In this document: positions 1 to 64,000 of the stretch, one piece after another | How the letters are laid out: every line of letters begins with the position of its first letter | Numbering within the stretch: the stretch's first letter is position 1 | DNA from: Weeksella massiliensis | GTDB taxonomy: Bacteria; Bacteroidota; Bacteroidia; Flavobacteriales; Weeksellaceae | Direction: 5' to 3' | DNA length: 64,000 nt | Assembly: GCA_000751595.1 (NCBI GenBank) | Contig: CCMH01000005.1 | Coordinates: 62,001-126,000 of the forward strand | Translations under genes and position numbers: made by a program | Notes under the pieces: generated by a model | Databases searched by the model: none | What the model was told of the DNA's origin: nothing | Seen by the model: the letters and a program-made list of their open reading frames with translations, nothing else

Positions 1-1
1 T

Positions 2-502
2 CAAGCTGGATATGAGCGAATTGTAATCGTGAAAGTTACTTCGCAAACTACTTGTTTTGCATATTTTGATCGTGTGCATGATGCTACGCAAGGTTTGTTG
101 GATAAGATCAATGAATTTAACCTTAATCATTTATTGTGTACTTTTTATAATGAAGATCCGCTCGATAAAAAAGATAAAAATGCTCTACTCAAAACGCAAA
201 CTTTAGACAATCCTACCGAATATAACCAAAGAGTTACCGAAATGAAGGAAAGTTTTACCGATAAAATGAATTCATTTTTTATCCTAGGAAAAGGTAGAAA
301 CGCAGAAGAACAATCGTATATATTGGTAAAAAACAATCAACTATATGCAAAAGGTTTTTTTGCAATGAATTATACAGAAAGGTTAGAAGATATCGTGCAA
401 GCAAACGATCGATGCGAAAGCAGTTATTATGCCATGCAATTGATTCTTCGGTATAAGGAAGCACATCCTACTTCTGTTTTTCCATATGAAGAGGAAATGT
501 AA
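2..502 (+). CDS. C-terminal part of DnaQ-like exonuclease/GIY-YIG protein (partial)
   Basis: The reading frame is open from base 2 with no start codon that must be used, so this is the 3' end of a gene that begins before the window; a GTG at 29 is only an internal codon. The visible 166 residues match the tail of the flavobacterial DNA polymerase III epsilon-like exonuclease that carries a UvrC-like GIY-YIG domain: the run EYNQRV, then a stretch ending in GKGRNAEEQSYILVKN and a short conserved C-terminal helix. The exonuclease and GIY-YIG catalytic parts lie outside the window. In this family the protein is thought to act in DNA repair or proofreading. Assignment rests on the remembered pattern of the tail only. 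Confidence 0.7.
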   Translation, partial: QAGYERIVIVKVTSQTTCFAYFDRVHDATQGLLDKINEFNLNHLLCTFYNEDPLDKKDKNALLKTQTLDNPTEYNQRVTEMKESFTDKMNSFFILGKGRNAEEQSYILVKNNQLYAKGFFAMNYTERLEDIVQANDRCESSYYAMQLILRYKEAHPTSVFPYEEEM

Positions 503-575
503 GAAAATACAGCATTTTTGATAAAAGCACAAGGTAGGAAAGTTGGTTTTGATGGTAAGTTTCGTTAAAAAAAAT

Positions 576-583
576 TAACTTTG
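576..583 (+). promoter_or_regulatory. -7 box of the cyclase gene
   Basis: TAACTTTG fits the Bacteroidota -7 consensus TAnnTTTG and lies 22 bases before the ATG at 606. No TTG at the ideal 19-base spacing is present; one at 549-551 gives a 24-base spacer. Confidence 0.45.
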
Positions 584-605
584 TGAAATTACAGCAACTT
601 GAATC

Positions 606-1697
606 ATGAAGTACAAAATAAACATTATACGATATCATTTCGGTGAATTCATTTTTTCTTTTTTCGTATGGATTTTTACCACGATGTTGTTTTTGTTTAT
701 CAAAATAGACGATTTATCTTCAGAAGATTTACAAAGAATTTACGGTTTAGCGCCCAATATCACGAAACGATATTTGTATGTAAATGGATTTATAATTAGT
801 TCGATTTTCGGCTTGATAAATGCTTTTTTGCATGCCTATATTTATAACCGAATTATGCGCAAAGCTTCGTACTACAAAATTGTTCTCACGCGTTTGTTTC
901 TATTCTTTTGTGTTTCTACAGTCGTTCTTTATTTTATTTTTAGAAACTTCTACGACTATGATTTTTGGTCTTTATTCACCTTAAAATCCAATCATGTTCA
1001 TCTTAGTTTTTATAGTTTTTATTTGTATTTGATGATGATTGATATTCTACAAACTACTTTTTTACAGTTGCGGAGAAGTTTAGGAGTCGATTTTTTTCAA
1101 AATTTTATCAAAAGCAAATACAGCAAACCAAAGACCGAAAATCGTGTATTTATGTTTATCGATTTGGTAAATTCTACACCGACGGTCGAAAAATTAGGTG
1201 CAGTTCGGTTCAGTTCGTTTATCCAAGATTGTTTTATGTTTTTGTCGGATGTGGTCATAAAATATAACGGTATCATTTATCAATATGTAGGAGATGAAGT
1301 GGTAATCAATTGGAAGAAAGAACGTCATTTTGAGTACGATGATTGTTTAGAAATGTTTTTCGAATTTCAGAAAATCCTAAACGATAATCATACTTATTTT
1401 ATAGAACATTATCAATTGACGCCTCGGTTCAGATGTTCTTTGAATGATGGTGAAGTGTCGGTTGCTTTTGTTGGCGATACCAAACGAGAAATTGCTTTTC
1501 ATGGTAATGTTTTGCATGTGGCTTCAAGATTAGAAAATGTGGCAAAAGATTATGATGCAGACATGGTTATTTCTGATTCTTTTTATCATCAAATCAAGAA
1601 TAAACAGAACTATGATTTTTCTGTATTGGATAATCTTTTTCTTCGAGGCGTTAATAAAAAAACGAAGGCTTATACCGTAAAAAAGAAAAACCTATAG
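606..1697 (+). CDS. Membrane class III nucleotide cyclase
   Basis: The 363-residue protein has about four hydrophobic segments in residues 10-155 followed by a class III adenylate/guanylate cyclase catalytic domain (about 178-355). Metal-binding aspartates are visible at D186 (motif FIDLVNST) and D230 (YVGDE). The Arg that stabilises the transition state is R308 (VASRLE), but the usual Asn four residues earlier is His304 (GNVLHVASR). Such proteins make a cyclic nucleotide from NTP at the inner membrane; the base cannot be read from the sequence. The gene is convergent with, and overlaps by 6 bp, the HD-PycTM gene at 1692-2891, which suggests a signal maker next to a possible signal reader. 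It may also be an ordinary chromosomal cAMP-type cyclase. Confidence 0.82.
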   Translation: MKYKINIIRYHFGEFIFSFFVWIFTTMLFLFIKIDDLSSEDLQRIYGLAPNITKRYLYVNGFIISSIFGLINAFLHAYIYNRIMRKASYYKIVLTRLFLFFCVSTVVLYFIFRNFYDYDFWSLFTLKSNHVHLSFYSFYLYLMMIDILQTTFLQLRRSLGVDFFQNFIKSKYSKPKTENRVFMFIDLVNSTPTVEKLGAVRFSSFIQDCFMFLSDVVIKYNGIIYQYVGDEVVINWKKERHFEYDDCLEMFFEFQKILNDNHTYFIEHYQLTPRFRCSLNDGEVSVAFVGDTKREIAFHGNVLHVASRLENVAKDYDADMVISDSFYHQIKNKQNYDFSVLDNLFLRGVNKKTKAYTVKKKNL

Positions 1698-2891
1698 ATT
1701 CTTGAAAGCGAAAATAAACGACAAAACAGACACAATAATTCCGACTAAGAAAATGATGTAAGAAACACTGAGTAATCGGTATTTTCTGTCGAGAACTTTT
1801 CCTAAATAATACAAATCCTTAATCAAAGAATCGTACAACGAATCGCGCTGTTGCATCAATTCATTTAATGCGTCGGTATAGGTTTCTAAACTTAAATTTT
1901 TGAAGTTTCCGAAAAATAATAAATTGGTAGTTTTAAAATTCACTAAATCTTCACTGACTTGATTCGAACTAATTTTTGGTTTCGTACTAAGAATCGTAAA
2001 AGTTACTGTAAGTAAGCCAGTTAGAAGTAAAATTATCGTTGGTGTAATTAGGTGACTATTGCTTGGGCTATCGAGTTTTGGGACGATAACTGTAAGCACA
2101 ATCGAGATAATAATCGAATTTACCGAAAGCAAAATATTGGCTTTGCTATCGGCAATCGCACTCAATTGCATATGGTTTTTTAGGGTTATCCTAAAAAGTG
2201 TATCCACGCCGCGATCGGGGCGTTCTAATTTAGCAAGTTTCTTTTTTTTGATTTCTTGATTGAGTGGATTTTTCTCTTTTTTTTCTTTCTCCTTCTCTTC
2301 AAGATTGGTCAATTGTTTCATCAAACCATAAAAATTTTTATCCTTCAATGGTTGCCAATTTTTCTTGGCGTAATCACTATAATATCGATGATGTTTGGAG
2401 AAAAATTCTATGTTCGATTTGCACCAATTTTCATCCGTTTGACAATTCTGACTATTTAATGTAAATTCTTTTTTTAATAAACTACAATAATTTTGATACT
2501 CAGGCGAAGCCAAATGATAGAAATCGGCATCTTTAAAAATCTTTTCTAAATTCGTTTTTGGTACAGATTTCAGTTTCGTAACCTCAATCAAATCAACAAT
2601 TAATTGTTTGTCTAAATCGGTTATTTGATTATCTGAAAGGTATTTGCATACAATTTCTTTGCTTTTTTCTTCGTGATTATCGCATCCGAAAATATAACCA
2701 CTATCATGAAACCAAGCTGCGACCAACATCGAATTTCGTTCGATATCGGTTAGGTTTTCTTCTGCAATCATTTCTTTTACAGCCGTTACCATCATCTGTG
2801 TATGAGAAAAATTATGGTACACAAATGTTGGAGATAAGCTATCTTTGAATAATTGAAAAATATACTGCTCGATTTGATCTAACAAGTCCAT
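1692..2891 (-). CDS. HD phosphohydrolase fused to Pycsar-type membrane effector domain (DUF5706)
   Basis: The start is taken as ATG at 2891 (MDLLDQ), giving 399 aa; the longer frame to 3110 only runs antisense into the next gene. Residues 1-180 form an HD domain: H26, the H62-D63 pair in WFHDSG and D121 in KDADFYHL. A lysine/glutamate-rich linker follows (about 195-225). Residues 226-399 resemble the PycTM domain: the signature DSKANILLSVNS at 248-259 and three membrane segments (about 255-270, 284-300, 375-395). PycTM proteins of Pycsar systems damage the membrane on binding cCMP or cUMP. HD domains often hydrolyse nucleotides, so this one may degrade or sense the signal. HD-DUF5706 proteins seem widespread in flavobacterial core genomes, so a housekeeping role is possible. 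Confidence 0.8.
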   Translation of the reverse strand: MDLLDQIEQYIFQLFKDSLSPTFVYHNFSHTQMMVTAVKEMIAEENLTDIERNSMLVAAWFHDSGYIFGCDNHEEKSKEIVCKYLSDNQITDLDKQLIVDLIEVTKLKSVPKTNLEKIFKDADFYHLASPEYQNYCSLLKKEFTLNSQNCQTDENWCKSNIEFFSKHHRYYSDYAKKNWQPLKDKNFYGLMKQLTNLEEKEKEKKEKNPLNQEIKKKKLAKLERPDRGVDTLFRITLKNHMQLSAIADSKANILLSVNSIIISIVLTVIVPKLDSPSNSHLITPTIILLLTGLLTVTFTILSTKPKISSNQVSEDLVNFKTTNLLFFGNFKNLSLETYTDALNELMQQRDSLYDSLIKDLYYLGKVLDRKYRLLSVSYIIFLVGIIVSVLSFIFAFKNL

Positions 2892-2903
2892 TGAATATAA
2901 AAT

Positions 2904-5900
2904 ATGGTTAAAAATACTAAAATAAAATCGTATAAACGTCTTTTTGCGTTGCTTCTCTTTGCTAATTTTTTGTCGGCTTGTACAACCTTGCATCAACAAA
3001 TTGGTAAAGAATATTCTTCTGCTTTGCAAACTCCACCCAAAGATTCGATTCAACATCAATTTGTTTTGATTGGCGATGCCGGAAATGCAAATGAAGCAGA
3101 ATCTATGCAACTTCTAAGCCAAATAGAAAATTCTTTTCCTACCTATACTAATGCGTCAACTTTATTGGTTTTGGGGGATAATATTTATCAAAAAGGAATG
3201 CCTCCCAAAGAACATAAAAATAGAGCCGATGCCGAAAGCAAGTTGAAAGTACAAACGGATTTAGCAAAAGCTTTTCCAGGTAAATCGTATTTCATCGCTG
3301 GTAATCATGATTGGTACAGTGGTTTAGATGGTTTGATAGAACAGAAAGAAATGGTGGATAAAGCGGTTGGTAAAAATACCTTTCTACCTAAAGCATACGA
3401 GGCTATAAAAGAGGTAAAACTCACCGATGATATTCAATTGATTTTGATAGATTCTGAATGGTTTTTACAAGATTGGAATCTTTACAGCAATATAAATCGC
3501 GAAAGTGAAATTCAATCTCGTGAAGATTTTTTCGAGGAATTACGAAGTACCCTGAACAAAGGTCAAAATAAATTAACCATTTTAGCGATGCATCATCCGT
3601 TGCTTACCAATGGTGTTCATGGTGGGTATTTTTCGGTTCGAGGACATTTGGCACCGATAAAAAAAGTACCTCTTCCGGGTTTAGGAACGGTGATCAATTA
3701 TTTGATGAAAACTTCAGGAGCGAGTCCGGCCGATACTCAAAACATTACGTATAGAAATTTGATTAATCGTATCTCTACGATGGTAAAAGATTACGAAAAT
3801 GTGCTGATCGTTTCTGGACATGATCATAATTTGCAATACATCGATAGCGATGGTGTAAAACAAATTATTAGTGGATCTGCGTCTAAAACAGAACCGGCAA
3901 AAGCACGACAGCCAAAAAGTTTCAGCATCGGAGAGTTGGGGTATGGCGTATTGACGACGTACGGAAATGGTGACGTTTGGTTACGATTTGATGCAATGAA
4001 AAACAATGCGTTAGAAACTGTTTTCGAGCAACCAATTATCCAAAAAGAAAATTCAACTTATCAGTATTCTACGTCATTTCCTACCGAAATAAAAGCATCG
4101 GTATATGATCAAAAAGAAACCGAAAAAAGCAAGTGGTATCAATTTCTGTGGGGAGAACATTATCGTCCTATTTATGGAACAGAAATTACAGCAAAAGTTG
4201 CTCAACTCGATACTTTGTATGGTGGTTTAACGCCGATAATTTCGGGTGGAGGAAAACAAAGTTTATCGTTGCGTTTGCAAGACAAATCGGGCAAACAATA
4301 TGTGATGAGAGGTTTACGAAAAAGTTCTACTCGTTTTTTACAAGCTGGTTTGATACGAGATAAATACATCAAAAATGATTTGAAAGGAACCGGTGTTTTG
4401 CCTTTTATCGATGATTATTACACAACTTCTCATCCGTATTTACCGTTTGTGATTGGACATTTAGCCGACGCTGTAGATGTTTACCATACGAATCCAAAAT
4501 TATTTTATGTGCCTAAACAAAATGCGCTCGGACAGTATAATAAGTGGTATGGCGATGAGTTGTATATGATAGAAGAACGTCCGCACAAATCTTTTTTAGA
4601 TGCCGATAATTTCGGAAATCCAGAAGATATTGTCAGCACAGAAGAAGTGATTTTCAATTTAGAAAAAGATGAAAAATATTCCATCGATCGCGAGCGATAT
4701 TTACGTGCTCGTATTTTTGATTTATTGATTGGCGATTGGGATCGACATGCAGATCAGTGGCGTTGGGGAAAACACACTGTAGGCGAGAAGGTGGTATATG
4801 AGCCACTTCCGAGAGATCGTGATCAAGTTTTTGCAAAAATTGATGGAAATCTTCTTTCGTTGATTAAAAAACTTCCTTCGATGCGACATATGCAAAATTT
4901 TTCGTCGGATTTCGCAAATCCAAGATGGATCAATAAAAGTGCTTTTCCGATGGATCGTTATTTTTTACAAACCATTTCTAAGGAAGATTGGCAAAGGGTT
5001 GCGCAAGAAGTTGTCGAAGGAATTAATGAGGAAAAAGTAAAGGAAACTTTTGCTTTGTTACCGAAAGAAATTCAATCGATGAATGAAAATGAAATCATAG
5101 AAATCCTCTTAGAAAGAAGAGCAAAATTGGTTGAATTTGTTGGCGATTATTATGATGAATTGTTGAAATATGGTTTGATTGTCGGTACCAATAAACGCGA
5201 TAAATTTGTAGTGAATACATCGAAAAATCAGATTCGTGTTGATGAAATTCGAATCAAAAAAACCGGTGAAGAATGGCAACGTCAGTACACCTATGATCCT
5301 TCAATTACCAAAGAAATTTGGATTTATGGTTTGGATAATCAAGATGAATTTATTGTTGAAGGAGAAAAAACATCGACCATTTTACGATTAATTGGTGGAC
5401 GAAATCATGATCAATTTCGAGTGGAATCTCCTACCAAAACTCGGATTTATGATTATAAAAGCAATAAAATTTCGGTAGAAAAAGGTCCTTCGACACGTCT
5501 AATTTCCAAAGATAATTATGAACTCAATAATTTTGATTATCGTCGAGCGCCCATTTCTATTTTACAAACATTGCCAAGTGGTGGTTATAATAAAGATAAT
5601 GGGATTTTATTGGGCATGGATATGAAATGGACAAAACAAAATTTTATCTATGATCCATTTGCTCAGCAACATACTTTAAAAGCAAAAGTGGCTTTCGAAA
5701 CTTCTAGTTTACAGGTTGATTATGCGGCGCGATTTAAGAATTATTCTAGAAACTGGCATTGGGCTTTAGAAACTGGGATAACGAATAACAATTTTACGCA
5801 TAATTTCTTTGGTTGGGGGAACGAAACGATTAATGAACAGGTAGATGGTGATCAAACGAAAAGCTTTTATCGTGTTCGTAAGACTCAGTTTTACGTCAAT

Positions 5901-6605
5901 CCATCGTATAATTATTGGGGACGAAATGGTGGGAAATTTTCAATAGGACCACAATTCGAAACGGTAAAAATAAACCGAACCGATGATCGATTAATTGACC
6001 AAAAAGTTGCGCTAGGAGAAGAAAATTATCATCAACAAAATTATGGAGGTTTTGCAGCGAGATATCATTTCAAGAATTTCAATGATGCTGCTTATCCGAC
6101 TTTGGGATTAGATTTCAAATTGAATTATTTGTTTCGCGCAAATTTAGATCAGCTCAAAGAAAATCATCAAGCAATCGAAGCATTTATGAATCTTATTTTT
6201 CCGATTGATCGACAAGAACGCTTTTCGTTTTCGTCGGCTTATTATACCAAATTCATGATCGGGAATGATTATCATTTTTATCAAGCTGCGAATTTAGGAG
6301 CAAATAATTTGTTGCGCGGGTATCAGCAAAATAGATTTGTAGGAGAGAAGGCATTTGCTACTTCGCAAGATCTACGATGGAAAATAACTCAACTTCCGGG
6401 CGGTTTTGTTCCGATGTCTTTTGGTGTTTTTGCTGGATTTGATTTGGGTAGAGTTTGGCAAGAAAATGAACACTCAGACAAGTGGCACAACAGTTATGGT
6501 GGTGGATTATGGCTGAGTGCTTTGGAGTCGCTTTCTATGCAAGTGGGTGTTTTTCAAGGGGCTGAAAAACCAATGATCAATTTCGGATTTGGTTTTAATT
6601 TTTAG
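2904..6605 (+). CDS. Calcineurin-like metallophosphatase lipoprotein with outer-membrane barrel
   Basis: The 1233-residue protein starts with a lipoprotein signal (lipobox LSAC at about 23-26). Residues about 50-330 are a calcineurin-like phosphatase with GDAGN (about 57), GDNIY (about 91), GNHDW (about 132), the MHHP motif and GHDH (about 305). A long middle part of unknown function follows (about 420-850). The C-terminal ~370 residues look like a BamA/Omp85-type beta barrel ending in Phe (GFGFNF), the usual signal for outer-membrane insertion. It probably dephosphorylates a substrate at the cell surface or periplasm. The ATG is only 12 bp from the divergent HD-PycTM start, so its promoter must lie inside that gene. 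Its 3' end overlaps the convergent lipoprotein gene by 11 bp. Confidence 0.85.
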   Translation: MVKNTKIKSYKRLFALLLFANFLSACTTLHQQIGKEYSSALQTPPKDSIQHQFVLIGDAGNANEAESMQLLSQIENSFPTYTNASTLLVLGDNIYQKGMPPKEHKNRADAESKLKVQTDLAKAFPGKSYFIAGNHDWYSGLDGLIEQKEMVDKAVGKNTFLPKAYEAIKEVKLTDDIQLILIDSEWFLQDWNLYSNINRESEIQSREDFFEELRSTLNKGQNKLTILAMHHPLLTNGVHGGYFSVRGHLAPIKKVPLPGLGTVINYLMKTSGASPADTQNITYRNLINRISTMVKDYENVLIVSGHDHNLQYIDSDGVKQIISGSASKTEPAKARQPKSFSIGELGYGVLTTYGNGDVWLRFDAMKNNALETVFEQPIIQKENSTYQYSTSFPTEIKASVYDQKETEKSKWYQFLWGEHYRPIYGTEITAKVAQLDTLYGGLTPIISGGGKQSLSLRLQDKSGKQYVMRGLRKSSTRFLQAGLIRDKYIKNDLKGTGVLPFIDDYYTTSHPYLPFVIGHLADAVDVYHTNPKLFYVPKQNALGQYNKWYGDELYMIEERPHKSFLDADNFGNPEDIVSTEEVIFNLEKDEKYSIDRERYLRARIFDLLIGDWDRHADQWRWGKHTVGEKVVYEPLPRDRDQVFAKIDGNLLSLIKKLPSMRHMQNFSSDFANPRWINKSAFPMDRYFLQTISKEDWQRVAQEVVEGINEEKVKETFALLPKEIQSMNENEIIEILLERRAKLVEFVGDYYDELLKYGLIVGTNKRDKFVVNTSKNQIRVDEIRIKKTGEEWQRQYTYDPSITKEIWIYGLDNQDEFIVEGEKTSTILRLIGGRNHDQFRVESPTKTRIYDYKSNKISVEKGPSTRLISKDNYELNNFDYRRAPISILQTLPSGGYNKDNGILLGMDMKWTKQNFIYDPFAQQHTLKAKVAFETSSLQVDYAARFKNYSRNWHWALETGITNNNFTHNFFGWGNETINEQVDGDQTKSFYRVRKTQFYVNPSYNYWGRNGGKFSIGPQFETVKINRTDDRLIDQKVALGEENYHQQNYGGFAARYHFKNFNDAAYPTLGLDFKLNYLFRANLDQLKENHQAIEAFMNLIFPIDRQERFSFSSAYYTKFMIGNDYHFYQAANLGANNLLRGYQQNRFVGEKAFATSQDLRWKITQLPGGFVPMSFGVFAGFDLGRVWQENEHSDKWHNSYGGGLWLSALESLSMQVGVFQGAEKPMINFGFGFNF

Positions 6606-7461
6606 GCCAAGGTATTTCATAAACATTCCCGAAATTATTTTTTTCTTTTACTTCATCGGCAATCCAAAGTGTGTTCGGTGCAAAAAAAGTGATGGCTTCT
6701 TTTTGAGAAACATGTTGTAAAGATGTTTCTTGGAGAGAAGCTTGTTTCCATTGCCCAAAAGGAATTTCGAATACCTTTTCATTCGTCAATAACAATACTT
6801 TATCTCCATCCAAAGTAAGTGTTGCATCGGTTATAGCGCATTTTCTGTAATTATCACAGGTCTTTAATTCGGCCAATTTTTTGGCAATAAATGTACCTGG
6901 TTGATTCGGAATTTGATAAATATAAAACGTCCCATCAAAACCTTTTGAACGATTTTTAGTGAATAAATAAAAATAACCATCTTTTTCTATAAAAGCTTCA
7001 CTATCAAAAAGTAAGTTGCCTTTTTTGGGTGGAAATTCTTGCTGTTCGGCATATGAAAAATTAGTGATTTGGGTTGGATGAATTGCAGGTTGATTTTTCG
7101 CTGATTCAGGATCGAATTGATAGATTGCCAAATTGGTTCGATCGTTTTTATTGTTTCCAAAATCACCGATATACAATAGACCTTTTTCGTCTTGCGTCAT
7201 GGCTTCCCAATCATTGTTTTTCACATCATTGACTTTGGTCGATTGTAGAAATTTTCCGTCTTTATTATATACCAAAATCTCGGGTTTATTGCCTTTATCT
7301 TGCAAAGCAAAAAGAGTTTCGGTAGGAGAATGCCAAACCATTCCAGAAATTTCTTTGTGCGATTGATGAAAAGAAAATCGGATAGGAAGATTCTGAGAAG
7401 TACTTTCTTTGCATCCTAAAAATCCTAAAAAAAGAAGACAGGTTATTGGTCGAAATTTCAT
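6595..7461 (-). CDS. Lipoprotein of unknown function, likely beta-propeller
   Basis: The start is set at ATG 7461 (MKFRPITC), because it gives a clean lipoprotein signal with lipobox LGFLGC; a longer frame adds nine residues that spoil the signal. The mature protein has repeated strands with motifs such as EISGMVWHS, DWEAMTQDEKGLLYIGDFGNN and FDSEAFIEKDG. These suggest a beta-propeller of the SdiA-regulated/phytase-like kind, but no catalytic site was recognised. It is convergent with the phosphatase gene, overlapping its last 11 bp. Role unknown. Confidence 0.7.
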   Translation of the reverse strand: MKFRPITCLLFLGFLGCKESTSQNLPIRFSFHQSHKEISGMVWHSPTETLFALQDKGNKPEILVYNKDGKFLQSTKVNDVKNNDWEAMTQDEKGLLYIGDFGNNKNDRTNLAIYQFDPESAKNQPAIHPTQITNFSYAEQQEFPPKKGNLLFDSEAFIEKDGYFYLFTKNRSKGFDGTFYIYQIPNQPGTFIAKKLAELKTCDNYRKCAITDATLTLDGDKVLLLTNEKVFEIPFGQWKQASLQETSLQHVSQKEAITFFAPNTLWIADEVKEKNNFGNVYEIPWPKN

Positions 7462-7600
7462 AACATCCAAACTTTTATTTGAGGACAATTTACGATTAAT
7501 TTTTCAGAAATATTTTACTCGAATCGCCGAGAGAATTTCCTACCGAAAGAAAAAACACATCCTACCGAAACACAACTGAGTAGATTCGGTCGAAATTGCG

Positions 7601-7608
7601 TAAATTTG
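7601..7608 (+). promoter_or_regulatory. -7 box of mnmE
   Basis: TAAATTTG matches TAnnTTTG and lies 24 bases before the mnmE ATG at 7633. No clear TTG -33 element at the usual spacing. Confidence 0.5.
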
Positions 7609-7632
7609 TAGAACAAACTCCAAACAAACGAT

Positions 7633-9024
7633 ATGATTTCTAATGATACAATTTGTGCTTTAGCTTCGGCTAATGGGATGGGTGCAATTGCGGTGATTCG
7701 CGTTTCTGGCCCAGAAGCAATCGAGAAAGTAAATGCTTTATTCCGATCGAAATTTGGTAAAAAATCTTTGCTCGAAGTAGATTCTCATACGGTTCATTTA
7801 GGTTATTTTACCGATGAAGATGTGCTTATTGATGAGGCGCTTTTTACGGTTTTCAAAGGGCCGAATTCTTATACCGGAGAAGATGTTGTTGAAATTTCTA
7901 CGCATGGATCGATGTATATTCAGCAGAAAGTTTTGGAAGTTTTGAACAAAAATGGAATCAGAAATGCAAATCCAGGCGAATATACTTTTCGAGCTTTTTG
8001 GAATGGTAAAATGGATTTGACACAAGCCGAAGCGGTTGCCGATTTAATTGCTTCTGATTCGAAAGCTTCGCACGCGATTGCGATGAAACAGATGCGTGGA
8101 GGATTCTCTAATCAGATCAAAGATTTGCGCGAACAAATGGTGAATTTTGCTGCGCTGATTGAATTAGAATTGGATTTTTCTGAGGAAGATGTGGAGTTTG
8201 CAGACCGCACAAAATTGTATGCTTTGTTGGATGAATTGCAAGAAGTTTTGAAGCGTTTATCGGATTCTTTTGTGTATGGAAATGTCATAAAAAATGGAGT
8301 TCCTGTAGCGATTGTTGGTGCGCCAAATGCTGGAAAATCGACTTTGCTCAATGCTTTACTTAATGAAGAAAGAGCGATAGTCTCTGATGTTGAAGGGACA
8401 ACGCGCGACACGATAGAAGAAATTTTGTATATCAATGGAATTGCATTTCGTTTTATAGACACAGCCGGAATTCGAGAAGCTGGTGATAAAATTGAGCAAA
8501 TCGGAATTGAAAAAACTTTCGAAAAAATAGAGAATGCCAGCATTGTTTTGTATTTGTACGATTCGAATATTATGGCAGATAATCAAATTGCGAATCAATT
8601 AGAAGAGTTGAGTTCGAAAGGTAAAATAGTCTTCAATATTGCCAATAAAATCGATGTAGAGTCGGGGAGAGAAGCGATACCACAAGCGATAAAAGATGAG
8701 TTTAAGGAAGTGATTCATTTAGAAATTTCTGCCAAAGAAAAGTACAATATAGAAACATTGAAAGACAAGTTGTTTGATCAAGTTCAGATGTTGAATAACA
8801 CCGATGATACGATTGTTTCTAACTCTCGACATCTTGATGCGTTACAAAAAACTTTGGCGCAAGTACATAAAATACGACAAGGCATGCAGCAAGGAATTCC
8901 GACAGATTTATTGGCGATGGATTTACGTGAAGGCTTGGATTATTTAGGAACTATTACTGGTGAAATTGATGTAGACGAAGACATTCTTGGGACAATATTT
9001 GGCAAGTTTTGTATCGGAAAATAA
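7633..9024 (+). CDS. mnmE: tRNA uridine-5-carboxymethylaminomethyl modification GTPase MnmE
   Basis: The 463-residue protein has full family length. The N-terminal tetrahydrofolate-binding domain begins ISNDTICALASANG; the GTPase domain sits inside the helical domain with G1 GAPNAGKST (about 229), G2 GTTRD, G3 DTAGIRE and G4 NKID. The C-terminus is FGKFCIGK with the conserved CIGK catalytic cysteine motif. With MnmG it modifies the wobble uridine of certain tRNAs. The last codons (TGT ATC GGA AAA TAA) form the left attachment site of the island that follows: a synonymous second copy lies at about 26060-26074. The gene is intact, as expected when an island integrates at a 3' end and restores the coding sequence. 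Confidence 0.97.
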   Translation: MISNDTICALASANGMGAIAVIRVSGPEAIEKVNALFRSKFGKKSLLEVDSHTVHLGYFTDEDVLIDEALFTVFKGPNSYTGEDVVEISTHGSMYIQQKVLEVLNKNGIRNANPGEYTFRAFWNGKMDLTQAEAVADLIASDSKASHAIAMKQMRGGFSNQIKDLREQMVNFAALIELELDFSEEDVEFADRTKLYALLDELQEVLKRLSDSFVYGNVIKNGVPVAIVGAPNAGKSTLLNALLNEERAIVSDVEGTTRDTIEEILYINGIAFRFIDTAGIREAGDKIEQIGIEKTFEKIENASIVLYLYDSNIMADNQIANQLEELSSKGKIVFNIANKIDVESGREAIPQAIKDEFKEVIHLEISAKEKYNIETLKDKLFDQVQMLNNTDDTIVSNSRHLDALQKTLAQVHKIRQGMQQGIPTDLLAMDLREGLDYLGTITGEIDVDEDILGTIFGKFCIGK

Positions 9025-9072
9025 AATGGATAATAACGGATAATAAAAACCTAACAACTACTTAATATAGTG
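9010..9072. repeat. Left attachment site (attL) of the mnmE island
   Basis: This stretch (end of mnmE plus part of its terminator) recurs at 26060-26115. The longest uninterrupted identity is 24 bp (9013-9036 against 26063-26086, starting ATCGGAAAATAAAATGG), then a 7-base gap and a further block with about three mismatches. Within the repeat the Cys codon differs synonymously (TGT here, TGC at the right). Integration at the 3' end of mnmE (trmE/thdF) is known from Salmonella genomic island 1. The exact crossover point is inferred. Confidence 0.8.
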
Positions 9073-9087
9073 ATTGTTAGGTTTTTT
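9045..9087 (+). terminator. Rho-independent terminator of mnmE
   Basis: A 13-bp perfect stem AAAAACCTAACAA (9045-9057) / TTGTTAGGTTTTT (9074-9086), loop of 16 bases, ends in a T run. Part of it is duplicated, in decayed form, at the right end of the island (26088-26125). Confidence 0.85.
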
Positions 9088-9092
9088 GTTTT

Positions 9093-9118
9093 TATATTTG
9101 GTGATAGTTAAAAGGAGG
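9093..9118 (+). promoter_or_regulatory. Integrase promoter -7 box and Shine-Dalgarno-like site
   Basis: TATATTTG at 9093-9100 fits TAnnTTTG. AAAGGAGG at 9111-9118 is an unusually strong ribosome-binding site for this phylum. It is 8 bases before an ATG at 9127 that is in frame with the integrase ATG at 9208, so translation may start at 9127. Confidence 0.5.
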
Positions 9119-9140
9119 TTGTTAGTATGTATTTTGTACC

Positions 9141-9194
9141 AAAACTACACCTCGTTTTAATAAATGTTATAAAAGGTGTAGTAAACTACACCTC
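9141..9194. repeat. Repeated ACTACACCT sites, possible integrase arm sites (left)
   Basis: AAAACTACACCTC at 9141-9153 and AAACTACACCTC at 9183-9194 are direct repeats, with the inverted form AGGTGTAGT at 9174-9182 between them. A third direct copy, AAAACTACACCT, lies at 26006-26017 near the right end. Short repeats near both ends of an element, beside the integrase gene, are typical arm-type binding sites of tyrosine recombinases; this function is inferred. Confidence 0.55.
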
Positions 9195-9207
9195 AAATCC
9201 GTTAAAT

Positions 9208-9303
9208 ATGAAAATAAGTTTAAAACAAAAGAAATTAAAGTCTAATAAAATTAGTCTTTACCTTGAATATTATAAAGGGTCATATAAAGATGAAAATGTG
9301 TAA
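9208..9303 (+). pseudogene. Tyrosine integrase N-terminus, truncated by an IS element
   Basis: The frame from ATG 9208 encodes MKISLKQKKLKSNK then ISLYLEYYKGSYKDEN. This is the typical start of Bacteroidota tyrosine recombinases, whose N-terminal arm-binding domain begins with a KxSLxxKKLKxGxISLYL-like pattern. The frame is then broken by the terminal repeat of the IS at 9297, and the stop is supplied by the IS. No other part of an integrase (no R..HxxR..Y region) is seen downstream of the IS, so the rest is deleted. Its place directly inside the attL site supports the assignment. The island should no longer be able to move by itself. Confidence 0.7.
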
Positions 9304-9367
9304 ATCCCCGAAAAACTCCGACAGTTTAAAATATTATAAAATTTATAAATTTAAACTGTTATTAGAG

Positions 9368-9634
9368 ATGAAAAAGTCAAGATTTACAGAAACATAAATC
9401 AGCCAAGTACTCAAGGAGCATGAAGCTGGAAAAAAGGCATCCGATATATGCCGAGAATTATCCATCAGTCCAAATACCTTTTATTTCTGGAAGCGCAAAT
9501 ATGGTGGCATGGATCAAGAAATGTTGCCTCAATTCAAGGAATTGGAGCGAGAAAATGCCCGCTTGAAGAAGATGTATGCGGATTTGAGTTTGGATCATAG
9601 TATTTTAAAAGAGGACATCGAAAAAAAGCTTTAG
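9368..9634 (+). pseudogene. IS3-family OrfA with internal stop
   Basis: The frame begins MKKSRFTET and then meets TAA at 9395-9397, where family members have Gln (probably CAA to TAA). It continues ISQVLKEHEAGKKASDICRE with a helix-turn-helix (ELSISPNTFYFWKRKYGGM) and a leucine-zipper-like end. The frame stops at 9632-9634 just after the slippery A7G run used for -1 frameshifting into orfB. Confidence 0.85.
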
Positions 9635-10452
9635 GGCTCTGTCAGAAAAGAGAATTGGCAGAAGAGTTAAAAGATCACAAACAAATCAGTACTACCAGAG
9701 CATGTCGCATCATCGGATTGGAACGTTCGGGATATTATTATCAAAGCATCAAGGACGATACAGAAGTAGAGCGTCGATTGCTTTATTATGCCGAAAAACT
9801 TCCGTCAAGAGGTTATCCGTAATACAGCAAACGCATCAGAAAGGAAGGTTATGGGTGGAACCATAAACGTATTGAGAGGATTTACCGTAAATTAGGACTA
9901 AACAAACGCAGAAGGAAAGTCAAACGTCGCATCCCCAATCCGGACAAAGAATACTTATTGCAGCCGATTGTACTCAATATTACCTGGAGTATGGATTTTA
10001 TGAGTGATGTGTTGGAGAACGGAAGAAAGATTCGGATACTGAACGTGATAGACGATTACAACCGGGAGGCATTAATGTGCGAAATAGACTATAATTTTCC
10101 TTCAGAGAAAGTAGTTAAACTCGTGCAAAAGCTCATTGAGTGGTATGGAAAACCAACCAACATCCGTACGGACAACGGCACGGAGTTCATCGCAAAAGCT
10201 TTTGAGGGCTTTTGCTCCAACTCCTCGATCCGACATATCCGAATACAAAAAGGAAAACCCATGCAGAACGGATTTTGTGAACGGTTCAATAAAACATTTA
10301 GAGAAGATGTGCTAGATGCTTACCTATTTGAAAATATAGAACAGGCAAGAACCATCGCCCAAGACTGGATGGAGGATTACAATCATAATCACCCACATTC
10401 AAGTTTAGGAGATTGTTCACCGATCGAATTTAAATTAAAAAGAAGTGCGTAA
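9622..10452 (+). pseudogene. IS3-family OrfB transposase (DDE) with internal stop
   Basis: Read in the -1 frame from the slippery site, the product is KKALGLCQKRELAEEL and so on, with HTH_21 and rve integrase-core regions. A TAA interrupts it at about 9820-9822 (after RGYP, probably GAA to TAA). After that the catalytic residues are intact: D in WSMDFMSD, D in IRTDNGTEF and E in NGFCERFN. An isolated 164-residue frame (9958-10452) carries the DDE core but lacks the N-terminal DNA-binding part, so it is not expected to be an active transposase. Confidence 0.88.
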
Positions 10453-10585
10453 TTTATTTAGTTTTGAATTGTTGGAAAAACGTGGGATTTACACAATCTC
10501 TTTAGATTAAATCGTACTTCAATTTTCTTTTCTCCAGCTTCTATCCTATTCTATCTCTTTGTTATACATTTATTATCCAAACGAC

Positions 10586-10615
10586 TTGTTTTGACGTTAT
10601 GAATATTTATGTTTG
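10586..10615 (+). promoter_or_regulatory. Promoter of the hsdM-hsdS operon (system 1)
   Basis: TTG at 10586-10588, 19 bases, then TATGTTTG at 10608-10615. This is an exact fit to the Bacteroidota TTG-N19-TAnnTTTG promoter. Transcription would start near 10622, leaving a leader of about 100 bases before the ATG at 10722. The rest of the 10496-10721 gap shows no gene. Confidence 0.7.
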
Positions 10616-10721
10616 TTATTATCATTACAAATAGGTTTAATAGGAAATAATTATCTTTTGTTATGATTTTATTAGCAGTAAAACGATTAGTATATTTACA
10701 ACTTAAGTACAGAATAACAAT

Positions 10722-12281
10722 ATGGCTAAAAAAGTACAAACTAAAAGTACAGAAGAAATCCTTTGGGATGCAGCAAATAAATTACGTGGTTCGATCGAAC
10801 CATCCGAATATAAACACGTGGTATTGAGTTTAATCTTCTTGAAATTTGCAAGTGATAAATTCATCAAACGAAGAGAAGAATTGATTGCAGAAGGTAAAGA
10901 AGCCTTCTTAGAAATACCCGAATTTTATCAGGCAGAAAATGTATTCTATTTACCTGAAGAATCGCGTTGGGAGTATATTATCGAAAATGCCAAACAAGAA
11001 GATATTACCCTAAAAGTAGATACCGCACTTAAAACCATAGAACGTACCAATAAATCCTTAGAAGGTGCGTTACCTGACAACTATTTCTCACGCTTAGGAT
11101 TAGATCAATCTAAGTTTTCGGCTTTGTTGGATACCATCAACAATATCGATACGCTTCGTGATGAATCTCAAGATATTGTAGGGCGTGTGTACGAATATTT
11201 CTTGAGCAAGTTTGCTATTGCCGAAGGAAAAGGGAAAGGAGAATTCTATACCCCAAAGTCGATTGTAAATCTGATTGCCGAAATGATAGAACCGTACAAA
11301 GGGAAAATCTATGACCCTTCTTGTGGTTCGGGTGGTATGTTTGTGCAATCGTTGAAGTTTATTGAAAAGCATCAAGGTAATAAAAAAGACATTTCGATTT
11401 ACGGACAAGAGTTGACCAATACCACGTTTAAGTTGGCGAAGATGAATTTGGCGATACGTGGAATTTCTGCCAATTTAGGAAACAAAGCAGCCGATACATT
11501 TCACGATGACCAGCACAAGGAATTGAAAGCCGATTACATCATGGCAAATCCTCCGTTTAACTTAAAAGATTGGCGTGCCGAAAACGAATTAACCGACGAT
11601 CCACGTTGGACAGGTTACGAAGTCCCTCCAAAATCCAATGCCAATTATGCGTGGATTTTGAACATGATTTCGAAACTTTCGCAAAACGGTGTCGCTGGTT
11701 TTATCTTAGCCAATGGCGCTCTTTCGGGTGGTGGTGAAGAATACAAAATCCGTAAACAAATTATAGAAAACGACTTGGTAGAAGCGATTGTGATTCTTCC
11801 ACAAAATATGTTTTATTCTACAACTATTAGTGTTTCTCTATGGATTATCAATCGTAATAAAAAAGAACGCACTGTTGAGGTAAACGATGGGGTTAAAAAC
11901 TATCGCAACCGCGAAGGAGAAGTGTTGTTTATGGACTTACGCCAAAAGGGTGAACCGTTTGAAAAGAAATTCATTCAGTTTTCTGAGCAATCAATAAATG
12001 ATATTGCATTAACCTATCATAATTGGCAACAGAAAGAGGTGGAAACTACTTATACGAACGAACCCGAATATTGTTACAGTGCAACCTTAGAAGAAATCCG
12101 TAAAAAAGATTATTCGTTGGTACCAAGCAAATACATTGAGTTTGTAAACCGTGACGAAAACATCGATTACGATACCCAAATGCAAGCGTTGCAAACCGAA
12201 TTGAAAGAGTTGTTTCAGCAAGAAGAAGCCTTGAAACAAGAAGTAGCAAACGTATTTAAATCGTTGGGATATGAGTTATAG
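10722..12281 (+). CDS. hsdM: Type I restriction-modification DNA methyltransferase subunit HsdM (system 1)
   Basis: The 519-residue length is usual for HsdM. The N-terminal helical HsdM_N domain contains LRGSIEPSEYKHVVLSLIFLKF. The N6-adenine methyltransferase domain has FYTPKSIV before motif I (DPSCGSGGMF, about 196-206) and the catalytic motif IV NPPF (about 275). It transfers methyl from S-adenosylmethionine to adenine at sites chosen by HsdS. The 3' end overlaps the hsdS start by 11 bp, implying translational coupling. Confidence 0.97.
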   Translation: MAKKVQTKSTEEILWDAANKLRGSIEPSEYKHVVLSLIFLKFASDKFIKRREELIAEGKEAFLEIPEFYQAENVFYLPEESRWEYIIENAKQEDITLKVDTALKTIERTNKSLEGALPDNYFSRLGLDQSKFSALLDTINNIDTLRDESQDIVGRVYEYFLSKFAIAEGKGKGEFYTPKSIVNLIAEMIEPYKGKIYDPSCGSGGMFVQSLKFIEKHQGNKKDISIYGQELTNTTFKLAKMNLAIRGISANLGNKAADTFHDDQHKELKADYIMANPPFNLKDWRAENELTDDPRWTGYEVPPKSNANYAWILNMISKLSQNGVAGFILANGALSGGGEEYKIRKQIIENDLVEAIVILPQNMFYSTTISVSLWIINRNKKERTVEVNDGVKNYRNREGEVLFMDLRQKGEPFEKKFIQFSEQSINDIALTYHNWQQKEVETTYTNEPEYCYSATLEEIRKKDYSLVPSKYIEFVNRDENIDYDTQMQALQTELKELFQQEEALKQEVANVFKSLGYEL

Positions 12282-13503
12282 AAAACTTAGTGAACTTGTA
12301 CATTTAGTTGATATTAAAAATACAGATTGCAAAGTAACTAGAGTCATTGGCGTAAGTATTACTAAAAACTTTATTCCTTCTGTAGCCAATCTAAACGGTG
12401 TTGATTTAACTAAATATAATTTAATTAAGAAAAATCAGTTTGCTTGTAAGTTAATGAGTGTAGGTCGTGACCTACAATTACCAATTGATTTATATAAGGA
12501 AGATGATTTAGCATTAATATCATCAGCTTATTATGTTTTTGAAGTAAAAGATGAAAATGAGATTCTACCAGACTATCTGAATATGTGGTTTAGACGGAAA
12601 GAAACCGATAGATGGGTAGGATATATTAGTGGTGGAGATGTACGTGGTGGTATTTCTTGGGATATGTTTTTAGAAATGGATGTAAATGTTCCATCCATCG
12701 AAAAACAACGCGAAATTGTCGCCCAATACCACGCTGTAGAAAACAAAGTAAAAGTCAACGAACAAATCTGCGAGAAGCTGGAAGCTACTGCTAAGACTTT
12801 ATACAAGCAATGGTTTGTAGATTTTGAATTTCCGAACGAAGAAGGACAACCATACAAATATTCTGGCGGTGCCATGGTGTACAACCAAGAATTAGAAAAG
12901 GAAATTCCTGAGGGTTGGGAGGTGAAGAGTTTGGGAGATTTTATAGAAATTACGAATGGGTATGCATTTACAAGTGACGATTTTACTGGTTTTAAAGCTT
13001 TACCTGTTTTGAAAATTTCAAATGTAAATGACTTTAAAGTTGATGTAGTTAATGTTCAGTATGCAGAGATTCATAAAAAGATTACTAAATATCAAATCAA
13101 TTATGGAGATATTTTAATAACCTTAACAGGTAGTCATAAAACACAAATAAACTCAGCAGTAGGAAAAGTGGCAATATATAATTATCCTTTTCCATCTTTA
13201 TTAAATCAACGACTTAGTAAAATAAACTCAAATTATCAGTCAGTTATTTACGAATTGGTAAGAGATAAAGGATTTCGTGAATATTTAATGAATGGAGCTA
13301 CTGGAAGTGCTAATCAAGCAAATATTTCGCCTGATTTAATCAAGTCTTATAAAGTTGTTTATCCTAACAAAAATAAGTTAGAGATATTAAATACAAAATT
13401 TAAAGATATTAGAACATTTATTTTAATTAAATCATTGACAAACCAAAAACTGACTCAACTTCAATCGTTATTGCTAAGTCGTTTGGCAACGTTGGAGGGG
13501 TAA
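12271..13503 (+). CDS. hsdS: Type I restriction-modification specificity subunit HsdS (system 1)
   Basis: The 410-residue protein has two target-recognition domains separated by a central conserved helix (IEKQREIVAQYHAVENKVKVNE, then LYKQWFVDFEFP) and a C-terminal helix (NQKLTQLQSLLLSRLATLEG). It sets the split recognition sequence of the HsdM/HsdR complex. The first domain begins directly at the N-terminus (YRKLSELVHLVDIKN) without the usual leader helix. Base composition is more AT-rich in the recognition domains than in hsdM, as is common. Confidence 0.93.
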   Translation: MSYRKLSELVHLVDIKNTDCKVTRVIGVSITKNFIPSVANLNGVDLTKYNLIKKNQFACKLMSVGRDLQLPIDLYKEDDLALISSAYYVFEVKDENEILPDYLNMWFRRKETDRWVGYISGGDVRGGISWDMFLEMDVNVPSIEKQREIVAQYHAVENKVKVNEQICEKLEATAKTLYKQWFVDFEFPNEEGQPYKYSGGAMVYNQELEKEIPEGWEVKSLGDFIEITNGYAFTSDDFTGFKALPVLKISNVNDFKVDVVNVQYAEIHKKITKYQINYGDILITLTGSHKTQINSAVGKVAIYNYPFPSLLNQRLSKINSNYQSVIYELVRDKGFREYLMNGATGSANQANISPDLIKSYKVVYPNKNKLEILNTKFKDIRTFILIKSLTNQKLTQLQSLLLSRLATLEG

Positions 13504-13549
13504 AGTAAAATAAACTATTAATAACCAAAGGAAATACTATAATTAAATT

Positions 13550-15604
13550 ATGCAAAACTCGAAATTACTATCTTCTGCTGCTCTTTTTAGTGAGCTTTAT
13601 AATAACTCTAAAGAAGATATTTTTGAAATAATCGGGGAGTTTATTGTGGGGGTTTGTATTCACAATTCTAAATTTAATTTCACAGTTACAGAATTAAAAC
13701 TGTTAATGGAAACCAACTACGGTTTTGATCTACCAGAAGCCGTCTTAAAAACAGTTTTAAACAATAGACTTTCAAAAAGACTTACCAGACAAGGGATAAA
13801 TTATTTTTTTGACTCAACAAATATTAGTCAAGAAGAAAAATTAAAATACAATTTTGATAATATTACTAGTGAACAAGATGAACTGTTTGATAATTTAATT
13901 CTATTCATTGAGGATAAAAAACAAAATAAATTAGATAGTGTAGAAATTAGAAAGGTTGAATCTAATTTTTATGAATTTTTATTAGATAATGGATTTTCAG
14001 AAACCTATTCGAATTATATAAGTGCTTTTATAATAGCAAATGAAGGTAATACAAGATTTCAAAATATATTAGAAAACATTAAAGAAGGTTTAATTCTTTA
14101 TGAAGGAATAAAATATTCACCTGACTTGAACGAATTAGGTGTATGGAAAAATAAATTAACAATTTATTTGGGTACTGAATATTTGTTTAACTCTCAAGGC
14201 TTAAATGGTGAGTTATTTAATCAAATTTTCAATGACTTTTTTAATTTGGTTCGAGAGATTAATTCTAAAAATAATAGTTCTGGAAAAATTATTGAATTAA
14301 AATATTTTTCAGAAACAAAAGAAGAAATTAATAAATTTTTCTCTACTGCTGAGTATATTAAATCGGGTAAGTTTAGCTTACGAGTTAGTAAACCAGCAAT
14401 GGTAAATATTGTTTCTAATGCTAAGGATGTTTCTGATATAGCATTAAGAAAAGCTTTATTTTTTCAAAATTTATCGAACTTAGGAATTCATGAGGATTCA
14501 TATGAATGCAATATTGACGATCTAAAATTATATAATTTAGAAGATCAACAAATTCTACAAGATTTAGAAAAATTAAGTATTGAAAATAATAGAGATTTTA
14601 AAGAGGATGATACTCGACTATTAATTAATATTTTCACTAAGATTAATTGCTTACGTAAAGGTAATTCAAATAATAGCTTTGAAAAATGTAGATATTTATA
14701 TTTGTCTGAAAATTCATTAGCTAGATTTTTAGGACATAATGAATTATTAAAAGTTAAGGAAGGTGATTTTACTTATTGTAAAGAAATGGACTTTTTAACT
14801 ACTAAATTTTGGTTTTATTTGAATAAAGGTTTTGGAGGTAAAAGTATTGAAATGCCTAAATCATTAGCATTAATTAATAAAGCCAAAATTATTATATCAT
14901 CTCATTTACAAAATTCAGTTTCTGAAAAATATGATGAATTCACACGAAAAGTTAAGAATAAGGAATTATCAGAAGAACAAATAAAGTTAATAAATCTTGA
15001 GTTAAAATCTAAAATTGCTAACCCAGAAAAAATAGCAGTTGACATAATTGATACTTCTTTAGAATTTTTGGAAAACGAAAATTACTTAGAAAAAGCATAT
15101 GATGAAATGATTTTAAAAGATCTAAAATTAAAAGAGCAAGAAGCAAAAATTTTAGCTTTTGAAGAGAAAGAACGTAAAGAATTAGAAGAAAAGGCACGTA
15201 AAGAACAAGAAGAACAAGAGCGTACCGAAAAATTAGCTTTAGATAAAAGAAAACATGATTGGGCTATACAGGAATTTGCAAAAGAGAGAAAAGAAAATAT
15301 TGATTATATAATATATTTTTCTAAATCACTAATTCCAGAATTGATAATCATACTAATAACTGTTGTGGTATTTAGAATTGATTATATAATAAATCTACTT
15401 AAAGGTCTATCTTTTAATACAACAACGGTATTTTGGATTTGTATAGTTTGTTTAATACTAATTGCTCAATTTATCAAAAGTAACTTTATTGATAAAGATA
15501 AAGTGAAAAAAGGATGGGAAATATTAAAAAGATTGAGATATTATTTATCTGAAAATTACAAAAATGAACGGTTAGATCATTTTGAAAACAATTATAAAGA
15601 TTAA
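13550..15604 (+). CDS. Unknown membrane-anchored protein inside the restriction operon
   Basis: I do not recognise this 684-residue protein. Residues 1-110 look like a small winged-helix-like helical domain (FTVTELKLLMETNYGF, LPEAVLKTVLNN). A large helical region follows to about 510. Residues about 520-585 are a highly charged Lys/Glu coiled coil, followed by two membrane segments (about 597-620 and 632-655) and a short basic tail. The gene lies between hsdS and the DUF6088/Fic pair in the same direction, 46 bp after hsdS, so it is probably co-transcribed with the modification genes. The layout suggests a membrane-tethered accessory of the defence locus, but no enzyme motif was seen. Base composition is very AT-rich. 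Confidence 0.75.
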   Translation: MQNSKLLSSAALFSELYNNSKEDIFEIIGEFIVGVCIHNSKFNFTVTELKLLMETNYGFDLPEAVLKTVLNNRLSKRLTRQGINYFFDSTNISQEEKLKYNFDNITSEQDELFDNLILFIEDKKQNKLDSVEIRKVESNFYEFLLDNGFSETYSNYISAFIIANEGNTRFQNILENIKEGLILYEGIKYSPDLNELGVWKNKLTIYLGTEYLFNSQGLNGELFNQIFNDFFNLVREINSKNNSSGKIIELKYFSETKEEINKFFSTAEYIKSGKFSLRVSKPAMVNIVSNAKDVSDIALRKALFFQNLSNLGIHEDSYECNIDDLKLYNLEDQQILQDLEKLSIENNRDFKEDDTRLLINIFTKINCLRKGNSNNSFEKCRYLYLSENSLARFLGHNELLKVKEGDFTYCKEMDFLTTKFWFYLNKGFGGKSIEMPKSLALINKAKIIISSHLQNSVSEKYDEFTRKVKNKELSEEQIKLINLELKSKIANPEKIAVDIIDTSLEFLENENYLEKAYDEMILKDLKLKEQEAKILAFEEKERKELEEKARKEQEEQERTEKLALDKRKHDWAIQEFAKERKENIDYIIYFSKSLIPELIIILITVVVFRIDYIINLLKGLSFNTTTVFWICIVCLILIAQFIKSNFIDKDKVKKGWEILKRLRYYLSENYKNERLDHFENNYKD

Positions 15605-15688
15605 ATTTTATTTATTAAAATAAATACACCGAATCACAATTAGTACAAGCTTTAATAAGTCATTCAAACGAACGAAAACAGAAATAAA

Positions 15689-15723
15689 TTTTGTAACAAA
15701 TTTTTACTAAATTTGTTACAAAA
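15689..15723. promoter_or_regulatory. Palindromic operator over the DUF6088/Fic promoter
   Basis: Perfect inverted repeat with 15-base arms, TTTTGTAACAAATTT (15689-15703) and its complement (15709-15723), five bases apart. The right arm contains TAAATTTG (15708-15715), a -7 box, so a bound repressor would block transcription of the gene at 15741. The half-sites TTGTAACA and TGTTACAA reappear in the array upstream of hsdR. Autoregulation by the DUF6088 protein is inferred from position. Confidence 0.7.
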
Positions 15724-15740
15724 TAAAAAGATAACACTAA

Positions 15741-16343
15741 GTGAAATCCTCTAAAAATCAAATAGAAACAAAGATTTTAAAATCATCATTAGGCGAAATA
15801 TTTTTCGCTGAAGATTTCTATACGTATGGTTCAGCTGGTAATATCCGTTTAACGCTTTTTCGTTTGGTGAATGAAGGCATATTAGAACGCTTGGCTCAAG
15901 GCATTTATCTAAAACCCAAAAGAGATCCGTTGTTAGGTACTCTTTATCCTACTACGGAAGAAATAGCCAAGCAAATAGCACAACGCGACAAAGCACGTAT
16001 TGCACCAACGGGTGTATTCGCTTTGTATTTGTTGGGGCTTACCACACAAGTTCCTCTAAAAGCGGTGTATCTGTCCGATGGTTCGCAACGAGAAATTAAA
16101 ATAGGAAACCGTACCATTCAATTTAAAAAAACGGTTCCTAAAAGTTTTGCCATAAAAGATGAATTGTTGCATTTGATCGTGCAAGCATTTAAAGAGGTGG
16201 GCCAAAATAAAGTAACCGAAGATTTTATAGAAAAAATAAAGCCTTCTGTAGTGCAGCTCGATTCTCAAGTGGTCCAAAAGCAAGTAAAATATGCACCGGT
16301 TTGGATTCAGAAAGTAATAAAAAATTTAATGAAACATGAGTAA
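15741..16343 (+). CDS. DUF6088 family protein, AbiEi-like antitoxin/regulator
   Basis: The 200-residue protein starts at GTG 15741, the first possible start after the operator. Residues 1-70 form an AbiEi-type winged-helix domain (FYTYGSAGNIRLTLFRLVNEGILERLAQGIYLKP). The rest matches the DUF6088/AbiEi C-terminal pattern (APTGVFALYLLGLTTQVPLKAVYLSDGSQREIKIGNR). AbiEi proteins are antitoxins that bind inverted repeats at their own promoter and usually precede an AbiEii nucleotidyltransferase. Here the next gene, overlapping by 8 bp, is instead a Fic AMP-transferase. A palindrome sits over its promoter. DNA binding to the hsdR array is my inference. Confidence 0.82.
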   Translation: MKSSKNQIETKILKSSLGEIFFAEDFYTYGSAGNIRLTLFRLVNEGILERLAQGIYLKPKRDPLLGTLYPTTEEIAKQIAQRDKARIAPTGVFALYLLGLTTQVPLKAVYLSDGSQREIKIGNRTIQFKKTVPKSFAIKDELLHLIVQAFKEVGQNKVTEDFIEKIKPSVVQLDSQVVQKQVKYAPVWIQKVIKNLMKHE

Positions 16344-17436
16344 CTATACTATTCCTACACTGCCATTAACAATTGATTTGGAAACTAAAAAAGTTTTCAA
16401 AATGGTGATTGCAGCCAATAAAGCACTTGCGGAATTAAATGGTGTATCAGAAACAATACCTAATGAACAGATTATATTAAACACGCTTTCGTTACAAGAA
16501 GCGAAAGATAGTTCGGCTATAGAAAATATTATCACTACCCATGATGAACTTTTTAGTAGTGATTCTTTAGCCAAACAATTTACAAGCGTGGCTGCTAAAG
16601 AGGTGTATAATTACTCTAGCTCTTTAAAGTTTGGATTTGAATTAGTTAGGAAAACGGGTTTGTTAACCTCTAATAATATAATTGAAATTCACTCTGTTTT
16701 AGAGGAAACTAGGACTGGATTTAGAAAAGTTCCTGGAACATCTCTTAAAAATGATCAAACCCAAGAAATAATATACACCCCTCCACAAAGTTTTCGAGAG
16801 ATTAACGAACACATGAATAATTTGGAAACATTTATTAATGATTCTGAATTATCCGATTTGGATCCTTTAGTAAAACTTGCTATCATTCATCATCAGTTTG
16901 AAAGTATTCATCCCTTTTACGATGGTAATGGAAGGACAGGAAGAATTATCAATATTTTGTATATGGTAAAGGAAAATCTACTCCATCTTCCTATATTATA
17001 TTTAAGTCGATATATTAATCAAAATAAGGCAGAATATTATCGTTTACTTCAACATACAAGAGATACTAATGAATGGGAAGATTGGATTCTTTTTATGCTT
17101 GACGCTATTGAAAAAACCTCTATCCAGACTATTCAGATTATTAAGGGAATAAAAGCATTGATGCAACAGTATAAAGAGAAAATCCGTTCCGAATTACCTA
17201 AGATTTATTCGCAAGACTTAATCAATAATTTATTTAAGCATCCTTATACTAAAATTGAATTTGTTGTAACTGATTTAAATGTATCAAGACAAACAGCTTC
17301 TAGATATTTAGAGCAATTAGTAGAACTAGATTTACTACATCTTCAAAGAATAGGAAAAGAAAATTTTTATATTAATGTAGCATTATACAAATTTCTAAAT
17401 GAAGCGACACAATTACATAAATTAAATGAGGATTAA
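16336..17436 (+). CDS. Fic family protein, likely AMP-transferase
   Basis: The 366-residue protein has a Fic_N region with an N-terminal inhibitory helix motif SSAIEN (class II Fic arrangement), then the Fic domain with the active-site motif HPFYDGNGRTGR, and a C-terminal winged helix (about 290-350, FVVTDLNVSRQTASRYLEQL). Fic enzymes attach AMP to hydroxyl groups of target proteins; the inhibitory Glu keeps it off until released. The ATG overlaps the DUF6088 stop, indicating coupled translation and possibly an antitoxin/toxin pair. The target is unknown. Confidence 0.93.
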   Translation: MSNYTIPTLPLTIDLETKKVFKMVIAANKALAELNGVSETIPNEQIILNTLSLQEAKDSSAIENIITTHDELFSSDSLAKQFTSVAAKEVYNYSSSLKFGFELVRKTGLLTSNNIIEIHSVLEETRTGFRKVPGTSLKNDQTQEIIYTPPQSFREINEHMNNLETFINDSELSDLDPLVKLAIIHHQFESIHPFYDGNGRTGRIINILYMVKENLLHLPILYLSRYINQNKAEYYRLLQHTRDTNEWEDWILFMLDAIEKTSIQTIQIIKGIKALMQQYKEKIRSELPKIYSQDLINNLFKHPYTKIEFVVTDLNVSRQTASRYLEQLVELDLLHLQRIGKENFYINVALYKFLNEATQLHKLNED

Positions 17437-17461
17437 TCACTTTATTTAGGTTGCTTTAAAA

Positions 17462-17612
17462 TTGCAACATGTTTTTTATTATGTTACAAAAAGTCAAAAA
17501 TTGTAACATGTTATTTTTTCATGTTACAAAAAGCAAAAAATTGTAACACGTTATTTTTTCATGTTACAAAAAGTCGAAAAATGTAACACGTTCTACTATT
17601 TCAATTACAAAA
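17462..17612. repeat. Four tandem ~40-bp palindromic units upstream of hsdR
   Basis: Units start at about 17462, 17501, 17541 and 17581 (period 39-40). Each contains an inverted repeat of TTGTAACATG and CATGTTACAA 12-14 bases apart, separated from the next by an A-rich stretch. Unit 1 has one change in the left half (TTGCAACA); unit 4 is the most decayed. The half-sites are the same as those of the operator at 15689-15723. The array fills most of the gap between fic and hsdR. It looks like a cooperative operator array, not a CRISPR, because there are no unique spacers. Confidence 0.85.
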
Positions 17613-17640
17613 GCAAAAAACACAACTTGAAAAAGTTATT

Positions 17641-20600
17641 ATGAAATACAGCGAATCACAATTAGAACAAGCTTTTATTAGCCTTTTGGAAACAGAAGGC
17701 TATACCTATATTGATGGAAAACAGTTGCAAAGAAGTTCAAATCAAGAAGTATTGATTAAGGAAGATTTGCGCGCGTTTTTACAAAATCGTTATGAAGATT
17801 TAGAAGAAATAGAATTGGAAAGCATTACTAATGAATTGGCGTTTCAATCGACTTCGAATCTGTACGAATCTAATAAATACATTTGTAAATTATTGGCCGA
17901 TGGATTTATTTTTAAACGTAACAACCCACAAAAAAAGGATTTACATATACGATATATCGATTGTGATTCGGTAGACAATAACACATTTAAAATTGTCAAT
18001 CAACTCGAAATTCAAGGAATCGAATTGCGAATTCCTGATTTGATTTTATACATCAATGGAATTCCTGTCGTGGTTTTTGAATTTAAAACCGCTATTGAAG
18101 AGGAAATTACCATTCATGATGCGTACAAGCAATTAACGACACGTTACAAAAGAGATATCCCCGAACTATTGAAATACAATGTGTTTTGTGTGATTAGTGA
18201 TGGGGTGAATAACAAAGCCGGAACAGTATTTTCTCCTTACGAATTTTACTACGGTTGGAATAAAATTACTGGAGTAGAAAAGAAAGCCTTAACAGGAATT
18301 GAAACTACGACTTCTTTGGTGCAAGGCATGTTGAATCAAACACGATTGGTTGATATTATTCATCATTTTGTATTGTTTCCTGACAATTCTAAAAGAGAAG
18401 ATAAAATTCTGTGTCGCTATCCGCAATATTATGCGGCCAATAAGTTGTATCAAAACATCTTAGTCCACCGTAAACCACAAGGCGATGGTAAAGGAGGAAC
18501 GTATTTTGGCGCAACAGGTTGTGGGAAAAGTTATACCATGTTGTATCTTTCTCGTTTGTTGATGCGTTCCACCGATTTTGCAAGTCCAACGATTATTATC
18601 ATTTCCGATCGTACCGATTTAGACGATCAATTGTCTAAAGATTTTACCAATGCAAAAGATTTTATTGGCGATGAAACCATTATCAATATTGAATCGAGAG
18701 CCGATTTGCGCGCACGTTTGCGTGGTAGAGAAAGTGGTGGTGTGTTTTTAACTACGGTTCAGAAATTTGCCGAAGATGCTGAAATCTTATCCAATCGCAC
18801 CAATATTATTTGTATTTCGGATGAAGCGCATCGATCGCAAGTCAATTTGGATCTAAAAGTGACTATTGATCACGAGAAAAAAACGGTAAACAAATCGTAT
18901 GGTTTTGCTAAATATTTGCACGATTCGTTACCGAATGCAACTTATGTAGGATTTACAGGAACCCCTATCGACAAAACCTTAGAAGTGTTTGGAGATGTGG
19001 TGGATCAATATACGATGTTTGAATCGGTAAATGATGAAATTACAGTTCGTTTGGTTTATGAAGGAAGAGCAGCTAAAGTCAATTTAGATTACAATAAAGT
19101 TCAAGAAATTGAACAATATTACGAAAATGCAGTAGCCGAAGGCGCTTCTGAATATCATGTAGAAGCCAGTCAGAAAGCGATTGCAAAAATGGAAGTGGTA
19201 TTAGGAGATACCGACCGAATCAAAGCTATTGCACAAGATTTTATTGATCATTACGAAAAGCGTATCGCAGAAAAAGCTACGGTAGCAGGAAAAGTGATGT
19301 TTGTTTGTGCTTCTCGCACCATTGCATATAAATTGTACCAAGAAATTTTAGCGTTGCGTCCGGAATGGGGCGAATTGCAATTGGCGGAAGATTTATCAGA
19401 TAAAGAACGCAAGGAAATCAAACCTATTGAACGTGTGAAAATGGTAATGACACGTAATAAGGATGATGAAGAAAAATTATGGCATTTATTAGGCAATAAA
19501 GATGATCGAAAAGAATTGGATCGACAGTTTAAACAAATCAAATCCAACTTTAAAATTGCGATTGTCGTAGATATGTGGTTGACAGGATTCGATGTTCCCT
19601 TCTTAGATACCATTTATATTGATAAACCGTTACAAACGCACAATTTAATACAAACCATTTCTCGTGTCAATCGTAAATACGAAGGGAAACATCGCGGTTT
19701 GGTTGTGGATTATATCGGAATCAAAAAGAACTTGAACAAAGCGTTGGGCATGTTTAATAACCAAACGGCCGATGATGATTTTGAAGATTTAAAACAAGCT
19801 GAAATACTGGTTCGAGATCAAATGGATTTGTTACGTCAGTATTTCCATACGTTTGATGCCAAAGGATATTATGAAGGTAATCCTGTGGAACGTTTGCAAT
19901 GTTTACAAAAAGCATCAGAATTTGTGTTATTGACGGAAGAATCAGAAAAATTCTTTGTGAATGTAACCAAAAAATTGAAATCGTCTTACAACCTGGTGAG
20001 TGGTTCAGAGCTGTTTACTTACGAAGAAGTAGATGAAATACATTTCTATTTTGCAGTAAAATCTATTGTAGTAAAATTGACCAAAGGTGAAGCTCCAGAT
20101 ACTGAACAAATGAACGCTAAAGTAGCTAAAATGGTGGAAGAAGCGATTGTTTCTGAAGGTGTGGAAGAGATCTTTAAATTGGATGATAATAAAGCCAATG
20201 CCATTGATTTGTTTAACGACAAGTTTATCGAAAAAATATCCAATTTAGAATTACCAAATACCAAAATCAAAATTTTAGAACGCTTATTGAAGCAGACCAT
20301 CAACGATTTTAAAAAGATTAATAAGGTAAAAGGTCAAGACTTCTCAGAGCGTTTGCAAAGTATCGTTAATAGATACAACGAAAGAAGCGAAGATGAGGCT
20401 TTAAAGCAAGAAATTTCAGATGTAACAGCCGAACAGATGTTGGATTTGATTATCATGCTTCGTACAGAAATGGCTTCATTTGAAGACTTGGGTATTGATT
20501 ACGAAGAAAAAGCCTTCTACGATATTTTAGATGTAATCTGCAAACAATACGGTTTTGAGTTTGATAAAGAAAAGCTTTTAGAGTTGGCTAAAGAAATCAA

Positions 20601-20778
20601 AAAGATTGTAGATAATACAGCGAAATATCCAGATTGGAGTGACCGGGATGATATCAAGGCGCAATTGAAAATGGATATTATTGTGAAATTGCATCAATAC
20701 GGATATCCACCAATTACACAAGATGATGTGTACAAGAATGTATTAGAACAAGCAGAAAATTTTAAGAAGAATAGATGA
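17641..20778 (+). CDS. hsdR: Type I restriction endonuclease/translocase subunit HsdR (system 1)
   Basis: The 1045-residue protein has the usual order: an N-terminal PD-(D/E)xK nuclease (D in IPDLILYINGIPVVVFEFK, with E and K of EFK, about 131-149), then a superfamily 2 translocase with Walker A GATGCGKSYT (about 292), DEAH (about 393), GFTGTPI and the motif VI stretch ISRVNRKYEGKHRGLVVDY, and a C-terminal helical domain. It cuts unmodified DNA after ATP-driven translocation together with HsdM and HsdS. It is separated from hsdS by three genes and has its own operator-rich upstream region, so it is probably controlled apart from the methylase. It overlaps mcrB by 4 bp (ATGA). Confidence 0.97.
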   Translation: MKYSESQLEQAFISLLETEGYTYIDGKQLQRSSNQEVLIKEDLRAFLQNRYEDLEEIELESITNELAFQSTSNLYESNKYICKLLADGFIFKRNNPQKKDLHIRYIDCDSVDNNTFKIVNQLEIQGIELRIPDLILYINGIPVVVFEFKTAIEEEITIHDAYKQLTTRYKRDIPELLKYNVFCVISDGVNNKAGTVFSPYEFYYGWNKITGVEKKALTGIETTTSLVQGMLNQTRLVDIIHHFVLFPDNSKREDKILCRYPQYYAANKLYQNILVHRKPQGDGKGGTYFGATGCGKSYTMLYLSRLLMRSTDFASPTIIIISDRTDLDDQLSKDFTNAKDFIGDETIINIESRADLRARLRGRESGGVFLTTVQKFAEDAEILSNRTNIICISDEAHRSQVNLDLKVTIDHEKKTVNKSYGFAKYLHDSLPNATYVGFTGTPIDKTLEVFGDVVDQYTMFESVNDEITVRLVYEGRAAKVNLDYNKVQEIEQYYENAVAEGASEYHVEASQKAIAKMEVVLGDTDRIKAIAQDFIDHYEKRIAEKATVAGKVMFVCASRTIAYKLYQEILALRPEWGELQLAEDLSDKERKEIKPIERVKMVMTRNKDDEEKLWHLLGNKDDRKELDRQFKQIKSNFKIAIVVDMWLTGFDVPFLDTIYIDKPLQTHNLIQTISRVNRKYEGKHRGLVVDYIGIKKNLNKALGMFNNQTADDDFEDLKQAEILVRDQMDLLRQYFHTFDAKGYYEGNPVERLQCLQKASEFVLLTEESEKFFVNVTKKLKSSYNLVSGSELFTYEEVDEIHFYFAVKSIVVKLTKGEAPDTEQMNAKVAKMVEEAIVSEGVEEIFKLDDNKANAIDLFNDKFIEKISNLELPNTKIKILERLLKQTINDFKKINKVKGQDFSERLQSIVNRYNERSEDEALKQEISDVTAEQMLDLIIMLRTEMASFEDLGIDYEEKAFYDILDVICKQYGFEFDKEKLLELAKEIKKIVDNTAKYPDWSDRDDIKAQLKMDIIVKLHQYGYPPITQDDVYKNVLEQAENFKKNR

Positions 20779-23006
20779 TGAATTTAGATATTAAAAAACG
20801 TATAGATTCTATAGCACATCCTGAAGCTATTAAAGTATTTTTTAATTTTATCAATAAGTTTATTAAAGACAATTCTATCTCTGAAGATGATGAAAGATTT
20901 GTATTAAATGTAAGAAATGATTACAGAAAGAGGTTTTCTGTTAATTTGAATAGTCGACTGATTCTTTATGTAAAAGATGGATATGAGTTTGGTTTTATGA
21001 TCAATCAAGAAGACTGGAGTAATTTTAAAAATATTCCTTATCTAAAAAAAGAATCGTTTGAAAAACACGACCCTAATGCATTTCTTGTTTCATTTTCATT
21101 TGATAATCTAATTGATAATATAGATTTATTTACAAAATATTGGTTAAAATGCTGTAAAGAATATCTACCTAGCCAAGAAAAATCACAATACCGAAAATAT
21201 AATATTAAAGAGTTATATAAAATTGCTATGGATGATGAATTATTAAATGAATATTTAACTATAGATATAAAAAATATGACATTAAAGTTTTGTCAAATTA
21301 TTAATGAATTAAAAGTTTATTTATTAGGCGAAAATAATATTCTTAATAATTTTAAAATTTCTGAAGTAAAAGATAATTCTAGATGGGTATGGATAACAGA
21401 TAATCAAAATGGAATTGGAGATACGGTTGCTCATTATGAGATTATTACTAGAAAGAATAAAGTTTATACCGAAATACATTTTGAAGGTGACCAAAAATCA
21501 AAAGATTTTTTTTATAATCAATTAGATAAATTACCTGAAAATATTGAATGGTTCAAATGGCAAAATTCAAAAAGTATAAGATATAATACAGCTTTTGATA
21601 TAAATGATGAAAATTTAGTAGTAAATTTAGCTAAATCTTTACTCTATTTAGAAGAAAATATTGGTAATAAAGTCAGGGAAGTTAAAAATAAGCTCAGTTC
21701 ATCCTATATGTTAAATAAACATTTATCCATGAATAAAATACCTCTCAACCAAATCTTATACGGCCCTCCAGGTACAGGTAAAACGTATCATACAATTAAT
21801 AAGGCAATAGCTATTGCTAATCCTAAATTTGATTTGAAACAAGATAGAAGTTTAATTAAATCAGAGTATGAAAGATTGGTTAATGAAGGTCAAATTGTTT
21901 TTACAACGTTTCATCAAAGTATGACCTATGAAGATTTTATTGAAGGAATAAAGCCTTTAAAACCTGAGGCAGATGATGAATTTGTAAAATATGATGTTCA
22001 AAATGGAGTTTTTAAGACTATTGCTATTGAAACATCTTCAGAAGAAATCTCTAATGACAATTTCGAAAATGTTTATAATAAATTATTAAATGATATTGAC
22101 AATTCTGAATCTAAAAGTTTAGTTTTAGAAACGTTAGTTTATTCAAAAGAATTTACGATTTATAAAAATTCTAAAAATAATCTGAGATTCCATGCAAATA
22201 CAGAAAAAGCTAATGAAGGAGTAATAAGAAAAGAAATACTTGAACATTATTTGAGAACTGGAGAAACTCTTGATTGGTCATCATATACTAAAGCAGTTGC
22301 TCAATATATTTTAGATAATTATAATTATAATAAAAGTTATCAGAAACAAGATTCAAAAAATCATGTTTTAATTATCGACGAAATCAACCGTGGAAATGTT
22401 TCTCAGATTTTTGGGGAATTAATAACCTTGATCGAAGAAGATAAGCGTTTAGGAAATAAGGAAGCTTTAGAAGTGACTTTACCTTACAGTAAAGAAAAAT
22501 TTGGCGTACCATCAAACTTATACATCATTGGAACAATGAATACCGCAGACCGAAGCGTGGAAGCTTTGGATACTGCTTTAAGACGTCGTTTTGTTTTTGA
22601 AGAAATGCCTCCAAAATATGATCTAGAGGAATTACAGCAAGAATTATTTGGTTTTAAAGCAGGGGAGATTCTTAAAACGATTAATCAACGTATCGAAAAG
22701 TTATTGGATCGTGATCATCAAATTGGACATGCTTATTTCATTAATAAAAATGAATCAACGATTATCGACTCATTTTACAAAAACATTATTCCTTTGCTAC
22801 AAGAATATTTCTTTGGTGATTACGGTAAAATTGGGTTGGTTTTAGGTAGTGGTTTTATTAAGAAAATAGAGCAAAATTCTGTGTTTGCTAATTTTGAACA
22901 TTTGGATTATTCTCAATTCGAAGAAAAAGAATCATACGAAATTATCAACCATAAAAAAGATCGTACAGGTTTTTCTGAAGCAGTACAATTACTAATGAAT
23001 CGTTAG
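20775..23006 (+). CDS. mcrB: McrB-like AAA+ GTPase of a type IV restriction system
   Basis: The 743-residue protein has an N-terminal region of about 320 residues (a DUF-like DNA-binding part that I cannot classify) and a C-terminal McrB AAA+ domain. Motifs are Walker A GPPGTGKTYHT (about 330), Walker B IDEINRGNVSQIFGEL (about 533) and the McrB signature MNTADRSVEALDTALRRRF (about 591). McrB hydrolyses GTP and recognises modified cytosine in DNA. The ATG is inside the end of hsdR, so it is translated from the same mRNA; mcrC follows after one base. Confidence 0.93.
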   Translation: MMNLDIKKRIDSIAHPEAIKVFFNFINKFIKDNSISEDDERFVLNVRNDYRKRFSVNLNSRLILYVKDGYEFGFMINQEDWSNFKNIPYLKKESFEKHDPNAFLVSFSFDNLIDNIDLFTKYWLKCCKEYLPSQEKSQYRKYNIKELYKIAMDDELLNEYLTIDIKNMTLKFCQIINELKVYLLGENNILNNFKISEVKDNSRWVWITDNQNGIGDTVAHYEIITRKNKVYTEIHFEGDQKSKDFFYNQLDKLPENIEWFKWQNSKSIRYNTAFDINDENLVVNLAKSLLYLEENIGNKVREVKNKLSSSYMLNKHLSMNKIPLNQILYGPPGTGKTYHTINKAIAIANPKFDLKQDRSLIKSEYERLVNEGQIVFTTFHQSMTYEDFIEGIKPLKPEADDEFVKYDVQNGVFKTIAIETSSEEISNDNFENVYNKLLNDIDNSESKSLVLETLVYSKEFTIYKNSKNNLRFHANTEKANEGVIRKEILEHYLRTGETLDWSSYTKAVAQYILDNYNYNKSYQKQDSKNHVLIIDEINRGNVSQIFGELITLIEEDKRLGNKEALEVTLPYSKEKFGVPSNLYIIGTMNTADRSVEALDTALRRRFVFEEMPPKYDLEELQQELFGFKAGEILKTINQRIEKLLDRDHQIGHAYFINKNESTIIDSFYKNIIPLLQEYFFGDYGKIGLVLGSGFIKKIEQNSVFANFEHLDYSQFEEKESYEIINHKKDRTGFSEAVQLLMNR

Positions 23007-23007
23007 T

Positions 23008-24246
23008 ATGCAAAGTTTAGCAAATCTTATCACTGTTTTTGAGCATGAAAAGTTAATCTTTAATCTAAAAGATGAAAAAGAAAAGCAATTACACGATGCT
23101 TTAGAAATTTATCATGGAAATCAAACACCATTTTTTAAATTGATTAGGAATGGTGTGCAATTCAATGAACATGTCGGAATTATTCAAATAGGTAAAACAA
23201 CGATTGAAGTTTTACCAAAAGCGGATAAGTCGGGGGAAGATAAATGGCGTAAGTTATTAGTTGGAATGATAAAAACAGTCTGGGGATTTGATGTAAAATC
23301 AACTGGATCGAGTTCGCTTAAGTTAAAATCAAATTCAATCCTAGAACTCTATTTTGAATTGTTTTTATCTGAAGTAGAATACCTATTGCACAGAGGATTG
23401 ATTAAAAGATACCGTAAAACTGAAGGTAATCAAAATTCATTAAAAGGCGCTTTACAATTCTCAAAACATATTTCGCAGAACTTGGTTCACAAAGAACGAT
23501 TCTATGTAAAATATACACAATATTCGAACGAACATGCAATACACGAAATCTTATTCAAAACAATAAAATTGTTAGCTCAAATCAATTCAAATCCGTTATT
23601 AAAGGGTAGAATAGGGGCTTTGTGTTTGAACTTTCCTGAAATGAAAGAGATAAAAGTGAATGCTTCTACTTTTGATAAATTGGTTTTCGATCGAAAAAAT
23701 CAGCAGTATCAAACAGCTTTAGAAATTGCTAAACTATTGTTGCTGAATTATCATCCTGATATTTCAAAAGGTAGAAATAATGTTTTGGCTTTAATGTTTG
23801 ACATGAATAGTTTATGGGAGCAATTTATTTTGGTGACTTTAAAAAGAAAGCTGAAATCTCATCATGTTTTCTCACAAGTAACCAAGAATTTTTGGAAACC
23901 TAATTCAGGTTATTCATCTAAAATGCGACCTGATATTATCCTAAGTTGTAGAGATACTGGAGAAAACATTGTTTTAGATACGAAATGGAAAAATCTAAAC
24001 GGTTACAACCCTTCACCGGACGACCTTAGACAAATGTATGTTTACCATCGATTTTATCAAGCTAAAAAAGTAGCTCTTGTTTATCCTTCAGACAAACATT
24101 CTATTCAAAAGGGAAATTATTACAGTTCAGAATTACACAGTCAAATGTCCGTTAAAGAATGTAGCATAATGCAAATTGCAACAAATTCAGATATTAAGAT
24201 TTGGCAAGATAACATAGTTCTTCAAATAAAAGAATTTTTAGTTTAA
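23008..24246 (+). CDS. mcrC: McrC-like nuclease subunit of a type IV restriction system
   Basis: The 412-residue protein has the McrC pattern: an N-terminal region with GIIQIGKTTIEVLPK, a central helical region, and a C-terminal PD-(D/E)xK nuclease with D in KMRPDIILS and the D-x-K of VLDTKWKNL. McrC joins McrB hexamers and cuts DNA bearing methylated or otherwise modified bases. It is the last gene of the hsdR-mcrB-mcrC unit. Confidence 0.92.
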   Translation: MQSLANLITVFEHEKLIFNLKDEKEKQLHDALEIYHGNQTPFFKLIRNGVQFNEHVGIIQIGKTTIEVLPKADKSGEDKWRKLLVGMIKTVWGFDVKSTGSSSLKLKSNSILELYFELFLSEVEYLLHRGLIKRYRKTEGNQNSLKGALQFSKHISQNLVHKERFYVKYTQYSNEHAIHEILFKTIKLLAQINSNPLLKGRIGALCLNFPEMKEIKVNASTFDKLVFDRKNQQYQTALEIAKLLLLNYHPDISKGRNNVLALMFDMNSLWEQFILVTLKRKLKSHHVFSQVTKNFWKPNSGYSSKMRPDIILSCRDTGENIVLDTKWKNLNGYNPSPDDLRQMYVYHRFYQAKKVALVYPSDKHSIQKGNYYSSELHSQMSVKECSIMQIATNSDIKIWQDNIVLQIKEFLV

Positions 24247-24252
24247 TACTTC

Positions 24253-24293
24253 CGTTATTTCACACAAAACATATTAAAATGTATGAAATAACG
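24253..24293. terminator. Bidirectional terminator between mcrC and hipT
   Basis: Perfect 10-bp inverted repeat CGTTATTTCA (24253-24262) / TGAAATAACG (24284-24293) between convergent genes. The loop is long (21 bases) and there is no strong T run, so termination is only inferred. Confidence 0.45.
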
Positions 24294-24314
24294 AACATGT
24301 GTATTTAACTTTAG

Positions 24315-25289
24315 TTATTTTACTTTCTTCAGTCGAAGCTGATAACTTTGCAAATAATTACGTTTTAATTTTTCTGATAAATAAGATTTTTCAATTAAAT
24401 CTACCACTTGATCTTCTTTCGCAGTTAAATTTTGAAAAACTTTTATAATTGATTTTTCTGTCATTTCTGCATTCTCTCCCAATACCATCAATTGATCAAT
24501 AACTTTTCCTTTCGAGATAGATTTCGGTAATAATCCATCTTTTAAAGCAAAGTCAGTATCCTCAATATGAATTTTGGTATTTAGTAGATCATAAGTTGGA
24601 CTTAATTTAAAATCGCCTTGTTGAGTTTCTATTAAAGAAAAATTCTTCAGATGTGCATCTCCATTAGAAAACAGGTAATTGAAAACGATTAATGCAAATA
24701 ACTTAGGCGCTTCTACTTTCCAAGCTGGAACATATTTTTTCAAGGCATCAAATAACTCCAAATAATTTCCTTCGTATTTATATTGTTCGCCATTTGTTGC
24801 AGGTGATTTTCCTAATAAAGAAGCAAAATCCTCTACGGCTAATTTTTCACCATTTTCATTGTAATCAAAACGCTTCGTAAGATAAGCTGGACTTCCATCT
24901 TCAAAAAAAACTAACGCATTTTCTGCTGTTTCTATTTTAAAAATTTGTTTCGCGATTTGCATCGTTAAATGTTCATTTGCTGGTGCAAATTCACTATTTT
25001 TAGGTAAATCAGAAATTGGTTTCAGAATATATTGACCACTTTCGTTTTCATTGGTTAATCTTAGTTCTTTTCCATCAAGAATTAATGAATATTTTTCTTG
25101 AAATCCTGAGATTGAAATATGTGTTTGATTTTGGTTAAAACTACTTTTATCTTTACGATCAGTTGGCGAAGTGTAATTTAAAATTGGATCGACTTTTTTT
25201 CCATTAAACATCTTCTTTACTACAGTAGAACTGTAGGTATTAAAATTTTCTTTTAAAGAACCTGGACAATTTTTTATTTCAAACTTCAT
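24315..25289 (-). CDS. HipT-like serine/threonine kinase toxin (HipA C-terminal domain)
   Basis: The 324-residue protein matches the HipA kinase fold without the N-terminal subdomain. It has a glycine/serine loop in HISISGFQEKYSL, the ATP-binding Lys in YILKP, the catalytic loop FNYLFSNGDAHLKNFS and the metal site SPTYDLLNT. HipA-type kinases phosphorylate aminoacyl-tRNA synthetases and stop translation; HipT of E. coli targets TrpS. It is the third gene of a hipB-hipS-hipT operon, starting one base after the end of the small HipA-N gene. The split makes this a HipBST-type module and not a two-gene hipBA. Confidence 0.88.
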   Translation of the reverse strand: MKFEIKNCPGSLKENFNTYSSTVVKKMFNGKKVDPILNYTSPTDRKDKSSFNQNQTHISISGFQEKYSLILDGKELRLTNENESGQYILKPISDLPKNSEFAPANEHLTMQIAKQIFKIETAENALVFFEDGSPAYLTKRFDYNENGEKLAVEDFASLLGKSPATNGEQYKYEGNYLELFDALKKYVPAWKVEAPKLFALIVFNYLFSNGDAHLKNFSLIETQQGDFKLSPTYDLLNTKIHIEDTDFALKDGLLPKSISKGKVIDQLMVLGENAEMTEKSIIKVFQNLTAKEDQVVDLIEKSYLSEKLKRNYLQSYQLRLKKVK

Positions 25290-25290
25290 G

Positions 25291-25611
25291 CTAAACTCTT
25301 TCTATTGTTACTGCACCCACTGTATCTACTTTCGATACTTGTAATAATATTCCAAAAGCATCATCTTCATCAATCTTATATGTTTTACAAATCATACGTT
25401 TGTTTACCCCTTCTGGTAATAAATGATAGAAAAAAGGAAATAAAGCTTCTGATTTGAATTCAATTTGACTTTTAGGCAGCGTTAAACTTATCGACGGTTT
25501 TGAATCATCAGACAACCAATCTTCATTATAGATAAAATGAAAATTACCATTATCCAATTGCGTTAAAATCCCAGCCCTTTCTCCTTTGTATAAAATTTGA
25601 GCAATTCTCAT
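25291..25611 (-). CDS. HipS-like protein (HipA N-terminal subdomain)
   Basis: The 106-residue protein equals the N-terminal couple_hipA domain alone (YKGERAGILTQLDNGNFHFIYNEDWL, then LPEGVNKRMICK and DDAFGILLQVSKVDTVGAVTI). In tripartite HipBST systems the separate small subunit acts as antitoxin to the kinase. Its ATG overlaps the hipB stop as ATGA, indicating coupled translation. Confidence 0.85.
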   Translation of the reverse strand: MRIAQILYKGERAGILTQLDNGNFHFIYNEDWLSDDSKPSISLTLPKSQIEFKSEALFPFFYHLLPEGVNKRMICKTYKIDEDDAFGILLQVSKVDTVGAVTIERV

Positions 25612-25817
25612 GATTCGATAGATTTAACCTCTAATTTAATTTCTAATCCTAAGGCATCACACAACTTTTGAAGCGTTTCAAACGTTGGATTACCTTTACC
25701 ACTTTCAAATTGTTTTAATGTACGCAAACCAACACCTGAAATCTCAGCTAATGTTTCTTGTGATATCGCTAAAACCTTACGTCTTTCTTTGATTTGATTA
25801 ATTATTGATAGTGTCAT
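25608..25817 (-). CDS. HipB-like helix-turn-helix regulator
   Basis: The start is taken as ATG 25817 (MTLSIINQIKERRKVL); a GTG at 25826 would add three residues and lies in operator 1. The 69-residue product is a Cro/C1-type HTH (AISQETLAEISGVGLRTLKQFESGKGNPTFETLQKLCDALG). It probably represses its own operon through the three 16-bp sites upstream. In HipBST systems HipB is mainly the DNA-binding partner. Confidence 0.88.
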   Translation of the reverse strand: MTLSIINQIKERRKVLAISQETLAEISGVGLRTLKQFESGKGNPTFETLQKLCDALGLEIKLEVKSIES

Positions 25818-25947
25818 ATAATGCACTTTTAATGTGAATTTAGAAAGAAATTAGATACAAAACAAGAAAAGTGTGATAAATTGCACTTTTTGAAGAATAA
25901 TATTACTTTTTAATAAAGAATAAAAATAATAGTGCGACATATTGCAC
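25811..25947. promoter_or_regulatory. Three operators of the hip operon
   Basis: GTGTCATATAATGCAC (25811-25826, over the hipB start), GTGTGATAAATTGCAC (25871-25886) and GTGCGACATATTGCAC (25932-25947). They share GTGN9-10GCAC symmetry and are spaced 60 and 61 bp, close to six helical turns each, so a repressor could bind all on one face of the DNA. Confidence 0.75.
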
Positions 25948-26005
25948 TTTAACGTTTAATGATTAAATAACTAAAATGTTAAAATTTCAATAAAATCACT
26001 TCGTC

Positions 26006-26017
26006 AAAACTACACCT
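26006..26017. repeat. Right copy of the ACTACACCT repeat
   Basis: AAAACTACACCT is identical to the left sites at 9141 and 9183. It lies about 45 bp inside the right attachment repeat, fitting an arm-type site. Confidence 0.5.
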
Positions 26018-26059
26018 TAAAATATATAAATCATTATTTATCAATGATTTTAAACATGC

Positions 26060-26115
26060 TGCATCGGAAAATAAAATGGATAATAATAAAAACCTAACAA
26101 CTGCTTAATGTAGTA
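26060..26115. repeat. Right attachment site (attR) of the mnmE island
   Basis: This copy of the mnmE 3' end reads TGC ATC GGA AAA TAA (the CIGK codons with a synonymous Cys codon), then the same downstream sequence as at 9025-9072 with a 7-base deletion and a few substitutions. The terminator stem at 26088-26125 is decayed. The coding part upstream of the Cys codon does not match mnmE, so this is only the displaced end. It sets the island at about 17 kb. Confidence 0.8.
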
Positions 26116-26154
26116 ATATTAAGTTTCAGCTATAAAATACGTTTGTTTTTAACC

Positions 26155-26349
26155 TTACATAATAGTCTTTTGTTTTTTAACTGTGAGTACAACTCCTAAT
26201 ATATTAAAAGTCAAGAAAACTGGATAAAGAGTGAAAAAAGTAGAGTGGATTGATGTCAGTGATAAGCTTAACGCTAAAAACATATGAATGCAAGCAGTTA
26301 AAATCATTCCTATTGTTTCAATGGTAAAAAATGGATGAAATTTTTTCAT
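26155..26349 (-). CDS. Small membrane protein of unknown function
   Basis: The 64-residue frame starts at ATG 26349 (MKKFHPFFTIETIGM) and holds two hydrophobic segments (about 10-32 and 36-55) and a short basic tail (VKKQK). The even pattern and good start suggest a real gene, but nothing identifies its function. It lies between the attR repeat and the group II intron remnant. Confidence 0.5.
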   Translation of the reverse strand: MKKFHPFFTIETIGMILTACIHMFLALSLSLTSIHSTFFTLYPVFLTFNILGVVLTVKKQKTIM

Positions 26350-26620
26350 TTTGTTATTATTTTATTTTTTAATAATCATTTTAATTTCGCAGCTTTCTTT
26401 TTGGTTTATTGCTAACGAGCCGTGGCTTAGCAAAGTTTTGACTTGAATTGAGCGAAAGTTCAATTCAAAACAGAACGAAGTTAAAGCAATGAGCCTTTGT
26501 GTAAATTTATTAAAAAACAAATGCAACCAGCTTTTAGTGAAAAAAAGACAAGAAGTTGAATTGTGCATTTAACCTCGCAATACGTCATACTTGCTGTGAG
26601 GGATAAAACTTAGCTTTATC
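26350..26620. other. Gene-free stretch with an inverted repeat
   Basis: No convincing gene. At about 26443-26468 there is a hairpin TTGAATTG / CAATTCAA-like repeat around the bases AGCGAAAG. The surrounding words (GCTAACGAGCC, GCAATGAGCC) resemble no element I can name. Confidence 0.3.
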
Positions 26621-26775
26621 TGAGCTATATAGAAGATGATGGTAGGTTTATCGGTATTGACTTTCAAGAGTAGGTATCTAATCGCTTCATACGTATCAAG
26701 AGCCGTATGAGAGGAAACTTTCACGTACGGTTCTGAGAGAAGTTTGGGCTAAGCTTCCCAAAAAAGTTACCATTT
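26620..26775 (+). mobile_element. Group II intron 3' remnant (domains V and VI)
   Basis: The block at about 26699-26735 reads as a group II intron domain V: GAGCCGTATG, a GAAA-type loop (GAGGAAACTTTC) and CGTACGGTTC. A second short hairpin follows (about 26740-26765, GGGCTAAGCTTCCC), as expected for domain VI. No intron-encoded reverse transcriptase is present upstream, so this is the 3' end of a deleted intron. It sits about 600 bp after the attR repeat, upstream of the second type I system. Confidence 0.72.
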
Positions 26776-26916
26776 AAAACGAGAGAATAAATTAACATTC
26801 AAAATATAAAATTATCACGACACAATACGGCTTATAGGATTTTTACTTTTGATGAGGTTTAACAGATGTTTAATCAGACTTTATTAGTATTTTAGAACAA
26901 TTTTTTAGAGAAAATT

Positions 26917-29412
26917 ATGGCAATAAAAAAATCCGAATTATATAGCTCACTTTGGGCGTCTTGTAACGAATTGCGTGGCGGAATGGATGCCTCTCAATAC
27001 AAAGATTATGTACTCACCATGTTGTTTATAAAGTACATTTCAGACAAATATAAAAATGATCCGTTTGGGGCGATTACCGTACCCGAAGGTGCAACCTTTG
27101 ACGATATGGTGGCTTTGATTGGGAATGCAGAAATCGGCGATAAAATCAATAAAGAGATTCTCAATCCGATTAAAGAAGCCAATAAACTCAATGAATTTCC
27201 CGATTTTAATGACGAAACCAAGTTAGGAAAAGGAAAAGATTTGGTCGATACAGTATCGAATTTAGTGCGCATTTTTAATGATGAAAAATTAAATTTTTCT
27301 AAAAATTCAGCCGATGAAGATGATATCTTAGGCGATGCTTATGAATTTTTGATGCAACATTTTGCCGTAGATTCAGGTAAATCCAAAGGACAATTCTATA
27401 CACCGGCAGAGGTTTCGCGTGTGTTGGCAAAAGTGATTGGGATTCATCCCGACAATGCCACAAATCAGACCACCGCATATGACCCAACTTGTGGCTCGGG
27501 TTCCCTTTTATTAAAAGTAGCCAACGAATCGGGCAGGGACATTACGCTCTACGGACAAGAAAAAGAAACCACCACCGCCAACTTGGCGCGTATGAATATG
27601 ATTTTGCACAATAGCCCTACGGCAGAAATTGTGGCAGATAATACCTTGACGCGTCCTGCCTACAAGGAAGCAGATGGGAGCCTAAAACGTTTTGACTATG
27701 TCGTAGCCAATCCTCCGTTTTCGTTGAAAAATTGGAGCAACGGTGTGAATGTGGATAGCGACGAATACAACCGTTTTACATTGGGCATTCCACCCGAAAA
27801 GAATGGTGATTATGCCTTTTTATTACACATTTTACAATCGCTGAAATCGACAGGAAAAGCCGCGGTGGTCTTGCCACACGGCGTATTGTTTCGTGGAAAT
27901 GCAGAAGGCGAAATCCGTAAAAATATTTTGAAGAAAGGCTACATCAAAGGGATTGTTGGTTTGCCTGCCAACTTATTTTACGGTACCGGTATTCCGGCTT
28001 GTATTATTATTTTGGATAAAGAAAATGCTGAACTTCGAAAAGGTATTTTCATGATTGATGCGAGCAAAGGCTTTCTGAAAGATGGCAACAAAAACCGTTT
28101 GCGCGAACAAGATATCCGAAAAATAACAGATGTATTTGCATCCGAACAAGAAATACCTAAATACAGCCGAATGGTGTCGATGACAGAAATTGCCGATCCG
28201 AAAAATGATTACAACCTGAATATCCCACGCTACATTGATACCCAAGAAGCAGAAGATATTCAGAATATAGAAGCGCACCTAAAAGGAGGCATTCCGAGTG
28301 CCGATATTGAGGCGTTAGATAATTACTGGAAGGTTTTTCCGCAAGTAAATAAAGACTTGTTTACAGCAATACGGGATGGTTTTTATGAACTTAGCGTTCC
28401 GATTACCGAATTGAAAACGGCAATCTATTCGCATGCCGAATTTGTAGCGTTTAATGAAAACGTGAACCAAACCTTCCGAGCGTGGTTGTCGGTAGAAATG
28501 GAAAAATGGCAAGCTTTGCATCAAGGGGTTGATACCAAAAAGATAATTAGCGAAGCCAGTCAATCGTTGCTACAAGCATTTCAAGACAATCCCTTGATTG
28601 ATGCGTACGATATGTATCAACATTTGATGACGTATTGGAACGAAACCATGCAAGACGATGTGTACAGCATCCGTTTGGATGGTTGGAAAGCCGGAAACGA
28701 ATACCAACGTTTGGTGATCAAAGGGAAAGCCGACAAGAATGGCAAAACCAAAGGCGATAAAGAAGTGGCTGGTTTGGCAGGGATTGAAGGTCGTATGCTT
28801 TCGCCACAACTATTGATCGAGGTGTATTTCCAAGAGATGCAAGCCGCAATCCGTGCCGAAGAAGCGAAGGTAGAAACCGCACAAGCGCGTATGACAGAAA
28901 TAGAAGAAGAGCAAAGCAACGAAGATGGTTTGTTTGCCGATTTGGAAAAAGTGAATGCCACAGAAGTAAATAAATTATTGCGTGGCTTCGGCTCCGCTCA
29001 GCCACCAATCAGTTCGAATTCGGACACGGAGCGATCAGCTATTTCGGACACAGAGCGAAGTCGAAGTGCTGAAATAAGCATACTAAAAGACTACATCGCG
29101 CAAGCCGACAACATCAAGAAAGCGAATGCCGAAATAAAAAAGCTAAACGCAACCATGGAACAAGCTGTCGTAGCGAAATACCCAACGTTGAGCGAAGCCG
29201 ACCTAAAAACCTTGGTGTTGGAACACAAATGGCAAGCCTATTTGCAAAACGCTCTCACACAAGAGCAAGAACGCATTAGCCAAAACCTTACGCAACGCAT
29301 TAAGGAACTGGCCGAACGCTATAGTACGACCTTAGGAGAACTGCAAAGGTCCCTGAAAGAAGCAGAAGAGAAAGTATTGGCACACCTACAAAAAATGGGA
29401 TGGATATGGTAA
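26917..29412 (+). CDS. hsdM: Type I restriction-modification methyltransferase subunit HsdM (system 2)
   Basis: The 831-residue protein is much longer than the usual ~500. It has HsdM_N (LRGGMDASQYKDYVLTMLFIKY), FYTPAEVSRVL, motif I (DPTCGSGSLLL, about 187-198), motif IV NPPF (about 263) and a long C-terminal extension with coiled coils (about 640-830). Residues about 688-722 (28980-29085) are a Ser/Glu/Arg-rich insert encoded by REP-like repeat DNA that keeps the frame. The gene overlaps hsdS by 13 bp. GC content looks higher than in system 1, suggesting separate acquisition. Confidence 0.95.
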   Translation: MAIKKSELYSSLWASCNELRGGMDASQYKDYVLTMLFIKYISDKYKNDPFGAITVPEGATFDDMVALIGNAEIGDKINKEILNPIKEANKLNEFPDFNDETKLGKGKDLVDTVSNLVRIFNDEKLNFSKNSADEDDILGDAYEFLMQHFAVDSGKSKGQFYTPAEVSRVLAKVIGIHPDNATNQTTAYDPTCGSGSLLLKVANESGRDITLYGQEKETTTANLARMNMILHNSPTAEIVADNTLTRPAYKEADGSLKRFDYVVANPPFSLKNWSNGVNVDSDEYNRFTLGIPPEKNGDYAFLLHILQSLKSTGKAAVVLPHGVLFRGNAEGEIRKNILKKGYIKGIVGLPANLFYGTGIPACIIILDKENAELRKGIFMIDASKGFLKDGNKNRLREQDIRKITDVFASEQEIPKYSRMVSMTEIADPKNDYNLNIPRYIDTQEAEDIQNIEAHLKGGIPSADIEALDNYWKVFPQVNKDLFTAIRDGFYELSVPITELKTAIYSHAEFVAFNENVNQTFRAWLSVEMEKWQALHQGVDTKKIISEASQSLLQAFQDNPLIDAYDMYQHLMTYWNETMQDDVYSIRLDGWKAGNEYQRLVIKGKADKNGKTKGDKEVAGLAGIEGRMLSPQLLIEVYFQEMQAAIRAEEAKVETAQARMTEIEEEQSNEDGLFADLEKVNATEVNKLLRGFGSAQPPISSNSDTERSAISDTERSRSAEISILKDYIAQADNIKKANAEIKKLNATMEQAVVAKYPTLSEADLKTLVLEHKWQAYLQNALTQEQERISQNLTQRIKELAERYSTTLGELQRSLKEAEEKVLAHLQKMGWIW
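28980..29085 (+). repeat. REP-like insertion inside hsdM (system 2)
   Basis: The words CTTCGGCTCCGCTCAGCCAC (28986-29005) and GAGCGAAGTCGAAGTG (about 29053-29068) are the two opposite halves of a palindromic repeat often seen between flavobacterial genes. Here they form about 105 bp in frame, coding for an RSDTE-rich loop. The identification as a REP-type element is from memory of the word pattern. Confidence 0.55.
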
Positions 29413-30548
29413 AGCAAGGCTACAAACAAACCGAAATTGGTGTGATACCCGAGGATTGGGAGGTGGTTAAAATCGCTAGTGTTGTTGATTTTGATAATGG
29501 CTTAGCTCATGAAGGAATTGAAAGTGAAGCTGGAGATTTTATAGTTGTAAATTCAAAATTTATTTCAACTGAAGGAAAAGTTATTAGAAAAGTTACTAAA
29601 CAATTAAAGCCTTTAGTAAAAAATGATATTTGCATTGTAATGAGCGATATCCCAAACGGGAAAGCTTTAGCAAAATGCTACTTGATTGAGAAAGATAATA
29701 TTTATACTTTGAATCAAAGGATAGGTAGAATATCATCTAAAAATGAAAATCCTCGATTTTTGTTTTATGAATTGAATAGAAATAAATATTACTTATCGTT
29801 TGATAGCGGAAGTGGTCAAACTAATTTAAGGAAAAATGAAGTATTAAATTGTTTAATCCCCCTACCTCCATTAACGGAGCAAGAAGCGATTGCTACGGCA
29901 TTGTCGGATGCGGATGCGTGGATTGAGAATTTAGAACAACTCATCGCCAAAAAACGCCTCATCAAACAAGGCGCTATGCAAACCTTGCTGACACCGCCCA
30001 GTCATGCTGAGCCTGTCGAAGCATGGGAAGTGAAAAAGTTGGGGGACATGAGTGTGATTTATACGGGTAAGAAAAATAACCAAGATAAAATAGAAAATGG
30101 GAAATATCCATTTTTCGTTAGGTCGCAAACTGTAGAAAGAATTAACTCTTATTCATATGATGGTGAAGCAATATTAATTCCTGGTGAAGGTAATTTAGGT
30201 AGTATAGTTCATTATATAAATGGAAAGTTTGATTTCCATCAAAGAGTATATAAAATAAGTGATTTTAATGGGCTTCATGGTAAATATTTATATTTCTATT
30301 TTAGAATGTATTTCGGAGCTCATGCAATGCAAAATACTGTGAAAGCTACAGTTGATTCAATTAGACTTCCAACTCTTGAAGAATTTGTTATAAAATTCCC
30401 ATCCCTTTCCGAGCAAGAGCGTATTGCGACAATTTTATCGGATATGGATGCAGAGTTAGAAGCTTTAGAAAGGCAATTGGGCAAAGCGCGACAAATCAAA
30501 CAAGGCATGATGCAGGAATTGTTGACGGGGAGAACGAGGTTGGTGTAA
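29400..30548 (+). CDS. hsdS: Type I restriction-modification specificity subunit HsdS (system 2)
   Basis: The 382-residue protein starts with KQGYKQTEIGVIPEDWEVVKI, the classic HsdS opening. It has two target-recognition domains, each followed by a conserved helix (LTEQEAIATALSDADAWIENLEQLIAKKRLIKQGAMQTLL and LSEQERIATILSDMDAELEALERQLGKARQIKQGMMQELL). The start is ATG 29400, with 29406 an alternative. Between the two halves a REP-like repeat encodes the extra residues SHAEPVEA. The subunit selects the DNA sequence for methylation and cutting. Confidence 0.95.
   Translation: MDMVKQGYKQTEIGVIPEDWEVVKIASVVDFDNGLAHEGIESEAGDFIVVNSKFISTEGKVIRKVTKQLKPLVKNDICIVMSDIPNGKALAKCYLIEKDNIYTLNQRIGRISSKNENPRFLFYELNRNKYYLSFDSGSGQTNLRKNEVLNCLIPLPPLTEQEAIATALSDADAWIENLEQLIAKKRLIKQGAMQTLLTPPSHAEPVEAWEVKKLGDMSVIYTGKKNNQDKIENGKYPFFVRSQTVERINSYSYDGEAILIPGEGNLGSIVHYINGKFDFHQRVYKISDFNGLHGKYLYFYFRMYFGAHAMQNTVKATVDSIRLPTLEEFVIKFPSLSEQERIATILSDMDAELEALERQLGKARQIKQGMMQELLTGRTRLV
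30000..30026 (+). repeat. REP-like insertion inside hsdS (system 2)
   Basis: GTCATGCTGAGCCTGTCGAA followed by GCATGG is a near-palindromic word common in flavobacterial intergenic repeats. Here it sits in the spacer between the two recognition halves and keeps the frame (PPSHAEPVEAWEVK). Confidence 0.55.
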
Positions 30549-30645
30549 TGGATGATGGGGAATTGTTTACCAATCGATTCACCTATTGAACCACCCAATA
30601 AACACGAACGTATTGACCCAACCGTGATTTTTTTAAATAATAAAA

Positions 30646-30810
30646 ATTATCATCCACGATTTCGAAAATCCAGGTAAAAACACCGTTTCAACCGTTATTA
30701 GTGGATACAAATCTGCGGTCACCAAACGCGCCAATCGTTTAGGATTAGAAAATGGATGACAATCCCGTTTCAATAATCAAATCATTCGTGCTGCTGCTGC
30801 ATATCAATAA
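30646..30810 (+). pseudogene. Remnant of a REP-associated/IS200-like (Y1) transposase
   Basis: The frame reads IIHDFENPGKNTVSTVISGYKSAVTKRANRLGLENG, then a TGA where family members have Trp (30757-30759), then QSRFNNQIIRAAAAYQ and a stop. This matches the C-terminal part of REP-associated tyrosine transposases (pattern GSYKSAVTKRAHxLGxxxxWQxRFxDHIIR). The catalytic HUH part is absent. It lies in the 320-bp gap between hsdS and hsdR, next to two genes that carry REP-like repeats; the rest of that gap (30549-30645 and 30811-30870) shows nothing else. Confidence 0.65.
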
Positions 30811-30870
30811 ATAAAAAATTATATTAGCAACAAGATTTCCAATTGGAACCAAAAAAAAACTATTAACACT

Positions 30871-33800
30871 ATGATTAACCACCTCGAACGCATCACCCAA
30901 AACCGTATTATCCAATTGTTCCAGGAACAGTTGGGGTATATCTTTTATGGTAATTGGGAGAAACGTGAAAACAATAGCAATGTAGAACAAGAAATCTTAA
31001 AACGAAATCTACTCAAGCGTGGCTATTCGGACACTTTGGCCAATAAGGCCGTAAAAGAAGTGTATGATGCAGCAAATACCAATGCAGGAAGTTTATACGA
31101 TCGGAACAAAGCCATGTACTCTTTGCTGCGTTATGGAGTGAAAGCGCGACCGGAATTGGGAGAGAATTTTGAAACCATTTTCCCGATAGATTGGAATAAT
31201 TGGGATAGTAATGAGTTTGGTATTGCAGAGGAAGTTACTTTAACCAATGGACAAAACGTACGTCGACCAGATATTGTAGTGTATGTGAATGGTATTGCTT
31301 TAGGAGTCTTGGAGTTGAAAAGAGGAACCACAGACATTGCAGAAAGTGTCAGCCAATCGATCTCTAATCAAAAAGAACTATTTAACGAATGGTTTTACAG
31401 TACGGTGCAATTTCTTTTTGCGGGAAACAATACACAAGGTTTAAAATACGGAACCATAGAAACACCAGCAAAATATTATTTGTCTTGGAAGGAAGATGAA
31501 CAAGAAAATGTTGACTATAAATTAGATAAATACCTCAAGAAAATATGCAAGAAAGATCGCTTCTTGGATATTATTTATAACGGAGTCGTGTATGATGCAG
31601 GAGTTAAGAAATTGCCGCGTCCGCATCAGTATTTTGCCCTAAAAGAAGCGCAGCCTTTTATAAATCGCAGAGAAGGAGGAATTATTTGGCATACCCAAGG
31701 TTCGGGTAAATCGCTATTGATGGTAATGCTCGGTAAATGGATTTTAGAGAATGTAGCCAATTCACGAATCGTTATCTTAACCGATAGAACAGAGTTAGAC
31801 GACCAGATAGAACGCGTATTTAATGATGTAGGTGAAACCGATATAGCCAAAACCAAATCAGGTAAAGAATTGATGCATTTCTTGACCTCGCCAAGGCCTC
31901 GCTTGGTGTGTTCGTTGATACACAAATTCGGGAACAAAACCGAAACAGATTTTGATGCTTTTATCAAAGAATTGCAAGAAAATCCGGTAAAGACACAAGG
32001 TGAAATCTTTGTATTTATCGATGAATGTCACCGAACACAAAGTGGTAAATTGAACCAAGCGATGAAAGCTGTACTGCAAAATGCTGTTTTTATTGGTTTT
32101 ACTGGGACACCCTTACTGAAACAAGACAAGAAAACCACAATGGATGTATTTGGACGATACATTCATACTTATAAATTCAACGAGGCAGTAGAAGATGGTG
32201 TAGTAAAAGATTTGATGTATGAAGGTAGAAATATAGAACAAAATTTAACTTCGCAAGCTAAAATCGATCAATGGTTTGATTCTAAAACGGCAGGACTAAA
32301 CGATTTCCAAAAAAAAGAGTTAAAGAAAAAGTGGGGAACCATGCAAAAAATATTGAGTTCTAAAAGTCGGATGGAGAAAATCGTTTCGGATATTCTTCTT
32401 GATTTCGCCACCAAACCACGCTTAAAATCAGAAAGAGGAAATGCTATTTTAGTGGCTTCAAGTATTTATGAGGCTTGTAAGTATTATAACTTGTTTCTTC
32501 AGACAGAATTAAAAAATAAATGTGCGATTATCACATCATACAATCCACATACAGGAGATGTATCAAAAGAAGACACGGGCGCTGATACCGAAACAGATAA
32601 AGAATATATTTTTAACACCTATACAGAACTTTTAAAAGAGGTTCAGTCGACGGGTAATAAATCCAAAACAGAAACTTACGAATCTGATTGTAAAGTACGC
32701 TTTAGAAAAGAGCCAGCCAGAATGAAGCTGTTAATTGTGGTTTCTAAATTATTAACTGGGTTTGATGCGCCACCTTGTTCCTATATCTATATTGATAAAA
32801 AGATGCAAGACCATACTTTGTTTCAGGCAATTTGTCGAGTGAATCGATTGGATACTGATGATAAGGACTACGGTTACATTATTGATTATATGGAATTGTT
32901 TGGGAATGTAACCGATGCGATTAATGTGTACACAACCGAGTTAGATTGCGAAGAATTTACAAAAGAAGAAGTTGAAATCAATTTAAAAGATCGATTAAAA
33001 ATTGCCGTCGATCGGTTACTTACGGCTGTAGAAACTGTAGAAACGATTTGTGAGTCAGTAGAATATCCAAGGAATGATATAAATTACATTCGATATTTCT
33101 GCGGAAATACAGAAAATCCAGAAGATTTAAAATCCAACGAATTCAAGCGCGTAGCATTATACAAAGCAATTGTAGAATACATTAGAGCTTACTCCAATTT
33201 GAAAGCAGACTTTGTAAATACGAGTTTTACAGAAACTGAAATACAAGGTTTCCATAAAAAAATGGAAGATTATTTGAATTTACGCGAAGTCATTAGAATT
33301 GCCTCTGGAGAGACCATTGATTTGAAATCGTATGAGGCAGATATGCGTTTTTTGATTGACACCTATATCAAAGCTGAGGAATCGGAAAAAGTATCCCCAT
33401 TTGATGATATTTCTTTATTGGATTTAATAGAAACCAATATGTCTGAAGCGATTGAAACTTTACCTAAGTCAATACAAGGAAATAAGGAAGCTGTTGCCGA
33501 AACCATTGAAAATAATGTTCGTAGTAAAATTGTAGAAGATCATTTACTCGACCCGAAATACTTCGATCAGATGTCAGTTTTATTACAAGAAATAATTGAA
33601 AGAAGAAAAATAGAAACCATTTCTTACCAAGAATATTTAGTTGAAATGGCAAACTTAGTTAGCCAAGTTAATCATGGTAAAAAAGACGACGTTCCGGCAT
33701 CGTTGAATACAAAGGGAAAAGTAGCTCTTTATCATACCTTAGGTGATGAGAATTTAGCATTGGCTTGCGAAGATGCTGTACAATATGTGAAGCAAGAAGG

Positions 33801-33921
33801 CTTTAGAGAGAATTTAGCTAAACAAAAATTAGTAAAAAAAGCCCTTTATGACATTGTTAAAGATATCAATAAAGTAGAAGAAGTTTATAAAATAATAGAA
33901 GCGCACAAAGAAGAATATTAA
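30871..33921 (+). CDS. hsdR: Type I restriction endonuclease/translocase subunit HsdR (system 2)
   Basis: The 1016-residue protein has nuclease motif D in RRPDIVVYVNGIALGVLELK with E-L-K (about 131-150), Walker A TQGSGKSLL (about 275), DECH (about 383), GFTGTPLL and CRVNRLD. It differs clearly from HsdR of system 1, so the two systems are of different families (system 2 looks like the IC/prrC-type, judged by the GSGKS/DECHRTQ pattern; subtype is a guess). It forms the restriction complex with the hsdM and hsdS at 26917-30548. Confidence 0.96.
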   Translation: MINHLERITQNRIIQLFQEQLGYIFYGNWEKRENNSNVEQEILKRNLLKRGYSDTLANKAVKEVYDAANTNAGSLYDRNKAMYSLLRYGVKARPELGENFETIFPIDWNNWDSNEFGIAEEVTLTNGQNVRRPDIVVYVNGIALGVLELKRGTTDIAESVSQSISNQKELFNEWFYSTVQFLFAGNNTQGLKYGTIETPAKYYLSWKEDEQENVDYKLDKYLKKICKKDRFLDIIYNGVVYDAGVKKLPRPHQYFALKEAQPFINRREGGIIWHTQGSGKSLLMVMLGKWILENVANSRIVILTDRTELDDQIERVFNDVGETDIAKTKSGKELMHFLTSPRPRLVCSLIHKFGNKTETDFDAFIKELQENPVKTQGEIFVFIDECHRTQSGKLNQAMKAVLQNAVFIGFTGTPLLKQDKKTTMDVFGRYIHTYKFNEAVEDGVVKDLMYEGRNIEQNLTSQAKIDQWFDSKTAGLNDFQKKELKKKWGTMQKILSSKSRMEKIVSDILLDFATKPRLKSERGNAILVASSIYEACKYYNLFLQTELKNKCAIITSYNPHTGDVSKEDTGADTETDKEYIFNTYTELLKEVQSTGNKSKTETYESDCKVRFRKEPARMKLLIVVSKLLTGFDAPPCSYIYIDKKMQDHTLFQAICRVNRLDTDDKDYGYIIDYMELFGNVTDAINVYTTELDCEEFTKEEVEINLKDRLKIAVDRLLTAVETVETICESVEYPRNDINYIRYFCGNTENPEDLKSNEFKRVALYKAIVEYIRAYSNLKADFVNTSFTETEIQGFHKKMEDYLNLREVIRIASGETIDLKSYEADMRFLIDTYIKAEESEKVSPFDDISLLDLIETNMSEAIETLPKSIQGNKEAVAETIENNVRSKIVEDHLLDPKYFDQMSVLLQEIIERRKIETISYQEYLVEMANLVSQVNHGKKDDVPASLNTKGKVALYHTLGDENLALACEDAVQYVKQEGFRENLAKQKLVKKALYDIVKDINKVEEVYKIIEAHKEEY

Positions 33922-33924
33922 TAG

Positions 33925-34617
33925 ATGACAGAACGTATAAAGATTGGCGAAGTGGAGATAGAGGTCACGTTCAAAGATATTAAGAATCTACATTTAAGTG
34001 TACATCCACCTAAAGGCCGTGTGACGATTGCCTCTCCCAATTCTTATGATTTAGAGAAAATAAAAATTTATGCTGCTTCGAAATTAGGTTGGATAAAGAA
34101 AGAACAACGTAAGTTTTTAGCCCAAAAAAGGGAAGAAAAAAGAATGTATCTAAATCAGGAGAGTCATTATTTTTTAGGGACAAGATATCTACTGAAATTA
34201 GTAGAATCTACAAAAAATACAGTGCAGATAGAAGGTAAATATCTTGTTTTGTATTCTAAAGATATTGATGATAAAGCAAGTTTAGAAAAGCAATTGTATA
34301 CTTTCTATAGAAAAGAATTGAGAAAGCGGGTGTCGATAATGATTGATAATTATGCCCAACAAATGAAAATTGACGCACCCTCCTTTAAAATTCGTTATAT
34401 GAAAACAAAATGGGGAAGTTGTGCTATAAGTAATCAGCGCGTTTGGTTTAATATAGAGCTGGCTAAAAAACCTTTAGAATGTATAGAGTACATTGTGGTT
34501 CACGAATTAACCCATTTGTTAGAGAGAAATCATAATAAACGATTTGTATTGTTAATGGATCATTACATGCCTACTTGGAGATTACAAAAGAAAGTATTGA
34601 ATGAATTACCTATATGA
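33925..34617 (+). CDS. YgjP-like M48-type metallopeptidase linked to the restriction operon
   Basis: The 230-residue protein belongs to the YgjP/SprT-like DUF45 family: a WGSC motif (MKTKWGSCAISNQRVWFNIELAK) and the zinc site HELTHLLERNHNKRF. It starts three bases after hsdR, so it is translated from the same message. Proteins of this family often end type I operons; a role in controlling HsdR by proteolysis is possible but not shown. Confidence 0.9.
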   Translation: MTERIKIGEVEIEVTFKDIKNLHLSVHPPKGRVTIASPNSYDLEKIKIYAASKLGWIKKEQRKFLAQKREEKRMYLNQESHYFLGTRYLLKLVESTKNTVQIEGKYLVLYSKDIDDKASLEKQLYTFYRKELRKRVSIMIDNYAQQMKIDAPSFKIRYMKTKWGSCAISNQRVWFNIELAKKPLECIEYIVVHELTHLLERNHNKRFVLLMDHYMPTWRLQKKVLNELPI

Positions 34618-34744
34618 TTATCCTTTTTTTAGAAGTCAATTCTAGTTATAACGAGTGAACAAATCAATAGAACAATTCTTTTACTCATCGCATTACTCGT
34701 TTTTGAGGAATTTCAATGTACCTTTGACTCTTTAAAAAAATAGA

Positions 34745-35998
34745 ATGACAGCTCAAGAGAATAGTGGTTCCGTTTGGAAAAATAAAGAATTTATTCCGTT
34801 TATCTTTTTGCGTTTCGCCCTCATATTTGCCCTTTTTATGCAAAGTACTTCAGTGGCTTATGAAATTTTCGAGGTAACTAGAAAAGAAATATTTTTAGGT
34901 TTAATAGGCTTATTCGAATTTGCCCCAATTTTGCTTACCGCTTTCTACGCAGGTCAATTGGTCGATAAAATCGATAAACGAAAAATCCTCATGCTCTCCA
35001 TTGCCACCTACATGCTGATTTCTTTTTTGTTGATGATAATTCATTTTCCAACCGTCCGTAACTATCTCGGAATCAAATATTATTTGGCTCTTTGTTATTT
35101 TTGTTTTTTTGTGTTAGGACTTACGAGAGCTTTCAGCGGACCAGCCTTGTTTGCTTTATTAGCTTTGGTCGTACGCAAAGAAAATTACACCAAAGCAATT
35201 CCGATTTCGTCTTCCGCTTTCATGATTGGTTCCGTTCTAGGTCCATTAGCAGGTGGCGTTATTTTGGCACATTTCGGAATAGAAATTACCCTGATTTCTG
35301 CCTTTTCGATGATGGTACTTTCCATGATCATGTGTATATTAATTTCGGCAAAACCTCCTCAAAAATCAGAAGAATTATCAGAAGAAAGTCCTTGGCAACG
35401 TATCAAAGAAGGTCTGAAATTTATTTGGGCTTCTCCCATTATTTTAGCCGTTCTTAGTTTAGATATGTTCGCCGTTTTCTTTGGTGGTGCAGAATCTTTA
35501 TTGCCGGCTTTTGTAAATAAAGTATTGAATCAAGGTTCTGAAACTTTCGGTTTACTACGCTCAGCGCACGGAATTGGCTCGCTCATTATGTTGTTGCTTT
35601 TGTCCTTCATTCCGTCTTTGCTCAAAGGTAATGTTGGGCCAAAATTATTAGGCGCCGTCGGTTTATTTGGCTTATCGATTATTGCTTTTGGTCTGATGAG
35701 AAGCGTTGTGTTATGTTTTATCGTTTTGATGTTGGCCGGTTGTTTCGATGCTATTTCCATGGTTATTAGACAAAGCATTCTTCAACTCAAAACTCCCGAA
35801 AATCTAAAAGGGAGAGTATCTTCGGTCAATTCTATTTTCGTAAGTTCGTCCAACGAATTAGGCGCATTAGAGAGTGGTTTAGCCGCAACAATTTTAGGAT
35901 TGGTTCCGGCAATAATTTTCGGTGGAAGCATGACAATACTAACCGTTATCCTAATCGCAGTCTTTATCAAACCAATAAGAAAAGTATATTTAGAATAA
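34745..35998 (+). CDS. MFS transporter (enterobactin exporter-like/MFS_3 type)
   Basis: The 417-residue protein has about 12 hydrophobic segments with an N-terminal motif IFLGLIGLFEFAPILLTAFYAGQLVDKIDKRKIL (MFS motif A-like). It resembles the exporters of the EntS/MFS_3 group. Substrate unknown. It is the first core gene after the accessory block; its 3' end is one base from the convergent nucleotidyltransferase gene. Confidence 0.85.
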   Translation: MTAQENSGSVWKNKEFIPFIFLRFALIFALFMQSTSVAYEIFEVTRKEIFLGLIGLFEFAPILLTAFYAGQLVDKIDKRKILMLSIATYMLISFLLMIIHFPTVRNYLGIKYYLALCYFCFFVLGLTRAFSGPALFALLALVVRKENYTKAIPISSSAFMIGSVLGPLAGGVILAHFGIEITLISAFSMMVLSMIMCILISAKPPQKSEELSEESPWQRIKEGLKFIWASPIILAVLSLDMFAVFFGGAESLLPAFVNKVLNQGSETFGLLRSAHGIGSLIMLLLLSFIPSLLKGNVGPKLLGAVGLFGLSIIAFGLMRSVVLCFIVLMLAGCFDAISMVIRQSILQLKTPENLKGRVSSVNSIFVSSSNELGALESGLAATILGLVPAIIFGGSMTILTVILIAVFIKPIRKVYLE

Positions 35999-35999
35999 T

Positions 36000-36707
36000 C
36001 TATTTAAAATAATTTTCAGCTTCGATAATGCTTTCTGGTTTCCCAACATCTATTAGATAATTTCCGGAATGATCGTACCCCAAAATATAGTTTTCTTTCA
36101 TCAAACGCATATACGTTTTCATGATCGAAAATTTTCCTTCTTCGGTTATTTTATCAAAAATATCAGCCCGTAAAACATGAATTCCGCTAAACGCATATTC
36201 GTACAATTTTAGTTTTGGATTGGCGATGATTTCTTCTTCCGTTGTTAGATTATGCCAACCTTGCAAACGCATACCATCAGTAAAAAGCAATTTCCGTGAT
36301 GAGGTTCTTTTACTCACTGCCAAACTTGCAATTGGTTCGTATTTTTGATGAAAATCTATCAATTTTTTCAGTGGGAAATTTGTCAGAATATCCACATTCA
36401 TCACGACAAAATCTTCAGTAAAATATTCGCGCGCATTGAGCAATCCACCGCCTGTTTCTAAAATATCTTTTTCGTAAATCAATTGGATTTTCATACCAAA
36501 ACAATCATTTTCTTCAAGATATTTTTCGATCTGATCAGCAAAATGATGTGTATTGATCACGACTTCATTAATTCCGTTTTGTTGTAGATAGGCTAAATTT
36601 CGCTGTAAAAGGGTTTGATGATTGACAACCGCCAACGCTTTCGGGTGCGATAAAGTAAAAGGTTGTAAACGCGTGCCCAGACCGGCAGCAAATAACATGG
36701 CTTTCAT
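36000..36707 (-). CDS. Sugar-1-phosphate nucleotidyltransferase (MurU/GlmU-N-like)
   Basis: The 235-residue protein has the nucleotidyltransferase signature LFAAGLGTRLQPFTLSHPKAL and the metal/phosphate-site aspartate in NVDILTNF. It probably joins a sugar-1-phosphate to a nucleotide. It is the last gene of an operon with a kinase of the AmgK type, and in some bacteria AmgK and MurU together recycle MurNAc into UDP-MurNAc. That pathway role here is inferred. Confidence 0.85.
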   Translation of the reverse strand: MKAMLFAAGLGTRLQPFTLSHPKALAVVNHQTLLQRNLAYLQQNGINEVVINTHHFADQIEKYLEENDCFGMKIQLIYEKDILETGGGLLNAREYFTEDFVVMNVDILTNFPLKKLIDFHQKYEPIASLAVSKRTSSRKLLFTDGMRLQGWHNLTTEEEIIANPKLKLYEYAFSGIHVLRADIFDKITEEGKFSIMKTYMRLMKENYILGYDHSGNYLIDVGKPESIIEAENYFK

Positions 36708-36728
36708 ATCAAAAAAATATTTAGAAAA

Positions 36729-37154
36729 TTAATAAGGAAGATTGATCCAGTTTTTTTCCTCTTGTATCACATGCTGTACATTTACTTTTACCGCAGGATA
36801 ATGAGTTTTGATAAATTGTGCAATCTGATCGGCACAATAAACCGAACGATGTTGTCCGCCGGTGCAGCCAAAATTAATCTCTAAATTGGCAAAATTACGC
36901 TCGATATAATCTTCGATAGAAATACAAATAACTTTTTTTACGCCTTCTAAAAATAAAGGAGCTTTGGTTTTTTCTTCTAAAAAAGTGATTACTTCCTGAT
37001 CGCGACCAGTCAAAGTTTTGTATTGATCGAATCGACCTGGATTAAGGATTCCTCGACAGTCGAACACAAATCCTCCGCCGTTTCCGGAAGGATCTTGCGG
37101 AATTTCTCGTTTATAGGAAAAGCTTCTTACGTTAATGTTGAGCGGTGTGACCAT
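36729..37154 (-). CDS. RapZ C-terminal-domain protein
   Basis: The 141-residue protein matches the C-terminal domain of RapZ: RSFSYKREIPQDPSGNGGGFVFDCRGILNPGR and the motif FGCTGGQHRSVYCADQIA. In E. coli this domain binds glucosamine-6-phosphate and the small RNA GlmZ; the kinase half of RapZ is absent here. The start (ATG 37154) overlaps the 3' end of the upstream kinase gene by 23 bp in another frame. In related genomes the two seem to be one protein, so this may be a natural split or a frameshift. Confidence 0.88.
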   Translation of the reverse strand: MVTPLNINVRSFSYKREIPQDPSGNGGGFVFDCRGILNPGRFDQYKTLTGRDQEVITFLEEKTKAPLFLEGVKKVICISIEDYIERNFANLEINFGCTGGQHRSVYCADQIAQFIKTHYPAVKVNVQHVIQEEKNWINLPY

Positions 37155-38169
37155 GAATTTTTTGTTTAATTTGATGAATGGTTTCGGGCAAAATCAATTG
37201 ATGAATTATTGATAAAAGTGCCGGGTATTTTTGTAATAATGGAAAATCGATAATCTTTTTCAGATTTTCTATTCCGAACAGTATACTGTCTAAAAAGTGA
37301 GGTTTTCGTTCGATAAGTCCACGCAATCCATACGTTCCTAAGGTTTGTAAAATACGAATTACCACACAATAATGATACGTATCGTATAGCATTTCGTTGG
37401 TATAATCTGGAAGATAGATTTTCAGTTGTTGCAAATATTCGTGTAGAAAATCTGTTTTTTTATGATCGGGAAAATTAGCTTTCGCTTGCCAAATTAACGA
37501 TACCAAATCGTACAACATCGGACCTTCTAAACCTCCTTGATAATCGATAAACGAAGGAGAATTTTGGTAAATCATAATGTTTCTCGATTGGAAATCTCTG
37601 AACACAAAACCTTTGGGTTCGAGCTTTTCGAAATCAAGAGAAAATTCCTTGAAATCGTGCAGTAAAGCATTGGGCACAAATGGAATAGATAATGCATCTA
37701 GAAAATAAAACTTAAACTGAAATAAATCGCGCAATGCCAAAACTTGATCGAATTTTTGGTAACTATAACAACGATCATAATCGATTAGTTGATGTAAACC
37801 AAGCTGGCATTCAATTAGTTTGGTGATAACTTTTCGATATAAATCATCGACATGAGGCGAGTTTTCTTTCACCAAATCCATCAAAGAAGTTGTCCCTAAA
37901 TCTTCTTGGATATAGAGATCTTTTTCTGTATTGATTTGATAAATTGTTGGCGTAATTTCTGGATGCACTTGATCGAGCAATTGAGTGAAATAGAAAAAGG
38001 TTTCATTCTCAACAACATCCGAAGAATATGTAAGAATTTTAGAATCGTGCTCATCCCAAAAACGATAATAACTTCTATTCGAGCCACTTTCTGCTAATTT
38101 TTGCAAAGAGTTTGCGGCTTTCAGACCATAATTTTCTTCTACGAAAGAATAGATTTTTTCTGCAATCAT
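37132..38169 (-). CDS. Aminoglycoside phosphotransferase-like sugar kinase (AmgK-like)
   Basis: The 345-residue protein has the APH fold: an N-terminal lobe with SGSNRSYYRFW, the catalytic loop FVFRDFQSRNIM (Brenner-like D and N) and the metal-binding FIDYQGG. With the neighbouring nucleotidyltransferase it suggests anomeric phosphorylation of an amino sugar for cell-wall recycling. It is the first gene of a three-gene minus-strand operon. Confidence 0.82.
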   Translation of the reverse strand: MIAEKIYSFVEENYGLKAANSLQKLAESGSNRSYYRFWDEHDSKILTYSSDVVENETFFYFTQLLDQVHPEITPTIYQINTEKDLYIQEDLGTTSLMDLVKENSPHVDDLYRKVITKLIECQLGLHQLIDYDRCYSYQKFDQVLALRDLFQFKFYFLDALSIPFVPNALLHDFKEFSLDFEKLEPKGFVFRDFQSRNIMIYQNSPSFIDYQGGLEGPMLYDLVSLIWQAKANFPDHKKTDFLHEYLQQLKIYLPDYTNEMLYDTYHYCVVIRILQTLGTYGLRGLIERKPHFLDSILFGIENLKKIIDFPLLQKYPALLSIIHQLILPETIHQIKQKIHGHTAQH

Positions 38170-38200
38170 GAGAAGTCAAAATTACATAAAAATCTGCAAT

Positions 38201-38980
38201 TTAGAGTACAGTTGTTTTGGCAAAATCGGTCGGTCGCATTTGCATCACAGATAAAAAACTGTTGGTAAAAGCTTGTAAACTGCGATAACCAACCAAATAG
38301 GCAATTTCTGAAATCGAAAATTCATTGCTGCTCAACAACTCAATACTTTTGATAATCCGTACCATTTGTAAATATTTATTGAGTGTTAGTCCGGTTTCTT
38401 TCTTGAAGATTCGTTCTAGACTTCGTTGAGAAAGTGGAATGTATTTTACCAAATCTTCGATTTTTAACGACTCTGAATAATGTTGATGAATATGCAACAA
38501 AACCGCTTGTAGTCTTGGATCGCTAGGCAAAGGCATGTGCAAATGCAAAGCTTGCGCCACAAAGTTGGGCAATTCATTGAGCATTGCTTTTAGAAAAACT
38601 TCTTCATCGGCATTTCGGTTGAGTTGTTTCGACCATTTTTCTGCATATTGTATCATCTCTTTCAGCACCGGAGGTACAGAAAACACATCGGCATGTTGGT
38701 AAAAAGGCAAAGTTGATTCTACATCGAAAAATATAACCATCAATTTTATTTTGTCAGAATGCGTGTTGGTCTTGTGCAACGTATTGGGCGGAATCCAAGC
38801 GGCATGATTCTGTGGAAGTAAAAATACTCTATTTTCGATCGTAAGGTATTGAAAACCACTTTGTACATACACCAACTGAGCCTTGTTGTGTTGATGCAAA
38901 ATATCGTCGTGTACCCAATGATCCTCATACCAAACAAAGTAAGGTTTCTCTAATTGATCGATATTGATTGGTTTAGACAT
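38201..38980 (-). CDS. AraC-family transcriptional regulator
   Basis: The 259-residue protein has an N-terminal cupin sensing domain (HQHNKAQLVYVQSG, PPNTLHKTNTH) and two helix-turn-helix units at the C-terminus (SLKIEDLVKYIPLSQRSLERIFKKETGLTLNKYLQMVRI and FSISEIAYLVGYRSLQAFTNSF). It is divergent from the MFS gene at 39066 across 85 bp and is probably its regulator. Confidence 0.92.
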   Translation of the reverse strand: MSKPINIDQLEKPYFVWYEDHWVHDDILHQHNKAQLVYVQSGFQYLTIENRVFLLPQNHAAWIPPNTLHKTNTHSDKIKLMVIFFDVESTLPFYQHADVFSVPPVLKEMIQYAEKWSKQLNRNADEEVFLKAMLNELPNFVAQALHLHMPLPSDPRLQAVLLHIHQHYSESLKIEDLVKYIPLSQRSLERIFKKETGLTLNKYLQMVRIIKSIELLSSNEFSISEIAYLVGYRSLQAFTNSFLSVMQMRPTDFAKTTVL

Positions 38981-39020
38981 CTGTCGTTCTATATTAAGTA
39001 TTTGGCAAAATTAACTAAAT

Positions 39021-39044
39021 TATTCGGTCTACTTTTGTACCGAT
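39021..39044. promoter_or_regulatory. Divergent region: -7 box within a palindrome
   Basis: TACTTTTG at 39030-39037 is a TAnnTTTG box for the MFS gene. It lies inside the inverted repeat TCGGT-N11-ACCGA (about 39024-39043). A regulator, possibly the divergent AraC protein, could bind here. Confidence 0.45.
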
Positions 39045-39065
39045 TAAAAAAAGTATTCAATTTTT

Positions 39066-40277
39066 ATGAAAAATAGTCAGTCTGCACAACCTTCAATTGT
39101 GCTTGTAATTCTCAATGTTTTAGTGGTGATTTTAGTGTCTAGTAACTTGCGATCGCCGATTACTGCAGTAGGTCCGGTGCTTACAGAAGTAAGTGAAGCT
39201 TTGCATTTGGATAATTTCCAAGGAAGTTTACTAACGTCGATTCCGCTAATTATGTTTGCTGGTTTTTCGGTTTTAGTTAGTCGATTTTCTCAAAAATTAG
39301 GTATCAATCGTTTCTTGTTTTATGCGTTAATTATTCTGAGTTTTGGACTTTTTCTACGCGTTTTTGGAACGGTAAGTACTTTGTATATCGGTTCTATTTT
39401 GATAGGATTAGGAATTTGTATCGGAAATGTGATAACACCAGGTTATATCAAAAATAATTTTCCTAAACATATTGGTTTAATGACCGGTATTTTCGCCGTG
39501 GCAATGAATCTTACAGCCGCTTTTGCGTCAGGTTATAGTATTAAGATTGGCGAATGGACTGGTTATGGTTGGAAAGGTTCGTTGGGTATTTGGTTGATTT
39601 TAGGTTTATTAGCATTATTAGTTATCGGGTTAGAGTTGCTTTTTACCAAAACCAAAGATCTTTCGGGTGAATTGCCCGCGCAACACTCAAACCTAAATCT
39701 GTTTCGCTCTTCTCAAGCGTGGAATATTAGTATTTTTATGGGAATCCAGTCGTTGGTTTATTATAGTTTAATTTCTTGGTTACCAGCTGTTCTTACCGAT
39801 TATGGAATGGTAGGAAATCAGCCAGGTTGGGTATTATTTGTTATCCAATTCGCCATGATTCCAATCACATTTGTCGGTCCAATTATCGCCCATAAAATGT
39901 CGAATCAAAAAAGCATGATTGTATTTTTAAGTGTCGTGATGTTATTGAGCGTTTTGATGTTTACCTTTTTACAAGATAAATATATTTACGTTTCGGCGGT
40001 GTTGCTTGGTTTATCAAATGGATTATCGTTCAGTTTATCAATTTTGTTCTTTTCTATGAGAACCAGATCAAGTTCTGTCGCCATCAAAGTTTCAGGATTA
40101 GCACAATCGGTAGGATATTTAGTCGCTGCATTTGGACCACCAATTTTTGGGAAACTACACGATTGGGATCCTTCTTGGCGAATGTCATTTTACTTTTTAG
40201 CCATTTGTATTGTGATCATGTTCTTTTTCGGACTGCGTGCTGCAACCAATAAATATGTAGAAGATTCCGTCAATTAA
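39066..40277 (+). CDS. MFS transporter, CynX/NimT type
   Basis: The 403-residue protein has about 12 membrane segments and the CynX-like opening LVSSNLRSPITAVGPVL. Members export or import small anions such as cyanate or 2-nitroimidazole; the substrate here is unknown. Transcribed divergently from an AraC regulator. Confidence 0.87.
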   Translation: MKNSQSAQPSIVLVILNVLVVILVSSNLRSPITAVGPVLTEVSEALHLDNFQGSLLTSIPLIMFAGFSVLVSRFSQKLGINRFLFYALIILSFGLFLRVFGTVSTLYIGSILIGLGICIGNVITPGYIKNNFPKHIGLMTGIFAVAMNLTAAFASGYSIKIGEWTGYGWKGSLGIWLILGLLALLVIGLELLFTKTKDLSGELPAQHSNLNLFRSSQAWNISIFMGIQSLVYYSLISWLPAVLTDYGMVGNQPGWVLFVIQFAMIPITFVGPIIAHKMSNQKSMIVFLSVVMLLSVLMFTFLQDKYIYVSAVLLGLSNGLSFSLSILFFSMRTRSSSVAIKVSGLAQSVGYLVAAFGPPIFGKLHDWDPSWRMSFYFLAICIVIMFFFGLRAATNKYVEDSVN

Positions 40278-40747
40278 ACGGCAATATCTACAAAAGGTGC
40301 ATCCAAAAAATTGGCCAAATCGGTTGGGTTAATAAGCAACTGAAGGCCAATTTTTCCACCACTTATTGTAATCGTTTCTAAATCTTTTGCCGATTGATCA
40401 ATCAAAGTCGGCAATTTTTTTTTCATTCCAATTGGGGAGCAACCTCCATGAACATAACCTGTCAAACCAAAAAGTTTTTTTTGTGGGAGAAGTTCTATTT
40501 TTTTTCGTCCGATAAGTTTGGCAATTTTCTTAAAATCAACTTGTGCATTCCCGGCAACCACCACAACCAAATATTCTTTTTTATCATCTTCGAGCACCAA
40601 AGTTTTGTAAATAGTTTCTAATGGAATCGATAAGTAGTCGGCAACCCCTTTTGCGCTAATGTCGGGAATATTGGTAGGATATTCTCGCAGCTCATACGAT
40701 ATTTTGTGTGCATCTAATAAGCGTATTGCATTGGTTTTTTGAGCCAT
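40274..40747 (-). CDS. ybaK: Cys-tRNA(Pro)/Cys-tRNA(Cys) deacylase YbaK
   Basis: The 157-residue protein has the YbaK/EbsC pattern: KTNAIRLLDAHKISYELREYP, the catalytic-site Lys in YKTLVLEDDKKEYLVVVVAG, and GCSPIGMKKKLPTLID. It removes cysteine wrongly attached to tRNA(Pro). Its stop overlaps the MFS stop by 4 bp. Confidence 0.93.
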   Translation of the reverse strand: MAQKTNAIRLLDAHKISYELREYPTNIPDISAKGVADYLSIPLETIYKTLVLEDDKKEYLVVVVAGNAQVDFKKIAKLIGRKKIELLPQKKLFGLTGYVHGGCSPIGMKKKLPTLIDQSAKDLETITISGGKIGLQLLINPTDLANFLDAPFVDIAV

Positions 40748-40751
40748 TTTT

Positions 40752-42242
40752 TTATGAGTTTTTTTGTTCTATTTCATTGAAGTCTTCATCATCTTCTAAC
40801 AAATATTCGGGAAGTTGTTTCTTAGTTTTTACTCCTAATTTTCGCATCTTATCTACTTGATTGATTAGATTTCCACGACCAGTACTTAGTTTTTTAAAGG
40901 CATTTTCATACGCATTTTGTGAGGCGCCTAAGGCTTTACCAATATCTTCTAAATCTTGGATAAAATTCACAAACTTATCGTGCAATTTTGTTCCTTGATT
41001 CACAATTTCAATTGCATTTTTATTTTGTAAATCTTTTTTCCATAAATCGGCAATTAATTTTAGACTCGCGATCAAATTTGTTGGACTTACCAAAAGTATT
41101 CGTTTTTCATAAGCATAACTCCAAAGCTCATGATCGGCTTGCATTGCTAGTAAATATGCAGGTTCTATCGGTAAAAACATCATCACAAAATCCAACGATT
41201 GAGCCAAATCATCGTACGATTTTTCACTCAAATCTTGTATGTGTTTTTTGACTGCCAAGACATGTAAATTCAATTGTTTTTGTTGTTCTTCCACATCTGC
41301 AGTAGAACAAAAACGTTCGTACGCGTTGAGAGAAACTTTAGAATCGACAATGATAATTCGCTCATCGGGCAATTGAATCAAAACATCTGGACGAAGTTGT
41401 TTCCCGTACTCATCTTTTATCGTTTGTTGTACAAAATATTCTCGATCACGCACCAAACCAGATTGCTCCAAGATTCTTTCTAGAATCATTTCTCCCCAAT
41501 TACCTTGTTGTTTTGTTTGTCCTTTTAGTGCATTGGCCAAATTATTGGCTTGTTCGCTTACCAAATTGGTTTGTTGCACCAATTCTTTGATTCGGTCAGA
41601 TAGTGAAAATCGTTCCTTTGATTCCTTATCATAGGTTTCATTCACTTTTTGTTTGAACGAACTAATTTCTTCCTGAAATGGTTTTAGTAAAGTTTCTAAA
41701 GATTGAAAATTTTCATTTTTGAATTTCACACTTTTCTCTTCTAATATTTTTTGTGCCAATTGCTCAAATTCCAACTTAGCTTTTTGTTGTAATTCTTCAA
41801 AATATTTTTGTTGCTCAATCTGCTTTTCATGCAAGCTTTTTTTCTCCGTTTCTAAAGTTGATTTTTCTGTCACCCATTGCAATTTTTCTTGCTTCAACAA
41901 CTGCAATTGTTCTTCTTTTTCATACAAATCAATTTGCAATCGATCAATTTGTTCTAGATAATTTTCTACTTTAGTTTTAAGATTTTCTGTTTGGATTTTG
42001 TTTTCGATGTTTTTATTAATCAATTCATTATGAAGGTTATTTAAACTATTTTTTGCATTTTCCAATTCAATGAATTTTTCTTTCAGATGCGAATTTTCAA
42101 GCTCAAAAGCTTTTATATCATCTTTCAGAGTTTGATATTCTTTTGGTGATAAATAGTTTTTTTTCCAAGTAAAAAACATCCAAACGAATACGAAAATTGA
42201 ACATAGAATTAAGATAAATAAAATTATTTCAAGGGTTTTCAT
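40752..42242 (-). CDS. rmuC: DNA recombination protein RmuC
   Basis: The 496-residue protein has an N-terminal membrane segment (about 5-26), a long coiled coil (about 35-220) and the RmuC nuclease-like domain: QGNWGEMILERILEQSGL, RPDVLIQLPDERIIIVDSKVSL, ILLVSPTNLIASLKLI. RmuC limits inversions at short repeats. Confidence 0.95.
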   Translation of the reverse strand: MKTLEIILFILILCSIFVFVWMFFTWKKNYLSPKEYQTLKDDIKAFELENSHLKEKFIELENAKNSLNNLHNELINKNIENKIQTENLKTKVENYLEQIDRLQIDLYEKEEQLQLLKQEKLQWVTEKSTLETEKKSLHEKQIEQQKYFEELQQKAKLEFEQLAQKILEEKSVKFKNENFQSLETLLKPFQEEISSFKQKVNETYDKESKERFSLSDRIKELVQQTNLVSEQANNLANALKGQTKQQGNWGEMILERILEQSGLVRDREYFVQQTIKDEYGKQLRPDVLIQLPDERIIIVDSKVSLNAYERFCSTADVEEQQKQLNLHVLAVKKHIQDLSEKSYDDLAQSLDFVMMFLPIEPAYLLAMQADHELWSYAYEKRILLVSPTNLIASLKLIADLWKKDLQNKNAIEIVNQGTKLHDKFVNFIQDLEDIGKALGASQNAYENAFKKLSTGRGNLINQVDKMRKLGVKTKKQLPEYLLEDDEDFNEIEQKNS

Positions 42243-42257
42243 AGGAATAGATTTCGT

Positions 42258-43472
42258 TTATTTATTTTTTTCTTCGATCCATTTCGAAAGATATTTTGTT
42301 GCCATCAAACCTTGTTGTTGCATCAAGGTTCCAACAATATTTTGATTTCGGTAGGAGGAAATATTGTTAGAAATATCGTCAATTTTTTGTTTAAATTTAA
42401 TACTCCAAATAGTCAAATCAAATTTTCGTCGCAAAAGTTGAAAGCCGAATGTTTGTTTTTCAGTCCAAACTTCTTCATTTTGATACAAATCTATTAGATT
42501 TTGATAAGAATCATTTTCGTCCAAAACATAACCTGGCCATTGCTCATCTATTATTCCTTCTGTCCCGATTGGGCTTGTCACCGAAGGTGTCCCGGCGTGC
42601 ATTGCATCAATAAATTTACCTTTAAGTCCGGCGCCAAAAGGAATAGGAGCAAAGAGAACTCGGTAATTTTGCATCATTTTTTGTGCATTTTCAGCTCTCC
42701 CTAAAACATAAAAACCTTCTTTTGGTTGTTGCAATTGTTGAACTTTCTCAGTGCAATACGCTCCATAAATATGCATTTCTACTTGAGGAAGTTGTTTTCT
42801 AATAGTTGGCCAAATTTGCTTTATTATTCGTGCGGTTTCGTAATTTGGCAAGTGCATAAAATTCCCGATAAAGCAAAAGTTTTTTCGTTCAGCGAAATTT
42901 GGTAATGTTTCTGGTTTTGCGAGCTGTTCTACAAATGGAAGGTAAAAAAGTTGTGCAGTTGGAATATTGAATTGTTCAATCAAAAGTTTTTCTTCATTTT
43001 CGGAGATAATCAAACTTAGATCAGATCGATAAATACTGCTCAATTCTCTTTTTGCAAGAGTGGATAAAGGAAAAAGGGATACTGATGTGTTTTTTTTGTA
43101 TGCTTCGGTTCGAGCTTCGCGAAGAAAATGTAAATCTTCAGTATCTAAAATTTGAATGCTTTTCGGACTAAATTCTTTTACTCGCCAACCAAATTGCTCT
43201 TCGATCATAAATCGATCATACACCACAATATCAGGCGAAAGTTCTTGGATATAATCATCAAAACTAGAATCGTTTAGGGTAAGTTGTACTTCTTCAACCG
43301 AAAGAGAATTCAACGGAAAAGAAAACTCAGATTTTTGAGCACTTGACCCAAATAGAACTTGATAATCGAAACGCTGAAAAAGCTGTACCAATTGTATAAT
43401 TCGCCAACCAGCAGCAGAAGAAGTCGGTTCGGGCCAAACCAAACCGATAAAAAAGACTTTCTTTTTATCCAT
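42258..43472 (-). CDS. Glycosyltransferase
   Basis: The 404-residue protein resembles GT-B (family 4/1) glycosyltransferases: FIGNFMHLPNYET in the middle, FAPIPFGAGLKGKFIDAMHAGTPSVTSPIGTEGI near the C-terminus (nucleotide-sugar site). Donor and acceptor are unknown. It precedes rmuC by 15 bp in the same direction. Confidence 0.85.
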   Translation of the reverse strand: MDKKKVFFIGLVWPEPTSSAAGWRIIQLVQLFQRFDYQVLFGSSAQKSEFSFPLNSLSVEEVQLTLNDSSFDDYIQELSPDIVVYDRFMIEEQFGWRVKEFSPKSIQILDTEDLHFLREARTEAYKKNTSVSLFPLSTLAKRELSSIYRSDLSLIISENEEKLLIEQFNIPTAQLFYLPFVEQLAKPETLPNFAERKNFCFIGNFMHLPNYETARIIKQIWPTIRKQLPQVEMHIYGAYCTEKVQQLQQPKEGFYVLGRAENAQKMMQNYRVLFAPIPFGAGLKGKFIDAMHAGTPSVTSPIGTEGIIDEQWPGYVLDENDSYQNLIDLYQNEEVWTEKQTFGFQLLRRKFDLTIWSIKFKQKIDDISNNISSYRNQNIVGTLMQQQGLMATKYLSKWIEEKNK

Positions 43473-43530
43473 AAAAACAAAGGTAGGCGATTTCTCACCA
43501 ACCTTTGCTAATTTCTATTTGGAAGTTAGT

Positions 43531-44079
43531 TTACTCCAATGGATTTACTTCATCAGCAACCGGGAATTCTTGACCGGTATTTCCTACAACTTTGTTAAGT
43601 TCGAATCGAGCAGTATCCGTCATATTTGCACCACCTGCTAATTTTACTTTGTCGAGTAAATCAAGCGCTAATTTTTCTTCTTCTCTTTGTTCATTTACCA
43701 ACCATTGCATAAAATTCCAAGTAGCCCAATCTTCTTCTTCCATACTCATTTTTACAATTTTATAAATAGCGGTTGTATTGTTTATTTCTTGTTTGAGAAC
43801 AGCCTCGAAACATTCCAAAATATTTTTAGGTTGTGGTCCTGGTTTTTCGATAGCGTCAATCGTAACCGTTCCACCTCTTTCTTGAATATATTCTATGATT
43901 TTTGCCATATGAACACGCTCTTCTTGCGAATGTTTCATCATAAAATCTTTTACGCCATCTAATTGATGTTCATCCGCCCAACAAGCCAACATTAAGTACA
44001 TTTGAGATGAAAATGCTTCAGTTGTAACTTGATCATTCAACGCTTTTTGAAGTGTTTTTGATAATCTGTTTGTTTGCAT
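43531..44079 (-). CDS. ftnA: Ferritin
   Basis: The 182-residue protein has the four-helix ferritin pattern with ferroxidase residues: E in VTTEAFSSQMYL, E-E-x-x-H in HSQEERVHM, and Q in WLVNEQREEE. It oxidises Fe(II) and stores the iron in a 24-mer shell. Confidence 0.95.
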   Translation of the reverse strand: MQTNRLSKTLQKALNDQVTTEAFSSQMYLMLACWADEHQLDGVKDFMMKHSQEERVHMAKIIEYIQERGGTVTIDAIEKPGPQPKNILECFEAVLKQEINNTTAIYKIVKMSMEEEDWATWNFMQWLVNEQREEEKLALDLLDKVKLAGGANMTDTARFELNKVVGNTGQEFPVADEVNPLE

Positions 44080-44255
44080 AATTTTTATTTTTGTGTTTAA
44101 GGGTTATATCCAAAAGTTGTGCCTTTTGGTCTTTTTTAGAATAAAATTTAGATTAAATTCTTGATATCAAGATACAATTTATATCCTAAAAATAATAGAA
44201 TTTTGGTAGGGAATCGTCTTGATTTCCTTATATTTATATTGATTATATACAAGCA

Positions 44256-44921
44256 ATGGAGAAACAAGTTTTTACATTTTTAGAACACCTAAAAAAGAAT
44301 AATAATCGCGAATGGTTTCAGGAACATAAATCGGTTTATGAAGGAGCAAAAGCAAGTTTTGATCAACAAGCCGAAGCACTGCATCTTGCTTTGTCGCAAT
44401 TTGATGAGTTTGATGTTCCTCATATTTTTAGAATTTATCGTGATGTTCGCTTTTCAAAAGATAAAACACCTTATAAAACCAATTTTTCTGTCATCTATAA
44501 ACGGCAACAACCGAGAAATCGAGGAAGTTTTTATGTGCATATAGAACCAGGAAATTCTTTCATTGCAGGTGGTTTTTGGCGACCAGAAAAAGAAGATTTA
44601 CTCAGAATTAGACAAGCAATTGCTTATGAGGATTCTTTGCAGAAATTAATCAATTCTTTGCATGCAAAAGATAACGGTTTTGTGATGAGCGGTGAGCAAT
44701 TGAAACGAATTCCAAGAGATTTTTCTGCCGATCATGAACGCGAAAATCTATTGCGATACAAACAATTTCTTTTCAAGAAAGACATTTCAGATGAAATGGT
44801 TCTGAGCAAAGATTTTATAACTTTTGTTGCGGAGGCTTATCAAGAATTGCAACCAATTTTTCAGTATATGACCGAAGTGTTGACGACAAATGCCAACGGC
44901 GAATTGTTGTATGATGAATAG
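44256..44921 (+). CDS. DUF2461 (TIGR02453) family protein
   Basis: The 221-residue protein carries the family pattern FLEHLKKNNNREWFQEHKSVYE, IFRIYRDVRFSKDKTPYKTNF, and GGFWRPEKEDLLRIRQAI. Function of the family is unknown. Convergent with the gene at 44923, one base away. Confidence 0.9.
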   Translation: MEKQVFTFLEHLKKNNNREWFQEHKSVYEGAKASFDQQAEALHLALSQFDEFDVPHIFRIYRDVRFSKDKTPYKTNFSVIYKRQQPRNRGSFYVHIEPGNSFIAGGFWRPEKEDLLRIRQAIAYEDSLQKLINSLHAKDNGFVMSGEQLKRIPRDFSADHERENLLRYKQFLFKKDISDEMVLSKDFITFVAEAYQELQPIFQYMTEVLTTNANGELLYDE

Positions 44922-44922
44922 T

Positions 44923-45597
44923 TTATTGGTATTGACTCATCAAACCATTATCAAAAGCAGTCCAATACGAAGCTTTTAATCCAGCTTTTTTTAGAACATT
45001 ATTGGTCCAAGTATTGCACGTATGAAAAATACTATATTTCCCATTTGCTTCATAGAATGCATCATCATCACCATATTGTGCATCTGTTTTGATGTTTATG
45101 GGTTGATTATTTTGCCAAATTATCGTTTCTTTTATCGAGTTGATAATGGATTGATATTGCGCATCAGAAATCCAAATTGGGCGTGTTAATTCGTCTTCAT
45201 TTACCGCCTTATAATAAGTAACATGCAAAGCCGCTTTTCCTAAACCCGTCGCCGCAACGAAAGCTGTAGAAGGTTTTAGGTCTTTCCACTCGGGAGTATC
45301 GAGGTAAAATCCCTTATCTCCCCAGCCAATTCCAACATATTCGAAATGTGTATCTTTTCCTTTTGTATCTGTATAGGGGAATAATTTTGCCCAATTGATT
45401 TGAGAAGTTTCTACCGGAAGCACCAAATCTGTATGCACCTTGTTCGATCGAATGAAAATTAGTTTTGTGGGGTGAACATCTTCTTTGGGCAAGACTGTTT
45501 TTCTCGACAAAGTATATTCTACCGCCAAATAGATAAAGGTAAATCCTATCAAAAACCCTAAGAAAACTAAGACAAAGCGAAGAAGTTTTTTCAACAT
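44923..45597 (-). CDS. DUF2459 (TIGR02117) family protein
   Basis: The 224-residue protein has one N-terminal membrane segment (about 5-27) and the family stretches SNKVHTDLVLP, YVGIGWGDKGFYLDTPEWKDL and FHTCNTWTNNVLKKAGL (the C-T-W part is typical of a papain-like or NlpC-like site, but function is unproven). It probably acts outside the cytoplasmic membrane. Gene is the last on its strand before the riboswitch region. Confidence 0.87.
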   Translation of the reverse strand: MLKKLLRFVLVFLGFLIGFTFIYLAVEYTLSRKTVLPKEDVHPTKLIFIRSNKVHTDLVLPVETSQINWAKLFPYTDTKGKDTHFEYVGIGWGDKGFYLDTPEWKDLKPSTAFVAATGLGKAALHVTYYKAVNEDELTRPIWISDAQYQSIINSIKETIIWQNNQPINIKTDAQYGDDDAFYEANGKYSIFHTCNTWTNNVLKKAGLKASYWTAFDNGLMSQYQ

Positions 45598-45677
45598 AAA
45601 TCAAACATTAGTAAAGACAAGATAATGAAACTTATCAATTCTTTTGCCAAGGAGTAAAAAAGATTTGTAGGATAGTA

Positions 45678-45709
45678 TTGGTAGGATGAAAAGAATAGTT
45701 GTAATTTTG
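45678..45709 (+). promoter_or_regulatory. Promoter of the cobalamin riboswitch transcript
   Basis: TTG at 45678-45680, 21 bases, then TAATTTTG at 45702-45709. This fits the Bacteroidota consensus closely; the start would be near 45716, just before the riboswitch core. Confidence 0.55.
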
Positions 45710-45711
45710 CA

Positions 45712-45880
45712 GAGCTTAAAATGGAATCGGGTGGAAATCCTGAACTGTCGCGCAACTGTGATGAATTTTTTTCTAAGTCAGGTCTTTTTTAAGTAGTAAA
45801 TGCTTTCGCGATTGAGGCCAAACCTTCATTCATCGAAGCATGGTAGGATATTGAAAATCAATACTATGCAAAATTTATGT
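45712..45880 (+). ncRNA. Cobalamin riboswitch without a B12 gene
   Basis: The core (45721-45760) reads GGAATCGGGTGGAAATCC, then ACTGTCGCGCAACTGTGA, which are the conserved parts of the cobalamin riboswitch (GGTGNAAATCC, then GCAACTGT). Further on AAGTCAGGTC (45775-45784) resembles the other conserved strand. Downstream is a 29-codon frame (45866-45955, MQNLCLHSIS...) with no known meaning and then a hotdog thioesterase, not a B12 transporter or synthesis gene. Either the thioesterase is under B12 control or the original target gene was deleted. Confidence 0.8.
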
Positions 45881-45979
45881 CTTCATTCTATTTCTTTTGC
45901 TTCTCAACGGAAATCCGTTTGGGCAGTATTGTTTTGTAGAGTTCATCCTGCCTAATTCGTTAGAAAAAAGTAAAAGATT

Positions 45980-46510
45980 ATGATAACCAAAGAAGAATAC
46001 CTGCAAGCAAAAGAGTCTTTGCAAGATGGGAAAATTACCCAAGATATTTTTTTGTTGATCGAACAAAAATACGAGCAAGATAAACAGCGTAAAAATCAAT
46101 TAGCATCTGAAGAATGGGTAGAAGATAATGCATTGAACAATAGAATAAAAAATGCTGAAACTGTCGTGTACAAAGCTGTTTTCCCGGGAGACACAAATCA
46201 CCATAATACCATGTTTGGTGGGACAGTTTTGAGTTATATGGATGAAGTAGCTTTCCTTACAGCGACCCGTTTTAGTAGAAAACCAATTGTTACGGTTTCG
46301 AGTGATAAAATTAATTTCGAACATTCTATTCCGAGTGGTACGATTGTGAAAGTTGTTGGTAAAGTTGCCGAAATCGGGAGAACAAGTATGAAGGTTTTGA
46401 TTGAAGTTTTTACCGAAAGTATGTACCGAGAAGGCTCTGAATTGGCTATTACAGGGACTTTTACCTTGGTTGCAATCAATGAAAATAAGCGACCTGTTCC
46501 TATTTTATAA
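45980..46510 (+). CDS. Acyl-CoA thioesterase (hotdog fold, YciA-like)
   Basis: The 176-residue protein has a ~50-residue N-terminal helical extension and a hotdog domain with VFPGDTNHHNTMFGGTVLSYMDEVAFLTATRF (catalytic N and D region). It cleaves acyl-CoA to free acid and CoA. It follows a cobalamin riboswitch at about 100 bp. Confidence 0.92.
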   Translation: MITKEEYLQAKESLQDGKITQDIFLLIEQKYEQDKQRKNQLASEEWVEDNALNNRIKNAETVVYKAVFPGDTNHHNTMFGGTVLSYMDEVAFLTATRFSRKPIVTVSSDKINFEHSIPSGTIVKVVGKVAEIGRTSMKVLIEVFTESMYREGSELAITGTFTLVAINENKRPVPIL

Positions 46511-46530
46511 ATTAAATTGAAAATGAAAAA

Positions 46531-46560
46531 AAATCGTTTCTATACCGAAACGATTTTTTT
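46531..46560. terminator. Bidirectional terminator between thioesterase and hemL
   Basis: Stem AAAATCGTTTC / GAAACGATTTT around a short loop (TATACC), with A and T runs on both sides, lies between convergent genes. Confidence 0.85.
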
Positions 46561-46582
46561 ATTCTTGTGTTTCTTATTTTTT

Positions 46583-47863
46583 TTATAAGGAAAAAGAGCG
46601 TACTGCTTCTAATGTTTTGTCGATTTCTTGTTGCTTGATTGCATCAGAAATAAACCAAGTTTCATAACCAGAAGGCGCTAAATAAACTCCATTTTCTAAC
46701 ATATGATGAAAGAATTTATTGAAGATTGAATGATCGGCTTTTTGTGCTGTATCAAAATCAACCACTTCGTGATCTGCAAAGAAAACAGACATCATAGATC
46801 CTAATTGGTTGATCTGATGAGCAATGCCTTTTTCGGTAAAAATAGATTTTATTTCTCGGGTTAAAGTTTCGGTTGTTTGATCGATACGTTTATACAAATC
46901 CAAATCATTTTTCAGGAGATTGAGAGTTGTAAAACCAGCACGCATCGCAATTGGGTTACCACTCAACGTTCCAGCCTGATAAACAGGTCCATTTGGTGCA
47001 AGGAAATCCATAATTTCTTTACGCGCCGCAAAAGCTCCCACCGGAAAACCTCCACCGATTACTTTTCCGAAAGTTACAATATCCGCATCGATGCCTAATC
47101 TTTTTTGCGCTCCGGCGATATCAAGACGGAATCCTGTCATCACTTCATCAAAAATTAACAAAGTTTTATTTTTTTCGCACAAAGATTTCAGACCTTTTAA
47201 GAATTCAGGGTCAGGTAGAATACAGCCCATGTTTCCTGCAACTGGCTCGATAATAATGGCTGCAATCTGATCTTTATTTTCTTCGAAAATTTGTTCTACC
47301 GATGCCAAATTATTGTATTTCGCTAATAAGGTATCTTTCGCAGTTCCTTGTGTAACTCCAGGCGAATTCGGATTCCCAAAGGTAATTGCACCTGATCCAG
47401 CTTTGATTAGAAACGAATCTGAATGGCCATGATAACATCCTTCGAATTTGATGATTTTATCTCGATTGGTATAACCTCTTGCCAAGCGAATCGCCGACAT
47501 ACAAGCCTCTGTACCAGAGTTCACCATTCTGATTTGATCGATGTTCGGAACCAAACTAATGATTAGTTTGGCGATTTCGGTTTCTAATTCAGTAGGCGTC
47601 CCAAAAGAAAAACCAGACTTCAATTGTTCGGTCGTAGCGGCAAGCACTTCGGGATGTGTATGTCCCAAAATCATTGGTCCCCACGAGTTGATATAGTCGA
47701 TATAGTTTCTGTCATCTTCATCGGTAAGATAAGCCCCGATTGCTTTTTTGATGAAAAGAGGCGTTCCACCTACCGATTTAAAAGCTCTTACAGGAGAATT
47801 TACGCCGCCTGGAATATAGTTTTGCGCTTCTTGAAACAAAGCACTACTTCTTTGATAAATCAT
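46583..47863 (-). CDS. hemL: Glutamate-1-semialdehyde 2,1-aminomutase
   Basis: The start is set at ATG 47863 ([14 protein letters not shown]); a TTG at 47884 would add seven residues not seen in the family. The 426-residue class III aminotransferase has [40 protein letters not shown] and the PLP-binding Lys in [15 protein letters not shown]. It makes 5-aminolevulinate for haem synthesis by the C5 pathway. Confidence 0.96.
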
Positions 47864-47902
47864 ATTTATGTATTTTGAAGACAAATTTCGTGAATTTAAG
47901 GC

Positions 47903-47931
47903 ACAAAAAAAACCTTCCGAAAAGGAAGGTT
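47903..47931 (-). terminator. Terminator of the glucosaminidase operon
   Basis: Read on the minus strand, stem AACCTTCC / GGAAGGTT followed by a run of eight T. It stands directly after the stop of the gene at 47938. Confidence 0.85.
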
Positions 47932-47937
47932 GATCGA

Positions 47938-49095
47938 TTATGCTTTAATTCTTTTTTTCAGATTTAGAAACTGTCCAACTTTTGGTTGTGTTCCAGGTTC
48001 CATGCGATTCATTTTGTAGAGATTATTCACTTTTATCCCAAATTTTTGAGAAATCGAATACATATCTTCACCTTCTCGCACTCGGTAAGCTTCTTGGGTA
48101 CCTTTTGCTTTTTTCATACCAAAGAAAATAATCTGTCCTTCTTGTAGAGTAGATCCTAAAGTAATTTCGTTGTATTGAGCTAATTTAGAGGGAGCGGTAT
48201 TGTACATTTTTGCCAAAGAACCGAGTGTTTCTCCATTTTTTACCACAACATATTGTATATTGTTCGGATGATTTTTCATGCGTAACGAAGGCAATTCGGG
48301 CTGACTATTGAAAATAATACTGCGTTCTCTTTGATTCAATTCTTCTTTTGATTCTTGAATTGGAGTAGAAGCATAGTTCTTTTTTTCTTTAATTGAATGA
48401 ACATTCGAAGCTAAAATAACTTGAGTCGTTTCGTCTTTTTCGATTTGATGCGTTTTTTCTTCTCTTTTTTCTTTTTGGATAATTTTTGTTTCCGTGCTTT
48501 TACTGGGAAAGGTTTTGCTACTTACCCAATACCCTCCTTCGGGAGCATCAAATTGGCCATATAAACTTACCAATTGTGTGTATACTTCTTCTTCTTTTAT
48601 CCGATCAAATTGATGTAAATTATATTGTTCTATTTTAGAAATAAGCATGTTAGGATATTTTGGGTTAGTTGCATATCCTGCCTTTTTCAGACCATTCGCC
48701 CAACCTTTGTAATCGGTAACCGATAAGGTAAAAAGATTTTTATAATAAGGTCGTTCTGCCAAAAATTTCGAGTGATCGCGGTAACTATCTTCTACCGTTG
48801 CATACACCCGGAAACATTCTCCTTTGGCATCATCATCATGATAAATTTTATCTCCTGTCCATTCGGTCTTGCATTTTATCCCGAAATGATTGTAGGCTTG
48901 TTCTGCTAATCTGCTTTGTCCGCCACCGGTTTCTATCAAACCTTGCGAAAGGGTAATACTCGCAGGAATATTATACAACGCTTGTTCTTTTACCGCTAAG
49001 AGCGCATGTTTACGAATATAGTCTATGTCGCGAGCATTTTGTGCGTAGGTCGTAGAGGCGGTCAGTAAACCAAAATAGATTATAAGTTTTTTCAT
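47938..49095 (-). CDS. Secreted N-acetylglucosaminidase with two LysM domains
   Basis: The 385-residue protein has a signal peptide ([20 protein letters not shown]), a mannosyl-glycoprotein endo-beta-N-acetylglucosaminidase domain (about 25-165; [30 protein letters not shown] with the catalytic Glu), a low-complexity linker, and two LysM repeats (about 280-325 and 338-382). It cuts peptidoglycan glycan strands. It overlaps the PLP-enzyme gene by 4 bp. Confidence 0.93.
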
Positions 49096-50006
49096 GCATT
49101 TATTTTTGATTCAACAAAATCCAAACCCATTCCTTTGTTCCCTTGCAAACCTCCTGTATGGATTGCAAGAATAGTGGTGTTGGGTAGGAAATAATCATTT
49201 TCGATCATCGAAATTAATCCAAATAACATTTTTCCTGTATACACCAAATCTAAAGGAATTTTGGTTTGATGATAAAATGTTTTTACAAAATTAATTAATT
49301 CTTCCGAAACTTTTGCGTATCCATTAAAATGAAAGTCGTTAATTAACTCATAATTAGTAAATAACGTAAATTTTTTGATTTCATTGTGTAAAAAGTCAGA
49401 ATTTTTTAGTGCAGGAAAACCCAAAGCTATCTGATTGTTTTGTAGACTTTTGATGATTCCACTAATCGTTCCGGCCGTTCCGACAGGGCAACAGATATAC
49501 TGAAAATCTTGCATGCGTTCGTCGATTATTTCTTCGCAGCCTTTGACAGCGAGCGAATTTGTACCACCTTCTGGAATGATGAATGCTTCACCAAATTCTT
49601 GTTGCAATGCTTCTAAAAAGGATTGGGCTGTTTTATTTCGGTAGGAAGTACGGTCGATAAATTTTAACGTCATGCCATTTTCTTGTGCCAATTGCAAAGT
49701 AGGATTGAGGTCTTTTTTCGTTGCCAATTCATCACCTCGAATAATTCCGATAGTTTCAAAACCAAATTCAGCTCCAGCTGCGGCTGTTGCGGCTATATGG
49801 TTGGAAAAAGCTCCACCAAAAGTTATGATTCTTTTATAATTTAAACGATTAGCTTCTAGTAGATTGTATTTTAGTTTTCGGTATTTATTTCCCGAAATAG
49901 TCGGATGCAACGTATCTTCTCGTAAGATGGACAAACGTATGTTTTTTTCTGTTAAAATCGGAAGATTGATAGTTTCAATTTCGGCTTTTTGTTCGGGCCA
50001 ATGCAT
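49092..50006 (-). CDS. PLP enzyme, ACC deaminase/D-cysteine desulfhydrase family
   Basis: The 304-residue protein has the PLP-binding Lys in HPTISGNKYRKLKYNLLEA, the FGGAFSNHIAATAAAGAEFG motif and the phosphate-binding PVGTAGTISGII. The family includes 1-aminocyclopropane-1-carboxylate deaminase and D-cysteine desulfhydrase; substrate cannot be decided. It lies between the glucosaminidase and a small membrane protein. Confidence 0.9.
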   Translation of the reverse strand: MHWPEQKAEIETINLPILTEKNIRLSILREDTLHPTISGNKYRKLKYNLLEANRLNYKRIITFGGAFSNHIAATAAAGAEFGFETIGIIRGDELATKKDLNPTLQLAQENGMTLKFIDRTSYRNKTAQSFLEALQQEFGEAFIIPEGGTNSLAVKGCEEIIDERMQDFQYICCPVGTAGTISGIIKSLQNNQIALGFPALKNSDFLHNEIKKFTLFTNYELINDFHFNGYAKVSEELINFVKTFYHQTKIPLDLVYTGKMLFGLISMIENDYFLPNTTILAIHTGGLQGNKGMGLDFVESKINA

Positions 50007-50332
50007 TATAAATATTTTATAAAAGAATAAAATTTTCTTGTTTTCAGATAATCCAAATTATCATCATTTTCGTAAGCTTCTCTTTCGAAACAAATATTTC
50101 TATAAGCTTCAGAAGCATTTCGAGTGATGCATAATCGAATCAAAAATTCTATCAAATACCAAATAAAAAAAATAAACCAAAGCAATTCCACCTGTTGCAC
50201 GAGATGAATTGTTTCGTGGTTCATTGTTCGTAAATTGTTTTTAGTTTTCGCTTCGCGGACAATGATAAATGGGAAAATTGTCATCGCAACGACATTTTTG
50301 CTAAGCAAATATTTTGATACGATTGTCCACAT
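50006..50332 (-). CDS. Small membrane protein with an HExxH motif
   Basis: The 108-residue protein has one or two hydrophobic segments (about 50-70) and NHETIHLVQQ, which fits the HExxH zinc site. It could be a minimal metallopeptidase-like protein, but nothing else supports activity. Stop overlaps the next gene's start by one base. Confidence 0.65.
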   Translation of the reverse strand: MWTIVSKYLLSKNVVAMTIFPFIIVREAKTKNNLRTMNHETIHLVQQVELLWFIFFIWYLIEFLIRLCITRNASEAYRNICFEREAYENDDNLDYLKTRKFYSFIKYL

Positions 50333-50369
50333 AATTGTCCTGTTTGTTGAGCAATTTTATTGGGAGGAT

Positions 50370-50918
50370 TTATTTTTTATCCACCGTCGTTTGATCGAAT
50401 AACTCTTGATTTTTCGGTAAGTTTACCAAACTATCTTTATGATCGGACCAAAGAGTTTTGATTTGTTCACTTGCTTGCGTCAAAGGATCTAACAAAAGAC
50501 TATTTTCTTTGAGCTCTGGAAAAAATAAACTCCCAATCGGACTGATAATATGCAAAACCGAAGAGCTAATCATAAGAAAAATTGCAATTCCTAAAGCTGC
50601 ACCAGCAAGTCGATTAACAAAACCTAAGCCAATGGTTTGAATAGATTTTTGTACCAATGTTGACAATACTTTTATGGTAATAAAAATTAGCGCAAAAGTA
50701 AGCAAGATAGCGATTAAGGAAATGAAACTTTCGGAAATCCATTCTACCGAATGTAAGAAAACTTCCATCCAATGATAGGCTTTTAAGCTGATAAAAAGCG
50801 CGATAAGAAATCCGAAAAATCCTACCAATTGCGCAATAAAACCTCGAGAATAACCTCTAACAGCTCCGATAATTAAAAAGAATCCCAAAAAGAGATCTAA
50901 GGTATTGAGTTGATTCAA
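50370..50918 (-). CDS. CvpA family membrane protein
   Basis: The 182-residue protein has four membrane segments and the CvpA opening LDLFLGFFLIIGAVRGYSRGFIAQLVGFFGF. CvpA was named for colicin V production; its role in other bacteria is unclear. It follows the cysteine desulfurase by 9 bp. Confidence 0.9.
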   Translation of the reverse strand: MNQLNTLDLFLGFFLIIGAVRGYSRGFIAQLVGFFGFLIALFISLKAYHWMEVFLHSVEWISESFISLIAILLTFALIFITIKVLSTLVQKSIQTIGLGFVNRLAGAALGIAIFLMISSSVLHIISPIGSLFFPELKENSLLLDPLTQASEQIKTLWSDHKDSLVNLPKNQELFDQTTVDKK

Positions 50919-50927
50919 CTGAAAAAT

Positions 50928-52088
50928 TTAAGCTTCTACATTGAGATGTTTTTCGGCAATAGATTTTATTTTTTGCACCAAAACATCGATATCTTCTTTG
51001 GTATTGAAATGGCTAAATGATACTCGAAGCGGAGTGAAATTTTGTAAATCATCTTGACTATAAATTGCCGACATTACGTTAGAAACCGTTGCAGCACCAG
51101 AACTACACGCACTTCCTTGAGAAACGGCAATGCCAGCCAACTCAAGTTCGAAACCTATCAACGCATCTTGAAAAGGTAATTTCAGACTCAAAACGGTATA
51201 AAGACTTTTCTCCAAATCATCACTCAAACCATTGAATTCGATTTCAGGAATTTCTTTTCTCAATTCATCTATTGCATAAGCTTTTAGACCTTTGATCGTT
51301 TTCTGATAATGATCCATGTTTTCAACACACAATTCCAACGCTTTTGCCAAACCTACAATTCCATAAACATTTTCGGTCCCCGAACGCATATTTCTTTCTT
51401 GTCCGCCTCCGGTAATAAGAGGTTTGATGTGCGTAGATTTTTTGGCATACAAAAATCCACTTCCTTTAGGACCATGAATTTTATGCGCCGAACATGAAGC
51501 AAAATCAATTCCTAATGCTTCAAAATCCAAAGGATAATGACCAACAGTCTGAACTGTATCGGTATGAAAAAGAGCATTGTTTTCTTGGCATAATTTACTG
51601 ATAAATTCAATGTTCAGAAGATTTCCAATTTCATTGTTTGCATGCATCAACGAAACCAAAGTTTTTTTGGATTGATCTTTAATTAATTCAGAAAACTGAT
51701 CATAATCAATACAACCATCTTCATCTAAATTAAGACGAATAACTTCAACCTTTTTTGTAGATTCTAATTCTTTTATGGTTTCTTGGACGCATTTATGCTC
51801 AAGAGAAGTAGTGATAATTCTTTCGACTCCCAAATCTTTCACACAAGAACGAATCACTGTATTATTGGATTCTGTACCCGATGAAGTAAAGTATATTTCG
51901 GCTGGACTCACATTGACAAAAGAAGCAATTTTCTTTCGGGCCAATTCGAGTAATGCTTTTGCTTCTCTCCCAAAAATATGGGTAGAAGAAGGATTTCCGT
52001 AAACATTTTTCATGGCGTGAACCATTTCGTCTATTACCGCAGGATCCAATTGAGTAGTAGCCGCATTGTCCAAATATACTTTTTGCAT
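50928..52088 (-). CDS. Cysteine desulfurase, NifS/IscS type
   Basis: The 386-residue PLP enzyme has YLDNAATTQLDP at the start, the PLP-Lys in SCSAHKIHGPKGSGFLY and the catalytic Cys in SQGSACSSGAATVS. It takes sulfur from cysteine for Fe-S clusters or tRNA thiolation. No isc partners in the window. Confidence 0.94.
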   Translation of the reverse strand: MQKVYLDNAATTQLDPAVIDEMVHAMKNVYGNPSSTHIFGREAKALLELARKKIASFVNVSPAEIYFTSSGTESNNTVIRSCVKDLGVERIITTSLEHKCVQETIKELESTKKVEVIRLNLDEDGCIDYDQFSELIKDQSKKTLVSLMHANNEIGNLLNIEFISKLCQENNALFHTDTVQTVGHYPLDFEALGIDFASCSAHKIHGPKGSGFLYAKKSTHIKPLITGGGQERNMRSGTENVYGIVGLAKALELCVENMDHYQKTIKGLKAYAIDELRKEIPEIEFNGLSDDLEKSLYTVLSLKLPFQDALIGFELELAGIAVSQGSACSSGAATVSNVMSAIYSQDDLQNFTPLRVSFSHFNTKEDIDVLVQKIKSIAEKHLNVEA

Positions 52089-52145
52089 TGTTTTACTTTT
52101 TTGTGTTCTACAAATTTAAAAAAATATAAGGATAATTAATCGATT

Positions 52146-52973
52146 TTAACGATTTTCATCAAATCGTACCAAATCTGAACTCATGAAACGCCATTCGGGA
52201 GTAAGAAGTGTTCCTTTTTTTATCTCGAACCAAGGGGAAAGTTCTGGATTTTCTGTATTATTAAGAATATGAATTTCTTGAGAGGGATAAAAGCTTTGCG
52301 CCAACAAGACAATTCGTGCACCTTTCATGTTTTCTGCCATATCGAGCACCATGACAGCATGACTTTTTGCTCCACTATTCTGGAAAAAGACATCTCCAAT
52401 TTGTATATCTTTTAGCCCGATAGGCGAGGTGTAGTTCGACAGGGAAGAAGGTTTTAGATGATCATACGCATAATCTAGGTAGGATAAAAAAACAGAATAT
52501 TCTTTGGAGTTACTATAAGAATTGAAGTTTTTTATATCTTTTTCTTCACGATCAAAACGTATTCTATTGAATTTTTTCGATTGAAAGAAATATTCATTTC
52601 TCAAACGAAAAACTGCATTGCTATAAACTTGTTTATTTTTATTTGTGATAGGAAGATTGAGAACGGCCGCATAAAGATTTGAATTTTCTTTGATGCTTCC
52701 ATCGAAATTTTTCACTTTCGTGCCATGTGGTTTGAAGGTTAAATTTCTTAGGAAGTTAGAAAAGTCGTGTTCATCCATCACACGGACAAAACCATCTGGC
52801 GTTTCTATTCGGTTAGAAAGAACACTTGCATTGTTATTAATGTGAACAAAATCTGCTGTGTTATTTTTATTCGTTGAAGAACTTAATAAATTCTCAAACG
52901 AAACCTCATTCAAAGCAGAACATCCAATATTCAATAGGGAAACAGCGACAATATAAAAAAAAATCTTCTTCAT
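52146..52973 (-). CDS. DUF4846 lipoprotein
   Basis: The 275-residue protein has a lipoprotein signal (lipobox LLNIGC) and the DUF4846 pattern RNLTFKPHGTKVKNFDG, IQIGDVFFQNSGAKSHAVMVLDMAEN and LLAQSFYPSQEIHILNN. Function unknown; it probably sits in the periplasm or outer membrane. Confidence 0.88.
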   Translation of the reverse strand: MKKIFFYIVAVSLLNIGCSALNEVSFENLLSSSTNKNNTADFVHINNNASVLSNRIETPDGFVRVMDEHDFSNFLRNLTFKPHGTKVKNFDGSIKENSNLYAAVLNLPITNKNKQVYSNAVFRLRNEYFFQSKKFNRIRFDREEKDIKNFNSYSNSKEYSVFLSYLDYAYDHLKPSSLSNYTSPIGLKDIQIGDVFFQNSGAKSHAVMVLDMAENMKGARIVLLAQSFYPSQEIHILNNTENPELSPWFEIKKGTLLTPEWRFMSSDLVRFDENR

Positions 52974-53021
52974 TTTTTCAAGTAAATAGAGTCATCAAAT
53001 TGTATACCAATTTCGGTTGAA

Positions 53022-55010
53022 TTAATCTTTTAATGCATTAATTTGATCTCGTAAAGATGCAGCTTGGATAAAATCTAAATTTTTTGCTGCCTTTTCCATC
53101 GCAGTAGTCAATTCGTCTATCCTTTGTTGTTTTTCTTCGGCAGTATACGGTTCGCTACTTTCGGCAGCCACAGCGGTTAAATGTTTTTGTTCGTACGGAT
53201 TAACCTCAAAACTCTCTGCCTGTTGATTAAGCGATACGATTTTTTTGTGCAATGGTTGTGGCGTTTTACCATGTTCTACATTGTATTTATGCTGAATTTC
53301 TCTTCTTCTATTTGTTTCGTCAATAGTTTGTTGCATACTATCCGTTATTTTGTCCGCATACATAATGGCTAAACCATTAATATTTCTAGCAGCACGACCA
53401 ACAGTTTGGGTGAGGGAACGATTACTACGTAAAAAACCTTCTTTATCTGCGTCTAAAATTGCAACCAATGAAACTTCTGGTAAATCGAGTCCTTCTCGCA
53501 AAAGATTTACACCCACCAAAACATCAAAAAGACCAGCGCGAAGATCGGCCATAATTTTTACCCGTTCTAAGGTATCCACGTCGGAGTGAATATAATTTGT
53601 ACGAATTCCGTATTTTATCAAGAATTTCGTTAATTCTTCCGCCATTCTTTTGGTTAAGGTAGTAACCAAAACTCGTTCATCGAGTTCTACTCTTTTTTGG
53701 ATTTCTTCCATTAAATCATCCATTTGATTTTGAGTAGGACGAACTTCTATTATCGGATCTAATAAACCTGTCGGACGAATAACTTGTTCAACAACAACTC
53801 CTTCCGATTTTTCTAATTCATATTTCGCAGGTGTCGCAGAAACATAAATAACTTGGTTTTGCAACGATTCGAATTCCTCAAACTTTAATGGTCTATTGTC
53901 CATTGCTGCAGGTAAGCGAAAACCATATTCTACCAAATTTTCTTTTCTAGATCGGTCACCACCATACATCGCATGCACTTGAGAAACGGTTACGTGAGAT
54001 TCATCAATCACCATAAGATAATCTTCAGGAAAATAATCGAGCAAACAGAAGGGCCGAGTACCCGGTTCTCGTCCGTCTAGATAGCGAGAATAATTTTCGA
54101 TCCCAGAACAATAGCCTAATTCTTTGATCATTTCCAAATCAAATTCGGTTCTTTCTTTTAGGCGTTTAGCTTCTAACGATTTTCCAATTTCACTAAAATA
54201 TTCAACTTGTTTTCCTAAATCTATTTGAATATTTTGAATCGCACCATTAAGTGTTTCCTTCGAAGTAACAAATAAATTGGCTGGATAAATATTTATTTTT
54301 TCTAGGTTGGATAATGTTTTTCCTGTTTCAATATCAAAAATTGAAATTTCTTCTACTTCATCTCCAAAAAAACTAAGGCGAATTCCATCATCCGCATAAG
54401 CCGGATAAACATCAATAGTATCACCTTTTATACGAAAATTTCCGCGAAGAAATGCGCCTTCGGTACGTGCGTACAATGATTGAACCAATTTATGCAACAA
54501 ATGAGTTCGCGAAATAATTTGACCTTGCTCTAAAGAAATAACGTTTTTATGAAATTCGGTAGGATTACCGATACCGTACAAACAAGAAACTGAAGCAACC
54601 ACCAAAATATCGCGACGACCCGACAACAAAGAAGAAGTTGTGCTAAGACGTAATTTCTCTATTTCTTCATTGATTGATAAATCTTTTTCGATGTACGTTC
54701 CCGAAGTAGGTAAATATGCTTCCGGTTGATAATAATCGTAGTAAGATACAAAATATTCTACTGCATTATTCGGAAAAAATTCTTTGAATTCCATATACAG
54801 CTGTGCAGCCAACGTTTTGTTGTGCGCAAGAACCAAGGTCGGTCGCTGAATTTCTTTGACCACATTGGCGACGGTAAAAGTTTTTCCGGAACCGGTTACT
54901 CCTAAAAGTGTTTGGTATTTATCCCCATTGAGAATTCCTTGGGCTAAACTTTTTATTGCTTGTGGCTGATCTCCTGTTGGTTCAAAAGCCGATTTTATTT
55001 CGAATTGCAT
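53022..55010 (-). CDS. uvrB: Excinuclease ABC subunit B
   Basis: The 662-residue protein is full-length: Walker A GVTGSGKTFTVANV, the beta-hairpin SYYDYYQPEAYLP, DESHVTVSQ, motif VI QTVGRAARN, and the C-terminal UVR domain (about 620-662). It verifies DNA damage in nucleotide excision repair with UvrA and UvrC. Confidence 0.98.
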   Translation of the reverse strand: MQFEIKSAFEPTGDQPQAIKSLAQGILNGDKYQTLLGVTGSGKTFTVANVVKEIQRPTLVLAHNKTLAAQLYMEFKEFFPNNAVEYFVSYYDYYQPEAYLPTSGTYIEKDLSINEEIEKLRLSTTSSLLSGRRDILVVASVSCLYGIGNPTEFHKNVISLEQGQIISRTHLLHKLVQSLYARTEGAFLRGNFRIKGDTIDVYPAYADDGIRLSFFGDEVEEISIFDIETGKTLSNLEKINIYPANLFVTSKETLNGAIQNIQIDLGKQVEYFSEIGKSLEAKRLKERTEFDLEMIKELGYCSGIENYSRYLDGREPGTRPFCLLDYFPEDYLMVIDESHVTVSQVHAMYGGDRSRKENLVEYGFRLPAAMDNRPLKFEEFESLQNQVIYVSATPAKYELEKSEGVVVEQVIRPTGLLDPIIEVRPTQNQMDDLMEEIQKRVELDERVLVTTLTKRMAEELTKFLIKYGIRTNYIHSDVDTLERVKIMADLRAGLFDVLVGVNLLREGLDLPEVSLVAILDADKEGFLRSNRSLTQTVGRAARNINGLAIMYADKITDSMQQTIDETNRRREIQHKYNVEHGKTPQPLHKKIVSLNQQAESFEVNPYEQKHLTAVAAESSEPYTAEEKQQRIDELTTAMEKAAKNLDFIQAASLRDQINALKD

Positions 55011-55034
55011 TCTACAAAATTACAAAGAAATATA

Positions 55035-55172
55035 AAAAATAAAAAGGCGACTTATGAGTCACCTTTTCATCAAAACCACAAAAAAATGAGAAAACTGTTT
55101 ACTTTTATTTAAACAAACTTCCTACAAATAATTAGGCAAACAAGTTGTCTGCGCTAATCGGTTGCAAATATA
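55035..55172 (-). ncRNA. Possible small RNA or uvrB leader with terminator
   Basis: On the minus strand a -7 box TATATTTG (55165-55172) is followed by about 120 bases containing a hairpin (GCAGAC-AACTT-GTTTGC) and ending in a terminator: AAAAGGTGACT / AGTCGCCTTTTT plus T run (about 55035-55065). uvrB starts 25-30 bases further on. So this may be a separate small RNA or an attenuated leader. No clear -33 element. The rest of the 55173-55306 gap shows no gene. Confidence 0.45.
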
Positions 55173-55306
55173 AAAACACTTTTTGTCGGATTGTAATAAA
55201 TTTAATAGTATTTATCTTTGTCGTTGATAGATGCTATCTATGTGTTTATGTAAGTGGCAGATAGTTAGTGTTTTAGTTTGATTAAATAGGGTAAGTAGTG
55301 TATGAG

Positions 55307-56080
55307 TTACACCGATGAATTTTTCGCTTCGTTCCAAAGTTGATCAAGTGTCGAAAGATCAATTTCGCCCAAGCCTAAGTTTTTTTGTCGAGCCAATTCT
55401 TCTAATTTCTGAAATCGAAGTATGAATTTTTGATTGGTTTTACTCAAGGCATCATCAGGATTGATCCCAACAAAACGCGCATAGTTGATCATCGAAAATA
55501 AAACATCACCGAATTCTTCTTCTTTCAATTGTGGATTTTGTTCGGTTTCGTATTCATTAATTTCTTCTTTTACTTTATCCCAAACTTGTTTGGCATTTTC
55601 AAAATCAAAACCAATTCCTTTTACTTTATCTTGGATTCGATAAGCTTTTATCATCGCTGGCAAAGAAGTAGGAACGCCTGAAAGAACAGAAGTATTACCT
55701 TCTTTCAGTTTTATTTTTTCCCAATTTTCGAGAACTTCTTCTTGCGTTTCGGCTTTTGTATTTCCGTAAATATGTGGATGTCGGAAAATTAATTTTTCGG
55801 TAAGTTGTTGTAGGACGTCTGCAATGTCAAAATCATTGGTTTCAGACGCAATTTTAGAATAAAAAACCAGGTGAAGCATTACATCACCTAGTTCTTTTTT
55901 TATTTCTTGTAAGTCGTGAGAAAGAATCGCATCAGATAATTCGTACACCTCTTCTATCGTTAAGGTGCGCAAACTTTCCATAGTTTGTTTGCGATCCCAA
56001 GGACATTTTTCGCGCAATTCATCCATTACATCTAAAAGATGATTAAAAGCTTCTAGTTGCTTTTTGCGCAGTGTTTTCAT
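55307..56080 (-). CDS. mazG: Nucleoside triphosphate pyrophosphohydrolase MazG
   Basis: The 257-residue protein has two MazG domains, with the EEVYELSDAI ... KKELGDVMLHLVFYSKIA metal-binding pattern in the first and EEFGDVLFSMINYARF in the second. It hydrolyses (d)NTPs and lowers ppGpp-related stress. It follows the DUF5606 gene by 6 bp. Confidence 0.95.
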   Translation of the reverse strand: MKTLRKKQLEAFNHLLDVMDELREKCPWDRKQTMESLRTLTIEEVYELSDAILSHDLQEIKKELGDVMLHLVFYSKIASETNDFDIADVLQQLTEKLIFRHPHIYGNTKAETQEEVLENWEKIKLKEGNTSVLSGVPTSLPAMIKAYRIQDKVKGIGFDFENAKQVWDKVKEEINEYETEQNPQLKEEEFGDVLFSMINYARFVGINPDDALSKTNQKFILRFQKLEELARQKNLGLGEIDLSTLDQLWNEAKNSSV

Positions 56081-56086
56081 TGTTCC

Positions 56087-56734
56087 TTACTCTTTGTCTT
56101 TTTTAGTTGCTTTTTTAGCCGCAGGTTTTTTTTCTGCTTTGTCTTCTTTTTTAGAATCAGAAGCCTTTTTTGTTGTTGTTTCCTTTTTAGCAGTTGTTTT
56201 TTTAGCCGCCGGTTTTTTCTCAGCCTTTTCTTCTTTTTTCACTTCCTCTTTTGGCTCTTCTTTAGCTTCTTCTACTTGAGGAGTTTCGCCATTTTCTGCA
56301 GCTTCTACTTGTGCTTTATGTTCAGCAATTGCTTTTTCGACTGCTTCTACATCGATGTTTAATAAACCTTTCGATTGTAATAAATTATACCATTGGAAAA
56401 GTTTTTTAAGGTCAGAATCATAAACGCGTTCTGCATCATATTCTGGTAAAACTTCTTCCATGTAAGCACGTAAATTGGCTCCAGATTCTTTGTGATTAAT
56501 CGCTTGTCCGCCGTTTTCTTTTTTGTAGATTCTGAAGAAAACTTCTGCTAAAGGATGTTCTTGTGATACACCATAAATCGCAACATTGTCTAACAAACTA
56601 ACGTTGTAGTTTGCTGCAATATTCATTTTCTTTCCTTTTTCTAAATCTTCTACTACGAAACCATTACGGGTTTGTGAAATTAATTTGTATAAACCTGGTT
56701 TTCCTGAAATAGCTATAACTCTTGATAAATCCAT
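56087..56734 (-). CDS. DUF5606 protein with lysine/alanine-rich tail
   Basis: The 215-residue protein has a conserved N-terminal DUF5606 domain (about 1-130; SRVIAISGKPGLYKLISQTRNGFVVEDL) and a low-complexity tail of PAAKK/KKEE repeats (about 145-215) like a histone H1 tail. Function unknown; the tail could bind nucleic acid or be flexible. Between def and mazG in one operon. Confidence 0.9.
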   Translation of the reverse strand: MDLSRVIAISGKPGLYKLISQTRNGFVVEDLEKGKKMNIAANYNVSLLDNVAIYGVSQEHPLAEVFFRIYKKENGGQAINHKESGANLRAYMEEVLPEYDAERVYDSDLKKLFQWYNLLQSKGLLNIDVEAVEKAIAEHKAQVEAAENGETPQVEEAKEEPKEEVKKEEKAEKKPAAKKTTAKKETTTKKASDSKKEDKAEKKPAAKKATKKDKE

Positions 56735-56755
56735 ACTATGTTATGTTTTAGGGCT

Positions 56756-57328
56756 CTATGAAGGGAATTTCATTTTATAATGTATAGAAACATTCCCTTT
56801 TGTTATGTTTTTTAATTTGTTACTAATTAATTTTTTTTTGAAACTCGAAAGATAATCAATAAATAACTTTCCATCCAAATGATCATATTCATGTTGAATA
56901 ACTCTTGCCGGCAAACCTGTAAAACTTTCGGTATGTTCTACAAAATTCTCATCGAGATAGGTTAGTGTAATGCCTTCTGGGCGAGCTACATCTTCATGGA
57001 TGTTTGGGATACTTAGACAACCTTCTGTAAATTTCCATTCGTCGCCAAAGGTTTCGATTTTTTTTGGATTTATGAAAACTTTTTTGAAATTTTCTAAGGT
57101 TTCTTTCTCCTCTGCATTGTCTTCATCTTCGGCAAACGGACGACAATCCACAACAAACAATCGGATACTCTTCCCAATTTGTGGTGCGGCTAATCCTACA
57201 CCACTCGAATCGTACATCGTATCAAACATATTGTCGATTAATTCGGGTAAATGAGGATAATCTTGCTCGATTAAAGCAGTCTTTTTGCGTAATATTGGGT
57301 CGCCATAAGCGATAATTGGTAAAACCAT
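56756..57328 (-). CDS. def: Peptide deformylase
   Basis: The 190-residue protein has all three motifs: GVGLAAPQIG, EGCLSIP and QHEYDHLDG (metal ligands Cys, His, His). It removes the formyl group from new proteins. A ~20-residue acidic insertion (EDEDNAEEKE) is seen in the middle. Confidence 0.97.
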   Translation of the reverse strand: MVLPIIAYGDPILRKKTALIEQDYPHLPELIDNMFDTMYDSSGVGLAAPQIGKSIRLFVVDCRPFAEDEDNAEEKETLENFKKVFINPKKIETFGDEWKFTEGCLSIPNIHEDVARPEGITLTYLDENFVEHTESFTGLPARVIQHEYDHLDGKLFIDYLSSFKKKLISNKLKNITKGNVSIHYKMKFPS

Positions 57329-57364
57329 GTTGTTGTACTAAGAAATTTGTGCAAAGATACAATC

Positions 57365-57775
57365 TTATTTTTTTGATAAAAATGATTGGAGAATAATTGT
57401 TGCACTTATTTTATCCAAAGAGCCTTTTGCTTGACGATCTTTCTTCTTCATACCACCACTTATTTGGGTTTGAGAGGCCATCTTGCTGGTAAACATTTCA
57501 TTCTCGCGATGAATCGGTATCTGAGGATATGTTTGTTTGAATTTTACGATGAATTTCTGGATTTCGTCTTCGATAGGATTCAATTCACCTGATAACTTTA
57601 CAGGTAAACCAATCACTATTTCCGATACCTTTTCTTGGGCAAAATACGTTTCCAGAAAATTGAATAATTCTTTTGTATCAATTGTATCTATTGGTGTAGC
57701 AATGATTTGCATTTCATCAGTTACAGCAATTCCGGTTCTTTTCCCACCAAAATCCAAGGCCATTATTCTTCCCAT
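57365..57775 (-). CDS. ruvX: Putative Holliday junction resolvase RuvX (YqgF)
   Basis: The 136-residue protein has the YqgF RNase H-like fold: LDFGGKRTGIAVTD at the start, VIGLPVKLSGE, and a C-terminal active-site region. It probably processes Holliday junctions or the 5' end of pre-16S rRNA. First gene of the ruvX-def-DUF5606-mazG minus-strand series. Confidence 0.94.
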   Translation of the reverse strand: MGRIMALDFGGKRTGIAVTDEMQIIATPIDTIDTKELFNFLETYFAQEKVSEIVIGLPVKLSGELNPIEDEIQKFIVKFKQTYPQIPIHRENEMFTSKMASQTQISGGMKKKDRQAKGSLDKISATIILQSFLSKK

Positions 57776-57833
57776 AATCGTGTATAAAAAAGCAAAGTTA
57801 TTTCATCAGAAGTAGAATACCTAAGAAACAACT

Positions 57834-57841
57834 TATATTTG
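57834..57841 (+). promoter_or_regulatory. -7 box of dapD
   Basis: TATATTTG matches TAnnTTTG, 37 bases before the ATG at 57878. No ideal TTG element upstream. Confidence 0.45.
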
Positions 57842-57877
57842 TAGGAAAGTTTCATAAAAAAATAAAACAAAAATAAC

Positions 57878-58693
57878 ATGGAAAATCTACAAAAGCTCAT
57901 CGAACAAGCTTGGGAAAACAAAGATTTGTTACAGAAAACAGAATATCAAGACGCTATCCGTCAGGTTGTTGAACTTCTAGATCAAGGAACTCTACGTGTT
58001 GCCGAACCGACAAATGATGGATGGTTGGTGAATGAATGGGTAAAAAAAGCGGTAGTAATGTATTTCCCAATCCAAACGATGGAAACGCAAGAAGTTGGTA
58101 TTTTCGAATTTCATGATAAAATTCCTCTGAAAAAAGATTATGCTTCGAAAGGAATTCGTGTTGTTCCAAATGCGGTAGCAAGACATGGCGCATACATTTC
58201 TTCGGGTGTTATTCTGATGCCTTCTTACGTAAATATTGGCGCTTATGTAGACGAAGGAACCATGGTCGATACTTGGGCAACAGTGGGCTCTTGTGCACAA
58301 ATTGGTAAAAATGTTCACTTATCGGGTGGAGTAGGTATTGGTGGCGTTCTCGAGCCGTTACAAGCGGCGCCAGTGATCATAGAAGACGGTGCTTTCATCG
58401 GTTCTCGTTGTATTGTTGTAGAAGGTGTTCGGGTAGGAAAAGAAGCCGTTTTGGGGGCAAATGTAGTTCTAACAGCTTCTACTAAAATTATAGACGTTTC
58501 AGGTGATCAACCGAAAGAAATCAAAGGTTACGTACCAGAACGTTCCGTTGTGATTCCGGGTTCTTATACCAAGAAGTTTGCCGCAGGAGAATATCAAGTT
58601 CCTTGTGCGTTGATTATTGGACAACGAAAAGAATCTACCGATCTTAAAACGTCTCTAAACAATGCGTTGAGAGATTTCCAAGTAGCTGTTTAA
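57878..58693 (+). CDS. dapD: 2,3,4,5-tetrahydropyridine-2,6-dicarboxylate N-succinyltransferase
   Basis: The 271-residue protein has an N-terminal helical part and a left-handed beta-helix of hexapeptide repeats (IGAYVDEGTMVDTWATVGSCAQIGKNVHLSGGVGIGG). It makes N-succinyl-2-amino-6-oxopimelate in the lysine/meso-diaminopimelate pathway. Confidence 0.97.
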   Translation: MENLQKLIEQAWENKDLLQKTEYQDAIRQVVELLDQGTLRVAEPTNDGWLVNEWVKKAVVMYFPIQTMETQEVGIFEFHDKIPLKKDYASKGIRVVPNAVARHGAYISSGVILMPSYVNIGAYVDEGTMVDTWATVGSCAQIGKNVHLSGGVGIGGVLEPLQAAPVIIEDGAFIGSRCIVVEGVRVGKEAVLGANVVLTASTKIIDVSGDQPKEIKGYVPERSVVIPGSYTKKFAAGEYQVPCALIIGQRKESTDLKTSLNNALRDFQVAV

Positions 58694-58731
58694 GCTAGAA
58701 TAATTTATTTAATTGAAAGAAATAATAAGAG

Positions 58732-58759
58732 AAAAGCAATCGATCCGGTTGCTTTTTTT
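58732..58759 (+). terminator. Terminator of dapD
   Basis: Stem AAAGCAA / TTGCTTT with loop TCGATCCGG and a T run. Confidence 0.8.
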
Positions 58760-58763
58760 GGTA

Positions 58764-59200
58764 TAAAAAAAGAGCGTTTAGTTACTAAACGCTCTCCTGA
58801 TAAAGAATTTATCGAGATGAAATAATTCATTAAATAGAACAAACTATTTCAAAAAAATATTTTTAAAAAAGAGAATCCTAGGTTTAAGTAGGATTCTCTT
58901 GAAACTAAATAGATGATATCTATCCGTTTCACAGAAATGAAACGCTATGTAACGAATTTCGTTACGCTCTACCTAAATAAATTGTAGGTATAGAAACGTA
59001 TTTTTACAAATTTTATAAAAATAAGACCTACAAAAGCTTAACAATTGGTTTCATCTCACAATTTTAAAATATATAAATTGAACGACTCTTCTTGATAAAA
59101 GAGAGTCCAAATCTCTTCAGACTCTCTTGATAGATAAACTATCGTTTTTAGAAAAATTATCACGAGGGGTGATAAATTAATTTCTTATTGTAAAGATATG
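58764..59200 (-). ncRNA. Three successive terminator-ended structured RNA units
   Basis: The 560-bp gap between dapD and the SMR gene holds no protein gene. Three strong hairpins, each a minus-strand terminator, lie at 58764-58797 (GAGCGTTTAG / CTAAACGCTC), 58865-58900 (GAGAATCCTA / TAGGATTCTC) and 59096-59130 (GAGAGTC / GACTCTC). The stems differ but keep pairing. Upstream (minus strand) of each is a GATA/TATC-type hairpin and another stem. A promoter TTG-N21-TATCTTTA (about 59191-59223) precedes the first unit. This may be a cluster of three small RNAs of one family, or repeated attenuators. Confidence 0.5.
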
Positions 59201-59255
59201 ATAAAAATCATGTTTTATCCAAATTGTATATAAACTTTTTTGAGTTAAATATTTG

Positions 59256-59588
59256 TTAATTGCTTGAAACATACTTTAATCCAACGATTGAAGCAATCAG
59301 GGTGAAAATGAAGAAAATTCTCCAAAAATTGGTTGGTTCTTTAAAAAATAAAATTCCTACCAAAACTGTTCCCACAGCACCAATACCTGTCCAGACCGCG
59401 TAGGCAGTTCCCAATGGAAGCTGTTGTGTTGCTTTCACTAACAGTGTCATACTGATGAGCAAAAATACACCAAACGCTGTGTACCAGAGGTACGCATCCG
59501 ATTTGGTTGCTGCTTCCTTTGCTTTTCCTAAACTAAATGTGAAGCCGACTTCGCATAATCCTGCGATAATCAAAATGATCCAATTCAT
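59256..59588 (-). CDS. Small multidrug resistance family exporter (SugE/Gdx-like)
   Basis: The 110-residue protein has four membrane segments, the essential Glu in the first (IAGLCEVGFTFSLGKA) and the motif PLGTAYAVWTGIGAVGTV. SMR proteins export guanidinium or quaternary ammonium compounds; the motif pattern favours the Gdx/SugE branch. Starts 10 bp after the ogt gene in the same direction. Confidence 0.9.
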   Translation of the reverse strand: MNWIILIIAGLCEVGFTFSLGKAKEAATKSDAYLWYTAFGVFLLISMTLLVKATQQLPLGTAYAVWTGIGAVGTVLVGILFFKEPTNFWRIFFIFTLIASIVGLKYVSSN

Positions 59589-59597
59589 TTTCTTTTT

Positions 59598-60137
59598 TTA
59601 AAATATTTCTAATTGTTGATGGTTATTTTCTAGTTCATACAAAAATTTTTTACGATGTATTCCTCCTGCATAACCTGTAAAACTGCCATCACTTCCTAAC
59701 ACACGATGACAGGGCACAAGGATTGCAAATTTATTTTTTCCATTGGCATTTGCAATGGCTCGAATTCCTAATTCATTCTGCATTTTTTTCGCTTGTTCTT
59801 TGTAGGAAATTGTTGTTCCGTACGGAATCGTTAATAAAGTATTCCAAACAGATTGCTGGAAACTTGTTCCAAGCATTTCTATTGGCAAAGTAAACTCTTT
59901 TCGTTGACCTGAAAAATAGTCAAGAACTTCTTTTTCGGTATGTTCAAGAAGAGTAATCTTTTTTTTTATCAAAGGATTTTCAGTGATTTTTTGAAAGGTT
60001 CCGATTTCTTTTGATAAATCTTTTTGATCAGAAAAAGCCAATAAAACCAATGCTTCATCCGATGAAATGGCCATCATTTTACCCAAAGGAGTAGAGAATT
60101 GATAAGAAAAAAGATTTATAAATTTTTTCTTTTCCAT
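59598..60137 (-). CDS. ogt: Methylated-DNA--protein-cysteine methyltransferase
   Basis: The start is set at ATG 60137 ([14 protein letters not shown]); a longer frame adds ten residues. The 179-residue protein has [16 protein letters not shown], the active-site PCHRV in [15 protein letters not shown], and [12 protein letters not shown]. It repairs O6-methylguanine by taking the methyl group. It overlaps the 3' end of the COG0523 gene by 22 bp. Confidence 0.95.
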
Positions 60138-61345
60138 TCGTCGATTTCTTCTTCGGTTAATTGACAAGCTTTCAGACTGTTTTCGATCGCTTTCTGATCC
60201 ATATCAAAACCAATAAAAACCAATTCAATTACTCGATCTCCCCATTCAGGCGACCATTTTTCTTCAATCATTTTTTTATTTTCTTGATAGGCAGCATATT
60301 GCACTCGTTCTTCTTTCGGGATTGCACTCCACCAAGCTCCTGCCGCATCGATCCGAATACTACCTCCGGCTTGGCTGAGAAAAATTGCGTCATCTGGTCG
60401 ATTAGCCAACCAAAATAACCCTTTACTTCTGTAAATAGTGGTAGGATAATTGTCGTTCAGGAACGTTAAAAAACGTTCTGCATGAAACGGAATTTGTGAT
60501 CGAAAAACGAATGAGCGCACATCATATTTTTCTTGTAAATGAGAAGGATGATGACAATGAGCGCCCTCACAATCGTGTTCATGCGCGTGGTGTTGATGAG
60601 TTTCTTCCTCTTCCAAAGCTTTTACCCAAGCATCCATATCTTGAGCATCTTCGAAGTTGAATCGTCCGGTATTGAGGATAGATTGGATATCGATTCTGCT
60701 AAAAGTTGCAGGTAGGATAGTTGCAGTAGGATTTAATTTTCGAATCAAACCTTCGATTTTAATCAATTCTTCTTCCGAAACCAAATCCATTTTATTGAGA
60801 ACGATAACATTAGAAAACTCTATCTGATCCAACAATAAATTGACGATAGGACGTTGATCTTCTTGATTTTCTGTTAATCCTCGATCAAAAACCACATCAT
60901 CAGTACCAAAATTTCCAAAGAAATTAAAAGCATCTACAACAGTCACCAACGTATCTAATCGAACTTGCGCATTGAGATTTATACGACCATCTGGACTTGC
61001 AAAATCGAGCGATTGCGCAATCGGAGCCGGATCGGAAATCCCAGAAGATTCGATAATCAAATAATCATATTTCTTTTCTTTTGCCAATTTATCAATAGCA
61101 ACAATAAGGTCTTCTCGCAACTCGCAACAAACACAACCATTGGATAATTCGACCAATTTATCTTCCGTTTGCAAAAAAGAAGATTCTTGAGAAATCATTT
61201 TTGCATCGATATTTATTTCGCCCATATCGTTTACGATAAGTGCAATTTTCAGTCCTTCTTGGTTGTGGAGAATATTGTTGAGCAAGGTGGTTTTACCGCT
61301 TCCTAAAAAGCCCGATAAAACGGTGACAGGTAATCTTGAGTCCAT
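60116..61345 (-). CDS. COG0523 family metal-chaperone GTPase (CobW/ZigA type)
   Basis: The 409-residue protein has Walker [12 protein letters not shown] at the start, the CxCC site in [12 protein letters not shown], the G4-like motif VLNKMDL and a histidine-rich stretch ([17 protein letters not shown], about 242-265). It probably moves zinc to client enzymes; many relatives are controlled by Zur. No Zur box could be recognised. First gene of an operon with ogt and the SMR exporter. Confidence 0.92.
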
Positions 61346-61494
61346 ATTTTTATTAGATTGTCTTATAGAACAAAGGTAGGAAGTTTCTATGCATTTTACT
61401 TTTCTTTGGTTTGATAAAATATTGTTAAGAACAATCGAGAAAAGTAGATTTCAGCTTATTTTTTTTATATTTTTGAAGATTAAGAATTACAATT

Positions 61495-62730
61495 TTGTTA
61501 CAACGACTTATTCCTTTCTTTTTTATTGCCGCATTGATAGAATTCTATACTTATCGCGCTTTTAGTTTAGCTTTTACCAACAAAAAAGTCCGATACGGAT
61601 ATATAATTACCACAGTAATCGCATGGGCAATTATAGCTTATGAACTGATTACCCTGAAAATTGATGACGGACAAACCTTTGGTTTTCAATTGATGGTCGG
61701 CTTATTTGTTTTTATGTATTTACCAAAACTCTTTATTTTTATTTTGGTTTTTGGGCAAGATGTTCTCAGTTTTTTTGCTCGATTAGTAAGACGCATTTTC
61801 CAACCCAAAAACACAACGCCTTATTCGCCCGCCCGTAAAACGTTTATTGCTCGTTCGGCTTTGGCATTGGCTGCAATTCCTTTTTTGGCGGTAATACATG
61901 GGGTAACATTGGGGAAATTTAATTTCAAAAAACATTTTCATCGATTATTTTTTGATGATCTTCCTGACGCTTTTGATGGTTTGAGGATTTTACAAATTTC
62001 GGATGTTCATACCGGAAGTATTCTACCAAGAGATAAAGAAAAAATAGAAGATGCTGTAAAAATGATTAATGATCAACAAGCAGATTTAATTGTTTTTACC
62101 GGTGATTTGGTTAATAATTTTGCAGAAGAAACGACGCCATGGATTGAGGTTTTGAAAAAAATAAATCGGGCTCCATTGGGTAATTTTGCAATTATGGGCA
62201 ATCATGATTATGGCGAATATACACGTTGGGATTCTGAACAAGCAAAACAACAAAACGTAAAGGATATTCAGGCTGCTTACGGCAAAATTGGTTTTCAGTT
62301 GTTGCTTAACGATCATGTGACTTTAGAAAAAGGAAACGATAAAATTCAATTGATTGGAGTAGAAAATTGGGGAAGTAGATTCATGCAAAAAGCGGATATC
62401 CCAAAAGCTACGAAAGGAGTTCATCCTACCGATTTCAAAATTTTTCTTACCCATGATCCCTCGCATTGGGATCTGAAAATTAAAGAACATCCACTCAATT
62501 TTCAGTTAACTTTTTCGGGTCATACACACGGAATGCAAATGGGAATCGAGGTGCCGAGTTTAGGAATCAAATGGTCGCCTTCTCAATATATCTACAAACA
62601 ATGGGCAGGTTTATATGAGCATCAAAAACGATATATTTATGTGAATCGTGGTTTTGGCTATCATTTTTTTCCGGGTAGGATAGGAATTTGGCCAGAAATT
62701 ACAGTTATCGAACTGAGAAAATCGAAGTAA
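61495..62730 (+). CDS. Membrane metallophosphoesterase, YkuE-like
   Basis: The 411-residue protein starts at TTG 61495, because there is no in-frame ATG before the third membrane segment and the TTG gives the usual N-terminus (LQRLIPFFFIAALIEFYTY). Four membrane segments (about 1-110) precede a calcineurin-like domain with DVHTGS, GDLVNNF, GNHDYGEY, TFSGHTHGMQMG. It cleaves an unknown phosphate ester, possibly lipid-linked. Confidence 0.9.
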   Translation: MLQRLIPFFFIAALIEFYTYRAFSLAFTNKKVRYGYIITTVIAWAIIAYELITLKIDDGQTFGFQLMVGLFVFMYLPKLFIFILVFGQDVLSFFARLVRRIFQPKNTTPYSPARKTFIARSALALAAIPFLAVIHGVTLGKFNFKKHFHRLFFDDLPDAFDGLRILQISDVHTGSILPRDKEKIEDAVKMINDQQADLIVFTGDLVNNFAEETTPWIEVLKKINRAPLGNFAIMGNHDYGEYTRWDSEQAKQQNVKDIQAAYGKIGFQLLLNDHVTLEKGNDKIQLIGVENWGSRFMQKADIPKATKGVHPTDFKIFLTHDPSHWDLKIKEHPLNFQLTFSGHTHGMQMGIEVPSLGIKWSPSQYIYKQWAGLYEHQKRYIYVNRGFGYHFFPGRIGIWPEITVIELRKSK

Positions 62731-62816
62731 ATAATAAGAATTTATATTTCGGTAGGAAGAAAAGTTGTGCTAATTATCCTACCAAATTTTTTATAAAAAA
62801 GTTAAGAAAAATTGTT

Positions 62817-63794
62817 TTAGTGATCTCTCTCCATCACGTAGTGCACCATCAATTCTAGAGCATCACGGCATTCGTTCTGCGGAAATTCATGTAGAATAGC
62901 AATTGCTTCTTCGGCATATTGATGCATCATTTTTTTGGTGTACTCTATCCCTCCATTTTGTTTTACAAATTCGATGATTTCTCGGACGCGTTTCTTGTTG
63001 TTGTTGTGTTTTTTTACCGATTGAATCAACCATTTTTTGTTTTCTGTTGTGGTTGTATTCAAGGTATAAATCAATGGAAGCGTCATTTTTTGCTCCTTGA
63101 TATCAATTCCGACCGGTTTACCAATCAGATTCGATTGTGTATAATCAAACAAATCATCTTTAATCTGAAAAGCAATCCCGACTAACTCTCCAAATTTATG
63201 CAAACGCGCTGCAACAGCTTCATCCGAACTAACCGAAAGTGCACCAGCTTTGCAACAAGCAGCAATCAATGTTGCGGTTTTCATTCGTATAATTTCGAAA
63301 TAAACTTCTTCGGTAATATCGAGTTTTCGCGCTTTTTCTATTTGTAACAATTCGCCTTCAGACAATTCTTGTATGGCAACTGAAACGGTTTCTAAAAGAT
63401 CAAAATCTTTGTTTTGAGTAGAAATAATCAACGTTTTCGATAGGAAATAATCTCCTACCAATACCGCAATTTTATTTTTCCAAAGTGCATTGAGAGAAAA
63501 GAAACCACGGCGCATATGGCTGTCATCAACCACGTCGTCGTGTACTAAAGTTGCCGTATGTATAAGCTCGATGAATGAGGCTGCGCGATAAGTTTTTTCG
63601 TTAACTTCGCCGAGCATTTTGGCAATGAGAAAAACAAACATCGGTCGCATTTGTTTCCCTTTTCGTCGTACGATATAATAGGTAATGCGATCTAATAAAG
63701 AAACGTTACTTTTCATCGATTCGAAGAATTTATCTTCGAAGAGCTTCATTTCGTTGGCAATTGGCGCCTTAATTAAATCACTTTTTTTACTCAA
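62817..63794 (-). CDS. Polyprenyl (octaprenyl) diphosphate synthase
   Basis: The 325-residue protein has both aspartate motifs of trans-prenyltransferases: HDDVVDDSHMRRG (first) and FQIKDDLFDY (second). It elongates an allylic diphosphate, probably for the menaquinone tail. A rule-based chain length cannot be set safely. Confidence 0.95.
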   Translation of the reverse strand: MSKKSDLIKAPIANEMKLFEDKFFESMKSNVSLLDRITYYIVRRKGKQMRPMFVFLIAKMLGEVNEKTYRAASFIELIHTATLVHDDVVDDSHMRRGFFSLNALWKNKIAVLVGDYFLSKTLIISTQNKDFDLLETVSVAIQELSEGELLQIEKARKLDITEEVYFEIIRMKTATLIAACCKAGALSVSSDEAVAARLHKFGELVGIAFQIKDDLFDYTQSNLIGKPVGIDIKEQKMTLPLIYTLNTTTTENKKWLIQSVKKHNNNKKRVREIIEFVKQNGGIEYTKKMMHQYAEEAIAILHEFPQNECRDALELMVHYVMERDH

Positions 63795-63800
63795 AATTAT

Positions 63801-64000
63801 TTATTTTATCACTAATTCTGCAGGAAAACAATGCAATTGTTGTTTCGCATTCATTCCTCTGTAATCTATTTCTTCTCCACTAACACAAATTTCTTTGCGT
63901 TGCGGATTCACCGAAACACCTTCTAATTGTCCCCAATCGGCAACAAAGCCCAAAGGTATATTAATTATTTTATCTGTAGAAAAGAATCTTTCTGAATTCT
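63801..64000 (-). CDS. C-terminal end of an unidentified protein (partial)
   Basis: On the minus strand a frame is open from the window edge to the TAA at 63801 (last residues FPAELVIK). About 65 residues are visible, including IINIPLGFVADWGQLEGVSVNPQRKEI. I do not recognise the family. It lies just upstream of the polyprenyl synthase in the same direction (6 bp between its stop and the synthase start), so the two are probably in one operon. Confidence 0.6.
   Translation of the reverse strand, partial: NSERFFSTDKIINIPLGFVADWGQLEGVSVNPQRKEICVSGEEIDYRGMNAKQQLHCFPAELVIK

Follow-up and report, generated by a model that had tools for sequence, protein, structure and literature searches.

An AbiEi-like DUF6088 gene and a candidate array of its operator half-sites in the hsdS–hsdR slot of a type I restriction locus

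Introduction

Autoregulation by AbiEi proteins is known for S. agalactiae AbiEi (PMC3985639) and for M. tuberculosis Rv2827c, whose promoter bears multiple sets of repeats (PMC7319586). The DUF6088 protein described here shares with the AbiE type IV systems an N-terminal winged helix-turn-helix (HTH), a place as the first gene of its operon, inverted repeats over its own promoter, to which binding is predicted in our case, and, at other loci, AbiEii as its customary partner. Unlike AbiE, the present locus has a second, candidate operator array 1.8 kb downstream, before the restriction gene hsdR, and the partner is a Fic protein. Its half-sites have an 8-bp core and lie 15 bp apart, whereas the AbiE repeats are 23 bp long with 3 or 13 bp between them.

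Only lately, in 2025, was a dedicated repressor shown to control type I restriction (PMC12255303): RptR, which represses a type I island carrying DarTG2 between hsdS and hsdR. This is the nearest described circuit: both loci combine a repressor, here putative, and repeated operators with a type I system, and both have a toxin-antitoxin pair between hsdS and hsdR. RptR is a small dimeric protein of another family, encoded upstream of the whole island, and its binding sites at the island promoter are TAGCTA direct repeats. In the present locus, by contrast, an AbiEi relative belongs to the cargo and the array is located internally, ahead of hsdR. Type II controller (C) proteins are HTH activator-repressors. 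The DUF6088 protein would resemble them in being small, binding DNA, regulating itself, and perhaps setting the expression of restriction genes, but no homology to them was found and its locus has no sign of activation.

As far as the literature searched shows, a cargo AbiEi relative with a candidate distal operator array before hsdR, the pairing of an AbiEi relative with Fic, and a testable recognition code are new. The search returned no paper on DUF6088 function, none on an AbiEi-Fic pairing, and no earlier description of a DUF6088 recognition code.

Results

We analyzed a 64,000-nucleotide stretch of a Weeksella massiliensis contig (CCMH01000005.1, positions 62,001 to 126,000), referred to as the window. 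A toxin-antitoxin-type cargo pair, DUF6088-Fic, is placed there between hsdS and hsdR, a slot whose cargo varies among relatives, and the open reading frames of hsdR, DUF6088, and Fic are uninterrupted. The features of the locus are as follows.

10722–12281, plus strand: hsdM, type I methyltransferase (PF02384, 1e-104; HsdM_N)
12271–13503, plus strand: hsdS, specificity subunit (PF01420, 1e-14)
13550–15604, plus strand: 684-aa cargo ORF in the hsdS–hsdR slot, with zero matches in Pfam, PADLOC, or NCBIfam
15619–15668, plus strand: hsdR-start relic that agrees with the family consensus at 40/50 nt, runs for 22 codons to a stop, and lies 14 nt past the 684-aa ORF
15688–15724, no strand: predicted palindromic operator of DUF6088, with half-sites at 15691–15698 and 15714–15721; contains a −7 box; the half-site covaries with the recognition helix
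15741–16343, plus strand: DUF6088, AbiEi-like winged-HTH putative repressor with a GTG start (PF19570, 1e-62; PADLOC AbiEi, 1e-64); helix residues 32–44, with L37 and F40 as specificity residues according to the model and covariation
16336–17436, plus strand: SoFic-like Fic protein (PF02661, PF13784, PF21248; PADLOC SoFic, 8e-120) with an intact HPFYDGNGR motif and SxxxEN at residue 59
17462–17610, no strand: operator-like array with three clear 40-bp units (17482–17601); exact half-sites at 17482(−), 17501(+), 17522(−), 17541(+), and 17562(−); sites with one mismatch at 17462 and 17581; edge degenerate at ~17603
17611–17640, plus strand: hsdR leader with a short inverted repeat, AACTTGAAAAAGTT, variants of which also occur in some array-less relatives (L063, L078)
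17641–20778, plus strand: hsdR, intact type I restriction subunit of 1045 aa (PADLOC REase_I, E=0; TIGR00348)

The C-terminal portion of the 684-aa ORF seems, by eye, to be membrane-spanning. The stretches 20775–24246 and 24315–25826 hold McrB-like AAA and McrC genes directly 3′ of hsdR and, beyond them on the minus strand, a HipA-like ORF pair and an HTH gene, judged by their resemblance to genes of L126 and L125. Another HsdM-like methylase, of 831 aa (26917–29412), makes it probable that a second type I system is present in the window.

A sequence-only reading of this DNA had called the DUF6088 protein AbiEi-like, and the identification is supported: the PADLOC AbiEi model matches it, its customary neighbor is the AbiEii nucleotidyltransferase (the adjacent gene in most of the 60-odd loci read), and the best fold match of its AlphaFold model is AbiEi 6y8q, a weak match to a model that is poor in its middle. 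Curated AbiEi models match it weakly (Pfam AbiEi_4, 0.03; NCBIfam TAA_AbiEi, 21 bits where the cut-off is 150), and we therefore assign it to a separate branch. The model has an N-terminal winged-HTH DNA-binding domain (H4–14, E20–22, H23–29, H32–44, E49–52, E55–57; pLDDT about 80–89), in which the recognition helix, 32–44, includes residues 37 and 40. No solved relative was retrieved by sequence search; viral contigs contained no DUF6088 relatives, and plasmids and phages only ones of <60% identity. In the window and in L003 (Chryseobacterium MFBS3-17), the AbiEii (DUF1814) operon partner is absent and the SoFic-like Fic protein takes its place. SxxxEN is the self-inhibition motif of SoFic-type Fic proteins, and because the motif is present at residue 59, this Fic may be independent of DUF6088 as antitoxin.

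The DUF6088 promoter is covered by a palindrome of the form TTGTAACA-N15-TGTTACAA, with TTGTAACA at 15691–15698 and TGTTACAA at 15714–15721. The sequence-only reading had described it as perfect, with 15-bp arms, and as overlapping the −7 box; it is perfect and does overlap the box, but the arms (15688–15703 and 15709–15724) are 16 bp each around a 5-bp center. The right arm holds TAAATTTG (15708–15715), which conforms to the Bacteroidota −7 consensus TAnnTTTG and is its sole match across both promoter regions scanned. The −33/−7 spacing in this promoter class is ~19, and the TTG closest upstream of the −7 box is only 14 nt away, so that the −33 element is uncertain. A palindrome occupies the equivalent position upstream of most DUF6088 genes examined. 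Some distant DUF6088 promoters (L019, L030, L018, L021, L031) seem to have two inverted-repeat pairs, like the Rv2827c promoter.

The promoter half-site varies among Bacteroidota DUF6088 loci (TTGTAACA, TTGTCACA, TTGTCGCA, TTGTCCCA, and others), and the variation tracks recognition-helix residues 37 and 40. With L, V, I, or T at residue 37, base 5 of the half-site is A, and with K or Q it is C; at residue 40, E goes with G at base 6, Q, L, I, or Y with C, and any other residue with A. With half-sites scored by eye in both sets, this code fits 33/33 training loci and is correct for 23 of 27 loci from the wider class. The latter are held out only insofar as the first set alone had revealed the pattern, the code having been formulated after both sets were viewed. 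A few of the 27 duplicate earlier sequences (L206 = L027, L225 = L010), and the assignments of I and Y at residue 40 and of M at residue 37 are absent from the first set. None of 100,000 permutations reached 23 correct, the maximum being 18. Half-site classes switch at least 12 times on a tree, and close tree neighbors with unlike half-sites obey the code, as do L029 (TTGTAACA) versus L028 and L213 (GTCACA). Because helix residues 37 and 40 covary with the operator across the class, DUF6088 very probably reads its promoter half-site. Such a class-wide code would make DUF6088 operators predictable and their distal targets searchable from sequence alone. One genome (G310) carries two DUF6088 genes (L196 and L202) with unlike half-sites, TTGTCACA and TTGTAACA, and helices that fit the code; the pair matches the expectation for insulated paralogues.

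The array occupies most of the 204-bp gap (17437–17640) that precedes hsdR, and its half-sites are inverted copies of the DUF6088 promoter half-site. Of the four tandem 40-bp units that the sequence-only reading had counted, three are clear copies, 85 to 88% alike, and the remainder is partial or degenerate; the half-site that it took to be common to palindrome and array is indeed present there in five exact copies. Spacing differs: half-sites are 15 bp apart in the promoter versus 13 and 11 bp in the array. The window contains TTGTAACA 9 times versus 3.5 expected, a count reached in 0/100 shuffles, and in composition-matched random sequence a gap of 204 bp has P(≥3) = 0.00035 against the five exact sites found. 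Because the array units are tandem copies, we use as the fair value the chance that an unrelated array would bear this 8-mer, which we estimate from the shuffle and random-sequence counts at about 0.002 to 0.02.

In the 2.56-Mb genome, TTGTAACA-N13-15-TGTTACAA occurs 3 times, always at this locus, and only 6/320 family genomes contain it. The exact array pattern is present in 4/320, all with the TTGTAACA promoter palindrome as well; three of these four represent one linked cassette, and the sole independent case is G355, where the array is 215 kb from the DUF6088 gene. At order level outside the family, the operator pattern was found in six genomes versus five for the reversed control, one of the six occurrences being a DUF6088 promoter (G291). 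When the type I-slot arrays are compared with that of G355 (locus L124), half-site columns differ by 0.062 per site and the rest by 0.384; among the L124 units themselves, the values are 0.042 and 0.236. Array half-sites thus change ~6 times more slowly than spacers. Since the specific half-site of DUF6088 stands there under constraint, the prediction that DUF6088 recognizes and binds the array is supported. Among the 60-odd loci read, no DUF6088 locus of other specificity had an array of its own half-site. We rejected the idea that the array came from a mobile element or phage: plasmids gave no match to it, and in the DNA examined 0 of the 31 viral-contig matches to the N13 pattern were accompanied by homologues of the Hsd, DUF6088, or Fic proteins encoded in the window.

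The order DUF6088-Fic-array-hsdR is found in the window and in L003. In L125, DUF6088-AbiEii-array is followed by an hsdR-start relic, HipBA, and then hsdR; in L008, the same three elements and relic have no hsdR after them, and the DUF6088 is of TTGTCACA type next to an array of TTGTAACA. L005 lacks a toxin: its DUF6088-array is followed by an hsdR-start relic, after which come a Y1-type (RAYT-like) transposase gene and hsdR, and in L004 and L096 the array has shrunk to single-site relics. Two arrays have neither hsdR nor a local DUF6088. In L124 the order is methylase-ResIII-Fic-array-Sp-DndD-DndD-like-HerA (Pfam); in L167 (genome G411), Fic and a decaying array with 2/5 half-sites intact are followed by the same small ORF. 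The sequence-only reading had counted arrays without DUF6088 as contrary evidence, which applies in part: G355 has its matching DUF6088 at a distance, whereas G411 has only distant DUF6088 genes. At least six loci in which DUF6088-AbiEii is joined to hsdR (L127, L107, L111, L014, L015, L016) are array-less. Among hsdR relatives with no DUF6088 in view, 0/23 have an array, which rules it out as a general hsdR leader. From this distribution over DUF6088, hsdR, and Fic loci, the array is an optional element of a small cassette group, usually flanked by a toxin gene on one side and a restriction gene on the other. The hybrid L124/L167 locus, which in L124 (700–10106) comprises an N6/N4 methylase, a ResIII helicase, Fic, the 40-bp array, the Sp-DndD small protein, a DndD-like ATPase, and a HerA-like protein, is possibly an undescribed restriction system with Fic cargo.

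The consensus scan detected no −7 box on either strand of 17437–17640, although a weak promoter could escape it. The distance from the cargo stop to the hsdR start has a median of 8 nt in relatives versus 204 nt in the window.

Discussion

The sequence-only reading proposed that the DUF6088 protein represses an hsdR promoter until the DNA is methylated. The gap has no recognizable −7 box and relatives begin hsdR a few nucleotides past the upstream gene, so that repression of such a promoter is unsupported; the array is also no fixed part of hsdR control, given the array-less DUF6088-AbiEii-hsdR loci and the arrays of L124 and L167. That hsdR might be held off until methylation is complete is an idea drawn purely from analogy. 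We favor a different course of events. What appears to be a mobile AbiEi-type repressor cassette sits in the hsdS–hsdR cargo slot of a type I operon. Its DUF6088 protein is predicted, with strong support, to repress its own promoter by binding the palindrome that covers the −7 box there, and, with support from the shared half-site, to bind also the array that separates the Fic gene from hsdR. Because no hsdR promoter is visible and hsdR of relatives directly continues the cargo gene, read-through is the more likely target of the array: it would control transcription arriving from upstream, as a roadblock or a variable brake, so that hsdR output would track the DUF6088 level. Autorepression may be reinforced by looping between the array and the promoter, which lie 1.8 kb apart. 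Taken whole, this combination of autorepression, array binding, and read-through control has, in our judgment, an even chance of being right; the mismatch of DUF6088 and array in L008, the unequal half-site spacing, the array-less loci, and the arrays placed after Fic where both hsdR and a local DUF6088 are missing all count against it.

The location of the array, always 3′ of the toxin gene (Fic or AbiEii) or of DUF6088 itself in toxin-less cases, would equally suit an auxiliary operator or titration element, bound by DUF6088 to tune its own promoter through looping or sequestration while hsdR is a mere neighbor. Arrays with no hsdR nearby fit this as well. We nevertheless consider it rather unlikely, as type I-slot arrays always immediately precede an hsdR start, intact or relic, the arrays of L124 and L167 precede a small ORF that in L124 heads an Sp-DndD/DndD-like/HerA restriction-like module, and neither of these loci has a DUF6088 promoter in cis. 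Less probable again is that tandem operator copies ride passively with the cassette and leave hsdR unaffected. Confinement of arrays to a small cassette group, the single sites left in L004 and L096, the L008 mismatch, and decay in G411 are what a relic would produce, but half-sites are kept while spacers change, both within and between arrays, and the decayed arrays are the ones displaced from hsdR or left with no matching DUF6088.

The array could instead be bound by another protein, such as Fic through its C-terminal winged-helix domain (PF21248), or by an unlinked regulator. In the family genomes searched, the array or what is left of it stands at the 3′ end of each of the four closest Fic homologues (76–100%), two of which have no local DUF6088. 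Arrays also follow AbiEii or DUF6088 where Fic is absent (L125, L008, L005), however, and the half-site is identical to the DUF6088 operator, a coincidence of the low chance estimated above; we regard this reading as quite improbable. We give least credence to an action of the array as RNA, whether as hairpins, a terminator, or a ToxI-kind antitoxin RNA. Inverted half-sites could pair as 8–10-bp stems and the tandem 40-bp unit has a superficial likeness to repeats of the ToxI type, but the fold z-score is only −1.8, no terminator-like site was found in the array, and no ToxN-like partner is annotated beside it.

A further reading, possible but doubtful, is that an AbiEi-type antitoxin serves as a restriction governor: a constrained array at the end of the toxin gene would set transcription into hsdR or into an Sp-DndD/DndD-like/HerA module, and loss of the antitoxin would raise toxin and restriction together. 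If so, a toxin-antitoxin cargo repressor would set restriction output through a portable operator array, beyond mere co-location.

The slot also appears to carry a record of its own turnover. The gene preceding hsdR differs in nearly all relatives, and the start of hsdR stays ATGAAATACACCGAATC or close to it. The opening ~50 nt of hsdR recur as copies inside the slot in the window (15619–15668), L004 (6668), L005 (5879 and 6708), L099, L102, L103, L121, L125 (three besides the real start: 5741, 6555, and 8444), and L008 (964 and 2778). They score 33 to 50 of 50, or 30 to 31 for the L008 pair, and the best score in 300 kb of simulated sequence is 32/50. Most are open frames of 20 to 25 codons that start −4 to +14 nt after a cargo stop or just past the array. 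These copies look like footprints left by successive insertions of cargo at the hsdR start, and such relics would record the stacking of defense cargo in the slot. The hsdS–hsdR slot was proposed earlier as a defense hotspot, and the available portion of that paper (PMC12255303) makes no mention of hsdR-start footprints. The copy in L102 is closer to another hsdR allele than to the resident hsdR. A Y1-type transposase gene with GGGCGAATTGCAATTCGCCC repeats recurs in the slot beside hsdR-start relics in L004, L005, L096, and L125 (5917–6558), and in L096 it is tandemly duplicated.
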